Of a DNA stretch of 64,000 nt, positions 1 to 64,000 are shown in pieces. The stretch spans positions 1 to 64,000 of the forward strand of contig LGRX02029125.1 in assembly GCA_001247695.2 (NCBI GenBank), in the 5' to 3' direction. The DNA comes from Cymbomonas tetramitiformis. Lineage: Eukaryota; Chlorophyta; Pyramimonadophyceae; Pyramimonadales; Pyramimonadaceae. Position 1 is the stretch's first letter. Each line of letters opens with the position of its first letter. Made by a program: the position numbers and the translations under genes. The notes under the pieces are model-generated. The model saw nothing but the letters and a program-made list of their open reading frames with translations, was not told the origin of the DNA and did no database searches.

Positions 1-190
1 CATACGGCCCGGGCCGAAGCCCACCTTTGGCGGGCTACGACGTAGCCCGCGGATCCCGCGGTTCGCCTTCGGCGGGATCCCCACGGATACGGTCCGGGCC
101 GAAGCCCGCCTTCGGCGGGCTACGACGTAGCCGGATCCCGCCTTTCACCGGATCCCTTGGATACGAGCATTTTTCGGAGCCTCGTGAGAT
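1..190. repeat. hAT-family terminal region, cut by window start
   Basis: GC-rich block made of short palindromes (GCCCGCCTTCGGCGGGC and GGATCCCGCC types). It matches, in reverse complement, the right subterminal region of the hAT element at about 19465-19680, including the transition into 'GGATACGARCATTTTT'. It is probably the end of another member of the same non-autonomous family. Its terminal inverted repeat would lie to the left of the window. Confidence 0.6.
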
Positions 191-227
191 GTTATTTCAT
201 AAATAAAGTTAATGTGAAGCGCAAATC

Positions 228-493
228 AAGGTTGGGCTTGCGCGAGGGCGCTTCATGCAAAAAGATTCCAGATTCTAGATCGCGAGATATATGCGATTTA
301 AGTATGCGCTTAGGTATGGTTAAGTATGGGCGAAACCCGAGCGGTATCGACCATAACTTTCCCATATCGTGACCAATTTCATCCCTGAAGTGCGCAATGC
401 GTTCACATAGGTGTAGGGGACATCTTTATCGAATAAAACGTTTTTCAAAAGTTTTTGCACGTCGCACGCACCCCCGCGCAAGCCCAACCTTGA
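228..493. mobile_element. 266-bp MITE
   Basis: A 17-bp perfect terminal inverted repeat (AAGGTTGGGCTTGCGCG at 228-244 and its complement at 477-493) encloses a core with no coding capacity. The core from about 265 to 405 is similar, in reverse complement, to the interior of the MITE at 41087-41503: it shares the 'ctagatcgcgagatat', 'cttaagtatgggc' and 'ttatggtcgatacc' segments. The two are therefore members of one family. No target duplication could be recognised. Confidence 0.65.
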
Positions 494-1003
494 AATAATC
501 AGCGTACAGTACTGTATATATTATCATGAGGGGGTCTTGCGATGATCGGATAATGTATCAATATTAATATAGGCGGATTTGGTAAGGATTATTTTTATTT
601 TAAGCGAGATTGGTAAGGATTCGTTGTTTAAGACTTCTTTGCCTAGGCTATATATCAATTATTCACCGTAGAGTACAGGTATGGCGTCGTTCACCGTAGA
701 TGACGATATTTCTTGCAGTCTGTTGTCGGCAGATAATGCTATTCACAGTAGATGAATGATATTCACTGCAAATAATGATACTCACTACACGTGATGATAT
801 TCACTAAACTATTTTGCAGATGATCGGCGCTGTACCAAAAGAAAAACGCTTCTTTTAGTCTTACACATCAATATTCACTAACAATGGCCATCAATGGACC
901 ATGTATATGTAACTACATAACTCTGACTTCAAAACAATTTAGTACTGTGATACAACCCCCCTTCTTGGTTGGTCCTCTCTAATCAAATGAGATGCCTCAG
1001 CAG
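494..1003. other. no gene seen
   Basis: AT-rich DNA with loosely repeated 'gatgatattcac' motifs at about 660-800. No convincing open frame, RNA gene or transposon end was found. Confidence 0.6.
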
Positions 1004-1317
1004 CAGTGTCAGCAAAGCGGAACCGGGCCGTCTTCGACGGATACGGATACGGTCCGGGCCGAAGCCCGCCTTCCAATCGGCGGGCTACGACGTAGCCGCA
1101 TCCCGCCTTCGGCGGGATCCCTACGGATACGGTCCGGGCCGAAGCCCGCCTTCGGCGGGCTACGACGTAGCCGGATCCCGCCTTCGGCAGGATCCCCACG
1201 GATACGGTCCGGGCCGAAGCCCGCCTTCGGCGGGCTACGTCGTAGACGGATGCCAACGAAATAGCGGACCCGTCTCCGTCTCCGCGGATTAACCCGTCTC
1301 CGTTGTTGTTGACACTG
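1004..1317. mobile_element. small non-autonomous hAT (MITE) with GC-rich palindromic core
   Basis: It begins CAGTGTCAGC at 1004 and ends GTTGACACTG at 1317, the same termini as the hAT at 3181-19702. Its left end resembles that element's right end, and its right end (1236-1317) is the near-exact reverse complement of that element's first 75 bp. The core is two to three copies of the GCCCGCCTTCGGCGGGC / GGATCCCGCC palindrome unit. The flanking octamers (996-1003 and 1318-1325) do not match, so the target duplication has decayed or the left end is misplaced. Confidence 0.55.
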
Positions 1318-1351
1318 CTACCACTACACCATCAACGAGCTTATTTTTACC

Positions 1352-3180
1352 GTGCTACCTAGTGTGCTTCGTGGCATGGCGCTCTCCCTCTACGAGGAGT
1401 CCGCCTACATTTTCCCGCACGACGGGCGCTGCGCTTTACATCGCCTGCGCTACCAGGTGGAGGGCATTGGCGACCCCGACACACATCGTTTCTGGGTCCG
1501 CCTTCGCTCGACCGTGATTGACGAGACCATCGAGCCCGCCCCCCAACTGGCTGTCGTGCGCACCCTCGCGGACAAGCATCGCCGACTGCACGCTGACTAC
1601 TCCGACCGCAACCTTGTGGAGGAATTTACACCGTCCTCCGATCGTCCACGGCCAAGTCACCCAACGTCACGCCGTTGTATCTGGTGGTGCTGCGCGAGCT
1701 TGGCACCAACCACAACTTCACCTTCGCCTCCGCCTCACTCTGCGGCTTGGTAAGATTTTCCGAGATGAGTCCCCCCTTGCCCGACTCTCCGCACCTGCTC
1801 CGCCGGCGTCTGGTGGTGCTACCCGCACCGGTGGTGGTGGCGGGAAGGAGCCTGCCGGGTCTTTTAATGCCCTTGGCAGGCGCAAGTTCATCCCGCCGGA
1901 GGGTACATGGAAGAAGAACGAGAGTGGCGGGCGCTACCTCGTCTGGGACGGCACCGGCATGCCGTTCGTGACGTGCTTCCGCCTGTGGGCCGTCACGACC
2001 GGCCACATGGACACCGACGGCATCTGCCCCTACGTGTGCGTCCAGGCGTTCGCACCGGGGCGTGCTCCCACCCTCGCTTTTGCCTCCCCCAAGCCCCCTC
2101 CCATGTCCGCATGGCCACCTTCGGACGCGCCGCAAGCCCACGCCCTCCGCGCGCTCGAGCCTGCACCGCAGGATGCGGCTCCTCCACCTGACGCGGCCGC
2201 CATGTCTGTCCGCTACCCTGTGGAGCCGCCTCCACATCGCGGCATCGACCCTCCTCAGGAGGCATCCACGGTTCCACGCCTTGCGGCGGGGACGATCACG
2301 GCGCACCCGCGGCACTCTCCATCGTGCAGCACGAGGACGAGGACTTCGTTGACTGGCCGGCCTTTCGGACCACCCCCTGGATTCCGTCCATGAGCGCGTC
2401 TGCCAGCAACTCCAACTGAGAATCGAGCTCCACGTCACCGCCAATCGCCGGTGCCAACATGTGGGGACCTCTGTTTCTGCAGTAGGCTTCAACTATGCCT
2501 TAGGGAATACAATGCCTAGCCTCTTAGCCTGTAGCTTGTTCCGGGCCAACGCCCGAGCGGGGATCCTCTCTTTACCCGAGGAGGTGGTGGTTGCCGGACA
2601 GCGAGAGGCACATGTGGACCGTATCCTAGCCCGCAGGGTGCGTATGGTCCGGGTAAGGAGGTACAGTAATCACTCACCTTTAAGAAAACCGGAGATTTGG
2701 GGTCAGCCAGCTAATTCCACCAACTTGCGTACCCCCCCCCGCCAGCGCCAGCGTCCTATGGAATCGGTAAGAATTAGCAAGTATTTTCTTTCAATCAGCC
2801 AGCAATTCTCTTAAAAGTCCAATGATAAACACTTAAAAAGGCCACATTTTCAAAATTTTCCGCCTGCGGCGCCAGCACCCACATTTCTTATTTTCGAGGA
2901 TTCCATAGCTCAAAAAAACCAGCCAGCTTTTCTCGACAACTTCGGTACCCCCCCCCTCCCCCCAAAGCTGGCTGGTTTCTTATCGCCGGGTTTTCTTAAA
3001 GGTGAGTGATTACTGTAGATGAGTGGAAAGTGAGGTGGACTGGGTACTCCAAAGCCCATGACCAGTGGAGGACCAGGGACACGCTGGAGCGTGGAGCACC
3101 TCTTCTACAGCTGCAGTTGAGAGACTTCGAGGCAGTCAGGTTACAGATGGAGTCGCAGGTTCGCGATGAAGCAGTAAGAT
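1352..3180 (+). pseudogene. degraded chromodomain-containing gene, broken by a MITE and a hAT
   Basis: Coding-like sequence begins near 1352. It changes frame near 1640, reaches a plausible donor (GTAAGA at 1750) and resumes after an acceptor at about 1880 in a stretch reading 'WDGTGMPFVTCFRLW'. I do not recognise this part. The 3' end is clearer: at about 2610-2660 and 3017-3150 it encodes a chromodomain core (HVDRILARRVR, then EWKVRWTGYS and 'DQWRTRDTLE'). A TA-flanked MITE (2664-3015) splits that core, and about one nucleotide of frame slip accompanies the break. The frame runs into the 8-bp hAT target AGTAAGAT at 3173-3180 and resumes at 19703. A chromodomain at the C terminus suggests a gypsy/chromovirus Pol, but no RT or integrase is visible, so a host chromatin protein remains possible. 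Confidence 0.5.
2664..3015. mobile_element. 352-bp Tc1/mariner-like MITE, family M1
   Basis: Terminal inverted repeats CAGTAATCACTCACCTTTAA (2664-) and its complement (-3015) are flanked by TA on both sides (2662-2663, 3016-3017). CAGT ends with a TA duplication are the hallmark of the Tc1/mariner superfamily. The core has a poly-C tract and 'ccagccagct' motifs in inverted orientation. A second copy lies at 42131-42468. Insertion is within the chromodomain coding segment. Confidence 0.8.
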
Positions 3181-3591
3181 CAGTGTCAACAACGGAGACG
3201 GGTTAACCCGCGGAGACGGAGACGGGTCCGCTATTTCGTCGGCATCCGTCTACGACGTAACCGCTGTGGGCCAGGATTGGTGCGGATTTGTCTCCGCGCG
3301 GAGCGAACGCATTGGAGCCTCCGTGTTCGTCGTAGCGGCGAGCAGGTAGCCTCTGCCCCGCTCCGTATCTGCGCGAAGCCTTGCTGTCACCGGATCCGTC
3401 TCCGGCAAGGCCAATAGGTGCCAGCCTCTGCCCTAACCTGTCTACGTCCGATGACAGCAATATCAGGCTCCGTCTTTGCAATTGGCCGGGTTAATGGCGA
3501 TGACCGGCCAAATTTTCAAAATTTTGACGTCAGCCTTAAACGTTAGCCTTAAAATCTGACAGCCGGCATTTTAAGGGGTTAAGCATTAACC

Positions 3592-3830
3592 ATGCCGATG
3601 TCCGCCTCACGGTCAATTCAGGCCGCACTCCCATGCGAGGTGGTAAAGAAGCATCCTGACTCTGAGCAGGTTGCCCTAGCAGTGCAAATTAAAATTCCAG
3701 GAACATGGTTCAATTCCATTCCTGCGGAAGACAAAAACCGTATGTTTACTGCGACAGCAATCGAGTACGAGCCCGTGCGAGCATTTGGGAGTGGGCGGTG
3801 GGCTAGGATAGTTTACATCCACTATCCTAG
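3592..3830 (+). pseudogene. remnant of hAT first-exon protein
   Basis: The ORF (ATG at 3592) aligns with the start of the hAT protein at 23650. Shared blocks are 'QVALAVQIKIPGTWFNSIPA' versus 'QVDMSVEVSVPGTWFNNMSA', then 'FTATAIEYEPVRAFG' versus 'FTAVAVEFDPLRVFG'. Similarity stops just after 'AFGSG', and the remaining frame to 3939 looks non-coding. The conserved block marks the family relationship between the two hAT elements. The BED finger and RNase-H-like catalytic domain are absent here. Confidence 0.65.
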
Positions 3831-4007
3831 AAACTTGCCACATGAGCATAAATATTCTCATACTATGTGTATCGGAATATTATGTTATGAGTACATAGGT
3901 GTCACGAGTTTTCCCTGTTTTCTTCTTGGCCTATTGTGAATGTATTAACCGCATGCACGCCTGGCCTGCGGTGAATGTAATAACACCACATGCTCGCCCG
4001 GTACGCT

Positions 4008-4180
4008 ATATATGAGCTGAAATTCAGCCTATACATGAGCTGAAATTCAGCCTATATATGAGCTAAAATTCAGCCTATATATGAGGGTATATATGAGCTG
4101 AAATTCAGCCTATATATGAGCTGAAATTCAGCCTATATATGAGGCTATATATATGTGAGCGGAAATTCAGGCTATATATG
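4008..4180. repeat. 23-bp tandem array, left part
   Basis: About seven copies of a ~23-bp unit with core AGCTGAAATTCAGC separated by CTATATATG. It is in the same orientation as the array at 19143-19372. The two are halves of one hAT subterminal array split by the MULE. The last CTATATATG (4172-4180) is the MULE target duplication. Confidence 0.85.
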
Positions 4181-4268
4181 GGTAGCATAATGATTCGGGA
4201 ATAGATTACTCCAAAATGGGGAATAGAAATTTCAATCTGTTTTTGGGGAATAGGTGTGTGACACATGC
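4181..4268. repeat. MULE left terminal inverted repeat
   Basis: Pairs with 19044-19133 in inverted orientation at roughly 75-80 percent identity by eye. The best blocks are the two 'GGGGAATAG' motifs and the 'AATAGATTACTCC' segment. The outermost ~16 bases are less conserved. Confidence 0.75.
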
Positions 4269-4354
4269 ATATGCGTCTAAAGTTTTGCGTTTAAATTTTT
4301 AATAAATCGTTAAAATTTTCCCCCCACCCATCTGTTCACTTTCGTTTTGCAAAC

Positions 4355-5122
4355 ATGAGGAAGCCTCCGAAAAAGTACACTAGGGTGTGTCTTTCTTGCG
4401 ATAATGGCGGGCGTCGTTGTACTAGACATGCCACGCGTGTTCACCGCACAAAGGAACACCCTTTCTTCCACTTAACCGCCTTAAACGGCACAGGGCTTGA
4501 TACCTATGTAGAGAATTGTGGCTTTCGATTCAAGCATACAGAGTCGGTAAAGGTATGGGAAAGTCAAGATAGGGACCGTACCCCTATTTGGGACTTTCAA
4601 AACGATTTTGTGTATATAGAACACACGGAGGGTATGCCTTGGGGCAAGCTTGTTCCAAGTCGAGGAAACTTCAACTACCTACCTTGCCAACGACACTTGC
4701 TTACGGGCTCGTATCCTCCATTTCATTACAATAACGTCGTCGCGAACTGGCAAATGCAAGACATTATGCAGTCGTTCCTGAAAGTGCTTATGTCGAAGCG
4801 TGCGTTCAACGCTCAGTCCCTATCCCGAGCTTTGTATTGGTTTTGCTTGGTTGCTTCCCGTGAGCATCGCAGTGCGCACTTTTGTTGTGCGGGCTCGCAA
4901 ATTATTATCCGGCAGAAAGGTGCTACGCTTTGCAAGCTTTGCAACGCTTGCGCTACTTCGATCTTAGCGCATAACAAGTTTGCCGCTCTTCGGCTTGAAT
5001 GGTGTTCTATTAATACGGATACAGGAGTGAGTTCAACTAAGTTTTGTCGGGTAGACTGTGGAGCGGGCTTGAGCCCGGAATACTTTGAAGACAACTTCTC
5101 CCCACGGATACTAGTTCTTTAG
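4355..5122 (+). CDS. Cys-rich protein, MULE cargo family member 1
   Basis: A 255-residue intronless ORF, the first gene inside the MULE left end. I do not recognise a named family. It contains an N-terminal 'CLSCDNGGRRC' cluster, a 'PCQRH' motif (about residue 112), 'YWFCLVASREH' (about 166) and 'LCKLCNAC' (about 195). The order CxxH, then an aromatic-Cys motif, then CxxC is the same as in the proteins at 12930 and 15694, where the motifs read RCELH / WVWCEE / LCAKC and RCQVH / WVWCNE / VCSKC. I infer a diverged paralogue trio with a structural zinc site. The stop codon overlaps the stop of the convergent dioxygenase gene by a few bases. The function is unknown. Confidence 0.65.
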   Translation: MRKPPKKYTRVCLSCDNGGRRCTRHATRVHRTKEHPFFHLTALNGTGLDTYVENCGFRFKHTESVKVWESQDRDRTPIWDFQNDFVYIEHTEGMPWGKLVPSRGNFNYLPCQRHLLTGSYPPFHYNNVVANWQMQDIMQSFLKVLMSKRAFNAQSLSRALYWFCLVASREHRSAHFCCAGSQIIIRQKGATLCKLCNACATSILAHNKFAALRLEWCSINTDTGVSSTKFCRVDCGAGLSPEYFEDNFSPRILVL

Positions 5123-5784
5123 ATATAGGTAGGCGGCCAAAATATAGGATCTTCTTTATCCTGTGTACGATCGTACATTTTGTAGAAGGTTACACAATAG
5201 CGCACTCCTATGAAGCCCGCAGAATTGATCCTATGCTTGCACCTTGCGTCGGATTTAAACACTTTATGCGTGTCAAAAAAACACTTCACTTCGTCGTTGT
5301 ACGGCGACTCTACCTCGTAAACGGCATTTTCGAACCTCCCTAGGAATATGTTGTATTGATGTGACACGTCGTGCTTGTCTGTGTGCCTACCAACCTCGCA
5401 CATGTCGCTCATCATGCACGATACGTACAAACACCAATCCCCGTGGACGCCGTGGTAATTCGCATCAATACACTTCAATAGTTCCCCTGCTAGCAAAAAG
5501 ATCTCCTTCTTCCAATATGGGTTGCTCTTCGACACTAGAGGGTCGTCTAGATATACGCCTCTGTTCTTGAAAAAAGGATGCTTCAAGCTAAACGCAGACG
5601 TCCCGTCCTTCTTCTTGGCGAATCCCCACTGTTGCGCAGTTCTCCCCATGTTGAACCACCATCCAAGATTCCAACCCACCTTCGGAGCCGCGCCTTCTTC
5701 TTCATCGCGGTCGTCCTTTTTGTCGCGCCTCTCGATGCGCTTGCACGTTTCAGCATGCAACACGGATTCTAGCTCTCCGCACAA
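5119..5784 (-). CDS. 2OG-Fe(II) dioxygenase, TET/JBP-like
   Basis: 221 residues. The C-terminal half carries the double-stranded beta-helix dioxygenase signature: an HxD iron ligand pair in 'EVGRHTDKHD' (about residue 132), a distal His in 'CKHRIN' (about 183), and the downstream basic residue of the 2-oxoglutarate site in 'GVRYCVTFYK'. The HxDxxD/N spacing is the form seen in TET/JBP enzymes, which oxidise 5-methyl pyrimidines in DNA. AlkB-like or prolyl-hydroxylase-like families cannot be excluded by eye. At 221 residues it is a minimal catalytic domain without CXXC or DNA-binding extensions. Its start lies 22 bp from the stop of the methyltransferase gene on the same strand, which suggests co-expression. 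TET/JBP genes are known to have spread with KDZ transposons in fungi, so a link with transposons is precedented. Confidence 0.6.
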   Translation of the reverse strand: MCGELESVLHAETCKRIERRDKKDDRDEEEGAAPKVGWNLGWWFNMGRTAQQWGFAKKKDGTSAFSLKHPFFKNRGVYLDDPLVSKSNPYWKKEIFLLAGELLKCIDANYHGVHGDWCLYVSCMMSDMCEVGRHTDKHDVSHQYNIFLGRFENAVYEVESPYNDEVKCFFDTHKVFKSDARCKHRINSAGFIGVRYCVTFYKMYDRTQDKEDPIFWPPTYI

Positions 5785-5806
5785 CGCTTTGAACCTAGGC
5801 GAGTCG

Positions 5807-7120
5807 CTAATTGGAAGTCGCTTGCGCCTGTCTCCGCGATTCCCACAATATTATCCCTCTAGTCAAGAAAGAGGCCACGGTAAAAGCTTCACCATCATAC
5901 ATATAAGGTGCGTTCCCCTTGCTTTCCATTCCCTTGTAAAGATGTGTGTGGAACTCTTGGGCTTTTGTTGCTATCATTTCTTTCGCTTCTTCTGAGTTGA
6001 AAAAAACGTACCACGCTTCCACGTCTCCTAAGCTGCGGTCATACCCGGGGTATTTCGCAGGGGGTAACAAGATCTTCAAAGCTAACTTGTTAAAACATTC
6101 AGCTCTGTTATCTCCCACCACTGGTCGCTCGAAAGAATGCAACAATTTCAAGCATACCACGGACGCCTTTGAATTAAGGCAAGCTGCTAATAACGGTTCG
6201 CACAAACCTCTAGCATAAGGTAAAGACGACACAATTACGTCAATCTTCGGTTTGAAAAGTTCCCAGTCTATTATTGCTAAATCAAGTTTTCTTATCCCTT
6301 TTGCAGGCTTGTGATCGCTCAGGAAAATTGTCTTGGGCTTGAACGCCACAAGATTCTCGTACACATAATGCGGTGCTTGTCCGCAGCAGAAATCAAATAT
6401 CCTTAGGCCTTTGAAACTTTCTTTGAAAAAAGCTAGTAGTGGTGTGTATTGCCCTTTAAGAGTGGGATAAAAACTTGTAGACTTGCAACATTTGCGTGGT
6501 AAATCAATTGCAAATGGATAACTTGAAAGGCGCGCACACCTCGTTGATAGCGCACTTCGCTTTCTTTTTGTTGGCATTTTGTGTGCCACTTCTGCCTCTA
6601 CATCTTGCAACTCCTCATGCTCAAGCTCTCTCTCTAGCTCTGGTTGGGGCATCTCCACATGCGTTGCCTCCTCCTCCGGTACTTCATCCAAATCTTGAGC
6701 CTCTGACACCTTCTCAGATATCGCGCATCTTGTTATCTTGTCTACCCACTTGTCGAATGCGAGAACTCGACTATGCTTGGCACAACATTTGCCAACACCA
6801 CATGTCGTGCCAAGCGCGGCGCTCTCCACAGGGCGAACCATCAATAGTGCTTTGAACACCAATGATATTCCCCCCTGATTAATCGAATACGTATCGTTGA
6901 AAATATACCCACAATACGCTTCGAAAATCGTTGTCAAGTCTACGCGTCCGTAGTCGTAGCCTGTTTTCCCATCCTTATACTTAACACCTTCTGGCCAAAA
7001 CTCTGGCTTGCTATCGCCTAACTTCGCGTATGGTCCTAATAAACGCGCGAGTACTTTGCGAAAGTCTTGTAGGCTAGGCTCTTTCGCATCGCATATATCG
7101 TTACACTTTTCTTTACGCAT
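5807..7120 (-). CDS. SAM-dependent methyltransferase with SSLPY motif
   Basis: 437 residues, no intron. A Rossmann methyltransferase core lies at about residues 235-360: the glycine loop 'IFDFCCGQAP', an acidic strand-2 position in 'IFLSDHKP', and the catalytic-loop candidate 'VIVSSLPYARG'. That last motif takes the place of the (D/N/S)PP(Y/F/W) of N6-adenine and N4-cytosine methyltransferases. Having Leu in place of the first Pro makes the substrate uncertain. The N-terminal 220 residues are a separate region with a Cys cluster ('TTCGVGKCCAKH') and an acidic stretch. The start codon is followed upstream, at 40 and 160 bp, by two ~105-bp palindromes (7161-7392), probably its promoter module. 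The pairing with a dioxygenase suggests DNA modification, but RNA or protein targets are possible. Confidence 0.6.
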   Translation of the reverse strand: MRKEKCNDICDAKEPSLQDFRKVLARLLGPYAKLGDSKPEFWPEGVKYKDGKTGYDYGRVDLTTIFEAYCGYIFNDTYSINQGGISLVFKALLMVRPVESAALGTTCGVGKCCAKHSRVLAFDKWVDKITRCAISEKVSEAQDLDEVPEEEATHVEMPQPELERELEHEELQDVEAEVAHKMPTKRKRSALSTRCARLSSYPFAIDLPRKCCKSTSFYPTLKGQYTPLLAFFKESFKGLRIFDFCCGQAPHYVYENLVAFKPKTIFLSDHKPAKGIRKLDLAIIDWELFKPKIDVIVSSLPYARGLCEPLLAACLNSKASVVCLKLLHSFERPVVGDNRAECFNKLALKILLPPAKYPGYDRSLGDVEAWYVFFNSEEAKEMIATKAQEFHTHLYKGMESKGNAPYMYDGEAFTVASFLTRGIILWESRRQAQATSN

Positions 7121-7160
7121 ATTTTCGTTTCGATTTTATGTAGGAACGAACCTTACTTTT

Positions 7161-7263
7161 CGCTAAGTATTGTTAGACGTGTTCCCAAAGTGACCAAAAA
7201 CCGTTCGATTCCGAATCGAACGGTTTTTGGTCACTTTGGGAACACATCTGATAATACTTAGCG
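7161..7263. promoter_or_regulatory. long palindrome P1
   Basis: Near-perfect inverted repeat. The arm reads from CGCTAAGTATT through GTGTTCCCAAAGTGACC to AACCGTTCGATTC and is then mirrored, with essentially no loop. It is one of six copies (P1-P6). It lies about 40 bp upstream of the methyltransferase start on the minus strand. Confidence 0.85.
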
Positions 7264-7282
7264 AAGGTTTGCTGTACAGTAT

Positions 7283-7392
7283 TTTCGCTAAGTATTATCA
7301 GATGTGTTCCCAAAGTGACCAAAACCCGTTCGATTCGAAATCGAACGGTTTTTGGTCACTTTGGGAACACGTCTAACAATACTTAGGGAAAA
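7283..7392. promoter_or_regulatory. long palindrome P2
   Basis: Second copy of the P-family palindrome, only 20 bp from P1. It has the same arms, with few mismatches. Confidence 0.85.
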
Positions 7393-7515
7393 TGACAGAT
7401 AGGTCGAAGAGAATAGCGCGTGTTGTCACCATGCCGACTTCCTAACTCACATTAACATCCCGAACCCCTTATTACACCGTGCACGGTGTAGGCCCTCCCG
7501 AACGCAGCGCAGCCG

Positions 7516-7602
7516 CGATTCACGGCCGTGAATCTGAAATTCACGGCCGTGAATTTCAAATTCACGGCCGTGAATCTGAAATTCACGGCCGTGAATCTGA
7601 AA
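7516..7602. repeat. four ATTCACGGCCGTGAAT palindromes
   Basis: Four tandem copies of the 16-bp perfect palindrome ATTCACGGCCGTGAAT spaced by about 5-7 bp. The same palindrome recurs at 14950-15008 (three copies) and 15309-15347 (two), with a mutated copy at about 12670. It is always near a P-family palindrome, which suggests a dimer-binding operator. Confidence 0.8.
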
Positions 7603-8320
7603 CATAAGTACATTCCACAAGAGAGCACCCCGCTGAAATTATTTACCCTTAAGGTATATTCGGAGCATTTACCATGTGACGTGCACCATATCGCCTTCCA
7701 CACGAGTTTGACATGGCAGCGTGTCACATTGAGCTGCACGAAATCTTCAGGCCTCCTGTTCCTCGTCTCCGAAATTTTCATAATGCTTCTCGAAGTCGCA
7801 CGTGGCAGCGAATATCATATACTGAATTATTATACATAAGGTTTTTCTCTTGAGGGCCTCGAGAGACGAGTATTATCATTTATATGATATATCGAAACCG
7901 TATTCAATCCGATTAAATATTATCTCAGGCAAACTGTCTCGGCTGGCCCGATTGGCCCGCCTAGGAATATACAATTTGGATGGGAAGATCTTCGTTGTAA
8001 CGGAAGATAGCTTTTCGGTGACGTGGAATTGTTCCGGGGAGATGGCGTTCGACTGTACGATAATAATGGTGATAAATCAGATAAAAATGATAAATCGTGA
8101 ACCGCTGAGATATATTCGGTGAAAATCGAAGCGTGAACCTTCCTTCCTCTCGGGCGATCAATTTAAAATTCCTAAAACTGCGCTCTCTTGAATTTCAAAT
8201 ATCTGACACTGTTCACCTGCGTGAGCGCATCTTAAGATCTGGCGTTTGCAGGTGAAGTCTTGCCCCCACTAGCATGTAAAGGTTTCATGTGTGTAGCGTA
8301 AATATTAGGTCACAGTCCAC
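7603..8320. other. no gene seen
   Basis: AT-rich spacer inside the MULE between the methyltransferase upstream region and the minisatellite. Short frames here show no recognisable domain or conserved feature. Confidence 0.5.
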
Positions 8321-8816
8321 TCTCGATGCAAAGGTGCCTGAGGCACGTGCTCGAGCTCTAGTTACACACACACACATGCGTCTCAGTCAGTCGGGTCTAG
8401 CACACGCAACTCTCGATGCAAAGGTGCTTGAGGCACGTGCTCGAGGCTGTAGCCGCACACACGCATGCATATCAGTCGGGTCTGGCACCCTCAGCTCTCG
8501 ATCACTCGATGCAAAGGTGCCTAAGGCACGTGCTCGAGGCTCTAGTTGCACATGCGCATGCGTCTCAGCTGGGTCTGCGTGGCACACGCAGTCAGTAGGT
8601 CTCGATGCAAAGGTGCCTGAGGCACGTGCTCGAGGCTCTAGTCGCACACACGCATGCGTCTCAGTCGGGTCAGGTACACTCAGGTCTCGATGCAAAGGTG
8701 CCTGAGGCACGTGCTCGAGGCTTTAGTCGCACACACGCATGCGTCTCAGTCGGGTCAGGTACACGCAGTCAGGTCTCGATGCAAAGGTGCCTGAGGCACG
8801 TGCTCGAGGCTCAGAA
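8321..8816. repeat. 86-97-bp tandem repeat, six units
   Basis: Units begin 'CTCGATGCAAAGGTGCCT' near 8321, 8411, 8503, 8600, 8685 and 8774. Each has an internal GAGGCACGTGCTCGAGG segment, then 'cgcatgcgtctcagt'. Several ORFs run through because the unit lengths preserve frames, but they look like repeat artefacts. It sits 100 bp upstream of the basic protein gene. Confidence 0.9.
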
Positions 8817-8917
8817 GTTTGTCAGGTTGCATGATGCATGTGTTTGCAGGTGCGTGAGTGAATACTGACGAAGGGTGACGGGTTTTACCGTGTTGCGTTC
8901 GTTGTGGGCGTGTAGGC

Positions 8918-9685
8918 ATGGGGAAGAGGCGGGGTAAGAGATCAACTGAAGCGAGACAAAAGAGTGCTCAACTGCGAAGATATGGACCGGACAGTTTCCT
9001 TGCGACCATCAACGACAACCTTTTGACTTTACAGCAACACATGACAGGAACTTCCCCCGCCCCTCATACTTTAGAACCGATTGCACGAGCGGCAGTTGCA
9101 CATTCAGAACAGCCTGCTCTGGCCAGTGAAGTAGAATTTCCCGAGCAGGATGCCGTGGTCACAAAACGGCTTGAGAACGACAAAGAAGCAACTGACAGAG
9201 ATGCAACTGACAGAGAAGCATCTGACAGAGAAACAACTGACATTTTTTCTGGGCACTCGGACGAAAGTCTCGGGGAGAGCTGCTGCACAAGCGCTCCCAG
9301 CACACACTTTGAGAGTCCCCCACGCACATTCCCGGTCCATCTCTCGCAAGTTCAACACGTAGCACCACGGAGGTATGGCTTTTTACGACCTGACAAAATG
9401 AGGGGTCCGAACGGACCCACTGTGAGTATAAGGATTAAGTGCGGAGAAAACCCGGCGCCTATGCAGCAACGGCCGCCTATGCAGCAACGGTACGCACCAG
9501 CACCACGATTTGCAATCCACAAGGTGTTAGGACATAAAGAGATCCAAAGGCAGCAGAGGGAAAGGGGGGCGGCCTTTGTTCACGCTGCAACAAAGTTAGC
9601 GTGCCCGCCCTGCGACGATCGAACCACAGTGCTGGCGACGCCATCACCACACACCAAGAAGAATCGGAAACTTTTCAGAGCTTAG
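8918..9685 (+). CDS. basic low-complexity protein, MULE cargo
   Basis: 255 residues starting MGKRRGKRSTEARQKSAQ, strongly basic at both ends (C terminus 'HTKKNRKLFRA'). A central acidic tract is built from repeats of (S/T)DRE/DAT (residues 88-108), and a short direct repeat PMQQR lies at about 186-198. It is largely disordered by composition, and there is no known fold or catalytic motif. A nucleic-acid-binding or nuclear role is plausible from composition alone. The six-unit minisatellite lies directly upstream. The ORF could be an exon of something longer, but no splice sites are needed to read it. Confidence 0.5.
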   Translation: MGKRRGKRSTEARQKSAQLRRYGPDSFLATINDNLLTLQQHMTGTSPAPHTLEPIARAAVAHSEQPALASEVEFPEQDAVVTKRLENDKEATDRDATDREASDRETTDIFSGHSDESLGESCCTSAPSTHFESPPRTFPVHLSQVQHVAPRRYGFLRPDKMRGPNGPTVSIRIKCGENPAPMQQRPPMQQRYAPAPRFAIHKVLGHKEIQRQQRERGAAFVHAATKLACPPCDDRTTVLATPSPHTKKNRKLFRA

Positions 9686-10339
9686 ACTCCCACTATCTTG
9701 TTTGTATGCAACTTTTGTAACTTTGTAACCTTTATCATCCTATACTTAGATGTGTAATAGCAGAATCCGATAGAAAGTGTATGTGAGTAAGTGTTTGAGT
9801 AAGGGTCTCACCCCAGGAATTCTAAATCAGTTTTCGTATTATAGATTGACATGTCGAGTGTGAGTATGACGTAACACCTCCTTTATTGCAAGGCATGGTA
9901 TCAGTTGATACAGGGGGTATCGATTCTTTCTGATTATTTTGTTGTTGGTATCAAATGATTGTGATATCACGTAAATCGGGGTTCCGGTCAAGATGAGCTG
10001 ATGCTGAGCATACGGATTGATAGATATATGTGTGATGAGCTCAGGAAGCCATCATATGCCTGATGGATGGTCGTGCATCCCGAGATATCGATTTTATAGT
10101 GAAACCCAAACTGCCTTCCGCAGTTTTCTCATAATATGAAATACACTACGCGTCAGTTCAGGATATGCTGATGCTGAGGGTTCAGAACTATAGATACATT
10201 TGACGTAATATCTATGATAACAATATTGCGATATTATCATGTGCATGAAAACAGATTTCCTTTGTTTTGACTTATCATACACCGAGGGGAAGGTGGGTCG
10301 GCCGACCATATCACTTAAATGGTTAGGGTGCGGCCCGAG
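9686..10339. other. no gene seen
   Basis: MULE-internal spacer. It contains two related segments around 'gatgagctgatgctgagcatacggattgatag' and 'ggatatgctgatgctgagggttcagaactatag' (9990-10200), but nothing coding. Confidence 0.5.
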
Positions 10340-10980
10340 CATATGTTCTCACCTGCCCATCAGGTGAGAACACGTGCTTGGGCGTATGGGGCTGTCAGGT
10401 TTTGAACCTGAGCTGACTGGGTATTGCCAACCAGTTTTCAACCGCTCTTAAAATCTCGGCGTTCTAGCGCTGAGGCACAAGTCGTGCAAGCTCCGATCGT
10501 GGTGTGCTGTGTCACACAGGACTCAAACGGGATCTCAAGCCCGTCAGCTTGTGCTGCAGGCACGGGTCGCGCGGTGCAGTGCCCTCTCTTTGCGAAACAC
10601 CGTTCATCTAAAGGAATAAACAGCACATCATGCAATGCTATATGTGGGGCAAGTGCTTGGCCTTAATACTTTTAAGGCGAGGCTCGGGTACATGACTTCG
10701 TGCCCGAGAGCGTGTACCCGAGCGCCGGGGCTGTCAGGTTTTTAACCTGAACTGACCGTGTTCTCATCGGTCGGACTGCAGCCCCTCTTATGATTGTAAG
10801 CACACCTGATACAGGTACACAGATGCTGTGCCGTGCCGCGTTAGGAGGGATCCCATAAAAGGTTGCTCGAGTGGAACACCAGGCAGCGTTATTCGTGCCC
10901 GGGGAATATTGAATGCTATCGAGATTCGAGTACATGTTCTCAGTTTGCAAACCGAGAACATGTACTCGAACTTGGGGCTG
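10340..10980. repeat. hairpin plus GGGGCTGTC cassette, three copies
   Basis: Three cassettes each consist of a long hairpin: 10336-10382 (arms around TTCTCACCTG), 10680-10722 (arms GCTCGGGTACA) and 10928-10968 (arms CGAGTACATGTTCTC). A GGGGCTGTC start follows at 10388, 10727 and 10974, then a segment that reads as an antisense tRNA T-arm (for example 'GGATTTGAACC'). See the individual tRNA-like entries. The repeat of hairpin plus tRNA-like unit is not a known feature to me. Confidence 0.5.
10727..10785 (-). ncRNA. tRNA-like structure, D-arm missing
   Basis: Read on the minus strand, a perfect 7-bp acceptor (GGGGCTG...CAGCCCC) closes a T-arm-like hairpin (TCAGG, 7-nt loop, CCTGA) and an anticodon-like hairpin (GACCG...CGGTC) with an oversized loop. 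It is 59 nt in total and has no D-arm. It is not a canonical cytosolic tRNA. It could be a mimic, a processing signal or a decayed gene. Confidence 0.35.
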
Positions 10981-11044
10981 TCGGGATTTGAACCTGGGAC
11001 ACAGCAGCCACTACAGCCTATACACTACACAACCAGGGGTGCAA

Positions 11045-11113
11045 GTGATATCTCAGACTCGAACTGAGACCTCCGGACTGAGTGTCCAGCGCTCTGAATT
11101 GAGCTAATATCAC
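11045..11113 (-). ncRNA. tRNA-like cloverleaf
   Basis: 69 nt on the minus strand with acceptor GTGATAT/ATATCAC (7 bp), D-stem GCTC/GAGC, anticodon stem CTGGA/TCCGG with a 7-nt loop, and T-arm CTCAG-TTCGAGT-CTGAG. All four arms form. The anticodon loop (CACTCAG) lacks the nearly universal U33, so decoding function is doubtful. It has clear relatives at 11250-11316 and 11457-11525. Confidence 0.45.
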
Positions 11114-11249
11114 AAAAAAGGATGCGTCTATGATCCGCAACGGAAACGCCTGCGCTCACGAACCCAGCTGGGATGCAGCAGAGCACCCTTGCAAGACAGG
11201 CGAGAGAAAGCCCTAAGCTAGAAGATAGGCATACTCGTAAAGCGTGGAA

Positions 11250-11316
11250 GTAACATCTCAGAGTCACACTAAGACCTCCGAATGTAAAAACCGGCGCTCT
11301 TTTGAGCTAGTATCAC
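11250..11316 (-). ncRNA. tRNA-like, degraded copy
   Basis: Related to the cloverleaf at 11045. The GTGATAC 5' end, GCTC/GAGC D-stem and a T-arm with 'GAGGTCTTAG...' are retained, but the acceptor and T-loop are mismatched. Confidence 0.3.
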
Positions 11317-11456
11317 CGAAAAGATGGCTTCCGAAGAAGGACCTGCAGCGGACTCGAAAGCAGTCACTGACGCTCAAAGGTACTGCAGAAAGTGCTTACG
11401 GCTCCGCGAACATACCTGCCAGCGATATTTCCTGAACGGCCTAGCCGTGGAAGTGG

Positions 11457-11525
11457 GTGACAACTCAGAATCGAACTGAGACCTCTGGAAAAGGTTTCCA
11501 GCGCTCTTTCTTGAGCTAATGTCAC
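11457..11525 (-). ncRNA. tRNA-like cloverleaf
   Basis: 69 nt with acceptor GTGACA/TGTCAC, D-stem GCTC/GAGC, a perfect anticodon stem CTGGA/TCCAG (extendable to 7 bp over a 3-nt loop CCT), and T-arm CTCAG-TTCGATT-CTGAG. It again lacks U33. It is best seen as a member of a MULE-borne tRNA-like family. Confidence 0.45.
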
Positions 11526-12730
11526 AACAATGAGCCGTTCTCCCTGAAAATGGTGCACAGCAAGACGGGCGTGCCGTGCGTTTGTGAGAAAATCCTGATT
11601 GGGGTACCTCGTTGTGGACTGCAGCTGAGAAAAATAAGCGCTTCGCAGACATCCCTACACAAACCCGGCAAATAGCCCAGTGATACTGTGTACGCTTGCT
11701 ACGGATGCTCGACTCTCCGCACAACTCTCGCGCGACAGAACACAATAAGTAACGTCAATACGAAGGCTGCTAAAACTTTCACAGGAGCAGCCTCACAAAA
11801 ATGTAACGGGCGTTGGCTGGAAACAGACAAGTTTAAGACAAACCTTTGAAAGCAAACAACAGCAGCGATGTTGATGGCGTGAGTTGCATGAGAAAGGATG
11901 CTAAATATCATCGTTCGCGGAAACCATTGGTCGACCGCCAATGATTCCATCTAAAATACCTTCGGGATCTGACCTGTATGCACTGTTGGACACCGGAATC
12001 TGTATCACCACTAAAAACGCGAGAAACCTGTCAGCGACAAATATCCGAGATGACGTTGCATTAATTCATTTTATTGGGAAATTTTTCTACGACCGACGGA
12101 TTGAAGAGGCTCTCATCTAATGGCGTTGGGCTTGAGTCATGATACGGTGATGCAGTCGTCGTTTTCGGGACCCGAAAAGTGCATGCGATCAGGTCGGGTC
12201 ACGTGGCGTGGCATGGGCAAATAAATGTCTTGGAAAGCAATCTTTTGATGGTACAGTTCTCTAAATTTGATAGCAAGATACTTTATATAATCGCAGGACC
12301 TCCTAAAAACGAAACATCCTGAGTGCTCTGGATGACTGTGGCATATTGCTCGGAATTACTATTATAAGCAGGTTCGGGGGGGGTAGTCGCGGTCATGACC
12401 GACGGATTGAATGGGCTCTCATCTAATGGTATCAGGTTCGGGCCAATGCATTCACCTCTGAATCGATTCTCATGATGCCTTTCGACACAAGCATTGCAGC
12501 GTGTGCTTACGTCAGTCCTGAATCGTTTCTTGTCCACAATTCGAAAGATGTCCAAAATATCGCGTGGAGTCATTTACGGACATTATTGGTCGGAATCACT
12601 GACTGTATGGTCGGAATCGCTGACTGTAAATTAATTTCAGAGGTGTGTCATATGGTGGAAACGACTTATGATTCACGCCCGTGAATCTGAAAGTAAAGAC
12701 TTACCAAAAAATATAGAGACGGGTACGGTA
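11526..12730. other. no gene seen
   Basis: MULE-internal spacer. It contains a duplicated segment, 'cgacggattgaa...ggctctcatctaatgg', at about 12095-12120 and 12398-12430, and a mutated ATTCACG(G/C)CCGTGAAT palindrome at about 12671. No coding feature could be supported. Confidence 0.5.
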
Positions 12731-12841
12731 TTTTCGCTAAGTATTATCAGATGTGTTCCCAAAGTGACCAAAAACCGTTCGATTACGAATCCAACGGGTT
12801 TTGGTCACTTTGAGAACACGTCTGATAATACTTAGCGAAAA
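12731..12841. promoter_or_regulatory. long palindrome P3
   Basis: Third copy of the P-family palindrome. Arms TTTTCGCTAAGTATTATCAG through GTGTTCCCAAAGTGACC, with a few more mismatches than P1/P2. It lies 90 bp upstream of the next gene's start at 12930. Confidence 0.85.
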
Positions 12842-12929
12842 TACGTAGAGATAATAATGGTTCCTTCTCATGGTAATAAACCCTACAAGGAAATATCGAT
12901 AAATCTAGTCTTCATCCGCAAATAAAATA

Positions 12930-13454
12930 ATGAATCGAATAATAAATAGGGACGAGGATTATCAATCTTGCAGAGGCTACCTACCCGCCCCATACAATTG
13001 CATAGCCCTTTGGCAGAAGCACATCGTGGTGCGCGGGGAAGACGAGAACCCTACCAAGGATCCCCACTATGGACTCACTCGCCCCAACAAGCGGTGCGAG
13101 TTGCATAAGGTCCTCATATGCATGGTGGAGTATGGAGAGGCTGGCGTTCAACCATTAGAGTTTCCTTTCGATTGGTTCCCAATGCTCGACCACTACGCTA
13201 TCATCAACCGCACGCAGGGTGCGTGGGTATGGTGCGAGGAGAGCGCAACCACTCGCATCGTTTTCCACGACCATGGAAACGCCGAGGATGGGAAAATAAA
13301 ATCGACAGATATCTTCACCTCCCTTGTGTCGTACAAGTTGTGCGCTAAGTGCGCTAAAACATGTCAAGGGATGGTGCAGCCTCTCGAGAGGCACGAGCGC
13401 AATGCAAGTTTGAATATTTATGAACGTTTGAACGTCGAGTTCGAGCTAATATAG
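12930..13454 (+). CDS. Cys-rich small protein, MULE cargo family member 2
   Basis: 174 residues, clearly paralogous to the protein at 15694. Shared blocks in the same order are 'RCELHKVLICMVEYGE' versus 'RCQVHKALVKMKEYGE', 'WVWCEESATTRIVF' versus 'WVWCNEIASMRLVF', 'LCAKCAKTCQ' versus 'VCSKCVRLCQ', and the C terminus 'LNVEFELI' versus 'LTVSFELL'. The conserved Cys/His pairs (CxxH, WC, CxxCxxxC) suggest a zinc-stabilised fold. I know no named family. The gene sits directly downstream of palindrome P3 and the ATG is the first in frame. Its role is unknown. Retention of several copies suggests selection within the element. Confidence 0.7.
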   Translation: MNRIINRDEDYQSCRGYLPAPYNCIALWQKHIVVRGEDENPTKDPHYGLTRPNKRCELHKVLICMVEYGEAGVQPLEFPFDWFPMLDHYAIINRTQGAWVWCEESATTRIVFHDHGNAEDGKIKSTDIFTSLVSYKLCAKCAKTCQGMVQPLERHERNASLNIYERLNVEFELI

Positions 13455-13631
13455 AATATAACGAATTAGCACAGACTAGTAACGATAACGAGCAAGTAAA
13501 ACATATAATATTCGTTTGCAAAAACAAGTAATAATATGCATAGACTTGTAAATGTTCATGTTTATTCACCTATTGAGCTAGTGTCCAAGCATGGCATACA
13601 CGTCTTGAAAGTAAAGCATTTTGTAAGCCTA

Positions 13632-14875
13632 TTATGTCCGCATTCGCTTGGCTTGTGCCTTCCCTACGGGTCCCTTCGCGGCTTTGTCTAAGGCTTTCTC
13701 AACATCGCGTGCCAAAACCTTCAGGACTTTCTTATGCTCCTCGTCCACCGTGTTGGTGAGGTCTGTGCCCGCTAGAAAGTACTTCACGAACTCCTTCGTA
13801 ACAAAGTCGAGATAACCCCAATGTAAGGCCGAGTTCACGGGGTTCAGCTGAACATCAGGGTCGTAGGACGCCACGCCCTTCAACGCCAAGTTGGCGGAGA
13901 ACACCACCCGGGGCGTGCCATCCGCGTTGGTCACCCCTTGGTGTACCCCTCCCACCACCGCGCAGTCGCCCAATCCCACTTTATCCTTTCCCCCAACGTT
14001 CGTCGCATACGCGTCGAGGGTTTCCTTCGAGAGCATGAGGGCTCGCTGCTCGTGGAATTGGACATCGCAGTTGAGTTGCAACCTCTCTTGCGTCGATTGG
14101 CCTAGGAGCTCAACCGACGCGTCGAAGGACGGTGTTGGTGCACAACACAACCTTGTTGGGGATGATGGGCCAAGGTAGGCCACAATGGCCAAGTGATGAG
14201 GGCGTTCGGTGAGAGGTTGGTTAAGTGGCTGGTCCAAGTGCCAAGGTTGCCACCCGGTAAGGGTGGAGAGGACCGTATTAGGCGCCCCCTGAATCTCCCG
14301 AACGAGATTGTCGTTGATTAAGAATGCTTGATTCTCGATTGTGTACTCCTTACGAAGATTTTCCATAACCTTCGTTTCCAACTCGTGTACGAAGACGTTC
14401 AAGTGCTTTCGATCTTCGTCTGTGAGATATTGCTCGTAGAAGTCGGTCTGCACTCCCCCCCCCCGTGTTTCGCGGACTCGTGAAACACCTCCAGCTTTCC
14501 TCCAGTGAGGGTTACCACCCCAGGAGGAAGATTTTTCCAGTCCGGGACCTTGTTCACGGCCTCCCTCCACATACACGAATACCGCCTTTCCAGATGTTCT
14601 CGCGACTCGTCTGGTAAAGACACCACGAAGGTGTTAGCGAAACCTATAGCTCGCGTACGGTCAAAGTCGTCAAAAAATGTTTCCTTGACGGCAGGCTCTT
14701 TCTTTTTTTGTTGACCGCTGCATTTTGCGCATCTCAACTCGCCCTTGCCTCTTTTAGATCGTGTGCATGGTTTGCCCGCGTGGTCCATAGTCGAGGGATC
14801 TTGTCTACATTCAATAAGCTTTCCCATCTTGTTTAATTGGCCACATTCGCAACGTGAAGCTTGATTCGAAGCCAT
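13632..14875 (-). pseudogene. Cys-rich cargo gene with frameshift in a C10 run
   Basis: Two overlapping minus-strand frames make one gene of about 425-430 residues. An N-terminal part (14875 to about 14465) begins MASNQASRCECGQL and has Cys pairs including 'LRCAKCSG'. A C-terminal part runs from about 14455 to 13632. The frames meet exactly at a ten-C homopolymer (14455-14464); eleven or eight bases would restore one frame, so this may be a sequencing error or a true lesion. The C-terminal part has 'WQPWHLDQPL', which looks like an HxD iron site of a 2OG-type oxygenase, followed by 'LAIVAYLG'. I could not place the distal His and Arg, so this is only a suggestion. The C-terminal tail is basic (AKRMRT), as in nuclear proteins. 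Palindrome P4 lies 176 bp upstream of the start. Confidence 0.5.
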
Positions 14876-14949
14876 ATTTGTTTAAAGATCGGGTTAGGTA
14901 TTAGGCTTTGGTAGGTTTACTAAACGAGGAAGTCGCTACACTAGCCCGG

Positions 14950-15008
14950 AATTCACGGCCGTGAATTTCAGATTCACGGCCGTGAATATCAGATTCACGG
15001 CCGTGAAT
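14950..15008. promoter_or_regulatory. three ATTCACGGCCGTGAAT palindromes
   Basis: Three copies of the 16-bp perfect palindrome, 75-130 bp upstream of the 14875 start codon. Same motif as at 7516-7602. Confidence 0.75.
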
Positions 15009-15050
15009 CGCGGGTGCAGGGCGTTCGGGAGGGGAGGGACCTGTATGGTA

Positions 15051-15161
15051 TTTTCTCGAAGTATTATCAGATGTGTTCCCAAAGTGACCAAACACCGTTA
15101 GATTCGGAATCGAACGGTTTTTGGTCACTTTGGGAACACGTCGCAAAATACTTCGAGAAAA
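15051..15161. promoter_or_regulatory. long palindrome P4
   Basis: P-family palindrome with outer arms altered to TTTTCTCGAAGTATT. The mirrored half changes in a compensating way (CTTCGAGAAAA), so base pairing of the arms is kept while the sequence drifts. Confidence 0.85.
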
Positions 15162-15390
15162 TGCCGAACAAATTCACAGGTCGTCGGTAATAGCGCGTGT
15201 TCAGGCGTTGTCACCAAGCCCACATCAGCACTCACATAAACGTACGTAGCCCCTCCCGAACCCCATGCACCGTATGGTTTAGGCCTTTCCGAACGCAGTG
15301 CAGCCGCGATTCACGGCCGTGAATCAGATATTCACGGCCGTGAATTTCGGGCTCAAGATAATGCTCTATACTGAAAAGACTTGTACGGTA

Positions 15391-15501
15391 TTTTCTCTAG
15401 GTATTATCAGATGTGTTCCCAAAGTGACCAAAAACCGTTAGATTCGGAATCGAACGGTTTTTGGTCACTTTGGGAACACATCTGATAATACTAAGCGAAA
15501 A
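15391..15501. promoter_or_regulatory. long palindrome P5
   Basis: P-family palindrome preceded by two ATTCACGGCCGTGAAT palindromes (15309-15347). It is the first of a pair upstream of the gene at 15694. Confidence 0.85.
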
Positions 15502-15513
15502 TACCATACAATA

Positions 15514-15624
15514 TTTTCTCTAAGTATTATCAGATGTGTTACCAAAGTGACAAAAAACCGTTCGATTCGGAATCGAACGGTTTTTGGTCACTTTGGGAAC
15601 ACATCTGATAATACTTAGAGAAAA
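15514..15624. promoter_or_regulatory. long palindrome P6
   Basis: P-family palindrome 70 bp upstream of the ATG at 15694. Its outer arms TTTTCTCTAAG/CTTAGAGAAAA are again mutually compensated. Confidence 0.85.
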
Positions 15625-15693
15625 TACCGTACCCGTCTTGTAAATTTACCGTAACAACTTGAGCTAATTTATCATATTAAACGCAACAAAAAA

Positions 15694-16239
15694 ATGGCCG
15701 CAACCGTGGAGTGCACCCCTTGCAACATTCGTAGAGCGAAAAAGGACGAAGAACATCTTATAGAAGCTGGGACATATTGGCTTGGGTTGGGCGACGGCCC
15801 GTACCCGCCTCTACAAGATCCACACGCGTACCAATGTTTGACGCGCGTTTCGGAGCGATGCCAAGTGCATAAGGCACTTGTGAAAATGAAGGAATACGGG
15901 GAAGAGGATCATGTGGAAAAATTCGCGTCGCCTTGGCGTATTTCATCGATGCTTGGACCCCGTCCCGAAAGGCAAAGCAAGTTGGAAAATTATTGGGTGT
16001 GGTGCAACGAGATCGCAAGCATGCGACTCGTTTTCCGCGAGACGTATTTGGGCGTGAACACTGAGTACAAGGGAATTCGGAACTATAACGGGCTTGTTGA
16101 AAAATACAAGTCTTTTCACGTGTGTAGCAAGTGCGTGCGGCTATGCCAAAACCTATGTCGTGGTTTGGAGAAGCCATCTTTACGCTCTGGACGCGAAGGA
16201 CCTCAAGACTTTTTGACGGTCTCTTTCGAGTTGTTGTGA
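15694..16239 (+). CDS. Cys-rich small protein, MULE cargo family member 3
   Basis: 181 residues starting MAATVECTPCNIRRAKKDEE, with an extra N-terminal CxxC relative to its paralogue at 12930. Motifs are RCQVHK (about residue 58), WVWCNEIAS (about 103), VCSKCVRLCQNLC (about 142) and the C-terminal 'FELL'. It lies directly downstream of palindromes P5 and P6 and convergent with the transposase gene, whose stop lies 107 bp beyond its own. Its function is not recognisable. A small zinc-binding accessory protein of the element is a reasonable inference. Confidence 0.7.
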   Translation: MAATVECTPCNIRRAKKDEEHLIEAGTYWLGLGDGPYPPLQDPHAYQCLTRVSERCQVHKALVKMKEYGEEDHVEKFASPWRISSMLGPRPERQSKLENYWVWCNEIASMRLVFRETYLGVNTEYKGIRNYNGLVEKYKSFHVCSKCVRLCQNLCRGLEKPSLRSGREGPQDFLTVSFELL

Positions 16240-16345
16240 AAGAAGCACAATGCAATTTTATGAACACAAGCTAGCAATAGAACACTTTGTAATATATGTA
16301 TGTTAATACATGTTCATTCGCTATTGATTATATGTTTGCATGTGT

Positions 16346-18967
16346 CTACGGGTACAAGCAAACTGTGCACATGAACAAGCCATCTGGAACTCGTGTGAGA
16401 GGAGGAATCATACAATGCATGTGGTACCCCTTGTCACAACCATCGCACACCAGCATTTTGCTTGCATAAGTCGCCTTAATGCATATTTCGCACTTCAAGG
16501 AGTGCGAGACGGTTTGGGAGCTCATGACCTCACGGTCCATTGCGTCCTCCTCAATAGCGTCACTTGCTTTTTTCCCCGCTAGCCTCTTCAACTTGCCGGT
16601 GATCTTGCCAAGGGGTTGTCGCCGAAGTGCAGAAGTAGGTTTCATTGGTCGGCCAGCTTTGGGAATCCGACCGATCAAGTCGAGCTGTTTTTCCAAAGGT
16701 GCTTTGAACTTTCCTTTGAATAACCCCACTGCCACCACGTCCGCGCACACACCACTTTCGTAGAACTCAGGGCAGTTGCACGTGTAGTGCACATACTCAG
16801 TCGGGGTTGTTGAAGCCTGCACAAGGACGAAGGAGGCATATAGGGAGACGAACTCGTTGAACGTCGTCACATTGGCGGGGGGGTTCACGGGATCACGGAT
16901 AAGTGATAGGAACTCAGCGGCCATAACAAGTATTTCTTTCCGTTTGTCCGCGATGGTGACCGATTTCAGACTGTTGGTCTTCATTGTAGGCAACACGAAC
17001 ACCATGGTCTCCTCGTCAGGTAGGTGGGGTAAGCGGGTCGCCTTGGTCATAAGTTCCATGACGTTGCTTTCCACCATGAGTAGGGCCTCCCGCCACATAT
17101 CGTGTCGCACAATTGGACTAGTAGGCAAAGGATGTTCGCGCTCGAAAATAGTTTCGTTGCGAACATATTTCATAGCACTTTTATGAAACCGAGCCAGTTG
17201 TAGCTGTTTGCCGTTGCACAGAGCTGCCTTTGCCCACCGATTGTTGGACTCGGGGCTATTTTGCGTGGAAGGTTTGCCAGGAGGCATCGTCCCTAGCACC
17301 CAACCACTCCATTGGCCCCACCAAAAGTCCACGAACCACGAGCATATGTACTCCTCCTCCTCCTCGAAGGACAACATCAACAACTTGAAGGCTTCGGTGC
17401 GCACAGAAGTGAGGGTGATACGGTGAACACCGGCAACGCCGGTCTTGAAGCTCTCGACGTTATTAGCGTCGTTAAACATGCTAGACTTTTCGTTGAGTTT
17501 CATCTTGCAGTGTGCCCAACATATGCCTTGTTTGACGTCCTCCACCGTTATGATTTCGTCGTTAATGGTTTCGTCAACACGGTCTCCCCGCTCTAGGTGA
17601 TTGAAGACGACCTGAGCGGTTTTGGGTAGGGACAAGTTTGCATTGTAAAACGCTAGGGAGTGGTCAAGCGTGTGAAGCTTGGGTTGCCACAAAACGCCAA
17701 AGGAAATGCGTATTGCCCGAAGGACGAGAAAGTCCACGAGCTCAGAGGCGAATGCGTCCTCGTGGGACTTCAAGGCCATGTAACCCATTCTGAAACGTTT
17801 ATCCAACCAGCAAGTACCGCCGAACTCAACGGGAAAGCCGTTCCAGTTGGTCTTGTAGGTGTCGTCCCGAGAGCGGTGGTCGCTAGTGGACAAAACTTGA
17901 AGTAGTTCCCAAGTAGTGTAGATCACGGTCCAGCGTTTTCGTTTTTGTTGAAGTTGGTAGTCCTCAACAAGTTGCTCGTAGTTGCGTAAAAGCGCCCGAA
18001 GGTTTAGCTTGCCCTTGTAGAAATGCGACTTTTTGGTACTCCACCCGTGACATGCCAAAAGATTGGACGCGAGCTCCAGGAAGTGGGAACAACCGTCTGA
18101 CGCCAAGAGTTTTTCAAATTCTTGCTGTAGGCGCCGTTCACAAACGGCTGGGTCCTCCCTCCACTTGTCATGCCGCCAAGCTGCCATGATTTCCAAGCAA
18201 GAAGTTGCTTGGAAAATCAAGGGAGGTAAGTTGTTGCGTGAGTTATCCTTGTACGCAGGAACATCGGCGTAGCTTCCGTCTTGAAGAAGAACTTGGCCGT
18301 CAAACATGCACAACACCCCGGGGGTGTCGAGGTCCGTGATGGGGATCGCGAACAAGTTAGCTGTCACGCACTCGTGCATATAGTTACCGTAGGTTTTAAT
18401 ATCTTCTGTTTCCCAAATTCGGTACTTATTGTTGTAGGCATAATTGCAGATTGTTGCGTAAGCCGGTACTGTCGGGAGGCTGAGGTCGTCCTTCATTTCT
18501 AGGAACACGGACTTTGGCCCCTTGCCCATCTTCAAGTGCGTGTCCAAATAGGTTTTTACTTGAGGGTTCAAGCCTTTGTTGAAGAATCCCGCGTGATCGT
18601 GTTCTCCACTCTGGAACAAGTCACAACACTCGCTCGACTTTTGTATGATTTTGAAAAACGCTTGACAACCGCTGGACTTGCAGAACGAGCACTTAAACTT
18701 GTGTGTAATATTGCCCGTTCTCTTAGCTATGTGAGGTTTGTCTGCCTTGGAGAAGCCTTCAGAACACGCCTCCTTAATTCTTTCCATACACCTATCGAAA
18801 GATGAAGCACTTAGCAAGGCCACCCACTCTTTACGCTCGTGCGTCCGTGTCCGCTTGCGCCTACAGAGCTCCTCAATTTCATCCTCGGGATCGGAATCCT
18901 CATAAATTTCTCGTCCATCCTTCCCGGGGCTAGTGAACTGCAAATTTTCCTCCTCCTGGTCCTCCAT
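16346..18967 (-). CDS. MULE transposase with SWIM-like and C-terminal PHD finger
   Basis: 873 residues, one exon. In order: an acidic N terminus; a Cys/His region resembling the FLYWCH/WRKY-GCM1 finger of MULEs ('FKCSFCKSSGC' ... 'SGEHDHAG', about 90-135); and the RNase-H-fold DDE domain with 'RDDTYKTNW' (first D, about 365), 'LHTLDHSLAFYNA' (second D, about 435), 'CWAHCKMKL', and 'NSPESNNRWAK' (E, about 565). Next comes a SWIM-like 'YTCNCPEFYESGVCADVVAV' (about 725) in which the usual last His is Asp. A C4HC3 PHD finger ends the protein: CEICIK, 'LVCDGCDKGYHMHC' and CTVC, about 822-870. It would cut and join the element ends. The PHD may guide insertion to, or read, histone H3 tails. The start lies 77-166 bp inside the right inverted repeat, so that repeat probably holds the promoter. 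Confidence 0.85.
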   Translation of the reverse strand: MEDQEEENLQFTSPGKDGREIYEDSDPEDEIEELCRRKRTRTHERKEWVALLSASSFDRCMERIKEACSEGFSKADKPHIAKRTGNITHKFKCSFCKSSGCQAFFKIIQKSSECCDLFQSGEHDHAGFFNKGLNPQVKTYLDTHLKMGKGPKSVFLEMKDDLSLPTVPAYATICNYAYNNKYRIWETEDIKTYGNYMHECVTANLFAIPITDLDTPGVLCMFDGQVLLQDGSYADVPAYKDNSRNNLPPLIFQATSCLEIMAAWRHDKWREDPAVCERRLQQEFEKLLASDGCSHFLELASNLLACHGWSTKKSHFYKGKLNLRALLRNYEQLVEDYQLQQKRKRWTVIYTTWELLQVLSTSDHRSRDDTYKTNWNGFPVEFGGTCWLDKRFRMGYMALKSHEDAFASELVDFLVLRAIRISFGVLWQPKLHTLDHSLAFYNANLSLPKTAQVVFNHLERGDRVDETINDEIITVEDVKQGICWAHCKMKLNEKSSMFNDANNVESFKTGVAGVHRITLTSVRTEAFKLLMLSFEEEEEYICSWFVDFWWGQWSGWVLGTMPPGKPSTQNSPESNNRWAKAALCNGKQLQLARFHKSAMKYVRNETIFEREHPLPTSPIVRHDMWREALLMVESNVMELMTKATRLPHLPDEETMVFVLPTMKTNSLKSVTIADKRKEILVMAAEFLSLIRDPVNPPANVTTFNEFVSLYASFVLVQASTTPTEYVHYTCNCPEFYESGVCADVVAVGLFKGKFKAPLEKQLDLIGRIPKAGRPMKPTSALRRQPLGKITGKLKRLAGKKASDAIEEDAMDREVMSSQTVSHSLKCEICIKATYASKMLVCDGCDKGYHMHCMIPPLTRVPDGLFMCTVCLYP

Positions 18968-19043
18968 GACTGTGAAGTGTTGGGGAGTGTGCTAGTGAAA
19001 CTGCTTGTAAAATTTTTTGGCGCTCGATTGAATTAAGCATGGT

Positions 19044-19133
19044 TACATGTGACATATAATCTATTCCCCAAAAACAGATCGAAAATTCTATTCCCCATTC
19101 TGGAGCAATCTATTCCTCGATAACCTTTTTTCC
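19044..19133. repeat. MULE right terminal inverted repeat
   Basis: Inverted partner of 4181-4268, ending TTTTTTCC at 19133 before the CTATATATG duplication (19134-19142). Confidence 0.75.
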
Positions 19134-19142
19134 CTATATATG

Positions 19143-19372
19143 TGCTGAAATTCAGCCTATGTATGAGCCTACATATGAGCTGAAATTCAGCCTATATATG
19201 AGCTTAAATTCAGTCTACATATGAGCTGAAACTCAGTCTATATATGAGCTGAAATTCAGTCTATATATGAGCTGAAATTCAGTCTATATATGAGCTGAAA
19301 TTCAGCCTATAGATGAGCTGAAATTCAGCCTATATATGAGCTGAAATTCAGCCTATAGATGAGCTGAAATTC
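19143..19372. repeat. 23-bp tandem array, right part
   Basis: About nine units of AGCTGAAATTCAGCCTATATATG in the same orientation as the left part at 4008-4180, so it is one array split by the MULE. The core AGCTGAAAWTCAGC also builds the array in the autonomous hAT at 27270-27490. Confidence 0.85.
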
Positions 19373-19489
19373 ATAATGTAGCCAATCCACAATGTAGACA
19401 CGGTAGATAGAAATGCAAACCCAAACCCAGAAATGTCAAATATAACCCCCTCTGGTGCAGTGTCCGACGAGGCGCCAAAAAATGTTCGT

Positions 19490-19680
19490 ATCCAAGGGAT
19501 CCAGCGAAAGGCAGGATACGGTTACGTCGTAGCCCGCCGAAGGCGGGCTTCGGCCCGAACCGTATCCGTAGGGATCCCGCCGAAGGCGGGCTTCGGCCCG
19601 AACCGTATCCGTAGGGATCCCGCCGAAGGCGGGATCCAGCTACGACGTAACCCGCCGAAGGCGGGCTACGTCGAAGACGG
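19490..19680. repeat. GC-rich palindromic subterminal repeats of hAT
   Basis: Tandem copies of units with GCCCGCCGAAGGCGGGC and GGGATCCCGCCGAAGGCGGGATCC palindromes separated by 'ttcggcccgaaccgtatccgta'. Equivalent blocks lie at 1-190 and 1030-1250 in the opposite orientation. Confidence 0.8.
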
Positions 19681-19702
19681 TCCGGCTCCGTTGTTGACAC
19701 TG

Positions 19703-20027
19703 AGTAAGATGCAGAGAGCAGCGAGGGCGGCGGGCAGCCCAGGCGGGTCAGCTGTTTCCCCAGCTGATATCGAACCCGTGTGATGAACTGGAGCTGTTGG
19801 AGACCTTAGAGTGTGGCAGTGAGCATCCCCTACCTTGGGAGCACCGTGAGACTCTGGAGGGTGGGACACTGGCCTTGGTCACGGAGTTGTCAGCAAATCA
19901 AGTGGCTACTATCCCGAGGTTGGGTCCTCTCACAAGGACCGAAGTAAAATGCGGCTCTTGCACGGATATTTACCTTACGACGATGTTACCCGCACATTTT
20001 TACATCATTTATGAGTCAAACCAATAG
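19703..20027 (+). pseudogene. 3' continuation of the chromodomain gene
   Basis: Starting in the second hAT target duplication (AGTAAGAT at 19703-19710), the frame that left the chromodomain at 3180 stays open through 'LISNPCDELELLE' and 'EHRETLEGGTLALV' to a stop at 20027. The tail is acidic and not recognisable. It shows that the hAT landed inside a coding frame. Confidence 0.5.
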
Positions 20028-20879
20028 TTGAACATGTCGGATGGATTGGTTGCTCGATATCGGTCGTCATTAGACACGTGTGCTTTAGGTGTATAATTTA
20101 ATTCAAAATTAATTCAAAAACCCGGTCCTCTCACAAGGACCGGACTCCCCAACACCCTTTGGACCCACTAGATGGCCTCTGGAGGGCATATATTCTTGCA
20201 CACTTCGACTTTGGGACTTAATGTTGATGTGTGAACCGCACAAGCCCTTGGTTTTGCACTTTGCCATTTTGAGGGCACGTCACATAAGGCACCACCCTCA
20301 AAATATTAGAGACGGCGGTATTTGTGCGTGATTTATTTTGATATGTGATAGGGTGGAGCTATGAACCAATGCCACAAAAATGATCGGATTGCCATGGATA
20401 CACTTTCTAAAAGATTTCATATGTATATACATTCAGTTGGGAAGCGGTAGCCATGTGCTATAAACCATACATGTGTGTTTGTGGACTACCTTTGAATTGT
20501 AAGTAAGAAGGCAAACATCATCAAAATAACGAAAATTTACCCTTTTACAAGTGTAGGGTAGATGTTTAGCCGTAAATTACAACCAGTAGGGGTATGCCAC
20601 CACTCTCAAACACTAACCCATTATTGGCGGTAATGTTTGGGCTCAATTTGATGACTTATTGGGGTTGGCTGACGATGTTATCCGTCTTTTAAAAAATCAC
20701 GAGTGAGTGTCATGCTTTTTTCCCTCCTTGTGAAATTTGAAACCTGAAAAGTGAAGGAGGGTCCATGCAAATGCGACTAGTATAGACACGCCACATGGAA
20801 TTTCAGCCAATGGGGCATTAGGCGACTCAGTTTAGGTCACAATAAGACTGCCATATGGAGGGTAGCGTGTCTTGAATGC
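20028..20879. other. no gene seen; hairpin 18-mers
   Basis: Non-coding DNA. It contains GGTCCTCTCACAAGGACC at 20122-20139, and another copy lies just upstream at 19923-19940. Two more copies lie beyond the retrotransposon at 41025-41042 (inverted) and 41053-41070. The retrotransposon is inserted within the unit these repeats enclose. Confidence 0.55.
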
Positions 20880-20883
20880 AATA

Positions 20884-21107
20884 TGTCGCGAACTTATGCA
20901 CGAAGCGTCCACACAAAGCACAACCCTCTAGCCCTACTACTAGACAGTCTTACTTATTGTCAGTGCCTATACAACACTAGCTCGACTTTGCATATGTTTC
21001 CTTATATGACTGCACAGTTATCTTGCTACTGTAACTATACAAAATCTCAAAATTTTTGATATCTCTTTATCTCTTCTCACCACTTGTGCAAGCTCTTTTT
21101 CTCAACA
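20884..21107 (-). repeat. split direct repeat B2 (224 bp)
   Basis: Identical by eye to B1 at 21492-21715. The outer base abuts the AATA target duplication. Confidence 0.9.
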
Positions 21108-21115
21108 TGAAAAAC

Positions 21116-21489
21116 TGTGAATTACAGTTCTGACGCAGTCGCACAAGGACAAGTCCACAAATGTATATCTTTACAAGCAGAAGAATACTGTATCTTACTA
21201 ATTATCTCATAACACTGCTGTTTTCGCGGTCTTAAGCGAGTCCTGGCTATTCTCGGAATCACTGTTACGAAGGCAAAACAAAAATGAGCGTCTGGCTCAC
21301 CCTGCTACGCCGCCCCACTTATTCTCGCTATCTCCAAACAAGTGTAACACCCATCCGTATTTCCGTATCTCGTCACTGTCATAACTCCTCGCGCGTATCG
21401 TACTGCGCGTGTCATACGTTCGTCACAGAGACTGCTACAGCAAGTGTCACAACCCGGCTGAGGTACACGATAAGCCGTGGTTTGTGACA
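21116..21489 (-). repeat. split direct repeat A2 (374 bp)
   Basis: Nearly identical to A1 at 40617-40990, with only a few substitutions (for example AATTCACA versus AATTAACA at one end). It lies between B1 and B2. Confidence 0.9.
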
Positions 21490-21491
21490 GC

Positions 21492-21715
21492 TGTCGCGAA
21501 CTTATGCACGAAGCGTCCACACAAAGCACAACCCTCTAGCCCTACTACTAGACAGTCTTACTTATTGTCAGTGCCTATACAACACTAGCTCGACTTTGCA
21601 TATGTTTCCTTATATGACTGCACAGTTATCTTGCTACTGTAACTATACAAAATCTCAAAATTTTTGATATCTCTTTATCTCTTCTCACCACTTGTGCAAG
21701 CTCTTTTTCTCAACA
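21492..21715 (-). repeat. split direct repeat B1 (224 bp) next to purine tract
   Basis: On the minus strand it starts TGTTGAGAAAAAG immediately after CAGATGGGGGA (21716-21726), a good polypurine tract. This indicates plus-strand DNA priming at this point. Confidence 0.85.
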
Positions 21716-21750
21716 TCCCCCATCTGTAGCTGCCACTGGTAGCACAGACA

Positions 21751-22989
21751 TTAGACAAGAGCTTGCTCAGCATCTTCTGTCGTAACGCCATCCATTGCGA
21801 ACTTGCCCATGCTGAAGGTAAACATACCCACTCCAGAAGCCTCTCCTCCTCGCAACATCCTGGCTCTTGTCAAAGGGTTGCGAAACACCATGACCCACAT
21901 GCATCTTCTGCCAATAGGTCCATGCTCTAAATGTCCAATCACATGTAAACGTCCAGCGTGACACAGCTTACGAAAGTATTGTGCCCTGCTTTCTGTCATA
22001 TCTGTCATGTAGTGCGATGGCACATGAATACAAGCCACCACTCGGCTGGCCAGTACTGCCAACGGCAACGCAATATCCAGCACTGCGAACCAGGGTGAAG
22101 TTACCACTGCGTCACACACCCCATACTTCTCCTTCCAGGCTCGATAATTGCCCGGTTGTAAAGCATTAAGGGCTTCGTGCCACTTCAACTGCGGATTCCA
22201 ATCATTATTCATAACCTTCAGATGAGGCCACTCCAGTGACATAACCTTGCCAATGACACCTGTGCCAGCCCAAGGATCCCATACCTGTGTGATCTTCTCC
22301 CAAGTCACCTCGTGCGCCAAACGTCTGACCTCCTGAGGAACTGTCATCACCAACTCTAAGCCCCAATCCAGTTGACTGGCAATCTTCACCTGAGCTCTGC
22401 TCAGTTGTGTGACATCTCCTCTCTTCTGCACTTCCTCGGGGCTCATGGCCTGCACCGTGGACGTCTTGCGGAGACTTCTCGCGCGAGTGTGCTGCTCTGC
22501 ACACTTCCTGCTCAAGATGGTACGATGGCCCTCATGCCAGAATCCTGGCATCACTTCTGTGATCACTCTGCTGAGCTCCTCCTGGTTTCCCCAGGCCACT
22601 CTGTCAGGAAGATCCCCCATGCTCCCTTCTTTTCTGAGCATCTGCCGCGAGGTCAGCGCCTGCCATGGGTCTTCACGTCCCGGCCTCACTGCACGATGCG
22701 GACCCACGTCTGCAGGCAACAATACCACATCTGATCCCAGCTTCTCTCTCAACTGCAGCTCCATGGCCGCCATCTTGTCAACGATTGACGCGCTCACCTC
22801 GGCGGCAGCTGCCACCACAGTCCCACCTAAGCACTTGGGACATTGCCAGTCCCCTTCAGGTACTCCATCCAGCGCCGGATTCAGACACCACGTGTGATAA
22901 CCACGGTTACAGGTGTCACACAGCAACATGGCTGCCTCCCCATCTGTCCGCATACACACCTCACACGCGAGATGCTTGCTGGGAATGGC
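21751..22989 (-). CDS. C-terminal part of Pol: PHD finger plus methyltransferase-like domain
   Basis: About 411 residues that originally continued the integrase frame. Removing the hAT and one target copy joins 'DQYDCSAAIP' to 'SKHLACEVC' in frame. The PHD finger is complete ([24 protein letters not shown]). After a linker of about 180 residues a Rossmann-type methyltransferase core follows: glycine loop '[15 protein letters not shown]', acidic/Asn-Asp motif 'VMNNDWNP', and '[20 protein letters not shown]'. The SPWF motif stands where N6-adenine/N4-cytosine enzymes have (D/N/S)PP(Y/F/W), so the chemistry is uncertain. The ATG-containing frame reaching 23046 includes hAT end sequence and is an artefact of the insertion. 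As it stands this domain has lost its connection to Pol. Confidence 0.65.
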
Positions 22990-23649
22990 CAGTGCCGACA
23001 ACGGTTCCGGTTCCACCGTTGAACCGAGTGCCTTGAACCGTACCAAGCATCGGCACCGTCACCGACGGTGCTGCGCGACTCAATGGCACCGAAACCTTAC
23101 CGTCACCGTCGATCAAGATTCTTGTTGGGCACCGCTCGGAACCGTCACTGGCGGTGACGGCGACACCCTCTGCACCGTCACCGTCACGATCGTCAGCTCG
23201 TTGGCACCGATATCACCGAACCGAACGAACTGTTGCAGTGGCAGGTGTCACCAATCACCAGAGCCTCTGGCTGTCACCATATCATCGCATCTGAATTTAT
23301 ATCTGAATTCCATTCCAAAATTCTGGACACGACGACACGACATGACGCGAGAGACGTGCGCAGTCGAATGCATCCAACAATCTAGAATCGATTTGCCTTA
23401 CTTTCGAAGTGACTTGCACGTGGTCTCTGCAATATATGATGAATGTTTATTTTACTTGCTGTCGCGTTTTTACGGTGCCACCTTGCAATTCCGCCTCCAT
23501 GATGAATGCGTACAGCGTGGCTGCGCCGACACTGCGTGGCACGCGCTATTGTTGTGTGCAAACTGCAAAGGTAATAAACCTGTGCGCACCTCATACTCAT
23601 TTGCACTCCAGAAACCTTCGAGAAAGTGATTGCTCACGAAAAAGCAAGC

Positions 23650-26600
23650 ATGGATAGAGTAACTTTTGTAGATCACTTTATCAAGTTTTATCCTGGGAAG
23701 GAGCAAGTGGACATGAGCGTCGAGGTCTCGGTTCCAGGAACGTGGTTTAACAACATGTCTGCTGAAGAGAAGCGTAAGCATTTCACCGCTGTAGCCGTAG
23801 AGTTTGATCCTTTGAGGGTGTTCGGGCATGGCAGCGCGGGAAAGAAAGCTCCCGCCATACGCTTCCAAGTCATCGAGGATGTCGAAGAGGACCCAGATCA
23901 CCCTGGGTATTGGATGAAGCTAGATACCTGGAACAGATATCGGCATGACACGTACAAAGAGGCCCGAGCTGCTGAAGCCAAATTCATTCCACCAGACAGG
24001 AGTTTAGCGTTGGTGGTTGCTCCAGACGAGGAGGGTGAGGTTACGGATAAAAGTCGTGCGCTCGTCTACCAGTACGTTCGTCCTTCTGCTACTATCGATT
24101 CTTCCGCCCTTTCCTTCCTTTCGTTCGTTTCCCCTCCTGTTTTCGTCCCACACAGTTGTTTTTGACAAACCATGTGTGCATTTCTTTCGTTCGGGGACTT
24201 TTACAGACTATTCGACTTTGTCTCCTCTGGCGAGCATACAGTCACGTCTGGAAAAAGCGCTGGAAAGAAGCTGAAGATGACGCTGCACAAGTGCAAGATT
24301 CCAGGCTGCACGAAGCTGCATTCAACCTTCAAAGTGGTTAGCGGCTCTACGGGTGCTCTATTTCGGCATCTGAAGGATGATCACCCTGAGAAGTGGGTAG
24401 AAGTTCGACAGGCTTCTCCGCACAGTAAGCTTCAGGTTACGGAGGACGGCAGCCTCGTCACCATTTTTTCTTTTGAGGATGCTTTCGAGCATCACGTGCG
24501 GTATGTTCTCTGGTTGGTCCTAGACCTTGAGCACTTCGAGAAGAGCAAAAGCAAGGCGATGCGTGTCTGGATCGCTGGCCTTCAGAAGCAGTATCGACCT
24601 CCCTGCCGGCGGACGTGCGTCCGCTTGACACTCGTCATTGCTGAGCTCGTGCTCGAATTATTGCACGCGCTTTTGAAGCGGAATCAATCCGAGCTTGGTA
24701 GCCCTCACATGGGGGGACAGACTGATTTGTGGTCCACACGGAACGCGGAGGAGGCCTTCGCTGCCATCCGAGTCTCTCTTGTGGCTCTCCTCGGTGGCAA
24801 GTTGGTAGACATGTGTCCGCTGCTCGCTTTCACCGCGTTCCCCGAGAATCGGCATACAGGCCCAGCTCTTGGGCGGTTCTTCGTATTCGAAATGAAGAAT
24901 GCAGGTCAGTCAAAGAAGAGTATCGCCTTGCTCACGCAGGACGGCGCATCCAACAACAAGAAAGCTGCGGAGCTTGAGTCCATTCCCAACCGCGTGTGCT
25001 CCAACCATGACCTGGCTAGGGCGATTCTAATTGGTTTAGGAATGGGCGGTGAGAAGCACAACTCGAAGAACCCCGTTTTGAGAACTTTTCTCTCAAAGTT
25101 GTCGACTATGGTATCGAGTTTCACCTCGTCGATCATCACGAATAAAAGGCTAGAGCAGTCTCAACTTGCTCGTGGTGTTTCCAAGCATCGCTTGCAACGG
25201 CCTGCTCGCAAGCACGCTGTTCGTTGGAGCGGTTGGCTTAGGGTCAGCAGAAAGAACCGGATCCTTGAGAAGGACATCAAGGTGTCGCTTACCGGTGAAA
25301 CTGATGGTGTGTGCGGAGAGGAAGCAGCACAAGTGGAGTCTACCGATGTTGAGATGCTGATTGAAGCGGTCGACATGGAGGAGGGCGGTGTTCCGGACAC
25401 TGGGTTGGCCGAGACTGCTATCGACGACGGTGATGACGTTGACCAGGTCGAAGCCAACTATCGAGCTGGAAAGGAATTCCCGCTGGCTCATCGGTGCATC
25501 AGCTTGCCGGAGTGGACTTTGAACTCTCAGCTTGAGAGTGTTTTGACCGTGCCGCATGAGGTGTCTGTTGACCTCCAGAGGAACAGTTGTGGACTGGACG
25601 ATGCCTTCGTGAACATGAAAGCGCTCTCGGACACTTTGTCCTCGAAGTACGTGGAGGTCGTGAGCGGTGCAGGTGAAGAGGAGAGGTGGGAGCAGAAGTT
25701 GGCTGCAACACTGCCCAAGGAGTTGAGATTGTTTCGGACCCTGGCAAATGAAGAGGTGCGTGTTTTCTTGTTTGTACTGTACGCCTTCCCAGTGATCGCT
25801 TAAGTGGCGAAGTGTGCACAATAGTGATGATGTGTGGCGAGAGAGGCGCTCCAGGGTGGCGCTGCCTCGCAGGCGCTCCGGGGCTCTATCTAGTTTCCTA
25901 TATTTGCTTTGTGACGTGTGCTTACTTCTCGAGTCTTTCGTTGGGGTGTGTGTCGCATGTCCAAGATAACAAAACGATGTTTGCGTTTGGACAAGCACAC
26001 GTTACTGGCGCTGAAGATGAACCCGTCCATCAACACCGCACTTGAAGGACCTATTTTTCAGGGCAGGAGCGCATGGTTTGATATTATGGAGTCCGAGTAC
26101 AAGCAGAAGCTGCATGTGAGAGGGGCACATTTGCTCTCTGGAGTTGTCACAGTTGCGGGCGGGACTGCGAAGGGCAAGGAAGTGACAACTTCTACAGCCG
26201 CAGCTACAGCGTCAGCCTCTGCAGTATCGGCTGCCTCTGCAGCGGCGGCTGCCCCGGCTGCCTCGAATGCCCCTGGGGCCTCGGCTGCTTCGGCTGCCTC
26301 CGCGGTGTCTAAAGGTGAACCCAACAAGCGACGCAGAACGACTATGGCTGACTTAGCTGCAATTTACAGCCAAGATGTTGTTGAAGTTGCCGAGGAAAAG
26401 GACCATCTGGAGGCTGTAATTGAGAATGAGATTCAACTGTTCGCCTCGGCTTGCAAGGCAGCGAAGGCAGATCCTGTGTACCGAGACACAACCGGCAAGT
26501 TCTTGCTGCTGAAGTTCTATGATGCCCACCGTGACACACTGAAGATTCACACTGCTGTTTGGAGAGGTGACGTTGCCAGCAAGAAGTGCTCCTCCGCGAA

Positions 26601-26829
26601 TGTTGAGTGCACTTTCAGCGGTGCTGGCGTTTTGCTTGCGGACTACCATTCCCACAACATGTCACCGGAACTGTTGCAAGCTTACATGCTTGTGAAGGGT
26701 AACTGGCAATACCCGTGCTTGCGCCCAACAGTTGAGCAGATCAAGGCAAGGTATGACAAGAAATATGGAAAGTGTAAGCCTGACGAGGTAGGATCACCTG
26801 AAAGTGAAAGTAGTGATGAAGATGCTTAA
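23650..26829 (+). CDS. hAT transposase, multi-exon
   Basis: The ATG at 23650 (MDRVTFVDHFIKF) begins a first exon to about 24032 carrying the family block 'VPGTWFNNMSAEEKRKHFTA'. A second exon (about 24260-25755, donor GTGCGT at 25756) has a BED-type finger (CKIPGC ... HLKDDH), 'GGQTDLWSTRNAEEAF' (the hAT DxW region with the first Asp), and 'LLTQDGASNNKKAAE' with 'RVCSNHDLARAI' (second Asp and CxxH region). A third exon (about 25966-26829) has an Ala-rich linker, a KRRR basic motif and the hAT dimerisation segment 'SSANVECTFSGAGVLLADY' (equivalent of the SSAxxER.FS.aG motif, with the Glu present and the Arg replaced by Cys). The protein excises and inserts the element. Splice positions are approximate, and no in-frame stop breaks the domains. 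Confidence 0.75.
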
Positions 26830-27269
26830 ATCTTGATATCCGGATAGTGTGAGTGCTGTTGTCAAGCGCCTGAGTTGTCAAGCGCCTGAAAACGTAGATG
26901 CACAGGCAGGGTACTGTAGTGAAACCGCTAGAGTGAAGTAAGTGTGTAAGTGGCTTTTGTGTGCGTGTAACAAGTGTGTGAATTAATAGTACGTAAGTCT
27001 CGTAGAGTCATAAATACAAGGGCTGCCATTTGGCATGGTAATCCGTATTTGCTTAGTGTTCGTGATAACAAGATTTGTGATAAGCATCACGTTCCAATTG
27101 TCTTGCTTCCCCTTGCCCTTGTTGGCAACGCGGACAAGCAAGGTAAACCAAACCTCAAGTGATGCCTAAGCAAAACCTGTTGTTGTTGTAGTCTCAAAAC
27201 CGGTTTAATTGTCTTGAAACCTGTTATCATATAGGTTTTACAGCTCTGAAATTACTAACACATTTGGTT

Positions 27270-27490
27270 GCATAAGCTGAAAATCGGCCTACGAATAAGC
27301 TGAAAATCTGCTTATGCATAAGCTGAAAATTAACCTACGAATAAGCTGAAAATCAGCTTATGCATAAGCTGAAAATTAACCTACGAATAAGTGAAAATCA
27401 GCTTATGCATTAGTTGGAAAGCAGTTTATGCATAAGCTGACGATCAGCCATAGAAAAAGCTGAAAATCAGCTTATGCATAAGCTGAAAAT
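27270..27490. repeat. ~23-bp palindromic array in hAT
   Basis: About nine units of AGCTGAAAATCAGCTTATGCATA alternating with '...ATTAACCTACGAATA' variants. The core is shared with the array of the older hAT at 4008-4180 and 19143-19372. Confidence 0.85.
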
Positions 27491-27739
27491 CCGTGGGCAA
27501 GCCATTTCCCCGCAGATTTGCCAGAGGTACATTTTACGCCGGAGATTGACACCAACAGTATACACCCACAATTATGCGGGTGCTGCAACCATAATACGCA
27601 TACTGTGTATGCGGGACCCATCTCAAAGGCGAAGTTCGGCGTAGGTTATGCGGGCCGTAAAAAACCCCCGGATAATATGCATTACTAGCTAGTAACCATA
27701 CGGTTTCGATTCTAAAACCGATGCCGTTAGCGCACACCA

Positions 27740-27900
27740 AGCGATGGCACCGCGCAGAACCGACACCGCGAGCGCAAACCGAACGATGGCACCGCGCGGA
27801 ACCGACACCGTGAGCGCAAACCGAGCGATGGCACCGCGCGGAACCGACACCGTGAGCGCAAACCGAGCGATGTCACCGTGTAAAACCGAAACCGGGAGTG
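27740..27900. repeat. ~45-bp tandem subterminal repeats of hAT
   Basis: Three to four copies of a unit containing GATGGCACCGCGCGGAACC and ACCGTGAGCGCAAACCGAGC. Related motifs occur near the left end (about 23050-23230). These are probably transposase binding sites. Confidence 0.75.
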
Positions 27901-28071
27901 CAAATCAATTCAATGGCACCGCTCTGAACCGGAACCGTGAGTACATTTTCAACTAGTGGCACCGGAACCGTAGATGTCCAGAGGGAACTCGGCACCGACT
28001 GGAACCGGTACCACCAGTCTCCAAATTTTTTGGGTACCGTCGGATCCGGTTTGGAACCGTTGTCGACACTG

Positions 28072-29336
28072 GGAATGGCTGCACTGCAGTCGTACTGGTC
28101 TTTCACTTGTAAGTGACATGGCGCAATATTTTGCACTGTGCTCTTCTCCCGCAGCTTCGTGCTGTCCTCCAACACTACCACTCCATCTCTTTGCACCTTG
28201 ACTATCTTCAGGATGGCTGACTTGGTGGCCACCTCCATGCCAGAGCGCGGTTGTTGTCGTATATATACGAAATCGCCTGCCTTGAACTGGTGCGGCTTCG
28301 GCTCGTAACTGCCACTCCTCCTGTGCTCGTACCGTAAAGTGTCGCGGTGCTGAGCGATCTCCAGGTTGCACCCTGCATGTACCATGAGCCTCTTCACGAT
28401 GGCGGCTCGCTGTAACAGATCATCAGCCAGTGTCTTCTCCTCCTGCTTCCCAAAGTCCAACTCGGGTCGAGCACGAAGATCCGGTGGCACCGTGGCTTCC
28501 TGAGCGAACAGCAAGGTGAATGGCGCCACTCCAGTGGACTGCTGCCTAGCTGCGTTGTAGCTGAGTACGAGTGACCAGAGCATCTCATCCCACTCGAAGT
28601 CCAGGCCCTTGTCGAGGGCCATCTTCTTGAAGCAAAACTTGAGGGTGCGTACCACCCGTTCAGTTAAGCCATTGCTCTCTGGGGAACTCGGTGAAGTCAC
28701 TCTCCGGTCAATGAGACACTGCTCGCATAGAGCAGAGAACTCACCTTCAAACTCTGTGCCCCCATCCACCAAACATTCTGCAGGCGCCCCAAACACGGAT
28801 AGGACATGATAGCGAAATGCGTTGGCGATGGTGGCGGCCTCCTTGTCGGGGATTGGAACGCACACGACGAATCGCGTGTAGTGCTCAATCATGACCAAGA
28901 CGCGTTGGTTCCCAGCCTTCGTGATGCGTTTCGTGGGCCACGCTAAATCCAGGGACCAGCGATACATGAAGGACTTGATCTCCAGCGGCGTGAGATTCGC
29001 CTCCTCCCGTGCATAGTGCGTCTTCACCCTCTGGCAAGTCTGGCACTGAGTGACCACTGCTTGCACATCCTGTTTCATGCCTGCCCAGTAATGGCGTTGC
29101 CACAACAGGTTCAATGTCCGCCTGATGCCCCAATGGCCAGTCCTCTCATGGTACTCACGCACCAACTGAATCCTGTCACAGGGCTTGGGCACCAGCAGCT
29201 CCTTACCACTGACGTGACCATGTATAACTCGCCCATGAGCTCGTCCCAACGGTGACGCGCTGCCCTCTTCCTTACCCTGTGATATTCCTCCTTGGGCACC
29301 TCCACTCTTCCTCCTGTCTTGATCCACGCGAGGCAT
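28072..29336 (-). CDS. retrotransposon integrase, truncated by hAT
   Basis: About 420 residues. It has an H2C2 zinc domain ('YHERTGHWGIRRTL', 'CQTCQRVK'), a catalytic core with D in 'WSLDLAWP', D in 'LVDGGTEFEGEF' and E in 'SPESNGLTERVVR', then a C-terminal SH3-like region ('FKAGDFVYIRQQP'). It overlaps the end of the upstream Pol frame. The two are the same reading frame displaced by one base near 29220, without an obvious slippery site, so this looks like a recent indel. Beyond 28072 the apparent frame runs into hAT sequence and ends at 27873. The original product continued into the PHD-methyltransferase. Confidence 0.85.
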
Positions 29337-32300
29337 AGCTCGTCCTCGTGTATATCGGGGTATCTTTCTCGGAATGACTCCTGGTTGGTTACGCTGGCTA
29401 GCATGGCAACCATTCTCGTAGTGTCGGGCAGCTTAGGCAGCCTCATCTCTTTCTCCTTTGTCACTGGTGCCCACTCTGGGGCTGAGCTCGTCTCTGCTGG
29501 CTTGCCTCCAGGTCTTGAAAAGGCCTGCCGGTGACGTGCCTCGTAGCCCGCGAGCTTCATGGAGGCCATCTTCCACTGCCTGCGGCGTGGAACAGCGTCG
29601 GCGGTGCCTAGCCCCTGTGTACCTTTCTGTCCTTGGCTGCACATGCGTTGCAGTCGTTCTTCCCAGTCCTGATGGCTGAGGCGTCGCGCGACTTGCTGGG
29701 TGTAGCCGCTGGAACTGGTGATCCACTCTGCTAGTTGGGCTCGCACCGGCTCAGCCGTGCCCTCGGAGGTGGCAGCCACCTTGGTGGCTTTCGCGATGGG
29801 GATGGCAACTAGCGTGCCATGTTCCTCCTCCTCACTCTCCTCACTCTTCGGCAGTTTGGTCGTGCTGACCTCGGCAATCGCATACAATAGCTCCATTGCT
29901 CTTCGGTCCATAGCAAGGCCAAGCACTCCTGCCAATTCTTCGTCTTTCATGCCATGTGCCGCGCGCAGCTCACCTGCGCTGTACCCCATGGCCACTGCCT
30001 TCTCGTCCAGGTTAACCTCTCTGGTCTCCCCCACTTCATCATCATCTCCCTTCCTCACCACTGTGCCTGCGCGAGGCGCGCGAAAAGCACGAGAGTTTTG
30101 TGTCGCCAAGATGGTTGGCAATACTCTCATAGGCTCCCCTACAACGTTGGCGGTGTAGTGAGGCTTCCTGTCTCCTGTGACGACCCTGCGTGGCTTCCAG
30201 CCTCGCTGCAGAATATCGCGCACGTATCTGTCTGGTGGTCTGTCCACCCGCTCCATCACCAGATTGAACTGCTGATTCTGGAACAGATTGCTCCAATATG
30301 CTCGTAGACGATGCGCGTATGATCCCGCGCGCGCCGCGTCAAAGGACACCGGCTGGCCCACCACGCTGTTGATGATGGGAAACACCTCCTTCCCGATCTT
30401 CGAGTTCTCCCTGTGTGACAGCGGAGAAACGTTTTCCAGCACATATGCTGGCGGTCTCTGAGGCTGCAGCTGTTGCAGCGTGGAGAGGACTCGCACTGCC
30501 TGGTAGAACAGTCTGCTGTGCCTGCCCTCCAGACCAGCCAGCTTGCCAGCTGGTGACAGGTCCTGGCATGGATATCCACACACCATGACCCACTGCTCTC
30601 CACTCAATGCCCCTGCATGTACAAGGTCAATGAGGCTGGTGTCTTCGATGTTGCTGGGCAGTTGCTCCAAGTGGGCTGCCTCGGCACGGAACAAGTCAGG
30701 ATGACGGCGACTGAGCGCCATGCACCTGGCCCTGGCTACCGTCTGGCTGGACTTCGAGATGTCCTGGTAGAGGTACTTGTTAACCTTAACTCCGCAGCGC
30801 AAGAGCATCTCTAGTCCAGCACACAGGCCCCCACACGGCTCATAGCAGACCACGCCCTCTTCTCTGGCTTCCCGGAAGAAGCTCTTGTCAATCACTCTCG
30901 TGTCGATCTTCTTCGGCACTTTGAGCTTACCACCCTCCATGGTCTCGTCGCCGTATATCGCTGGTGAGCCTCCGGAATGCATACCCCTGATCGGCCGTAC
31001 CTGGCTGAGGGCATCCCAGGCGACTCGAGTCAACCTGCCCGAGCACCTGGCCACTTCCGGGTGGTCAGTGTCAAACATGACCCCCTTGTTACACTCCAGC
31101 TCTTCTTGGTAGTGCACGTCAAACAGTCGATGGACTGCGCTGGTCCCCAGCTGCTCCCTGACCATGTTCTCGCAGTAGTTGGCCACCTGGGCTTCTGGGC
31201 TTACTTCGGGACCAAGTGGTGGCTCCCTGGTCACTTCCAAGCAAATGATGTCTGTGAAACAGCGCGTTGGCCTCTCGGCACGCCCCGCTTCCCTGGCTCG
31301 GTCCCCTTCACGATCCAAACGGGCACCAGTCTCGTCTGCGGTGCTGGGCAGTGGGTACCTGGATGGCACATCCGCGTTCTCATTCTTCGGACCTGGTCGG
31401 TACTGGACCGTGAACTCAAACTCCTGGAGGCTGATGGCCCAGCGTAGGTGTTGACCTTGTAGGTCCCCCTTCTCCATGAGTGTTGTGAGCGGCGAATGGT
31501 CGGTGATCAGCGTGAAGTGGATCCCGTGCAGGTACTGTCGTAATGTGCGGATGGCCCACACCACTGCCAGCATCTCACCCTGGAAGCTCGCGTACTGTCT
31601 CTCGGTTTTCGACAGCGAGCGGCTGATGACCACACAGATGTGCTCTACGCCATTCTCGTCCTTCTGCCCCAGCACTGCGCCAATGCCATGGTTGCTCCAG
31701 TCTGTGTAGAGGAAGATGGGCTTGCTGTAATCAATGGGCTTCAAACATCTCCCCGAACATAGGGCATCCTTCAATGCTTGCAATGCCTGGTCCTGATCCT
31801 TCCCCCAAGCTTCCTTGACATCCAACACTTCCTTTCTGAGCAAGTCGTTCAATGGTCGTGCCATCTCTGAGTAGTTGGGTCCCATGGGTTCCCCCACCAG
31901 ACCTTTGTAATAGTTCATGAGTCCAAGGATGGAGCGTACTCCAGTTTTATCCTCGGGCTTGGGCAGCTCTTGGATGGCCTTGCACTTGATGTCCTGCGCG
32001 CCAATGGTGTTATAGCCGATGCGGTAGCCCAAGAAGTCCACCGTGGCTGACCCGAAGGTCGACTTGCCCGAATGCAGACGTATCCCTGCATCCCCCAAAG
32101 TGCGAAGCACGGCTTCCACATCCTTGATGTGCTGCTCAGCGGTGTCTGAGTATATGCACACGTCATCGACGTACGCCACCGTGCAGTGTTGCAGGTGACG
32201 TAGCTCGTAGTCCATGATCCTGATGAAGGCTGCGGTTGCTCCAGCTGCTCCAAACGGCATGGATGTGTAGCGATAAAGCTGGTTGCCCCACCAGAACGCT

Positions 32301-33883
32301 GTCTTGTCCCTGTCCTCCTCAGTGGTCATGGGAATCTGGTGGAACGCCTTGGTCGCGTCCAGGGTAGTCTTGAACTTGGCCTTGGCCACGCGCTGGTAGA
32401 GCTCTTCTGGACGATGTGGTAACGTGTTATCCTTCGGCGACAACCGGTTCGTAGACCGGAGGTCGACGCAGAATCTCGTCGAGGTCCACTGTCCAGTGTC
32501 GTGATCCTTCTTCCCCGCGACCACCACGTTGCTGGCGTGTCTGCAGTGCTGCGAAGCCGGCTCGATGAAGCCATATTCCAGCAGTTCCTTGCAGTGCAGG
32601 TCGATGATCTCCTGCTCTCCCGGGCTGTATTTCCTCGGTCGTTGGTAAGCTACCTTAGTCTCGTCCTTGAAAGGGATGGCGAAGGTCGCATGTGTCGCGC
32701 CCCCATGGTAGCCTTTGATGTCCTGCGGCTTGTTGGCGAAGCAGTAGCTGCACCTCCTTACCACGTTGCGCATCTCCTCCCAATTCTCCTCGGTGAACTC
32801 GGGATGTCCTCCAAAGGTGGCATTGAGCTCGGTGTCCAGCCACGCGGCCTCGTCCTTGGTGACCCTGGTCGTGCCCCCTGGCTGTAACGTGTCCAGCACC
32901 GTGTGCGGAAGCACCTCGTCCTGCTCTGCCACCATAGCCTCCCATCCGGTGTCCCATTGGCGCGAAGACCTCTGGTCTTCCCAGGCGGTCCTGGCAGATC
33001 TGGTCGGCGAGCCCGAGCACGATCCCATCGTCAGCACGCCCTGAAACTCCCCAGGGGCCACAGCAGCCACCCAAGCAGCCACCGCTAGCAGCAGCAAAAG
33101 TTTCAAAATTCTGCTGGTACCCACTGGTTTAACTGGAGGGTGAAGGGTCAGTATGCAAGTCAACATCTTCCACCCCCCTTGCATACGGCCCAGGCCTCCT
33201 CCTGCAGACACGTAGCCCACCAGCGCCAAGACTGATATCACATAGACACAGTGCGCCACTCGGTAGCAAGCGGCAGTGAACTGCAGGCGCTGCAGTCGAG
33301 CGGCAAAGCGCGGCTTCTGCATGCGCCGCGGAACAGCGGCCAGCGTAGCCGGCCCTGCGGCCAAGATCCGCTGGGCGACCGCCAGCGCGCGACCCACCTG
33401 AGTCTTCAGCGCGGCGAATGTGCCACCATCTCGAATCGAGCCGGCGCATGGCAACCCATGGTGGACAATGTGGGCGCCAACTGTCAAGACGCACCCCAGA
33501 GTGCCGACCATGTGCGTGAAGTGCATGGCGAGCATGGCGAGGCAGAACCGTATCAATGGCACGTACCACAGCCCACGCCGAGCGTGGTGGGGCCCAGCTA
33601 CCTCAAGAGCACCCTTGGTCAACAGCAGTAGGTGCCTGGCCAGCTCCAGCAGCACTCGCAGAGGCGCCTGTTGATGTGCCCATGGCTCGAGTGGCGTTGC
33701 GCGCACAGCCCACAATGCGCGTGCCATGGCTCTGCGGGGCGCTTCAGCGTGGAATGCCCAGCAGGCGACGACCTCACCAAGAAATCTGAATACCTCCATA
33801 GCCACCCATACTGCCATCACTGCAAAATGAGGCAGCTGCGGCCAATGCAAGCGCACGAACACCCCCATGAGCAGGAAGCACAC
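29111..33883 (-). CDS. Pol: membrane-type N terminus, RT, RNase H, DNMT3-like cytosine methyltransferase
   Basis: 1590 residues. Residues 1-290 contain about five hydrophobic segments (for example 'ILKLLLLLAVAAWVAAV' near 270). RT spans about 380-640 with the catalytic 'VAYVDDVCIY' (about 569) and 'FLGYRIG'. RNase H is at about 720-850 ('LYTDWSNHGIGAVLG', 'FALITDHSPL'-like 'FTLITDHSPL'). A C5-cytosine methyltransferase follows at about 1005-1340: motif I 'CYEPCGGLCAGLEML', motif IV 'GYPCQDLSPAG' with the catalytic Cys, motif VI 'YVLENVSPL', and motif VIII 'RAYWSNL'. PCQDLS and the overall order are of the DNMT3 type. All catalytic residues visible are intact. Capture of cytosine methyltransferases by retrotransposons has been reported in dinoflagellates and a charophyte alga. 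The last ~25 residues are off-frame because of the one-base shift that separates the integrase. Confidence 0.88.
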   Translation of the reverse strand: MCFLLMGVFVRLHWPQLPHFAVMAVWVAMEVFRFLGEVVACWAFHAEAPRRAMARALWAVRATPLEPWAHQQAPLRVLLELARHLLLLTKGALEVAGPHHARRGLWYVPLIRFCLAMLAMHFTHMVGTLGCVLTVGAHIVHHGLPCAGSIRDGGTFAALKTQVGRALAVAQRILAAGPATLAAVPRRMQKPRFAARLQRLQFTAACYRVAHCVYVISVLALVGYVSAGGGLGRMQGGWKMLTCILTLHPPVKPVGTSRILKLLLLLAVAAWVAAVAPGEFQGVLTMGSCSGSPTRSARTAWEDQRSSRQWDTGWEAMVAEQDEVLPHTVLDTLQPGGTTRVTKDEAAWLDTELNATFGGHPEFTEENWEEMRNVVRRCSYCFANKPQDIKGYHGGATHATFAIPFKDETKVAYQRPRKYSPGEQEIIDLHCKELLEYGFIEPASQHCRHASNVVVAGKKDHDTGQWTSTRFCVDLRSTNRLSPKDNTLPHRPEELYQRVAKAKFKTTLDATKAFHQIPMTTEEDRDKTAFWWGNQLYRYTSMPFGAAGATAAFIRIMDYELRHLQHCTVAYVDDVCIYSDTAEQHIKDVEAVLRTLGDAGIRLHSGKSTFGSATVDFLGYRIGYNTIGAQDIKCKAIQELPKPEDKTGVRSILGLMNYYKGLVGEPMGPNYSEMARPLNDLLRKEVLDVKEAWGKDQDQALQALKDALCSGRCLKPIDYSKPIFLYTDWSNHGIGAVLGQKDENGVEHICVVISRSLSKTERQYASFQGEMLAVVWAIRTLRQYLHGIHFTLITDHSPLTTLMEKGDLQGQHLRWAISLQEFEFTVQYRPGPKNENADVPSRYPLPSTADETGARLDREGDRAREAGRAERPTRCFTDIICLEVTREPPLGPEVSPEAQVANYCENMVREQLGTSAVHRLFDVHYQEELECNKGVMFDTDHPEVARCSGRLTRVAWDALSQVRPIRGMHSGGSPAIYGDETMEGGKLKVPKKIDTRVIDKSFFREAREEGVVCYEPCGGLCAGLEMLLRCGVKVNKYLYQDISKSSQTVARARCMALSRRHPDLFRAEAAHLEQLPSNIEDTSLIDLVHAGALSGEQWVMVCGYPCQDLSPAGKLAGLEGRHSRLFYQAVRVLSTLQQLQPQRPPAYVLENVSPLSHRENSKIGKEVFPIINSVVGQPVSFDAARAGSYAHRLRAYWSNLFQNQQFNLVMERVDRPPDRYVRDILQRGWKPRRVVTGDRKPHYTANVVGEPMRVLPTILATQNSRAFRAPRAGTVVRKGDDDEVGETREVNLDEKAVAMGYSAGELRAAHGMKDEELAGVLGLAMDRRAMELLYAIAEVSTTKLPKSEESEEEEHGTLVAIPIAKATKVAATSEGTAEPVRAQLAEWITSSSGYTQQVARRLSHQDWEERLQRMCSQGQKGTQGLGTADAVPRRRQWKMASMKLAGYEARHRQAFSRPGGKPAETSSAPEWAPVTKEKEMRLPKLPDTTRMVAMLASVTNQESFRERYPDIHEDELCLAWIKTGGRVEVPKEEYHRVRKRAARHRWDELMGELYMVTSVVRSCWCPSPVTGFSWCVSTMRGLAIGASGGH

Positions 33884-33948
33884 CTGAGTGCGCTTCGCCC
33901 GCCTATCATTGGCGGGCTGCGTGCCCGGCTTTTCGCCGGGGCTGCTTC

Positions 33949-36318
33949 TCAGTGACGGGCGCGCCGGGCTGCAGCCGGCCCGGTGCCCCCTTGAAAAGGC
34001 CCCAGTGCGCTCTCCCTTCTCCTCTCCTCCCAGATCTCATCATAACTTTGGCGTCTCTGGGGAGCACGCGACGCGCCCATGCCGGCATGCCGGCCGCGAG
34101 CCGCGTCCTGACGATGAGCGCCTTCCCTGGGGCTCGGAGATCTCCTCCTGCGCTGACCAGCCCGTGGTGAACGCTGCTGTGCGGCACTCTCAGTTGGACT
34201 CTGCGGGCGCGCTGCAGGATGGCCTGAAGGTCGAGTGTCGACATGCGCAACGAAGCCACTGGAACGCTCGGGGCTGCTGGGTGCTGTAGAGCTCGGGGTT
34301 GATGGCACGTACGAAACGGAGTCCTGCTCTTGTGCAGCTGGAGGCACGGCTTCAGTCTGCTGCGTGCAGACGGAATGTGCCGGGGATCTCAGAATGTCGT
34401 TGATTGACTGGTGCTCAGGTCTCTGTGCCATGTTGCACTCCAAGCCCATGGTCGATATCCCGCCGAGAACTCGGCCAGAGTAGGGTGCCGGCGTGGGCGT
34501 GGCTCGCGTGCCATCACGACCATCAAGCCCCGGGCAGTCTGGCCCAAGCGTGCTCATCCTCGCAGTTGCGTGGGCAGCACGAGGTCGTTCTTCATATTCT
34601 CTGATGATCGCCTGACGTGCCTGTATCGATTCCGAGAGAGCCGCCATGGTGAGGTGGCTTGCTGCGACCTCGGCCTGCCCCTGCGCCAAACTGGCAGACA
34701 GCCCAACCAGTCTTTCACTGATGACCTCCACGCTGTCTTCATCCTCTGTCAGCGGCGACGGTGTTCTGGTGCGACCCGTGTGAGTGCTCACACCCTCAAC
34801 AGCCGCGAGGTCGGAAGAGTATCCTGAGATGCTGCCGTCTCCCTCCTCACTTCCTGCATCCCCTCCCTCGATTGGGTCCAGGCACCTCATGAAGTCGTTT
34901 CGAAGACGCGCCTGCACCTCTGCCCGACGTGCCTCAGCTAGCAACGCCGGGCCCACCGAGGATGTGAACGCAGACAATGGTTCTCGGTGCATCACCGCCA
35001 CCTTGTTCCAGGTCTCCCAGCTGTAGCAGTCGAACTTGCGCGTACCTGAGGAGAGGTACTCCAAGGTGAACGCCATGCTGCTGGGTCCCCGCTCACTGTA
35101 GTAGCGATTGTCCTCAAAGAGGTAATACACGGCCTTGGACCGGGCGTTGGCACGGGTCTTGAAACCCCGTAGGGTGCCCTGCCGTGGGCCATCGCTCAAA
35201 TGGCCTCTGGCGATCTCCAAGAGCTGAGTGCGATCAACCAGATGCTCCATATGTTTCTGCAAGGTGCCGAGGAGTCCTCCCGTGCAGCCTTTCGACTGCC
35301 CACCCAGAGGCAGAAACTCTCCCCTTTGTCCCACTCCTGCGGAGGAAGCGTACTGGTGCAGGGTCTGGCTGCTGAGTCGCTGCGTGTGCACCCCCTTTCC
35401 TCGCTCCGCGAAGGGCTTCCCGAGCTGGAACTCGATCTCGCCCATGAAGCAACGGTACTGGATGAGGAAGACCGTCTGTCCATGCAGCGCCATGAACTCC
35501 GAGATCCCTCCCAGATCCAGCCAGTTGGCTTCCCCAGCTGTGTTCTCGCTGCGAGTGGGCGACTCCGGCTCGTAGGTGCCCTGGAACACTGCGGCGTGGT
35601 ACTCCAACATGGCAGGGTCGAAGACGCCGTTGGGCCAGGTTTGATGCCGTAAACGAAGCGGTGCTGAAGATGGTGGCGGTGCGGAGCCAGATGGCCCTGC
35701 CTCATCCCCCCTGACCGTCTTCGACGTCCTGAGAGTCTTGGATGTGCGCACTGGAGGGTTTCTTCTGGCCCCATAAGTGTCCAGCGCGTCCTGTGCTTGC
35801 TCCTCTGTCTTGCATGCTCCGAGCATCACTCTCGTGTTGTCCCCCAGATGCAGGTACTCCACGGCGGCAGCGTTCGTGCTAAACACCTCGCCACTGCCTC
35901 CTTCCCCATCTGTCACCGGGTAGAACTTCCCCACCTTGTCCGCTGCGTCTGACAGCGTGAGCTGCGGGATCCCATTCACATTCACGCCCTCCACACCAGT
36001 CACCTCCATGTCGTACCTCACCTTCAGACGAGCTCGAAGGTCAGCGATGTCCACTCGCTGTACATACTTTAGATGCTGGTACTGCCAGCGCTGGTCCTTC
36101 TCATAGTAAAAAGGCAGCTGGAACTCGCCAGTCATCTTGCCCATGGGGTTCATGATGGTGACGCCTTCCATGGTGTGACGTACCATGCGCTCCATGAGAT
36201 CCCATTGGGCGCGAGTGTGCTCGCTGAGTACGCAGAACTGGCGCGCCACCTTGTCCCACATGAGCTTGCCCGTCACGACCCCTGGGTACGTCTGATGGGT
36301 GTTGAGAACACTCGCCAT
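33949..36318 (-). CDS. retrotransposon ORF2, unknown
   Basis: 789 residues between Gag-protease and Pol, overlapping the end of Gag-protease by 46 bp in another frame. I recognise no domain. The N-terminal ~480 residues look folded, with repeated aromatic motifs ('FQLPFYYEKDQRWQYQHL', 'YYLFEDNRYYSERGPSS'). The C-terminal ~300 are low complexity, rich in Ser, Pro and Arg, and end 'AARRARH'. The frame is intact over 2.4 kb next to other intact ORFs, so it is likely functional. It could be a second structural protein or a nucleic-acid chaperone. Confidence 0.65.
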   Translation of the reverse strand: MASVLNTHQTYPGVVTGKLMWDKVARQFCVLSEHTRAQWDLMERMVRHTMEGVTIMNPMGKMTGEFQLPFYYEKDQRWQYQHLKYVQRVDIADLRARLKVRYDMEVTGVEGVNVNGIPQLTLSDAADKVGKFYPVTDGEGGSGEVFSTNAAAVEYLHLGDNTRVMLGACKTEEQAQDALDTYGARRNPPVRTSKTLRTSKTVRGDEAGPSGSAPPPSSAPLRLRHQTWPNGVFDPAMLEYHAAVFQGTYEPESPTRSENTAGEANWLDLGGISEFMALHGQTVFLIQYRCFMGEIEFQLGKPFAERGKGVHTQRLSSQTLHQYASSAGVGQRGEFLPLGGQSKGCTGGLLGTLQKHMEHLVDRTQLLEIARGHLSDGPRQGTLRGFKTRANARSKAVYYLFEDNRYYSERGPSSMAFTLEYLSSGTRKFDCYSWETWNKVAVMHREPLSAFTSSVGPALLAEARRAEVQARLRNDFMRCLDPIEGGDAGSEEGDGSISGYSSDLAAVEGVSTHTGRTRTPSPLTEDEDSVEVISERLVGLSASLAQGQAEVAASHLTMAALSESIQARQAIIREYEERPRAAHATARMSTLGPDCPGLDGRDGTRATPTPAPYSGRVLGGISTMGLECNMAQRPEHQSINDILRSPAHSVCTQQTEAVPPAAQEQDSVSYVPSTPSSTAPSSPERSSGFVAHVDTRPSGHPAARPQSPTESAAQQRSPRAGQRRRRSPSPREGAHRQDAARGRHAGMGASRAPQRRQSYDEIWEERRRESALGPFQGGTGPAAARRARH

Positions 36319-39300
36319 CGTGTACCTTCCCGAGCCTCCCGATGGGCACCACAGTCAGGGAGTGGGACCTGCTCGTTGTCCTTCCTGCCGCTCGCCCTCG
36401 TGGTCCAGGTCTCTGAGGGTATCTTCGTCTCCTTGTCAACCTTCTGGTCCACCAACGTAAAGTCGGGCCACAGTAGCTCCGTCTCCAGGATGGTCTTGTA
36501 TTCTCCACAACGCGAGAACTTGACCCGCACAAATCCTGCGTCCACACCACTTCCATCGCCCTCTTCGCAGAGTGCGCACAGACGAGCATAGCCCGTGCGG
36601 TCGATGTACAGGCGCTGCTGAGACCAGCTGCTCTCCTTGTCTTGGTAGTCCCACGGGTTCACTGCCATGCCCCCCCATGGCTGTACGCTGGCCAGCTTGA
36701 AGGCAGCTTCGCTCTCGGCCTCCTGCGCCAGCGTGAGGTCTTGATAGCGAGGGTCTGACTGAGTTGTGGTCAGGCTGGCTGGCGTGCGGGACCCCCTCGC
36801 ATCTGGCTCTTCAGCACTGGACCACTCACCTCTGGTCGCCACATTGGCTTCCCGCTGGCTGCGTGATGATGCTTGTAGCATGCCCAGCATCTGGTCTGTC
36901 AAGGACGTACCAGGCGGCGGAGGTTCGTACGTCGAGCTCTCGGTGTGTGAGCTGACTCGCCCAGTGAGCTCGCCTTGCATCATCGAGCTGGGTCTCAGGA
37001 AGCCCGCCTCCACCATGGACTGGCAGCGCGCCTCGAGTCTCTCCTTCTCCTCCGAGTTGAACCTTCTCAGCCTCATCTCCTCTAGCCATGACGCCAGGCT
37101 GTCCATCAGCTCGGGGTGGTTTCGCGAGAATGCACAAGGTGCAGGCGCACACCTCTCCCCTGCGAGGGCCAGACGGTCTTCTCCCCTTGCGCCCAGGGAC
37201 ACTGCTTCACGTGGTGGTAGCTCGCAATCATCAAAAGCGGGGGCAAGAGTGCGCGCTGCCGTGGCATCAACGTCAAAGATCTCGGTCGCCAGGCACACTC
37301 TCGGGTCTTCATTCCGCTTGCTCCTTGCATCGACGGGCGGCGTCAACTCGATCAATGGCAACGTGACCTTCTCCTTCATGCCCAGTGACACCGCGGCCTC
37401 AGAAGTAGCAATGCCTCTGTAGAGGTCGATGGTCAACTTGAGGGCGTTCTTCAGGGGTCCAGTGCCCACCAAGAAGTCCCACGTCGTGTCATTGGTGTAG
37501 GTGACGAAGGCGTGGAGCCGATGCAGAGTCATGTACGGCGTGCCCGCAGCGAGAACCACATCCACGTAGCAGTACTTCGTGAATTCCGCAGGGCTGCCAT
37601 CACATCTCGCCACCCTGGCCCCTGTCTCTGCATCAAAGATGGTCAAGCCCAACCTGTTGGCTGTCCTGATTGGGATAATGTTGCAGTTGGCCCCCGTGTC
37701 CAGGAGAAGCGCTTTGTACAACATAAGCAAGCCTCCAGAGGCCATCAGCGCCATCCCTTGTGCCAGAGACTCGTTCAGGAGCTTGCATACAGGCTGGACC
37801 TGTGCCATGGCAGTGAGCTGTTCCTCTGTAAGACCACTGAGCATCTTCTTCTTCAATAGCTCGTACGCCTTGGCCTCCATGGTCCCTGCGTGCAGCTCGC
37901 CCCTCTCGCTGAAGTCTCTCACCCCGTAGCTCTCCTGGACGGTGGCCGCTGCAGCGGTTACATGCACCGTCGTCCTCCCCTTCCTGGGCTGCTCCACCAT
38001 GTCCTCCGGCATCTCGTCCAGAGGAACCTCTTCTTCGTCACTGTCGTCGCCCGACTCCATGCCCGGGCAATCGTCATCATCGTCACTGTCGTCACCCGAC
38101 TCCATGCCCGGGCAGTCATCATCCTCATCGCTGATGTCCTGGCAGTCTGCTGCTGAGGCTGTCGGCACGGGGAGCTGGTTGTTCTCAGCCAGTTCCACCA
38201 AGGTCTCCACACCCCTTGGAGCTGTTATGCGACCTTCTGCTACGAGTCCAGCAGCTAGCTTGCGGAAAGCTGCTCCCAGGCTCTTGATCACGGAGGCCAT
38301 GAGCTGCACCTTCCTCTGCATCTCGTCCGCCGCAGGCGCCATGGGCACCTGTGCGTCTGCCTCGTACTCCTCGGGTGTCTTCACTGGGAAGCCCCTCATG
38401 CGCTGGGTACTTCCCAGGGCTACTGCTGGAGCCGCCGTGAGTTCAGACTCCGCACTCTTGCACAGCGTCTCGGGGAGTGCCCCCAGACCCAAGGTGTTGA
38501 GGGCGCTCGAGAGCTCCTCTTCGCCCATCTCCTCGGCCATGGCTGTGAGTAACTCGGTTGGAGGGCCAGACGACACTCCTACCCCTGCGCTGCCATGGTG
38601 GTGCGCGCGTGCATCGACGGTGTGAGTCTCCCTCTCCGCGACGTGCGCTGCGACTGGTTCCTCGTCGGAGCCCTCATCCTCGGACAGCACCTGCGACTTC
38701 ACACTGCCCGCACGACTGGCAGTCTTCCTAGCAGCCACCATGCCCTGGTACTCTGCTTTCAACGCCTCGGGATTGCCAGTGGTGCTCTTCTGCTTGTCCT
38801 CCGGTGACTGTTTGGCTCTGTACTTGTCCTTCTCGTCGTTGGACAGCTGCTGCCAGTCCGTCACCAGGATGCCCCAGTCAGAGTTCTTGAAGCGGTTCTT
38901 CAGATTATACATGCGCAGAGCGGCGTTCTCCGCGTCCCACCACTTGCTGGAACCAAGCCTGCTTTCGTGGAATCCAGCAGGCATCTTGACGTGTTTATAA
39001 CCACTCCTGCACTGCTCGGGATCGGACTCATGCCAGCCCCCTCCAAAGCAGCGCAAGCACTTGGGCTTGTCGTTCGTACGCACGCCCTCTGCTGGCGGTG
39101 GCGTCTTGTTGTAGGAGGCCTTCTTAGCTCTTTCGGCCACATTCACCTCCTTCTTCATCTTCTTAGAAGGTGATGTATCTACCTTCTTGCTGTTCTCCGG
39201 TTCGCCTGACTGCGCCACCTCAGAGGACTCAATCTTCTTGATCGAGTTCTTTATGGCCTTGAGGTCAAGGCCATGCTGTCGCGCCTCCCAGGTGGAGTAC

Positions 39301-39860
39301 TGGCAGCCACATCGTCTGGTGATCTCCTGGAGGAAGGTGAGGATCCAAGACTCTGCATCGCCCTTGAGCTTGTCTTGAACCTCGACGATGGCCTCCAGGT
39401 CCTTCCAGGTCACCCGATTGGGTGGCGGGAACTGTGCCCTCAGTTGCTCCTTTACCCGCGTCTGGAAGATCTTGATGCGCAGGTTGTCTACGCAGTCCTC
39501 GATGAAGGTACGCAGCTCTTCATCGCTCAACACCTTCCCAGTGTTGAGCTGCATTTCCCTGAGCCTCTTCCTGACGTTGGCGTTGTGCTGCCGTACGAAA
39601 TTCTCGCACATGTCGGCGAACTCCCTCAGGAACTTGGGCCGATCTTCTTCCTTGGTGCCCGTGTAGTTGGGCAGCGTACCAAGGTTGACACGAGCGTAGT
39701 CAGTGTACTCCATGTCTTCTTCAAAGATTATTAACGGCTCCTGGGCCTGGGCTTGCAGTTGTGCTGGTGCTTGTGCCTCAGGCTGTACTAGTGCTTGGGC
39801 CTCAGGCTGGCCACCGGCAGCCCCTTCCTCTCCTTCCAGCTCTGTGAAGTGCTGGCTCAC
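36273..39860 (-). CDS. Gag-protease polyprotein
   Basis: 1195 residues. The Gag-like helical N-terminal region (about 40-200) has 'LREFADMCENFVRQHN'. A Cys/His stretch 'CLRCFGGGWHESDPEQC' (about 270) resembles a zinc knuckle without matching CCHC spacing. An 'SNDEKDKYRAKQ' segment (about 340) recalls an HMG box. An acidic duplicated block 'CPGMESGDDSD' lies at about 590-610. The retroviral-type aspartic protease signature 'LLLDTGANCNIIPI' is at about 715. The downstream third is unassigned. The start at 39860 is preceded by the hairpin leader. Confidence 0.75.
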   Translation of the reverse strand: MSQHFTELEGEEGAAGGQPEAQALVQPEAQAPAQLQAQAQEPLIIFEEDMEYTDYARVNLGTLPNYTGTKEEDRPKFLREFADMCENFVRQHNANVRKRLREMQLNTGKVLSDEELRTFIEDCVDNLRIKIFQTRVKEQLRAQFPPPNRVTWKDLEAIVEVQDKLKGDAESWILTFLQEITRRCGCQYSTWEARQHGLDLKAIKNSIKKIESSEVAQSGEPENSKKVDTSPSKKMKKEVNVAERAKKASYNKTPPPAEGVRTNDKPKCLRCFGGGWHESDPEQCRSGYKHVKMPAGFHESRLGSSKWWDAENAALRMYNLKNRFKNSDWGILVTDWQQLSNDEKDKYRAKQSPEDKQKSTTGNPEALKAEYQGMVAARKTASRAGSVKSQVLSEDEGSDEEPVAAHVAERETHTVDARAHHHGSAGVGVSSGPPTELLTAMAEEMGEEELSSALNTLGLGALPETLCKSAESELTAAPAVALGSTQRMRGFPVKTPEEYEADAQVPMAPAADEMQRKVQLMASVIKSLGAAFRKLAAGLVAEGRITAPRGVETLVELAENNQLPVPTASAADCQDISDEDDDCPGMESGDDSDDDDDCPGMESGDDSDEEEVPLDEMPEDMVEQPRKGRTTVHVTAAAATVQESYGVRDFSERGELHAGTMEAKAYELLKKKMLSGLTEEQLTAMAQVQPVCKLLNESLAQGMALMASGGLLMLYKALLLDTGANCNIIPIRTANRLGLTIFDAETGARVARCDGSPAEFTKYCYVDVVLAAGTPYMTLHRLHAFVTYTNDTTWDFLVGTGPLKNALKLTIDLYRGIATSEAAVSLGMKEKVTLPLIELTPPVDARSKRNEDPRVCLATEIFDVDATAARTLAPAFDDCELPPREAVSLGARGEDRLALAGERCAPAPCAFSRNHPELMDSLASWLEEMRLRRFNSEEKERLEARCQSMVEAGFLRPSSMMQGELTGRVSSHTESSTYEPPPPGTSLTDQMLGMLQASSRSQREANVATRGEWSSAEEPDARGSRTPASLTTTQSDPRYQDLTLAQEAESEAAFKLASVQPWGGMAVNPWDYQDKESSWSQQRLYIDRTGYARLCALCEEGDGSGVDAGFVRVKFSRCGEYKTILETELLWPDFTLVDQKVDKETKIPSETWTTRASGRKDNEQVPLPDCGAHREAREGTRWRVFSTPIRRTQGS

Positions 39861-39989
39861 TCGTATCGCTCTCTGGGCACGCCTCTCTGCCCTTTGCTGA
39901 TCCTGACGGTCAGTCTTGGATTCCGTTGCTACCTTTCTGGTGGAGAAGAGATACTGGTGTGAAGGCTCTTTTCACTCCACACTTCCCAG

Positions 39990-40545
39990 CTTACCAGTAC
40001 GGATGAATCCGTCCCTGGCCTCACCTTTCAGTGCTTTGCTCTAAGTAGCAATCACTGCCAGGATAATCTCGTCCACGACTGGTGAGCAAGGTTCCATCTG
40101 TGACCCGGTCTTATATTGGCTCTCCCAGATGTCCAGCAAGGTTGCCTCTGCCCTTAGTGTCTCTGGTCCACGCAGTAAGTCAGCAGAACGCCAGCATGAG
40201 TCAAGTGACCACAAAGAATGCTGTCGTGATGGTGCCCACTGACAGTCCTATTTCGCTCCACGCCTTCAGGCGTACCAGTACGGATGAATCCGTCCCTGGC
40301 TTTACCGTCTGGTGCTTTGCTCCAGCAGGATGTCACTTCCCGAAATAGCCCAGTACATAATTCTCAACGCTGCAATCATGTTCGCAAAATTAGCAACTGG
40401 TTCTGCTGTGACCGCTGTCGCTGTACTTCGCAAGACTGGTGAACTTCGAGTGTCGCAACAGCCTGCTTCACTCAACCTCTTCCAAGGCTTACCAGTACGG
40501 ATAAATCCGTCCCTGGCATCACCATTCAGAGGTCTCGTTCTTCAG
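39990..40545 (-). promoter_or_regulatory. leader with three identical hairpins
   Basis: On the transcribed (minus) strand, three copies of an ACGGA-UUCA-UCCGU hairpin are enclosed by CCAG/CUGG, at about 40000-40020, 40278-40300 and 40494-40516. The flanks are conserved as well. The region lies between repeat A1 and the Gag start, where packaging or dimerisation signals are expected. Confidence 0.55.
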
Positions 40546-40616
40546 GACTGCTGTTGAACTCTCAGCATTACAGACGACATGTCTGTAATAAGGCACATTT
40601 TTGTTTTGAAAAAGAC

Positions 40617-40990
40617 TGTTAATTACAGTTCTGACGCAGTCGCACAAGGACAAGTCCACAAATGTATATCTTTACAAGCAGAAGAATACTGTATCTTACT
40701 AATTATCTCATAACACTGCTGTTTTCGCGGTCTTAAGCGAGTCCTGGCTATTCTCGGAATCACTGTTACGAAGGCAAAACAAAAATGAGCGTCTGGCTCA
40801 CCCTGCTACGCCGCCCCACTTATTCTCGCTATCTCCAAACACGTGTAACACCCATCCGTATTTCCGTATCTCGTCACTGTCATAACTCCTCGCGCGTATC
40901 GTACTGCGCGTGTCATACGTTCGTCACAGAGACTGCTACAGCAAGTGTCACAACCCGGCTGAGGTACACGATAAGCCGTGGTTTGTGACA
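40617..40990 (-). repeat. split direct repeat A1 (374 bp), 5' end of retrotransposon
   Basis: On the minus strand it starts TGTCACAAACCACGG and ends near AATTAACA. It is followed by AATA (40991-40994), the target duplication. There is no B repeat outside it. Confidence 0.9.
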
Positions 40991-41024
40991 AATAGGACAG
41001 CGAAAAAAAATCCCGCAACTTCGG

Positions 41025-41070
41025 TCCTTGTGAGAGGACCGAAAGCGATTTGGGTCCTCTCACAAGGACC
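41025..41070. repeat. two GGTCCTCTCACAAGGACC hairpin motifs, inverted
   Basis: The copies at 41025-41042 (inverted) and 41053-41070 face those at 19923 and 20122. The 23-bp GGTCCTCTCACAAGGACCGAAGT is present in inverted orientation at 19923 and 41020. These could be the ends of a ~1-kb element interrupted by the retrotransposon. Confidence 0.5.
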
Positions 41071-41086
41071 GCGGGATAGTAGCCAC

Positions 41087-41503
41087 AAGGCCTGGGTAAC
41101 GCTAAGGCCAATTTGCACAAAAGTTCCAAAGAACCTTCTTATTTGATAAACAGGTCGCCCAAAGCGATCATGTGAACATTTTGCGCACTTCAGGGATCAA
41201 ATTGACCATTTTATGAAAAGAATTATGGTCGATACCATTCATTTCCCGCCCATACTTCACCATACTTAAGCGTAAACTTAAGGGCTGTTCCATTTATTGT
41301 CATAGGGGGGAATGCCCCTTGACCCCCCCCCACCCGGACAAAAACCACCTCTCCCGATTGACGGCGGTATCTCGACCCCCGGGCCGGACAAGAAACGAAA
41401 TCCTAACCCCCCTTGCGACAATTAATGGAACAGCACATTAATATCTCGCGATCTAGATACTCGGAACTTTTGTGTAAATTGGCCTTAGCGTTACCCAGGC
41501 CTT
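41087..41503. mobile_element. 417-bp MITE with a second MITE-like insertion
   Basis: 41-bp terminal inverted repeats (41087-41127 and 41463-41503) match with one mismatch. The interior is related to the 228-493 MITE. Within it, 41283-41438 is a further inverted-repeat unit with GCTGTTCCATTWATTGTC ends enclosing C-rich tracts, which is absent from the 228-493 copy. No clear target duplications. Confidence 0.7.
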
Positions 41504-41505
41504 GA

Positions 41506-42130
41506 AATGCGTTGAAGGTACTTGGACCTCACATATTGGTATTCTTCAGCGGTACAGGCTCGGTGGAGCGAGAGTTTGTGCGGTGCTTCCCCTCGGCAGA
41601 AGCTCTCACCTTGGACTCATTAACAGTCTGGCAGCCCACTCGCGTGGCGGACATCATGCAGTTGAATCATCAACAGTATCGACCAGGTTATTTCGATGTC
41701 ATATGGGCTAGCCCTCCTTGCACCCAATACAGCCAGGCTCGCACCACAGGCGCCCCCCCGGATCTGGTGACTGCAGATGCGATAGTGCAGCGTACTCTGC
41801 AGGTAATTTCATACTTGCAACCATCGCATTGGTTCATTGAGAACCCCAGAGGGCGCTACCCCAACGCGCTGCGACTGAGACATTGCATGCAGCAACTCCC
41901 GCTTCCCCTGGTATGCACCTACTGCATGTATGGTGAGAGTTATATTAAACCCCGAATTGTATATGGAACAACAACACACCTCTCACACCCCTCCGGCGAT
42001 GTACTGCAGCCACCCCTTGTGACTGCAGAAGGGCTTCTGGCGCACACCCGGACACAGCCCAATCGGGTCCACACCCTGTGGAGCAGCGGCGACAGTGTAT
42101 CCTATCCCACGCCTGCTCCTTTGGCAATTA
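41506..42130 (+). CDS. small cytosine-C5 DNA methyltransferase, 5' incomplete
   Basis: The frame opens right after the MITE at 41503 and has no ATG before the first motif, so the 5' end is missing or lies in an exon beyond. Motif I reads 'VFFSGTGSVEREF', motif IV 'WASPPCTQYSQAR' with the catalytic Cys, and motif VI 'FIENPRGR'. The spacing and the PPCTQYS/ENP forms are those of compact Dcm-like enzymes found in phages and in transposons. About 200 residues. At 42131 a TA-flanked MITE interrupts the frame. Without it the gene would have ended 'PLAIISAPGVQ' soon after 42470, and now it ends in MITE sequence (ITHF). The catalytic part is unaffected. Confidence 0.7.
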
Positions 42131-42468
42131 CAGTAATCACTCACTTTTAAGAAAACCCGACGTTAAGAAAGCAGCCAGCGTTTTGGGGGGTACCCAACTC
42201 GATGAGTACGGCTGGCTGGCTTTTTCGGCTAAGAAATTTTCCGAATAAGAAACCGTGGTGCTGGCGCCGCAGGCGATTTTTCCTGAAATTATCGCCGTTT
42301 TAAAGGTTTATCAATGCAAATTTAAGAAAATAGCTGGCTAATTGAAAGAAAATGGCTTACTATTCTTCGAGTTCTCTTATGACGCCGACGGGGGTGGGGG
42401 GTACCCAACTCGATGAGTACGGCTGGCTGGCCCAAAATCCCTGTTTTCTTAAATATGGGCGATTACTG
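42131..42468. mobile_element. 338-bp Tc1/mariner-like MITE, family M1
   Basis: CAGTAATCACTCAC ... GCGATTACTG ends with TA on both sides (42129-42130, 42469-42470). It is the same family as 2664-3015, with the same poly-G/C 'gggggtaccc' and 'ggctggctgg' core. It also contains an internal duplication of 'GTACCCAACTCGATGAGTAC' at about 42190 and 42400. Confidence 0.8.
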
Positions 42469-42470
42469 TA

Positions 42471-45400
42471 TTTCAGCACCTGGAGTTCAATGACAATCAG
42501 CGACCGACTGAGGACTGAAAACCCGCCTTGGATACTGTATGTCAAGGATCGCGCGGAACCCGAGGTTAGCGTTGGCAGCGTGACCGGGGGAAGCCTTTCT
42601 GGGACTTTCAGTGAGCGGATGGGACGGCAGTTAAAAGCACATTATGCGGAGCAATGTGATTAGGAGCCTATTTTTATGGAAGATAGCCAGCCCTGCCTTT
42701 GATGTTAGGAGTGGTCAAGGAGTAAATCCACTCCTAGAGGGGGCGGGGGTTGTGCCGGTGGGCACGACGGTGACATCTCGAGCGCGATGGACCATGCGGC
42801 AGATAGCATGAACTAGTACGTGAGAGATGCAGAATAATGACATTATGACAGTATGTCAGTATGACATCGTGCAAGTATGACAGTATGCCATCGTGACAGT
42901 ATGCCAGTCTGGCATCGTGTCAAGATTCGACAGAGAGATGTAGAAGTTCCGAGAAAATGACCAGTATGACACGATGAGACGATGCAATTATGACAGTATG
43001 ACAACGTGCCAGTATGATAGCCTGGCATCGTGTCAGGTTTCGACAGAACGAATGTGATTCAAGATCGAGCTTGGAATTAATGAAGAATCGAGATGTGACG
43101 GGGGATTCAGATTTGTACATTTCGGGTCACGGAGTTGTGTTGTGACAATCGATAAAGGTGTAGACGGAAACATCTTCGGCCTCATAATTCAGTTTACAAT
43201 TTGCAAACAAACCTACCTGACATTTCGTTCAGCGCATATATATAATAAAAAGATCTCGTTTCGTTGGATCGACCAAAAAGACATTAATGCTTGTTTCTTG
43301 ACATGTGAATACATACTGTCCACCGGGACACTATTATCCGACAGTCATCCTTCCATTTCAGATCAAAATGACAACCTATAGCCATTGTGATGCGTGGGCC
43401 CAGGTCAAGTTGATTGTAATCCAAATCGGATGCGCTACACATGAATACTAGCGAGCGAGCGCGCCCTGCGTGTCCAGGGCATACCGTTGTATAAGGCAAG
43501 GGCCGTTCGATGTGGTTGTAGCAAAGAGAACACGTGTTTGGCTGGTATTATCGGCACAGACACCCGCCGAATGAAAAAGAAAGTCACCGCACACCTTGCA
43601 CGATGCTAAATAAATCAAAGGGAGACGCAAATGGTGGATGTCAACATTAAGGTGTGGTATCCATATTCGATATTTTCGGTCGTGTAGAAACATTGGTATT
43701 TATCGTCAGTATGTAATTATCGAAATACCGAAAATTGATCGATATGTAAGACGGTGTTATTCGCCATTGATGGATATGTGTTGTGAGTGCCAATTTCCGA
43801 ATGTAGAATTTCCGTAATAAACCTAAAGGGCAAATTTCGCTGTTGCTGTTGCGATTTCGCTGTTGCGAATTCGCCCGGTTGCTAAATGCAGGAGTCCTAT
43901 AACTCTGACTGTTGATAACTTGATAATCAAATATTTCAATAGTCGATGTACGTAACGTCTAGAATGGCATATATTGAGTTTTTTTGGTTTGGATTATTCA
44001 TTTTTTACAAGCCTTTGGCTAAGCGGTATGCATGACTCCTCGAAATTTTGTTGTTAAATAATTCAAACTTGTGCACAATAAATAACTAGCAATACTACAC
44101 TAGCAATCAAACACGCAATCAATACTTACAAATGATTGTGTTATCTAAATATAGGAATTTCAACTTTTTAGGTTGATTACACAACAGCTGAACCTATAAC
44201 TGTGCCCTTAAACATCCTATGAAATACGCAGGCCAGGCTACAACTCTTGGTTGTTTTATGAGTGTGCAAATGTTGGAAGAACGACTTAAAAATAAGCTGT
44301 TTCAAGAAGGATCCCACTACCTGCACGCATCGTCAAGTCATTGCTAGTATAGTGAAAACGCATGCAACATGATTTTTAACCGACAAGCAAACTCTAACGA
44401 GCACGGATCCACAAAAAAACGTACAGTGTCACAGCAAAATCTATGCCATAGCATGGTCTGCAAAGACCGGGGAAAGATCACCCCGGGGACAATCCCCAGT
44501 CGCGCTGCTACCATTCGAAAAAACTGTCATTCAAACTGCAAGAAACAAGCACATCTAGCACCTTGCAGCACACACGCAACCCTGGGCGGCAAAAAAATAC
44601 GCCAGGATCCGTCTTCGATCGCGCTACTACTCAGCAACAACCGCAAACAACGAGATGGAGGTGAAGGGGCGCTCTGGCCGCATGCGGCCAGTAGCAAAAA
44701 AGCCGCTGTCCTGCGAATGGGAACGCCGGCGAATGAGAATGCCGAGCGAACAAATGTATAGGGTTTATATATTATTCTGGGAGCAAATTTTGATTGTACC
44801 GGGAACAATCAACTTTTGCTATATATTTCAGGAACAATGGATATTTCTGTAGCAAATATTGATTTTTTACGGTACAATTAATATTTGCTACAAAAATATG
44901 TGATTTCTTATATATTTTCGGAACAATGAATATTCCTGGTGCAAAAGTTCATTGTATCGGAAATTCAATGAAAAAACCTATTGGTTTCCGGTGCAAACCG
45001 TAGCTTCTAGACGCATAGCTGGCGCTGGCGGTGCGCGGGTGGTACTCGGTGGTACTCGGTGGTACTCGGGCGTTGGCCGGGGGGCGTAATTGCGTTACGA
45101 AAATAATTTATGCTATCAAATATTCATTCCGAAAACGGGCATAAAGCTCACACAATTTATTTTTTGCGAATTTCGTTTTCGCACATATTTAAGTTACATC
45201 AAACTAAATGCATCCATAACATAATATTCACTTTCCCAAAACATTTTTAGAAAAAATATCGTCAAAATTGGGGTATCCCTTTATGCAGTCAAATCCCAGG
45301 GAAAATTGAAAAGACCATCATAAAATTCCGTCCCCGACTGGTGAGGTACAAATCGTCGGTCGTGCCTTCCATGAACGACATGGTCTGGGGTTTTCCCTAA

Positions 45401-46073
45401 GAGGCTGTCGGGCGCGATTCAATGAAGTATTGTCATCGATCGATATGGAAATTGACGAACTTGTAGTTGTCGATCGAGCATTAAAAAAATGTATTGTGAA
45501 ATACTGTTCCGCATCGATAACCATTTTATTTACCGAAATCATATCAATACATCCTTGGCATTTTGATCCCACACCTTGGATGCCATCGATGACCTACACG
45601 GCAAATATTACCTGTGCAATTAAAGACTTACTCTAGGCACTTGCTTTCATCCAATGAAAATGTTAGCTAGAGAATGCATGGTTAGCATTGTTGGTGTGGC
45701 GGGTACAAGGCAGTAGTTCCAACTTGAAGGTGGGAAAATATGCACATTTACACTGTAAGTGCAAGGCAGATATCATCAAGAAAATGAGCTCAACAATCCA
45801 AAACTATTCCCATCGACACCACACCAGTTGATATCATTCATACATGGTGTGCATTGAATTTTTTTGTTATTTTGCATTTTGCAGGGGGAAACCACCAGTT
45901 TCCTGTCAACTTTGGCTGGAGTAATTAAAATACAGACCACTTAGTGCCCGTCGGTTTCAAGTGGAAAAAGCAAAATATTGCTTCACTTACAGATCACTAA
46001 ATGCTACATTGTCCTGACTGAGAATATGAAAACGACAAATTCTCATTGGACAAACAGAAACCAAAAGCCTTTT
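42471..46073. other. intergenic, no supported gene
   Basis: It holds a degenerate minisatellite of 'gacagtatgccatcgt'-like units (42838-42930 and 42960-43035). A stretch of 'ggtactcggt' triplication lies at 45035-45070, and variants of 'gcaaatattgatttt...gtacaattaatatttgc' at 44780-45000. Short frames at 44369-44761 and 45430-45636 show no recognisable domain. Confidence 0.55.
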
Positions 46074-49000
46074 TCAGACAGTTACAATCTTTTTAGACTT
46101 GACAAACAACGAGTCAACCACTCTGCTCATATTCTTAATGGTGTCTACGGTTTTCGTGAAGATTTTGTCCACAGGAGCATCTTCAAATACCAACAGTACT
46201 CCCTTGCCCTGCATCGCAGACATGATACTCAACAGAGAGCTCAAACTACGACCTTCAAGAAGCACATATGAAGTGGCAAAGGTCAGCTCAGCAAACTTAT
46301 CCTGTCACGAACAAAAACAAAAGGCAACTCGAAGTCTGTGAGCTGCATCGCCTGACTGCAGTCTAGTTTTCCACATCCTCTTTGTGTTACTACTATCGAA
46401 TGGAACCAAAACCAACAGTGCTTTTACACCTGGTCAAGGATGCCTGCAAACTTCTTGTCCAAAATCATCTGTGAAAGCTTTGATTCCACCTGCACAAAAG
46501 ACCCCCACAAGGCTGCGAACGAATTAAAAAATTCATCCTTCATAGGATCCTTCAAGAACCCTGCGGCTCCGCCATGAGGTCTGCTTGGCAGCCTGAGGGG
46601 TGTCTCAACGAAAACTTAAGTGAGACAAATTCAAAGGTCAGTCGGCACAGCTTGACTTTCGTTCAGGGTTGCAATTTCCAACCTGCTTTCGAGACTCCTC
46701 CAGGATGCATAATGGCCTCATCAGTTTCTTCAAAGCAGCGTCGACAGGTGTGTCAGAATAAAAAGCACAGAAGTCGCACAAATCCAGGTCTATGGACAGG
46801 GGCGCAGTGGCGACAAAGCAACGGTGGTGGTAAACATCGTCGCCATATGGCAAGGCTGCAGGACGGACAGTCCCGCGTGACTCAGCAGGGACAGCTCTTT
46901 CTGCTTTTGGGTTTTTTGTTCAACTCGGTGCGGATCCGTTCGATCTAACCCTGGCTATCTTGAGAGCTGCGTATAGCACACAGGTCAAGGTCTAAGCGAC
47001 TTCAGGTCGCAGGGTGGGTCGCACGGTCTGGACAGGGAGCTCGATCAGCTGTGCAAGATGCGCGATCTCCACGCAGTTGAAAGGCTCAATAAGGCGGCAC
47101 AAGTTCTGCTCCATCAGCTTCTCATAACTGCAAGTGGTAAGGAAACAACCGCGTGCAAGATCGTCAGCCGTGTAGAACGATCCGAATAGCGAGCTGCACA
47201 ATAAGACATGAAAACATCTTGAAATCAGAGGGGATATCAAGGTTGACGTTGGCCGGCTTGCCGAAGGCTTACAGTGCGCTAAGGTGAGAGTGGATGATAG
47301 CATCTTTGCCCAGCTGCTCGTCGTAGTTTTTCAGTGCCTCCTGCGCAACCCTTGAGCGCTGTCCGTCACTGCCCCGCTCTCCAGCTCTTTTGCCTTCAGT
47401 TTCCTAGTCATCTGTATCCACCACGCACCCGAAAGGCCGCGTGGAAAGGTAAATACCTGGAAAGATTGCAGCGAACGGGCGATATGTGCGTGTGCCACCG
47501 CTTTCATGGCCTCAGTCTCCACGCCAACGTGCTTCAAGCCGCCCTTGGTGTTAATGATGCTGGAGACATCTTCCGTGTTGTCCGTCATAATCTGTCGCCA
47601 CCCCGCAGAAACATTTGGAAATGTATGGAGCACCGGAAATACCCCCTTAGATGGAAAAGAAAGACTCTGCGATGGAACGCAAGGTAGATACACGCCGAGG
47701 GCGATCTCTCTATGCCACAGCCATAATGCCACTGCCTTCATCCGTGTACCTTGCACAGAAGCATATATTTCAAAGCTTGGACCGCTTTGGGATCATCCAG
47801 AGAGTTAAACTGCTCGAAAGCCTCATAAAAGTATGAGTATCCTGTTTTGTAGTCCTTCTCCTCCGCGTGCAACACTCCGGACTGCATATCGATCTGCAAC
47901 AAACAAGACGACTCTGTCGCACTCAGCAGAAGGTGAATAGCGAGAGGGGCCTCGCACGAGAGCTCGGCCACAACATCCGCGAGACGTTGAGGTCTCAAAT
48001 TAACAGGCAAAAGGTAACTTGCTTGGGGGTATCTGTCACGAATCCCCTCTCCCGGATACTCTCCCTTCCAATAGTTCCCACCGAAACATCTTCAGATCTG
48101 TTTTCTTACCAAACAACGACGGGAGCCTCAAAGAGTAAAATGAAAAAGATAAAGAAGTCGCTCGAGGATTGACCGGAGCTTCGGACAGGTGCAGACAGAG
48201 GTCGAGGGGTAAGGGAGTCGCAACCACGTATCACAAAATATCAATCAGGAGTGTCTACTAACTCGACTGCTGGCGCATTCTACAGGGACTTCCAATATGA
48301 AAGATATGGAAATTGCACGGCACAGCCACTAACATCACTCCACAAGGAAGGCGATATTCACCTGGCACTGCACGTTCGGTGGTACATAAATTGAGTTGGC
48401 GGCCGTGCGTGCAGCAGTGAGAGCTGCCTTCGCCTTCGGAAGATTGCGAAGGGCATGATGTACTGCAGGGGGCAAAAACAAAATTGATGCTCATTGACAG
48501 CAGGCTTGACAAAAGTTATTTGAGAGCTGCATCGGGGATATGTCACGCGAAGAGATAAAATCAAACCCTAGCGGAAGCTGTGAGCCCTCGAACCTTCTGC
48601 AGGGGAGACAAGGGCCAAATCACAAAAAAAAAACAAAACAATAATAAGCTGTGAGAGTGCTATTCGTTAGAACTGAAGTTTGAAGTCTCGCAGAGATCTG
48701 ACCGCGGCTCTCAAGCAAATGAACATCCACGAGTAAGAGCTTGTCGTCCAAGCGCTTCACTTCAGAGAGCAGTCTGCAAAAGTGAAGACCAGTTTGGATA
48801 CATTCAATACCGTCAGTGAGAGAAACGGGCACTCTGCAAGCCCACAAGATCCAGCAAGACACGAATACACATACTCACGTGCCAATCAGGGTGAGAGCTG
48901 AAGGATATTCTTTGGTCTCGAGATAAAGTTGTCCAAGACGGGCCTCGATGCGTTGTCGGAGAAAGGTGCGTTTTTCTTGAGTTGCCCAAGCTACTTGCTC

Positions 49001-49400
49001 TTTGCACAACTCAACCTGCAGTGTGCCCGTGTCAGATCATATGCACGAAGTTGCAGGGGACAGAACACGCTCAGTCAAGGCACACCTGGAGGGCAACGGT
49101 GCCAGGAATCTTGGAGACAGCATCAATTACAGATCTAACAATCTTTGCTGTTTTCGCCTTCGGAATGGTCGAAAAGAGAGGTCGAAGTTCAGTCAAAAGT
49201 AAATGGAGAGCTCCACCCTCCTTCTGTTTCGTGAGCAGCTCAGTCAGTTTCTGAATCGCTTGTTCCTTCACTTTTAAAGTCTCCGCATCCGAGGAAGTTT
49301 CCGCGAAAACGATGTTGCGGATTCCTTCCAAAGCCTCAGCTGGCCGTGCGTCCATGATTTCCTCCAAGTCGTCAAGCGTTTTAGCCATTTCAGCAGCCAT
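46074..49400 (-). CDS. RPN6: 26S proteasome regulatory subunit RPN6 (PSMD11)
   Basis: Ten exons joined by GT-AG introns: 49400-49086, 49015-48879, 48773-48703, 48462-48362, 47893-47750, 47591-47457, 47340-47273, 47127-47025, 46489-46430, 46208-46074. Phases agree at every junction and the total is 423 codons (422 residues plus stop), the usual length of the family. Diagnostic blocks are '[12 protein letters not shown]', '[14 protein letters not shown]', '[16 protein letters not shown]', '[17 protein letters not shown]', 'LKYMLLCK', the PCI-domain part '[13 protein letters not shown]' and '[17 protein letters not shown]', and the C terminus '[10 protein letters not shown]'. The protein is a PCI-domain scaffold of the proteasome lid that clamps lid to core. 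I chose the Met at 49400 ([11 protein letters not shown]) over the one at 49421 by family length. All exons are intact, so this is a live host gene. Confidence 0.95.
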
Positions 49401-50494
49401 AGCGAGAAAGAAGAATAACAACTGGTTCTAACGCAATGTAATTATGAGAAGTAGATTTGTCTCTGTTGTTCAAACGTATTTCAAGATGAAAATATAGTAA
49501 TATCACACTTTGTATTTTTATCGCGTTGCTGGGTTTTAATTCCCGCTCCGACGTGACACTCCAAACGAAAGTGACCGCGAGATTCCAGCAGGTTGCTGTT
49601 GTATCATGATACAGTAGAGTCTACCTTTTATGTTTCTTCCTGCCGATCGGAGCATCGCGCATCGGACCAACTCAATCTCATGTTGACGTTATGACGTATC
49701 GTATGACGTATCGTATGACGTATCGATATCGTTTATAATCATCTTACATCGCGTGTCATCGTGAATTTAATTTCCAGGATTATTAAAACATATCATGAAT
49801 CATCTACAGTATTTATCTTCCATCGATATTGATGAAAGACGTGATAACGCGGTCGGTCGGGTATATATATAAGTAATATATATGCACTACAGTCGGAACA
49901 CAGCAGGAAGCACAGGCTTTCAGGTGACTAAGATGCATAACATAAAATACTCAGGGTTTTATGCTTGTGCACGGACAGTCACGGTGACACACGCAGGTGA
50001 CTTGTGACACTGCTCGGCGAAGGGGGAAACACAGGAGACACACCCCCACCTTATGGGGGGGGTCAGATCTCTCCCTCCGTGAGATATCGCGGATACGATT
50101 GCCGTTGGCGTTGACTACACTAGCTCAAGGATAAAGAGCTTCATGCACCAACATTCACCGCCATAATTTTCAACGGTCCTTCGCTTCGCCTCATGGGCGG
50201 AACCGTTGGAATACACCGCCTGATTATGTGACTCTTCCCGTAGTAGTGTTTGTGACTGTCACCCGAACCAGAACCCTAACTGTTTATGCCCATATAACGG
50301 GTTAACTTATCAACTTTAATAGATTCTGACAAAACTAGCACTGAGTGAATATATCCCGGGTCTTAGGGGTATATCCAACAGGTTTGGACCCACGCACTCT
50401 TTATTTAGACACTGCAAATTTTAGCCATGTTCGGCTAAACAACGACGCTGAGATGGAGTGAGGGGCTCCACTAGAGGCGCGTGACGGAAACTGG

Positions 50495-50534
<40 letters not shown>

Positions 50535-52391
50535 TTGGCGGGGTCGGATATGTATATATATATATATATCACAACAACCTAGAACAAAGCTGCACAGCAG
50601 GTGTTTCAGGTTCACAGAACGAAGATGATGGAATAAAAGAGGTTAGGCTGTTTTATTCCCTAAGTTGAGAAGGACCATGATAGGCTATGATACGGGCTGA
50701 TATGCGAGCCCTTAGTATATCATATAAAAATAATAGTAAGCGTTGTGTTATGGGACGGTAACACACGTGCAAGTTATTAGCGGGGATGAGTGCAGACTTC
50801 TGTGAGAAGATACTGCTCTAGCACAACGCTAGCTCATCTATACCGAATGTCTCGCATCGCATAGATGGTACCGCCATTGGGTTGTGAACCCGAGACATTG
50901 GTCGAACGATTGGTATCGGCAGAACGAATGATGCGTTCGCCCTATGATACCCGCATGCTTGTTCCGCACATGCTTGAAGCGAAGATGATTTCTTGTTTGG
51001 TACTTCAAGATTGTATCTTGCTTCGCCATCTTCGAGTTCGACATAAGAACTCTCGATGACAGGTGTCATTCAAGTCTTTCCTTGAATAAATGACAAATGG
51101 CGTGTGACTTATCATCTTGGTGACATGTACAGTCATAGTCGACCGTACCGACGACTGTCTGTCATTATAATATATGACATAACTCGACATGACATGACAT
51201 GGTATGACATGTCTGACAGGTATGACACGTATGACATGTATGACACATGTGGCATCGGTCATAACCCTGACAGATCTCCCCTCTTAAAAGAGTTGTGACC
51301 TCACAACGGGCATACCTTTGCATATGTCTTTGATGTCTTTGTTGTTGTTGCTTCTGCTGATACCAGTCTTCTTACACCGATTTGAGGCGTCCCTCATGGT
51401 GTTTTTAGGATTTTGGGGGGAACTGAGTCCACTTTAGTCCCTCACCTTAGCATGATGCCTTACAGGCTAATGCCTTACAGTTCTTAGGATGTAGCCCCCT
51501 TTGAATTGCGTATCGTATTGCAGAGTGGCGATTCAAGGTTCAATGAATTGCGTTTCGTGATACAGATTGACACTGGATTACTGATTGATCCACACGTATC
51601 GTGCGTCAGAGTGACGATTCAAAGTATCCGAGGTGTACGTTACGGATTATTGCGCTAGCCGTCGTCGCTTTAGCGAACGATGATCCCACGATTTAACGAT
51701 TTATAATCGCACGATTCTCGGCCTTATATATACAACTGATCGTTTGCTGTTCGTTTCCACAGTTGTTATATATTGTGCACCCAACCCTTCCTCCCCTCTT
51801 GAAGCAACTTCAGAGGTTCACAGGCGGTCATGGGGAGCCCTTTGGATGTCGTTTCCGGAGTTATTTCACCGGGGGCTTGTTTTAATGCAAACAGAGTGGC
51901 GCTGCTTAACGGGATTGGACTTATAATCCTTTACCCGGTCTGCTCACTCTTGAATTATTGGTCCAGTACGCACGCTTTGACGAACATCTATCGCGATGAG
52001 TGAGAGTGGATTCGCCACGTACTAATGTGGAATTTATTTTAGTTATGTTTGTCAGGCATAACTTAGGATCACAACTCTACCCGCATCTACCTCAGTCGAT
52101 GTCTCCGGTAGCTTCGGATGACTGGCCACATAATCCGCGATGACTAACCACGGTCTTGGCAAAGGTAGCATTTAGCAGTTTTTATTTATCCACAGATATG
52201 ATATCTCGCATGTGTGCGTATATGTGCAAGGGTATGATTTTGTACAAGGCTCACTACACCTTTAGCAAGGAAGGATCAATTTCCCGCTTCTATGCAACAT
52301 AATGATAAAACATTAAGAGCAAGGTATATAGATGATCGACATGTATTAGTATATATTACAAGAAGTAAGGGCATCGGGCTTAATATAATGT
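49401..52391. other. intergenic with microsatellites and a possible LTR
   Basis: No supported gene. It includes 'cgtatgacgtat' repeats (49690-49730), (AT)n tracts at about 50497-50526 and 50553-50568, and 'tatgacatg' repeats at 51165-51260. On the minus strand AAGAGGGGAGATC is followed by TGTCAGGGTTATGACC (51272 leftwards). This looks like a polypurine tract and the start of a 3' LTR for the decayed gypsy element to the right, but no matching 5' LTR was found. Confidence 0.4.
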
Positions 52392-53022
52392 TTAGCCTTC
52401 ATAGGCAGCTATTATGTCTGCTGCATTGGTCAGCTCTGTGGCTTTGACCCAGGTGTCATGCTCAGGGCCGTAGCCTGCATATCGCACTAAGTAGTACTTG
52501 ACACATCTAGTGATCTTATCTGAGAGTATGTGTGATGTCTCAAACAGTGGTTGCCCTTCTTCGGTGATCATCTGTGGCAGAGGCAAAGGTGCTTGGATCG
52601 AGTCGTTATACAGCTCTAATCTGGATACAGGCTGTACCGGATGAATACGGATATCGAGGTCTCCGAAATCTAACTCGTATGCACGCCCTTGGCTAAGCAC
52701 TTTGGATATGGTAAACGGCCCAATATATGGCTGCTTGAAGTGTCTGCCTGCCTCTGTCAAACCAGTCCATTGGATAAACTCGGTCCGTAAAAGAACTTTC
52801 TGCCCAACTGCATATTGCCGAGGCATGTGAGTCTTATTGAATCTGGCTTGGCTAATTTCTGCTGCTCGCGGGAAATGTTGTCTACCGCGTTGGCATGTAC
52901 AGCCGAGTACTGGTCAAAATGATCTCGAATAGCTCTTTGTATTGGAACAGGAGCTTCTGGCGGAATAGTGATTACCAGATCATGAGGCGAAAGTGGCTGC
53001 GCCATCGAGTCGAGATAGAATG
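52392..53022 (-). pseudogene. chromovirus Pol C terminus with chromodomain
   Basis: The minus-strand continuation of the integrase at 54812-55600. It begins 'PFYLDSMAQPLSPHD', shifts frame near 52860, continues 'MPRQYAVGQKVLLRTEF' (the linker typical of chromoviral integrases), and ends in a chromodomain ('KYYLVRYAGYGPEHDTWVKA', then 'ADIIAAYEG'). The chromodomain targets integration to methylated histones in this group. The frameshift and a nested element make this copy inactive. Confidence 0.8.
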
Positions 53023-53027
53023 GTGAA

Positions 53028-54806
53028 TGCTAGAATCTGCTTATCGGACTGTCACGGTATGACAGTCTGATATGACAGTTCTGGTATATCACACTCGTGA
53101 CACCGTGTCTCACAGCTCGCAAGCCACTCACTGCTATATTATGCTATCTGAATAATCATCTTGAGCTTTTGTCCAAAACCGTTTTCCGTGTGCCTACCGC
53201 AGCCTTTCCGCTAGCTGCGTTTAGTCATTTCCAGTAGGTTATGGGCTAACCTTACGCTTTCCTACTGCTTGTTTTATGTTCTTATTGTTGTAGGATTTTA
53301 GCGTTCTGATCGGGGGGGGTTGTTCCCCCCCGCACTCTTTCGACGGAATTGACTTGCGCTATCTGGTTGCGCACACGTGATTGAGATGGACAACGACGAG
53401 GGTTTTGTCGTGAGTTTACGGATTTAAACTCTCAGTTTTCTTATCTCTTGGCGGTATCTTATTTTGCTGGGTTGCTCGATGTCCCCTTGCGTATTTTCGT
53501 TGTCGTGCCTTCTCAGCTCTCAACGGAATGGACGCGCTCCGGGCATTTTCGATGTTTACATTGCGGGCTTGGGGCCTCGTTCCCGCCGGCATTTTGTGAT
53601 CGGGCAGCTTATTACCGTTGGGATTGGTGGTGCTTGGGGTCTATACTTTGGCCCAAGCTACTTTTCACGTCTCGCGGCCAAAAAAATTATGATATTCGAG
53701 CCGTACTTTGGGACGCTCCGGACATTTTTTCGTTATTTGTCTTGAGCGCGTTGCAGTACGGCACGTTCGCATTTTAGAAACTTTTATAACAACGGGGATT
53801 ATGTATTTTGTCCTTGGCGCGACACCGCAACTCTCATTAGGTGGTGGTGCTTCGTGCTTGATGGGCTGTATTCCGTGGACGTTGACTTCGACGATCTTTC
53901 ACTGGTTGATTATATTCGTGTATCAGTGTGCAGAGTTTTATTGGCAGCGAGTTGTTTCTCGTGAAGTTTACTACGACGAATGCTGACCGCGTGTTCTTTC
54001 TTCTCTTCTTCGTTCCGAATTATCTTCTTCTCTTCTGCGTTCCGAATTTTTCTTCCGCGTGTTCTGAGCAGACAGGCAGGGCGATCATGACATTGTTTCG
54101 ACCACTAGCTGAGGCAGAAATCTGGTCCGATGTTTTCTCGGGATGAGACTTGACCACTAGCGGGCAGTTGGACTTCGTAAGCCGAACTTTTCAGGCAGTT
54201 AAGACCTATTTTCTCAGTTCGCGATCAACGTCCATTCTAAACCGACAGGCAGGTTCTTTTACTCGGCGATTCATCTATTTCTGCGAGCAGACAGGCGGCA
54301 TCTTTGACCGCTGCTGACCACTAGCTGACAGTACTGAGAGGAAGAATGGGCTGCCTGAAGCGAAGGGGCGTGATGAGGTCTCTGAGGAGCAGGATGAACG
54401 GCGATCTTTTAGCTAGCATCGTGCAGTAGTATCCGCCTAGCATGGGGTCATCCCCTCTAGCTTAACTTAGCGGTTTTTCATTATTCTGCTGACCATGTTA
54501 CACTGTTATTAAACTTTGGGTCCTAGTAGCAGTAACTAGGGATCCCGCAGTTTAGGTGGTGTGCTGTGAACATGGTGTCACCTCGTGTGAGGTGGTGTGC
54601 TAGAATCTGCTTATCGGACTGTCACAGTATGACGGTCTGATATGACAGTTCTGGTATATCACACTCGTGACACCGTGTCTCACAGCTCGCAAGCCACTCA
54701 CTGCTATATTATGCTATCTGAATAATCATCTTGAGCTTTTGTCCAAAACCGTTTTCCGTGTGCCTACCGCAGCCTTTCCGCTAGCTGCGTTTAGTCATTT
54801 CCAGTA
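53028..54806 (+). mobile_element. 1.78-kb mini-LTR retroelement
   Basis: Direct repeats of 209 bp (53028-53236 and 54598-54806), starting TGCTAGAATC and ending TTTCCAGTA, nearly identical, are flanked by the perfect 5-bp duplication GTGAA (53023-53027, 54807-54811). The interior of about 1.36 kb has only short frames and no RT or integrase, so it is a non-autonomous LTR element. It sits between 'STGYS' and 'PFYL' codons of the chromoviral integrase. Which strand is sense is uncertain. Confidence 0.85.
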
Positions 54807-54811
54807 GTGAA

Positions 54812-55639
54812 TAACCCGTTGATGCAGAAACTGTGTTGTTAATTGCAAACTCCACCAGAGGCAACTTGTCCTCCCACGAATTGGCTGAAGTATCATTGCA
54901 ACAACACCTGTGGATGAAAAAATACTATCTAATCAGTTTATAAACCAGAGGATGGTGAAATCGAATCATGAATCAACAAATTGAAAAGTACCTGAGGATA
55001 TCCTCGATGAAGGCATGGCTCCTCTCATTGGCTGCATTCGATTGTGGATGGTGTGAAGACGTCATAGACAATCTCGTACCAGTAGATTTCCACAGTGTCT
55101 GCCAAAATGTAGAGGTGAATCTGGGGTCTCGATCTGAGATGATGTTCGTCGGAAGACCATGGAGCTTGAAGATATGTTGCATATATATAGAAGCAGTATG
55201 CTGAGCTGTCCAGGTCATGCTGAAGGGAATGAGATGACAGCGATGAGAGAATTGGCACATTACCACAAATATACTGTCGTGCCCATTAGTGGTGATAGGC
55301 AGGTCAGTAATCCAGTCAAGAGATACATCTAGCCATTTTGTCTTAGGCACACTATATCGTATATGTGCCTGACCATAAGGCTTGTGTCGCCTTGTTTTCT
55401 GGCGTTGACAAACGGGGCACTCCCGAATGTACTGGATGGCTGCCGTTGTCATTCCTGGCCAATAATATCGAGCTACGCAGAAGATGAAGCATGCGATTTT
55501 TGCCTACATGACCAGAAATAGTGGCTGAGTGGCACTCGTGAAGGAGAATGTGGCGAAGCTGTGTGATCTCACCGTCATCTGTGACCAACGCAGGCTGAGC
55601 CACACTAGTTGGGTTGAAAAAGACCCCTTTGGGTCTCAC
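54812..55639 (-). pseudogene. chromovirus integrase fragment with an 84-nt intron
   Basis: Minus strand. An H2C2 zinc region ('HECHSATISGHVGKNRM', then 'CPVCQRQK') is split by a frameshift near 55490. The core has D in 'WLDVSLDWITDLP', D in 'IISDRDPRFTSTFWQ', and E in 'QSNAANERSHAF'. The frame is interrupted by an apparent GT-AG intron at 54908-54991. Splicing restores 'AFIEDILR' followed by 'WEDKLPLVEFAINN', a canonical integrase order. No RT was found upstream, where sequence beyond 55640 is non-coding, so the element is truncated. Confidence 0.75.
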
Positions 55640-57474
55640 AAGATGTATGTTTCCTTAGGGTTTCGCCTTTGTGCTTGCCGTAGGATCTTAGGCCTGGCCT
55701 GGCAAGTTGGCATCGTGGCACCTCACACCTTCGGGGTGAGGTGGTGTCATGGGGAGACAGACTTTCGCCCCCATAAAATGGGGGTGACTGTCTCTTCCTG
55801 TGTCACCCCTCGCCGTGTAGTGTCACTTGCATCTTGCCTGCCGTCAGTTCCGTCCGATAATAAAACACCTAAGTTATTTTATTATCTTATCTTAGTCTCC
55901 GTATGTCTCTGCGAGTGCCCGACAGTTCTTGGAGTACAACCTGCGTATATATATATATGATATATATATTTCAGGTTCTCCATAAACATCTCGGGTTCAA
56001 AATCCAGTGGGAAATACAATTTCGTTACGCGAAATTTTCGGCCGATTTCGTAAATTTGCATACCAAAAAACGTTCGGGTAGCGGGAGGGAGGGGACTACG
56101 CGGGACGCCGGCTTCGACAAGGGTGGGCGGAGACTTACGACCCGGGTGGAAGAACAGGGTGGGGGGACTTGCGACCCGAGGTGGAAGAACAGAGGGTGGG
56201 GGTGGGGGGGACTACCTACTACTTTTGAAAATGGCAGATTCTATATGTGGGCAAGTTATTTCAAACTACTTGAAACTATCTCGTCTATCATGTCACATAA
56301 ACAAATAAAGATGCCTATGCCTATGCCTGTCGATGTCGATGTCGTCTAGTCACCAGTTTCCTTTCAGTAGCTAGTATTTTCGAGTTTTATCATAATCTAT
56401 GACTTGTATCGACCTTGCTTGCCAGGTGCCATGGCGCGGTGACACGGTGGTACATTTATTGCCGTAGATTCTTCGATTATATTACAAATCTCATAAGGCG
56501 TGACGATTATCCTGTGGTTCTCAAGAGCAATGTTCCACAAAAGAGGTATGCTCTTTTTCGAACGATGCTCTTTTGCGCACCCAATCGGAGTCACCATTCT
56601 TCATAGGGCGAGGGCGAACGCTCCATCCGCATCGTGCATTCGTGCTCACCCGACCGGTTCATGCTGCCATCGGCCTTTTTCGCATCGCCGCTGGGCTGAC
56701 GGTTCATCGGCCACCCTTCAAACAACCTGCCAACACACGTGACATACTGTTCTGCAATGCCTTACATATTGACGAATAAATTGAAAAGATAACTGTGCTG
56801 AACTGCACCAAGTGAGAAAGTATATGCGCAGAGGGGGACTTCACGCTCTTCCCGATACGAGGGGTATCGTTAAGGTTGCTATCTGACGCGAGGCGATACG
56901 GCTGCGAGTGATGTCCAACGCGTTGCGTAAGCAAAATACCAAACAGCTTAATTCTATCTCACGTACGTAAACAGGCGCATAACCGACGCCCCTTATGGTT
57001 ATCGCAAAATGAAATCGCACAGTTCTCCGGCGATGAGTTCCTTGGGGAAAGAAGAAGTTGCTATTCCTTGGACGAATGATGAAGACGTTTCTCTTTGCGG
57101 CAACTGACTGATACGACCAACTTCGACGTTGTGATAGGACGTCGTGATATTCTTTGTGAAATTTTAGTTTGAGAAACAAAAATATCGATACTTGTGTTCA
57201 GCATTCGGGGCAACGGTCTTAACTTTCTGAAAGCGTTCGTATCCAGCGTGCCTCTCGAACTTCTTCTCACGTTTCAACCGATCTCACGTTTGCACCATTT
57301 TTCCGTGTTCCTGTGATACTTTAAGAAGAAAAAACAGCACGCTTTATTTTTTCGTACTACTTCAGAGCAATCCGAGAATCGTGACCCTCACGGTGGTCAC
57401 TTGAAAGCACGCTTGTTTCTCCCATGAGCTGAGCTTGTCTTCCGCGCCGAAGTACACATATATCTGAAGTTTCG
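55640..57474. other. no gene seen
   Basis: It contains 'cacctcacaccttcggggtgaggtgg' and 'ccccataaaatggggg' hairpins (55720-55790), short AT microsatellites near 55945-55970, and G-rich repeats (56150-56210). The last ~150 bp before 57475 may be promoter for the RWP-RK gene. Confidence 0.5.
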
Positions 57475-59890
57475 ATGTCAGCCGATTTTCCTCACGTTGC
57501 TCAAAAGGATATTTCTATTATTGGAAACGTTGCGAAGACGACCGACGCACCCGTTGTCCTGCTCACGACAACCGCGGGAGCTGCGCAAGAAGCATCGGCA
57601 ACTTGCGTGCCCTCTACGTCAGCGCCAGCTCCCTCACAACTGACGACAACTAATCAATTTGAACAGTTCCGTCTCGCTACACTTGAATTCGCGCATAATG
57701 CATACTTCGCCAATAGTGCCGCAAGCAGTGTGCTTCAGCAGCGAATATCTGGACAAGAGGGCCAGCCAGTTCCGAATGAAGGAAAAAAGGTGTCCGCTTT
57801 AACCTTATTTCGCGAAACCTATTTTTCAACCTGAATAGGTATATCGAGCTCACACAGTGCATCAATACTTTTATCATTGGCATTTTGTCAGCAGTGCTCT
57901 AGTCAAAAGTGCGCTTTCCCTAACAGAATATAACGGTAAATGCACCTGTTGGCGTTCACGTGCAGAGTTATTTATGGTATCAGTCTTGTGCCTCCAAGTG
58001 TCAAGATAAGGCGCCAAACGCCTTGTTTATTTTGTTTGGACGTGAAGTTTTGCAGAAAGGCGCTTTCATTTCCCAGAAACTCAGCATGTGGGTTACTTTG
58101 TGTCCTGGCAGGGTCGCATTTCGCCTGCCGCGGATATCACCAAGGAGGATCTTTCGGCCTGCTTCCATTTGCCTAGCGAGGCCGCTTGCAAGAAGCTGGG
58201 CATCGGTCTCACCGTGCTGAAACGGCAGTGCCGCAAATACGGTATCCGTCGATGGCCTTTTCGGAAGATGAAGAGCCTTGACCGGCTAATAAGCAACGTG
58301 CAAGCGGGCATATCCCCTGGTGATCAGAATCGAACCCTTGTGAAATCGGTTGAAGAGCTTGAGGAGCAGAAGAGGAAAATGGAGAACTGTGTGAATCTCG
58401 ATCTTGACGACCAGACCAAGCGCTTGCAGCAGGCTTTCTCGAAGGCAAACCACAAGGCTCGACGACTGGAACAAACCCACCGACCCGACCAGGATCCTAA
58501 CGAGATCGACCCCTCTGCTCTGTTCCCGTTGCCCGGACCCCTGCGGACACATCTTCCACAGCACACATATCCTCTTGAGCCATGCTACCCCCGCGGACCG
58601 CATCCCGCGTTCAGTGTTCCAAACTCAGCTATCCCGGAGGGCGCGCACTGGAACCTCATGCCGTTGGCCTCTGGTCATGCACCCAACCCGCAACTCCTGC
58701 AGATGGCTCCGCCGAGTGGCAGTATCATTCACCCGTCCTGGGGACCACCTGATCAAACGAAGCCGCCTCTTATGCCTCAGCCTAGATATGATATGCATGT
58801 TTCCGAGGGATTGACTGCACTCAGCACCCTGACCTCCATGCCGCTCAGAATCCCAAAACCGGTAGAAGCTCGGAGCACAGCCCAGGAGCCGAGCACAAAT
58901 GTTTTAGTTTCGGCTGCCTCCGCTGCGGTTCCCTTAAGTGTGGCTGCTTCTGCCGCACCTTTGGCCCTGGAACCCGTGAGCCTGCCCAGCCTGCCCGCCG
59001 AAGTCCAGCACCAGGCTGCGCTGTTTGAGCGAGCTGCTGCACTGAGCGAGCTGCAGAAGGTCCAAGATCCGCCGCCTCCGCTGAGCCCAGTCTGCGAGGA
59101 GCCCGTCGAGCAGACGCACGCGCCGGTAGCGGCGCCGGTGAGCTCCAAACCTGCCGCTCCCCGTCAGCACAGGAAAAGTCAGAGGCCCAACACAAGCCCT
59201 CCCGCTGCGCCTACAGAGGTGGCCTACCGCCCCTCGCAGTCAGCCGGCAGTAAGCAGAGCTCTAGAGGCTCCGCCGCGGCAGAGGTGCCCCCGAGTAAGC
59301 GAGCAAGGCGACCGAATCCTCGTTTTTTCCCGGACGGTGTGAAGCCCGAGGGGGCCAAGGCGCTGGTGAGTGGCAGCCGAAACGCCGCCAAAGGGACCCG
59401 CTCGGGGGGCCTGAGAGGCGCGTCCTCGGCCGCAGAGGTGGACACGATGGATGCCCTCGTCAGCTTGGCAGAGATAGCAGAAGCTTGCGGGGAAGGAAGC
59501 GAGGAGGAGATGGGCCTCTACACGGAAGGCGGCATGGGCGCAGGCTCTGCTGAAGGGAGCCCCGCAGGCTGTGACATTGGGAAGGCTGGGATGACCTGCA
59601 GCCTGTGCGAAGAGGTGGCCTTCAGCGAACAACATGCATCCTTCGACTCCCAGCCTGGCGAAGCAAGTAAGAGCAAGGGCACTTCCAGCAGCAAGAGATC
59701 GAAGAGAAAAGTGGAGCAGAGATGGATGTTTATTCCTTGTCAACATGCCCGCACGTGCAGAGCGTGTGCCTTCAAGTTGTGGATGCGGGATCCAAAGTAC
59801 CGGCAGTGCCCCTTTTGTGCCAAAGACATAGAGTTCAGACCGATTCCTCTCAAGCCAGATCTCCCAGATCAACGCCTCTTTGCCAACTAG
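57475..59890 (+). CDS. RWP-RK transcription factor with C-terminal RING-type finger
   Basis: Two exons (57475-57789 and 58112-59890; donor GTGTCC, acceptor GGCAG) join in phase as 'EGKK'-'GRISPAAD' to give 697 residues. The RWP-RK domain follows directly (about 110-165): 'FHLPSEAACKKLGIGLTVLK', 'CRKYGIRRWPFRKMKSLDRL', with the RWPxRK signature. A coiled segment follows ('LEEQKRKMENC', 'RLQQAFSKA'), then a long Pro/Ala/Ser-rich region with a basic 'PPSKRARRPNPRF' patch. At the C terminus a RING-like C3HC4 set appears: CSLC, 'FIPCQHARTCRAC', CPFC. RWP-RK proteins control nitrogen response and gamete or egg-cell programmes in the green lineage. A RING at the end would suggest ubiquitin-ligase function. 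The exon 1 boundary is inferred. Confidence 0.8.
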
Positions 59891-62800
59891 CAGCACGAAG
59901 ACTTTGCCCTTTGGACATCACTGTTCGGGTTTCCTTGCTGACTGAAACCTTGTGCATAGCTCTGTGGGAAAGTGGCAACACCTCACGCTCTGTTCACCCT
60001 TGGCAAACGCTGTGTATTCTGCAATCGGCAACAACGGCAGTATTTCTTTGGCTTCTTCACTGTCCCGGAGAGAAAACAGAAGAGAAGCCCGATCTTTCCA
60101 CCGAGCCGCTAGGCAGAGAAAAGGATTCCAGTTCACTTTGGACATATTCTGTGTGTAGATGATGCTTTTGTTCAGCAATCCAGTTTCTTGAGCAGCTTAC
60201 ATGGTTTCTGTAATAGGAAAGAACTGCGCAACCACAGTTCGGTCTTGAAACCCTAGTTACAGAGTGGAACCGAGGCATACAGGTGCTTAGGGCCTGTTTG
60301 TGACAACTTGCTGACGATTGCAAATATCACAGTAAATTACAGATGTTGCTACCACTGCTGTTACCACCGCCTTATTTTCACAATGGTGTTGCCGCAATCC
60401 ATGAAGTCTAGCAGGGCATCACCAGTTGCAGAGAGAGGCACCTGCATCTGCGTATGGAATGCCACTTTGTCTTAAATGTCCATAACCCACATATCCTGTC
60501 ACAACTACTCAAGATAGTTAGATGAGTCGGCATCCCTGTTTTTCGGTATCTAGCTTATGAAGGGCTAATTCCATCTGCCATATCATATTCCCGGTCGTGG
60601 TCGGGCACCATGCTGTTCACACACCGTGCCTAATTATTATGACCGCACAGCAAAATGCGAACACCAGATCTCGCCCATGCCATGCGAATATAATGCCCAA
60701 GCCTTCATACGGGAAGCGGAACCAATTTGAGCGACATGAAATGTTCACAATATCTCCATGGAAGTTCCTAGGCGAAGGAAGAATTAACCAAGATGCGAAG
60801 CCAACAGCCAAGCAATGAAAATCGCTACGGTGAATATTCATGGGGATTCTGAACTTCATCACTATTTTTGAAAATACACAAATCGATATACGCAGCGTCC
60901 ACCAAACAGCCGTATCATTGAGACGAAATCCACCTTGCAACTCAAACGCTCATTTAAGGGACGCTGACGCAGCCGGTCAGGCTATTCTCAGCCATGTTGT
61001 TCCACCTTCGGATCGCACTGCTGAATAATCTTCGGAAATGTTGGCGGAATGCTCTAACTCTTTATTTTCTGCGGAACGCTCGACCACCCATTCATCGGGA
61101 TGCACAGCTCATGCGTCCCTAGAATGCACCAAGTTCAGGCTCCTTTCCGTTTTCGAGAAGAGAGGCCTGCTCAGCAAGAATACCGGCATGTCTGGTTACA
61201 ACTGAGCAGCGAGAGTTCTAAGGGGGGCTCTCAAACCGCTCAATATACACTTCGTTTTAGGGTTCCCCACGGTGACAAGGTGCTAACGGGCTTAACGATG
61301 AACGAAGATTGTCTGACTTATTTTGCACCTATTCCTATTCCTATTCCTATCACTATTCCTATCACTATCACCATCACCGTCACCATCACCATCACCATCA
61401 CCATCACCATCACCATCACCATCACCATCACCATCACCATCACCATCACCATGTCATGTCCATATCACCATCACCATCACCATCATGTCACCATCACCAT
61501 CACCATCACCGTCACCGTCACCATCACCATCACCATCACCATCACTATTACAGTTATTATCATCATTATTATCATTATTACGTATTGCGAATCTTGCATC
61601 ACAACGTGTAGCAACAAACACGAATGTATGGTCGTACAGTCTCTGGAACTTGATCAGCTGTAGACGACTTCCTCGGCATCCGAGCACCCAGCGCTTTGCA
61701 CTCAACGATAAACTCCGAAAGCAAACGAACGAAGCCAAGAACGTCGGCGAGCCGCGTTGCTGTACACCTGCTGGGATCAAATAATGTAGTTTTACGGAGA
61801 AAGAGCACGTTCTCCATATCTTGCTGCGAGACGTTTTTCGGTAAGACGATGGTGACTGCGCGACAAGGACTCCAACTTCGACAAGCTATATGTTTTATCA
61901 CAAACCGCGTGGAACATAAATAGCATCCGGAGCATCATTCGGAGTAAAGTAGCCTTCAAAGACGGGATTCCGCGTTTTATTTCTAGAAAGCCTCGAAGCG
62001 TGCCAGCCTTGGCCATACATGATATACTATATTCCTTGCCGTTGCAAGTGCGTTGTGGGCACGCCCATGCAACACCTGCTGATAACACGCGTCTATGACT
62101 ATTTTGAGAGTAGGCGTACGGGCAAGGAGGGCAGCGGCCTACCGTTGTAACCCACTGCAGGGCAGGCTGGTGAAATCACAAGGGTGTACTCCCGCTATCA
62201 TAACGAACCCCCGAGGGCTCGTCACGTGGTCCGGACGACGAGGAAAGCGTAGCAGGAGAAAACTGCGAAAGAAACGGCGTGCGCTAAAAGCTAAAAGGGG
62301 TGCGACTTGTATGGCGGTGGGGCAGTGAAGTCGGAGCTGTGCTAGGAGGCAAGCACAAGGGCCAGAGACGCAAGTAAAAGGGCTAAGAAAACGGCTAAGT
62401 ACAAAAAGCAACTAGAACTATAAAAGTACTCAGTACAGAGTACAGTAGGACCGATCTGAATGATGTTGGTGTGAGGTGCCTAGATCGCTGTACGGAGTAC
62501 TTAGTACAGTTGAGTTCCGAGTTGAGTTTCATGATGCTTAAGAACTCTATGGCAGCCAGCTTCGGGGATGAGAACTGAACTGAGTAAACAGTAACATAAG
62601 TACGAAACCGTAACAGCCGTATAATTGTATTGAAAGCATACATTGAAGGCATACCTTGAAGTGAATATTGAAAGCATATTCCGGATAGTTGACCGCAGTA
62701 GTATCGAAATCATACCTCGTGCGGTCGTTTGAGAGTTAGTATAAGATAAACCCGAAAGTGTAAAGAAGTGAAGAAACTGGAGTGGTAGCCTCCTACAAAA

Positions 62801-63430
62801 TGGTAATTAGTCCGTTTTTCCGCGTCGCTTCCTGAAAAATTCTGTTTCTGCGTATTCTGATTGCGCCCCCCTTGCGTAATGCCTTTCGCCCGACGTTTCT
62901 TTCTTGAAATCTAGAACAATGTGTCGTGCGTTTCTGCTTCGTGTTGGTGGGTGCGTGGTTGTGGAATTCAGGTGCTCTAGGAGTGGCGATCTCCGAGCAC
63001 TTTGATCCGCGACGTAGTTTGGTACAACTACATGGCAATGGAGGAGGTAGCTTGGGGCCCTTGGTCCTCCCTCCCCTTTGCGAATGTACTTTGAGTCTGT
63101 TCTGTCCTCGGATGGAACGGCTGCTGGCGTAGCGTGGGTGCCTTGCAGGTGAATCGCGCTGCTGCGGTCCTTCGGGATCTACACGGGGATTAGTATCGGG
63201 CCCCTCCGTCCGGCCGCTCGGGCCGCTCGGGGGCCCGAGCGGCCCGAACGGCCCAAACATTCTTAACATTCTAAGATTTCGCAAAATAGGGCTCCCATAC
63301 TTAAGCCCATACTTAAGGAGGGTAACGCGTCGGTCCGCGTCGACGCCTGCGTTTTCCCATACTTAAGAAAATTTAATTTTTTTCTTCATACTTAAGGAAT
63401 ATACACTGACTCCCCCCTCCCACCCTGACC
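59891..63430. other. no supported gene
   Basis: It includes the CACCAT microsatellite (listed separately), G/C palindrome CTCGGGCCGCTCGGGGGCCC-type hairpins at about 63205-63255, and 'cccatacttaag' repeats (63290-63400) shared with the MITEs at 228 and 41087. A minus-strand stretch at 61690-61900 ('[11 protein letters not shown]', '[19 protein letters not shown]') could be an exon, but I cannot place it in a gene. Confidence 0.5.
61330..61560. repeat. CACCAT/CACTAT microsatellite
   Basis: About 230 bp of hexamer and trinucleotide repeats (ATTCCT, then CACCAT, then ATTATC). It reads as poly-His or poly-Ser-Pro in different frames, so the ORFs across it are artefacts. Confidence 0.95.
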
Positions 63431-63507
63431 AGGGACTCAGGGGGTATAACCCAGTCGCATGCGAGTGTCAAACGTGCGTCAGGGAGTCGAACCCAACGAC
63501 AGAGCTT

Positions 63508-63594
63508 GACAATCGTATACGATTGTCACACGTGAGTTTGGTTGTCGGACCTAGTGCACCTGCTTGACAATCGTATACGATTGTCACACGTGAG
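63508..63594. repeat. duplicated TGACAATCGTATACGATTGTCA palindrome
   Basis: Two copies (about 63507-63528 and 63564-63585) of a 22-bp perfect palindrome centred on GTATAC, each followed by CACGTGAGT. They stand just outside the diverged A repeat. Confidence 0.75.
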
Positions 63595-63624
63595 TCTGGG
63601 TGTCAGGTGTGCTTCACATAGACA

Positions 63625-63979
63625 TACAAGCACAAGTCCACAAAATGTATAACTTCACAAGCAAAAGAATGTCATATATCATAAATTACTGTATCATAAC
63701 ACTGCTGTTTTCGCGGTCTGAGCGAGCACTTCCCTTTTCGGGACTCACTGTTACGAAGGCAAAACAAAAATGAGCGTCTGCCTCACCCTGCTACGCCGCC
63801 CTACATATCACAGCTGCTATCTCCAAACAAGGTGTAACACCCATCCGTACTTCCGTACCCTGTCACTGTCGTAACCACTCGCGCGTATCGTACTGCGCGT
63901 GTCATATGTTCGTCACAGAGACTACTGTCCCCAGTGTCACAACCCGGCTAAGGTACACGACAAGCCGCGGTTTGTGACA
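63625..63979. repeat. diverged copy of retrotransposon repeat A
   Basis: Similar to 40640-40990, sharing 'CACTGCTGTTTTCGCGGTCT', 'GTTACGAAGGCAAAACAAAA' and the GTTTGTGACA end at 63979, with roughly 85 percent identity by eye. It could be a solo repeat or the end of another element running beyond the window. Confidence 0.75.
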
Positions 63980-64000
63980 TGCGGTTGCGAATCAGCGGCC

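Follow-up and report, generated by a model that had tools for sequence, protein, structure and literature searches.

A complete 15-kb Mutator-like DNA transposon in the green alga Cymbomonas tetramitiformis with whole cargo genes and candidate DNA-modifying enzymes

Mobile elements that carry genes for DNA-modifying enzymes are already known. TET-type genes are present in DNA transposons of fungi, in 11 lineages (PMC12730594), and an escape from methylation silencing was proposed for them (Kojima 2025, PMC12730594). The algal element described here likewise has a putative TET/JBP-type gene of its own, although no MULE is among the fungal transposons in the accessible part of that report, where “green alga” is absent from the main text and a joint methyltransferase/TET gene is not mentioned. 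A second comparison is with the giant DNA transposons of algae, such as Sola1-1 of Ectocarpus, which at 15–30 kb likewise contain accessory genes, among them one for a predicted N4-cytosine or N6-adenine DNA methyltransferase (in their case fused to ParB), and which have cargo-only relatives moved in trans (PMC12477816). As far as the available portion of that source goes, those elements are KDZ, EnSpm and Sola-1 rather than MULE, and TET is not mentioned. Pack-MULEs and MuDR/VANDAL share a Mutator-type transposase and terminal inverted repeats with the present element, but Pack-MULEs, in the available parts of the two sources, are at most 7 kb and hold gene fragments, whereas the element here is 15 kb with whole genes (PMC6431247, PMC12730594). 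Retrotransposons with captured cytosine methyltransferases are also mobile elements with a DNA-modifying enzyme, although, in the portion seen, they combine a retrotransposon with a C5 methyltransferase, unlike the MULE here (PMC5890265).

The element lies in a window of 64,000 nucleotides, which is the whole stretch of C. tetramitiformis DNA that was analysed, and positions 4181–19133 (14,953 bp) make up a complete Mutator-like (MULE) DNA transposon. The left terminal inverted repeat of 88 bp (4181–4268, plus strand) faces a right repeat at 19044–19133 (minus strand), and the target duplication CTATATATG, 9 bp in length, is found on either side at 4172–4180 and 19134–19142. The terminal letters are GGTAGCATAA at 4181 and CCTTTTTTCC at 19133; the outermost 25 nt of both ends have diverged, and further in, 4198–4253 and 19061–19116 form an inverted repeat of 56 nt that is 93% complementary. 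Aligned with each other, the ends score 53, whereas the highest values reached were 18 with 500 shuffles and 19 with 1844 random pairs from the window. Both flanks consist of a 23-bp satellite that contains CTATATATG, so the duplication of the window copy is weak evidence by itself, and it was the 22 other copies that settled the matter: a perfect 9-bp duplication surrounds 23 of the 23 copies in which both ends were read, at 22 distinct sites. The first-pass annotation had proposed a single self-contained MULE with inverted ends and a 9-bp duplication, and both its termini and its boundaries proved exact to the base.

A genome search with the left end gave 1265 candidates, and the 88 bp are 100% identical at all 40 places that were scored. 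A search for other full copies with the same gene set had been proposed as a check, and two were found, C150 (14.3 kb) and C6624 (15.7 kb), where all nine ORF regions are present at 98.8–99.8% identity to the window element. On the other hand, of the 40 left ends scored, 31 are those of a non-autonomous, cargo-poor family of 3.4 kb with the same ends; for 15 of these 31, the assignment is based on no more than 1.6 kb of sequence next to the left end. Elements of 3.4, 4.0, 1.5 and 0.42 kb have the same ends and perfect duplications without most of the cargo. Three copies that were compared differ by 14 synonymous and 14 nonsynonymous changes and five indel blocks and, as these differences are partly common to several copies, no claim on selection is made. 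The best explanation for these findings is a young, multi-copy, recently active and autonomous MULE, enlarged to 15 kb.

Gene I (16346–18967, minus strand) encodes an 873 amino acid MULE-type DDE transposase with SWIM-like and PHD fingers. The pattern of MULE transposases is a DDE triad with a CxxH between the second D and the E, and in this family a SWIM-type zinc finger follows C-terminal to the core. The frame of gene I is open, and the D369-D435-C483/H486-E573 pattern that it contains is invariant in two alignments (6/6 and 5/5 sequences). C730, C732 and C741 are invariant in 5/5, with the last His of the SWIM-like finger present only in P0010, and one relative carries the UniRef label SWIM-type. 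In Pfam, the PHD finger alone rose above the cut-off, with neither a MULE profile nor a SWIM match.

The element contains nine ORFs of 873, 437, 255, 255, 244, 181, 176, 174 and 158 amino acids, and random sequences matched to it in first-order composition (200 of them) hold on average 0.39 ORFs of at least 150 and 0.015 of at least 240 amino acids; the earlier view that the cargo genes are whole is supported. Genes B, C and I were compared with a large protein database and the six remaining ORFs with family libraries, D and E/H also with viral contigs. Gene A (4355–5122, plus strand, 255 amino acids) has marginal codon bias, and ORF D (8918–9685, plus strand, 255 amino acids) has neither a family match nor codon bias. 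Genes E (12930–13454, 174 amino acids) and H (15694–16239, 181 amino acids), both on the plus strand, are paralogs. Gene F (13632–14366, 244 amino acids) and ORF G (14399–14875, 158 amino acids) are on the minus strand; G is the weakest ORF, and in C6624 and C5682, though not in C150, its end falls in a different frame.

Palindromes tied to the genes had also been noted at first pass, and this was confirmed, with two types preceding four genes and found, inside this window, in the element alone. Upstream of gene C there are a pair of long, almost perfect palindromes (complementarity 94% and 91%, 7157–7392) and four copies of ATTCACGGCCGTGAAT (7518–7602), upstream of E a variant 16-bp palindrome and a long one (93% complementary, 12671–12844), upstream of G three 16-bp palindromes and one long one (86% complementary, 14951–15170), and upstream of H two palindromes of the 16-bp type and two of the long type, the long ones with 92% and 94% complementarity (15309–15631). 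ORF D is preceded by a tandem repeat of about 90 bp (8321–8812). As candidates for Rfam miRNA families, the palindromes were far below the gathering scores.

The minus strand holds an array of tRNA-like structures, three of them directly followed by strong hairpins, that the earlier note had missed. Units U1 (10333–10445) and U2 (10678–10785) each consist of a D-armless tRNA-like structure, that of U2 with a 7-bp acceptor stem, and a hairpin of 51 and 50 nt, respectively, while U3 (10920–11033) has a tRNA-like 3' half and a 56-nt hairpin. Also in the array are a tRNA-Glu(CTC)-like gene (11044–11113), a tRNA-like sequence that at 27.8 bits is under the gathering score of 29 (11249–11316), and a tRNA-Arg(CCT)-like gene detected by ARAGORN only (11455–11525). 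U33 is the rule in tRNAs. In all three of the GACAGCCCC-ending units the hairpin comes directly after the tRNA-like structure, with a gap of 0–5 nt. The fold of the tRNA-like body is good in U2 and weak in U1, U3 giving none, and a B-box pattern is present in two of the three. Five 20-nt probes from the hairpin arms, allowing up to three mismatches, match only their own hairpin inside the window. C150 has lost most of the array, and neither C5682 nor the C931 stretch has it at all, so the array is dispensable. A literature search largely outside the subscription journals found no tandem tRNA-like/hairpin units in a DNA transposon. The TMER RNAs of murine gammaherpesvirus 68 (PMC8223928, partial text) invite comparison, a hairpin directly after a tRNA-like structure being the mark of that type, but the array here is in a transposon, partly D-armless and predicted from sequence, and no homology between the two is claimed.

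Gene B (5119–5827, minus strand), conserved as a coding region from near 5827, has its first ATG at 5649, from which a 176 amino acid ORF runs. It was annotated as a TET/JBP-like dioxygenase, and H149, D151, H199 and R210, the HxD...H facial triad and downstream Arg, are invariant in four aligned sequences; these residues are common to other 2OG oxygenases and are therefore not specific to TET/JBP. With TET/JBP there was no match in Pfam and no significant fold match, and sequence searches of the PDB gave chance matches only. Both structure models were of poor quality: that of the dioxygenase, at a mean pLDDT of 44.6, had no significant match, and the other had a mean of 53.8. TET2, NgTET and CcTET chains are missing from the fold matches displayed, which excludes nothing. 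A scan of genome contigs confirmed no prokaryotic relatives. The TET/JBP-like assignment is tentative, on the strength of motifs and weak structural evidence. Enzymes of the TET/JBP type oxidise 5mC, T or 6mA, an activity that the product of gene B would putatively share. Gene C (5807–7120, minus strand, 437 amino acids) consists of an N-terminal module and a class-I methyltransferase-like domain with an SSLPY motif. Motif IV of the DNA amino-methyltransferases is (D/N/S)PP(Y/F/W), and SSLPY, invariant in 6/6 aligned sequences, has Leu in place of one Pro. No Pfam match was obtained for this domain, the fold matches had RNA adenine methyltransferases tied with DNA ones, and the fold searches gave no answer at the family level; the earlier assignment as a methyltransferase is tentative, and motifs and weak structural evidence favour an action on DNA. 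C5-cytosine methyltransferases have a catalytic Pro-Cys motif, and PC is absent from all 437 residues of gene C. Homology of gene C to a neighbouring PHD/SPWF ORF (21754–22953) was rejected (best E 0.31).

A divergent relative, C931, has a transposase 42% identical to gene I and the gene order A, TET-like, a weakly similar N-terminal module, and transposase, its TET-like gene adjoining a 27% relative of A. With this order kept, the TET-like gene looks like an old component of the element lineage. The similarity of the N-terminal module is marginal (profile E 0.021; with three of four proteins, the pairwise score is one that shuffles also reach). Terminal repeats of C931 were rejected, the best score within the stretches aligned being 15. 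By eye, GGAATAGAAATTT, as in the window's left repeat, was seen near 12.2 kb in C931; its right partner was not found.

The description of the TET-like gene as intronless was not borne out. A candidate GT-AG intron of 712 nt (5828–6539, minus strand) was predicted, and its removal joins exon 1 (6540–7120), the shared N-terminal module of gene C, to gene B as exon 2, for a product of 430 amino acids. On these gene predictions, the TET-like gene is probably not intronless; splicing could place the N-terminal module of gene C ahead of it, and one gene may give either a writer or an eraser product by alternative splicing. There is nonetheless an appreciable chance that gene B is an independent short gene from the ATG at 5649 and the junction a gene-finder artefact, as the 176 amino acid ORF holds the catalytic core in full, its relative in C931 likewise begins near the equivalent place, no polypyrimidine tract precedes the acceptor, and the gene models CYMTET_23775 and CYMTET_34156, which use the same 6540^5827 junction, end before the HxD motif. 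CYMTET_30269, with the full catalytic part, removes other pieces instead. What speaks for the junction is that some 54–60 residues upstream of this ATG, with no in-frame ATG among them, show conservation in a comparison with P0002 and also occur conserved in three of the CYMTET models.

The balance tips slightly towards an autonomous, recently active 15-kb MULE with a palindrome regulon, a C/B switch, self-modification against silencing and a small-RNA array. The transposase would be made from the right terminus and gene A from the left, and palindrome promoters would drive C/B, E, G/F and H as one regulon. Keeping the C/B intron would yield the methyltransferase and splicing it the TET-type oxygenase, with the shared N-terminal module directing both to the same DNA. 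The element DNA would then be modified, most likely with 6mA and/or oxidised 5mC, allowing an escape from host silencing and transposition, while the array would probably give Pol III transcripts that are cut into small RNAs. The putative DNA-modifying genes and the tRNA-like/hairpin RNAs suggest that the element may manage its own chromatin, and management of its own DNA modification is plausible. A more specific version is offered tentatively and as rather doubtful: an intron-based switch between a writer (a methyltransferase, probably N6-adenine) and a TET-type eraser, in which the TET form is older, since the compact C931 has an N-module-like ORF and TET with no recognisable methyltransferase domain between; with a TMER-like small-RNA array in addition, both the DNA marks and the small RNAs of a DNA transposon would be under the control of the element itself.

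It is unlikely that the two enzymes, instead of counteracting silencing, have RNA or protein as their substrate or produce a hypermodified base as a label for the transposon ends. B has no family match that would place it within TET/JBP proper, and among the fold matches of C the RNA adenine methyltransferases are level with the DNA ones, but TET/JBP genes occur in fungal transposons of many superfamilies (PMC12730594, in part) and a giant algal transposon has a predicted N4/N6 DNA methyltransferase (PMC12477816, in part). Less probable still is passenger cargo, that is, an enlarged Pack-MULE whose captured genes, though whole, are of no use to the element. The short elements lacking most cargo and ORF D, with no family match or codon bias, would fit this. 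Passenger cargo runs against the element-specific upstream palindromes common to the cargo genes, the place and orientation of gene A and the TET-like gene, which are kept in C931, and the homologs P0002 (dioxygenase) and P0013 (methyltransferase), which are probably from one contig, as both contigs have the same size (3504). Viral ancestry, also raised at first pass, is very improbable, whether from a polinton-like virus, a giant virus or a mirusvirus. Large DNA viruses can carry tRNA genes. Endogenous viruses are abundant in the host (PMC10675990), but among the nine ORFs, most of which match nothing, no capsid, polymerase or packaging match was found in Pfam, PHROGs or NCBIfam, PHROGs giving nothing significant, and the viral contigs of IMG/VR, scanned seven times on a protein basis and once with DNA, yielded no confirmed relative.

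New here are the candidate C–B intron, the tRNA-like/hairpin array and the two palindrome types before four genes. A TET-type gene in a green-algal MULE would be a further, independent association beyond fungi, and the anti-silencing idea would become testable in a cultured alga, where near-identical full and deleted copies are built-in controls. If one gene yields both writer and eraser, this would be a minimal natural system for studying the way in which a mobile element places marks on its own DNA. As a separate observation, a retrotransposon with a C5 methyltransferase lies in the window about 9 kb to the right of the element.

The 15-kb Mutator-like (MULE) element proposed in the first-pass annotation is real and precisely placed, with its termini GGTAGCATAA at 4181 and CCTTTTTTCC at 19133 (a span of 14,953 bp), CTATATATG flanking the window copy and inner inverted repeats of 56 nt at 93%. 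In the 851.7-Mb assembly searched for element ends, where the window is contig C19831, the left 88 bp was found with 100% identity at 40/40 scored places, the window copy not counted; as a first look gave 1265 candidate left ends, the true number exceeds these 40. All 40 were classed, as eight window-like starts, 31 members of a 3.4-kb family (16 read end to end, at 3393-3431 bp, and 15 judged by their left part) and one 420-bp element. The 9 bp on both sides are identical in 23/23 copies with both ends read (the window, 19 loci and contigs C150, C6624 and C12045), so the two termini cannot come from separate elements. These copies occupy 22 distinct insertion sites, with one flank common to C833 and C931, where the 3.4-kb copies L015 and L026 have identical flanks and are probably one insertion on allelic or duplicated contigs. 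The window insertion lies within one of the window's 23-bp satellites (4006-4180, 19133-19373 and 27269-27491), which are made of palindromes such as AGCTGAAATTCAGCT.

Full copies with the same gene set do exist elsewhere, as two of the eight window-like copies, on C150 (14,316 bp) and C6624 (15,674 bp), hold all nine ORF regions, with matching pieces 98.8-99.8% identical to the window. The cargo is retained in these two, but not throughout: C5682 (8,442 bp), C12045 (3,989 bp) and C12080 (1,519 bp) have internal deletions, C11025, C10161 and C2922 are window-like as classed on 1 kb read, and the 3.4-kb family accounts for 31/40 ends, with no ORF above 123 aa in the one member examined. The element has spread recently and given rise to deletion forms, and has an open transposase frame, both ends and 9-bp duplications.

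A compact, divergent relative of the element core, about 5.3 kb long, lies on C931 at 12321-17651 (L026/L031), with a member of the 3.4-kb family about 5-10 kb away. In the order and orientation of the element, it encodes a relative of gene A (219 aa, 27% to A), a TET-like protein (181 aa, 27% to that of the element), a 149-aa ORF and a transposase with a PHD finger (871 aa, 42%). The 149-aa ORF weakly resembles the N-terminal module of gene C (profile E 0.021, best of 200 shuffles E 3.9); its pairwise score was 60 against the database homolog P0013 (shuffled maximum 43) and inside the shuffled range against the window protein, P0012 and P0014. Both this ORF and the module ORF match Pfam PF11001 below cut-off. 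No methyltransferase domain was recognised between the 149-aa and TET-like ORFs. This gene set, order and orientation suggest that A, the N-terminal module with TET, and the transposase are the old core of the lineage, and that the methyltransferase, genes D-H and the RNA array were either gained by the window's family or lost from the C931 relative.

The 873-aa transposase encoded by gene I shows D369, D435 and E573, and C483 and H486 lie between the last two of these. It also carries a CxC...C cluster at the C-terminal side and, at a Pfam E of 2.1e-9, a PHD finger that is absent from the relative P0008. Its catalytic and C/H residues are invariant in 6/6 sequences of one alignment and 5/5 of another (relatives at 36-49% identity), as are the CxC...C cysteines in the latter five, two truncated models having been left out of the five-sequence alignment. 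Since Pfam gave no MULE match for gene I, the element is filed as a MULE on the order of its motifs, the structure of its ends and its 9-bp duplications. Protein searches matched the transposase, TET-like protein and methyltransferase to gene models of the host, Cymbomonas tetramitiformis (CYMTET numbers), with identities of 86-99% for some of them.

ATTCACGGCCGTGAAT occurs nine times in the 64-kb window, always inside the element (7518-7596, 14951-15008 and 15309-15345), with a variant at 12671. Six long palindromes, each 109-131 nt and 86-94% complementary, lie 37 and 164 bp from the start of gene C, 86 bp from E, 167 bp from G, and 183 and 63 bp from H; the A and transposase starts adjoin the terminal repeats. 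Both palindrome kinds are kept by 3.4-kb family members, and the palindromes and gene starts are consistent with a single regulon.

The RNA array occupies 11525-10333 of the minus strand and consists of three tRNA-like genes of one kind followed by units U3 (10920-11033), U2 (10678-10785) and U1 (10333-10445). ARAGORN calls two of the three genes, and no tRNA outside the array in the window; Rfam scores two of the three, at 48.9 and 27.8 bits. tRNAs have U33, and because A stands in its place in the two ARAGORN-called genes, these are probably not translational. Each unit ends in a T-arm and GACAGCCCC, and a 50-56-nt hairpin starts 0-5 nt after (z-scores -10.1 for U3, -4.7 for U2, -8.4 for U1). 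The U2 body folds into an acceptor stem, one arm and a T-arm, without a D-arm (z -4.8), that of U1 resembles it more weakly (z -2.0), and that of U3 folds poorly (z 0.8). The C6624 array differs from the window by two substitutions, one within U3, and two short insertions; C150 has lost most of the array and kept U1, and no tRNA match was found in C5682 or the C931 stretches. This anatomy of tRNA-like genes and hairpins matches that outlined for the TMERs of a mouse herpesvirus (PMC8223928), with no kinship claimed.

The element belongs with the giant DNA transposons of algae that carry epigenetic cargo, in this case as a MULE with a possible writer/eraser gene and an unusual RNA array. By analogy with the TET+ transposons of fungi (PMC12730594) and with an algal transposon carrying an N4/N6 methyltransferase (PMC12477816), it may modify its own DNA and so escape silencing; alternative splicing could serve as a switch, and the array might give rise to small RNAs. 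The host belongs to the pyramimonadophycean green algae. Of its published 914-Mb assembly, 68.3% is made up of interspersed repeats, and endogenous viruses are numerous (PMC10675990); this element is not described in section 4 of that paper.

Other ORFs and a retroelement lie in the window outside the element. At 21751-22953 (minus), a 400-aa ORF combines a PHD finger with a TSPWF-containing stretch that resembles a methyltransferase; it was considered as a relative of gene C and rejected, the two not being alignable. By eye, 24172-25803 holds an ORF like a BED-finger hAT-type transposase, and 41656-42150 a cytosine-methyltransferase-like fragment (SPPCTQYS), neither with a Pfam match at E 0.01. 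An LTR-type retroelement occupies 27876-39713 (minus), its pol ORF having reverse transcriptase, RNase H and a C5-cytosine methyltransferase domain (Pfam E 1.1e-9), after which comes integrase, and a stretch 94% identical to it flanks the 3.4-kb copy at L001. It resembles the DNMT-carrying retrotransposons of other lineages as outlined in PMC5890265.
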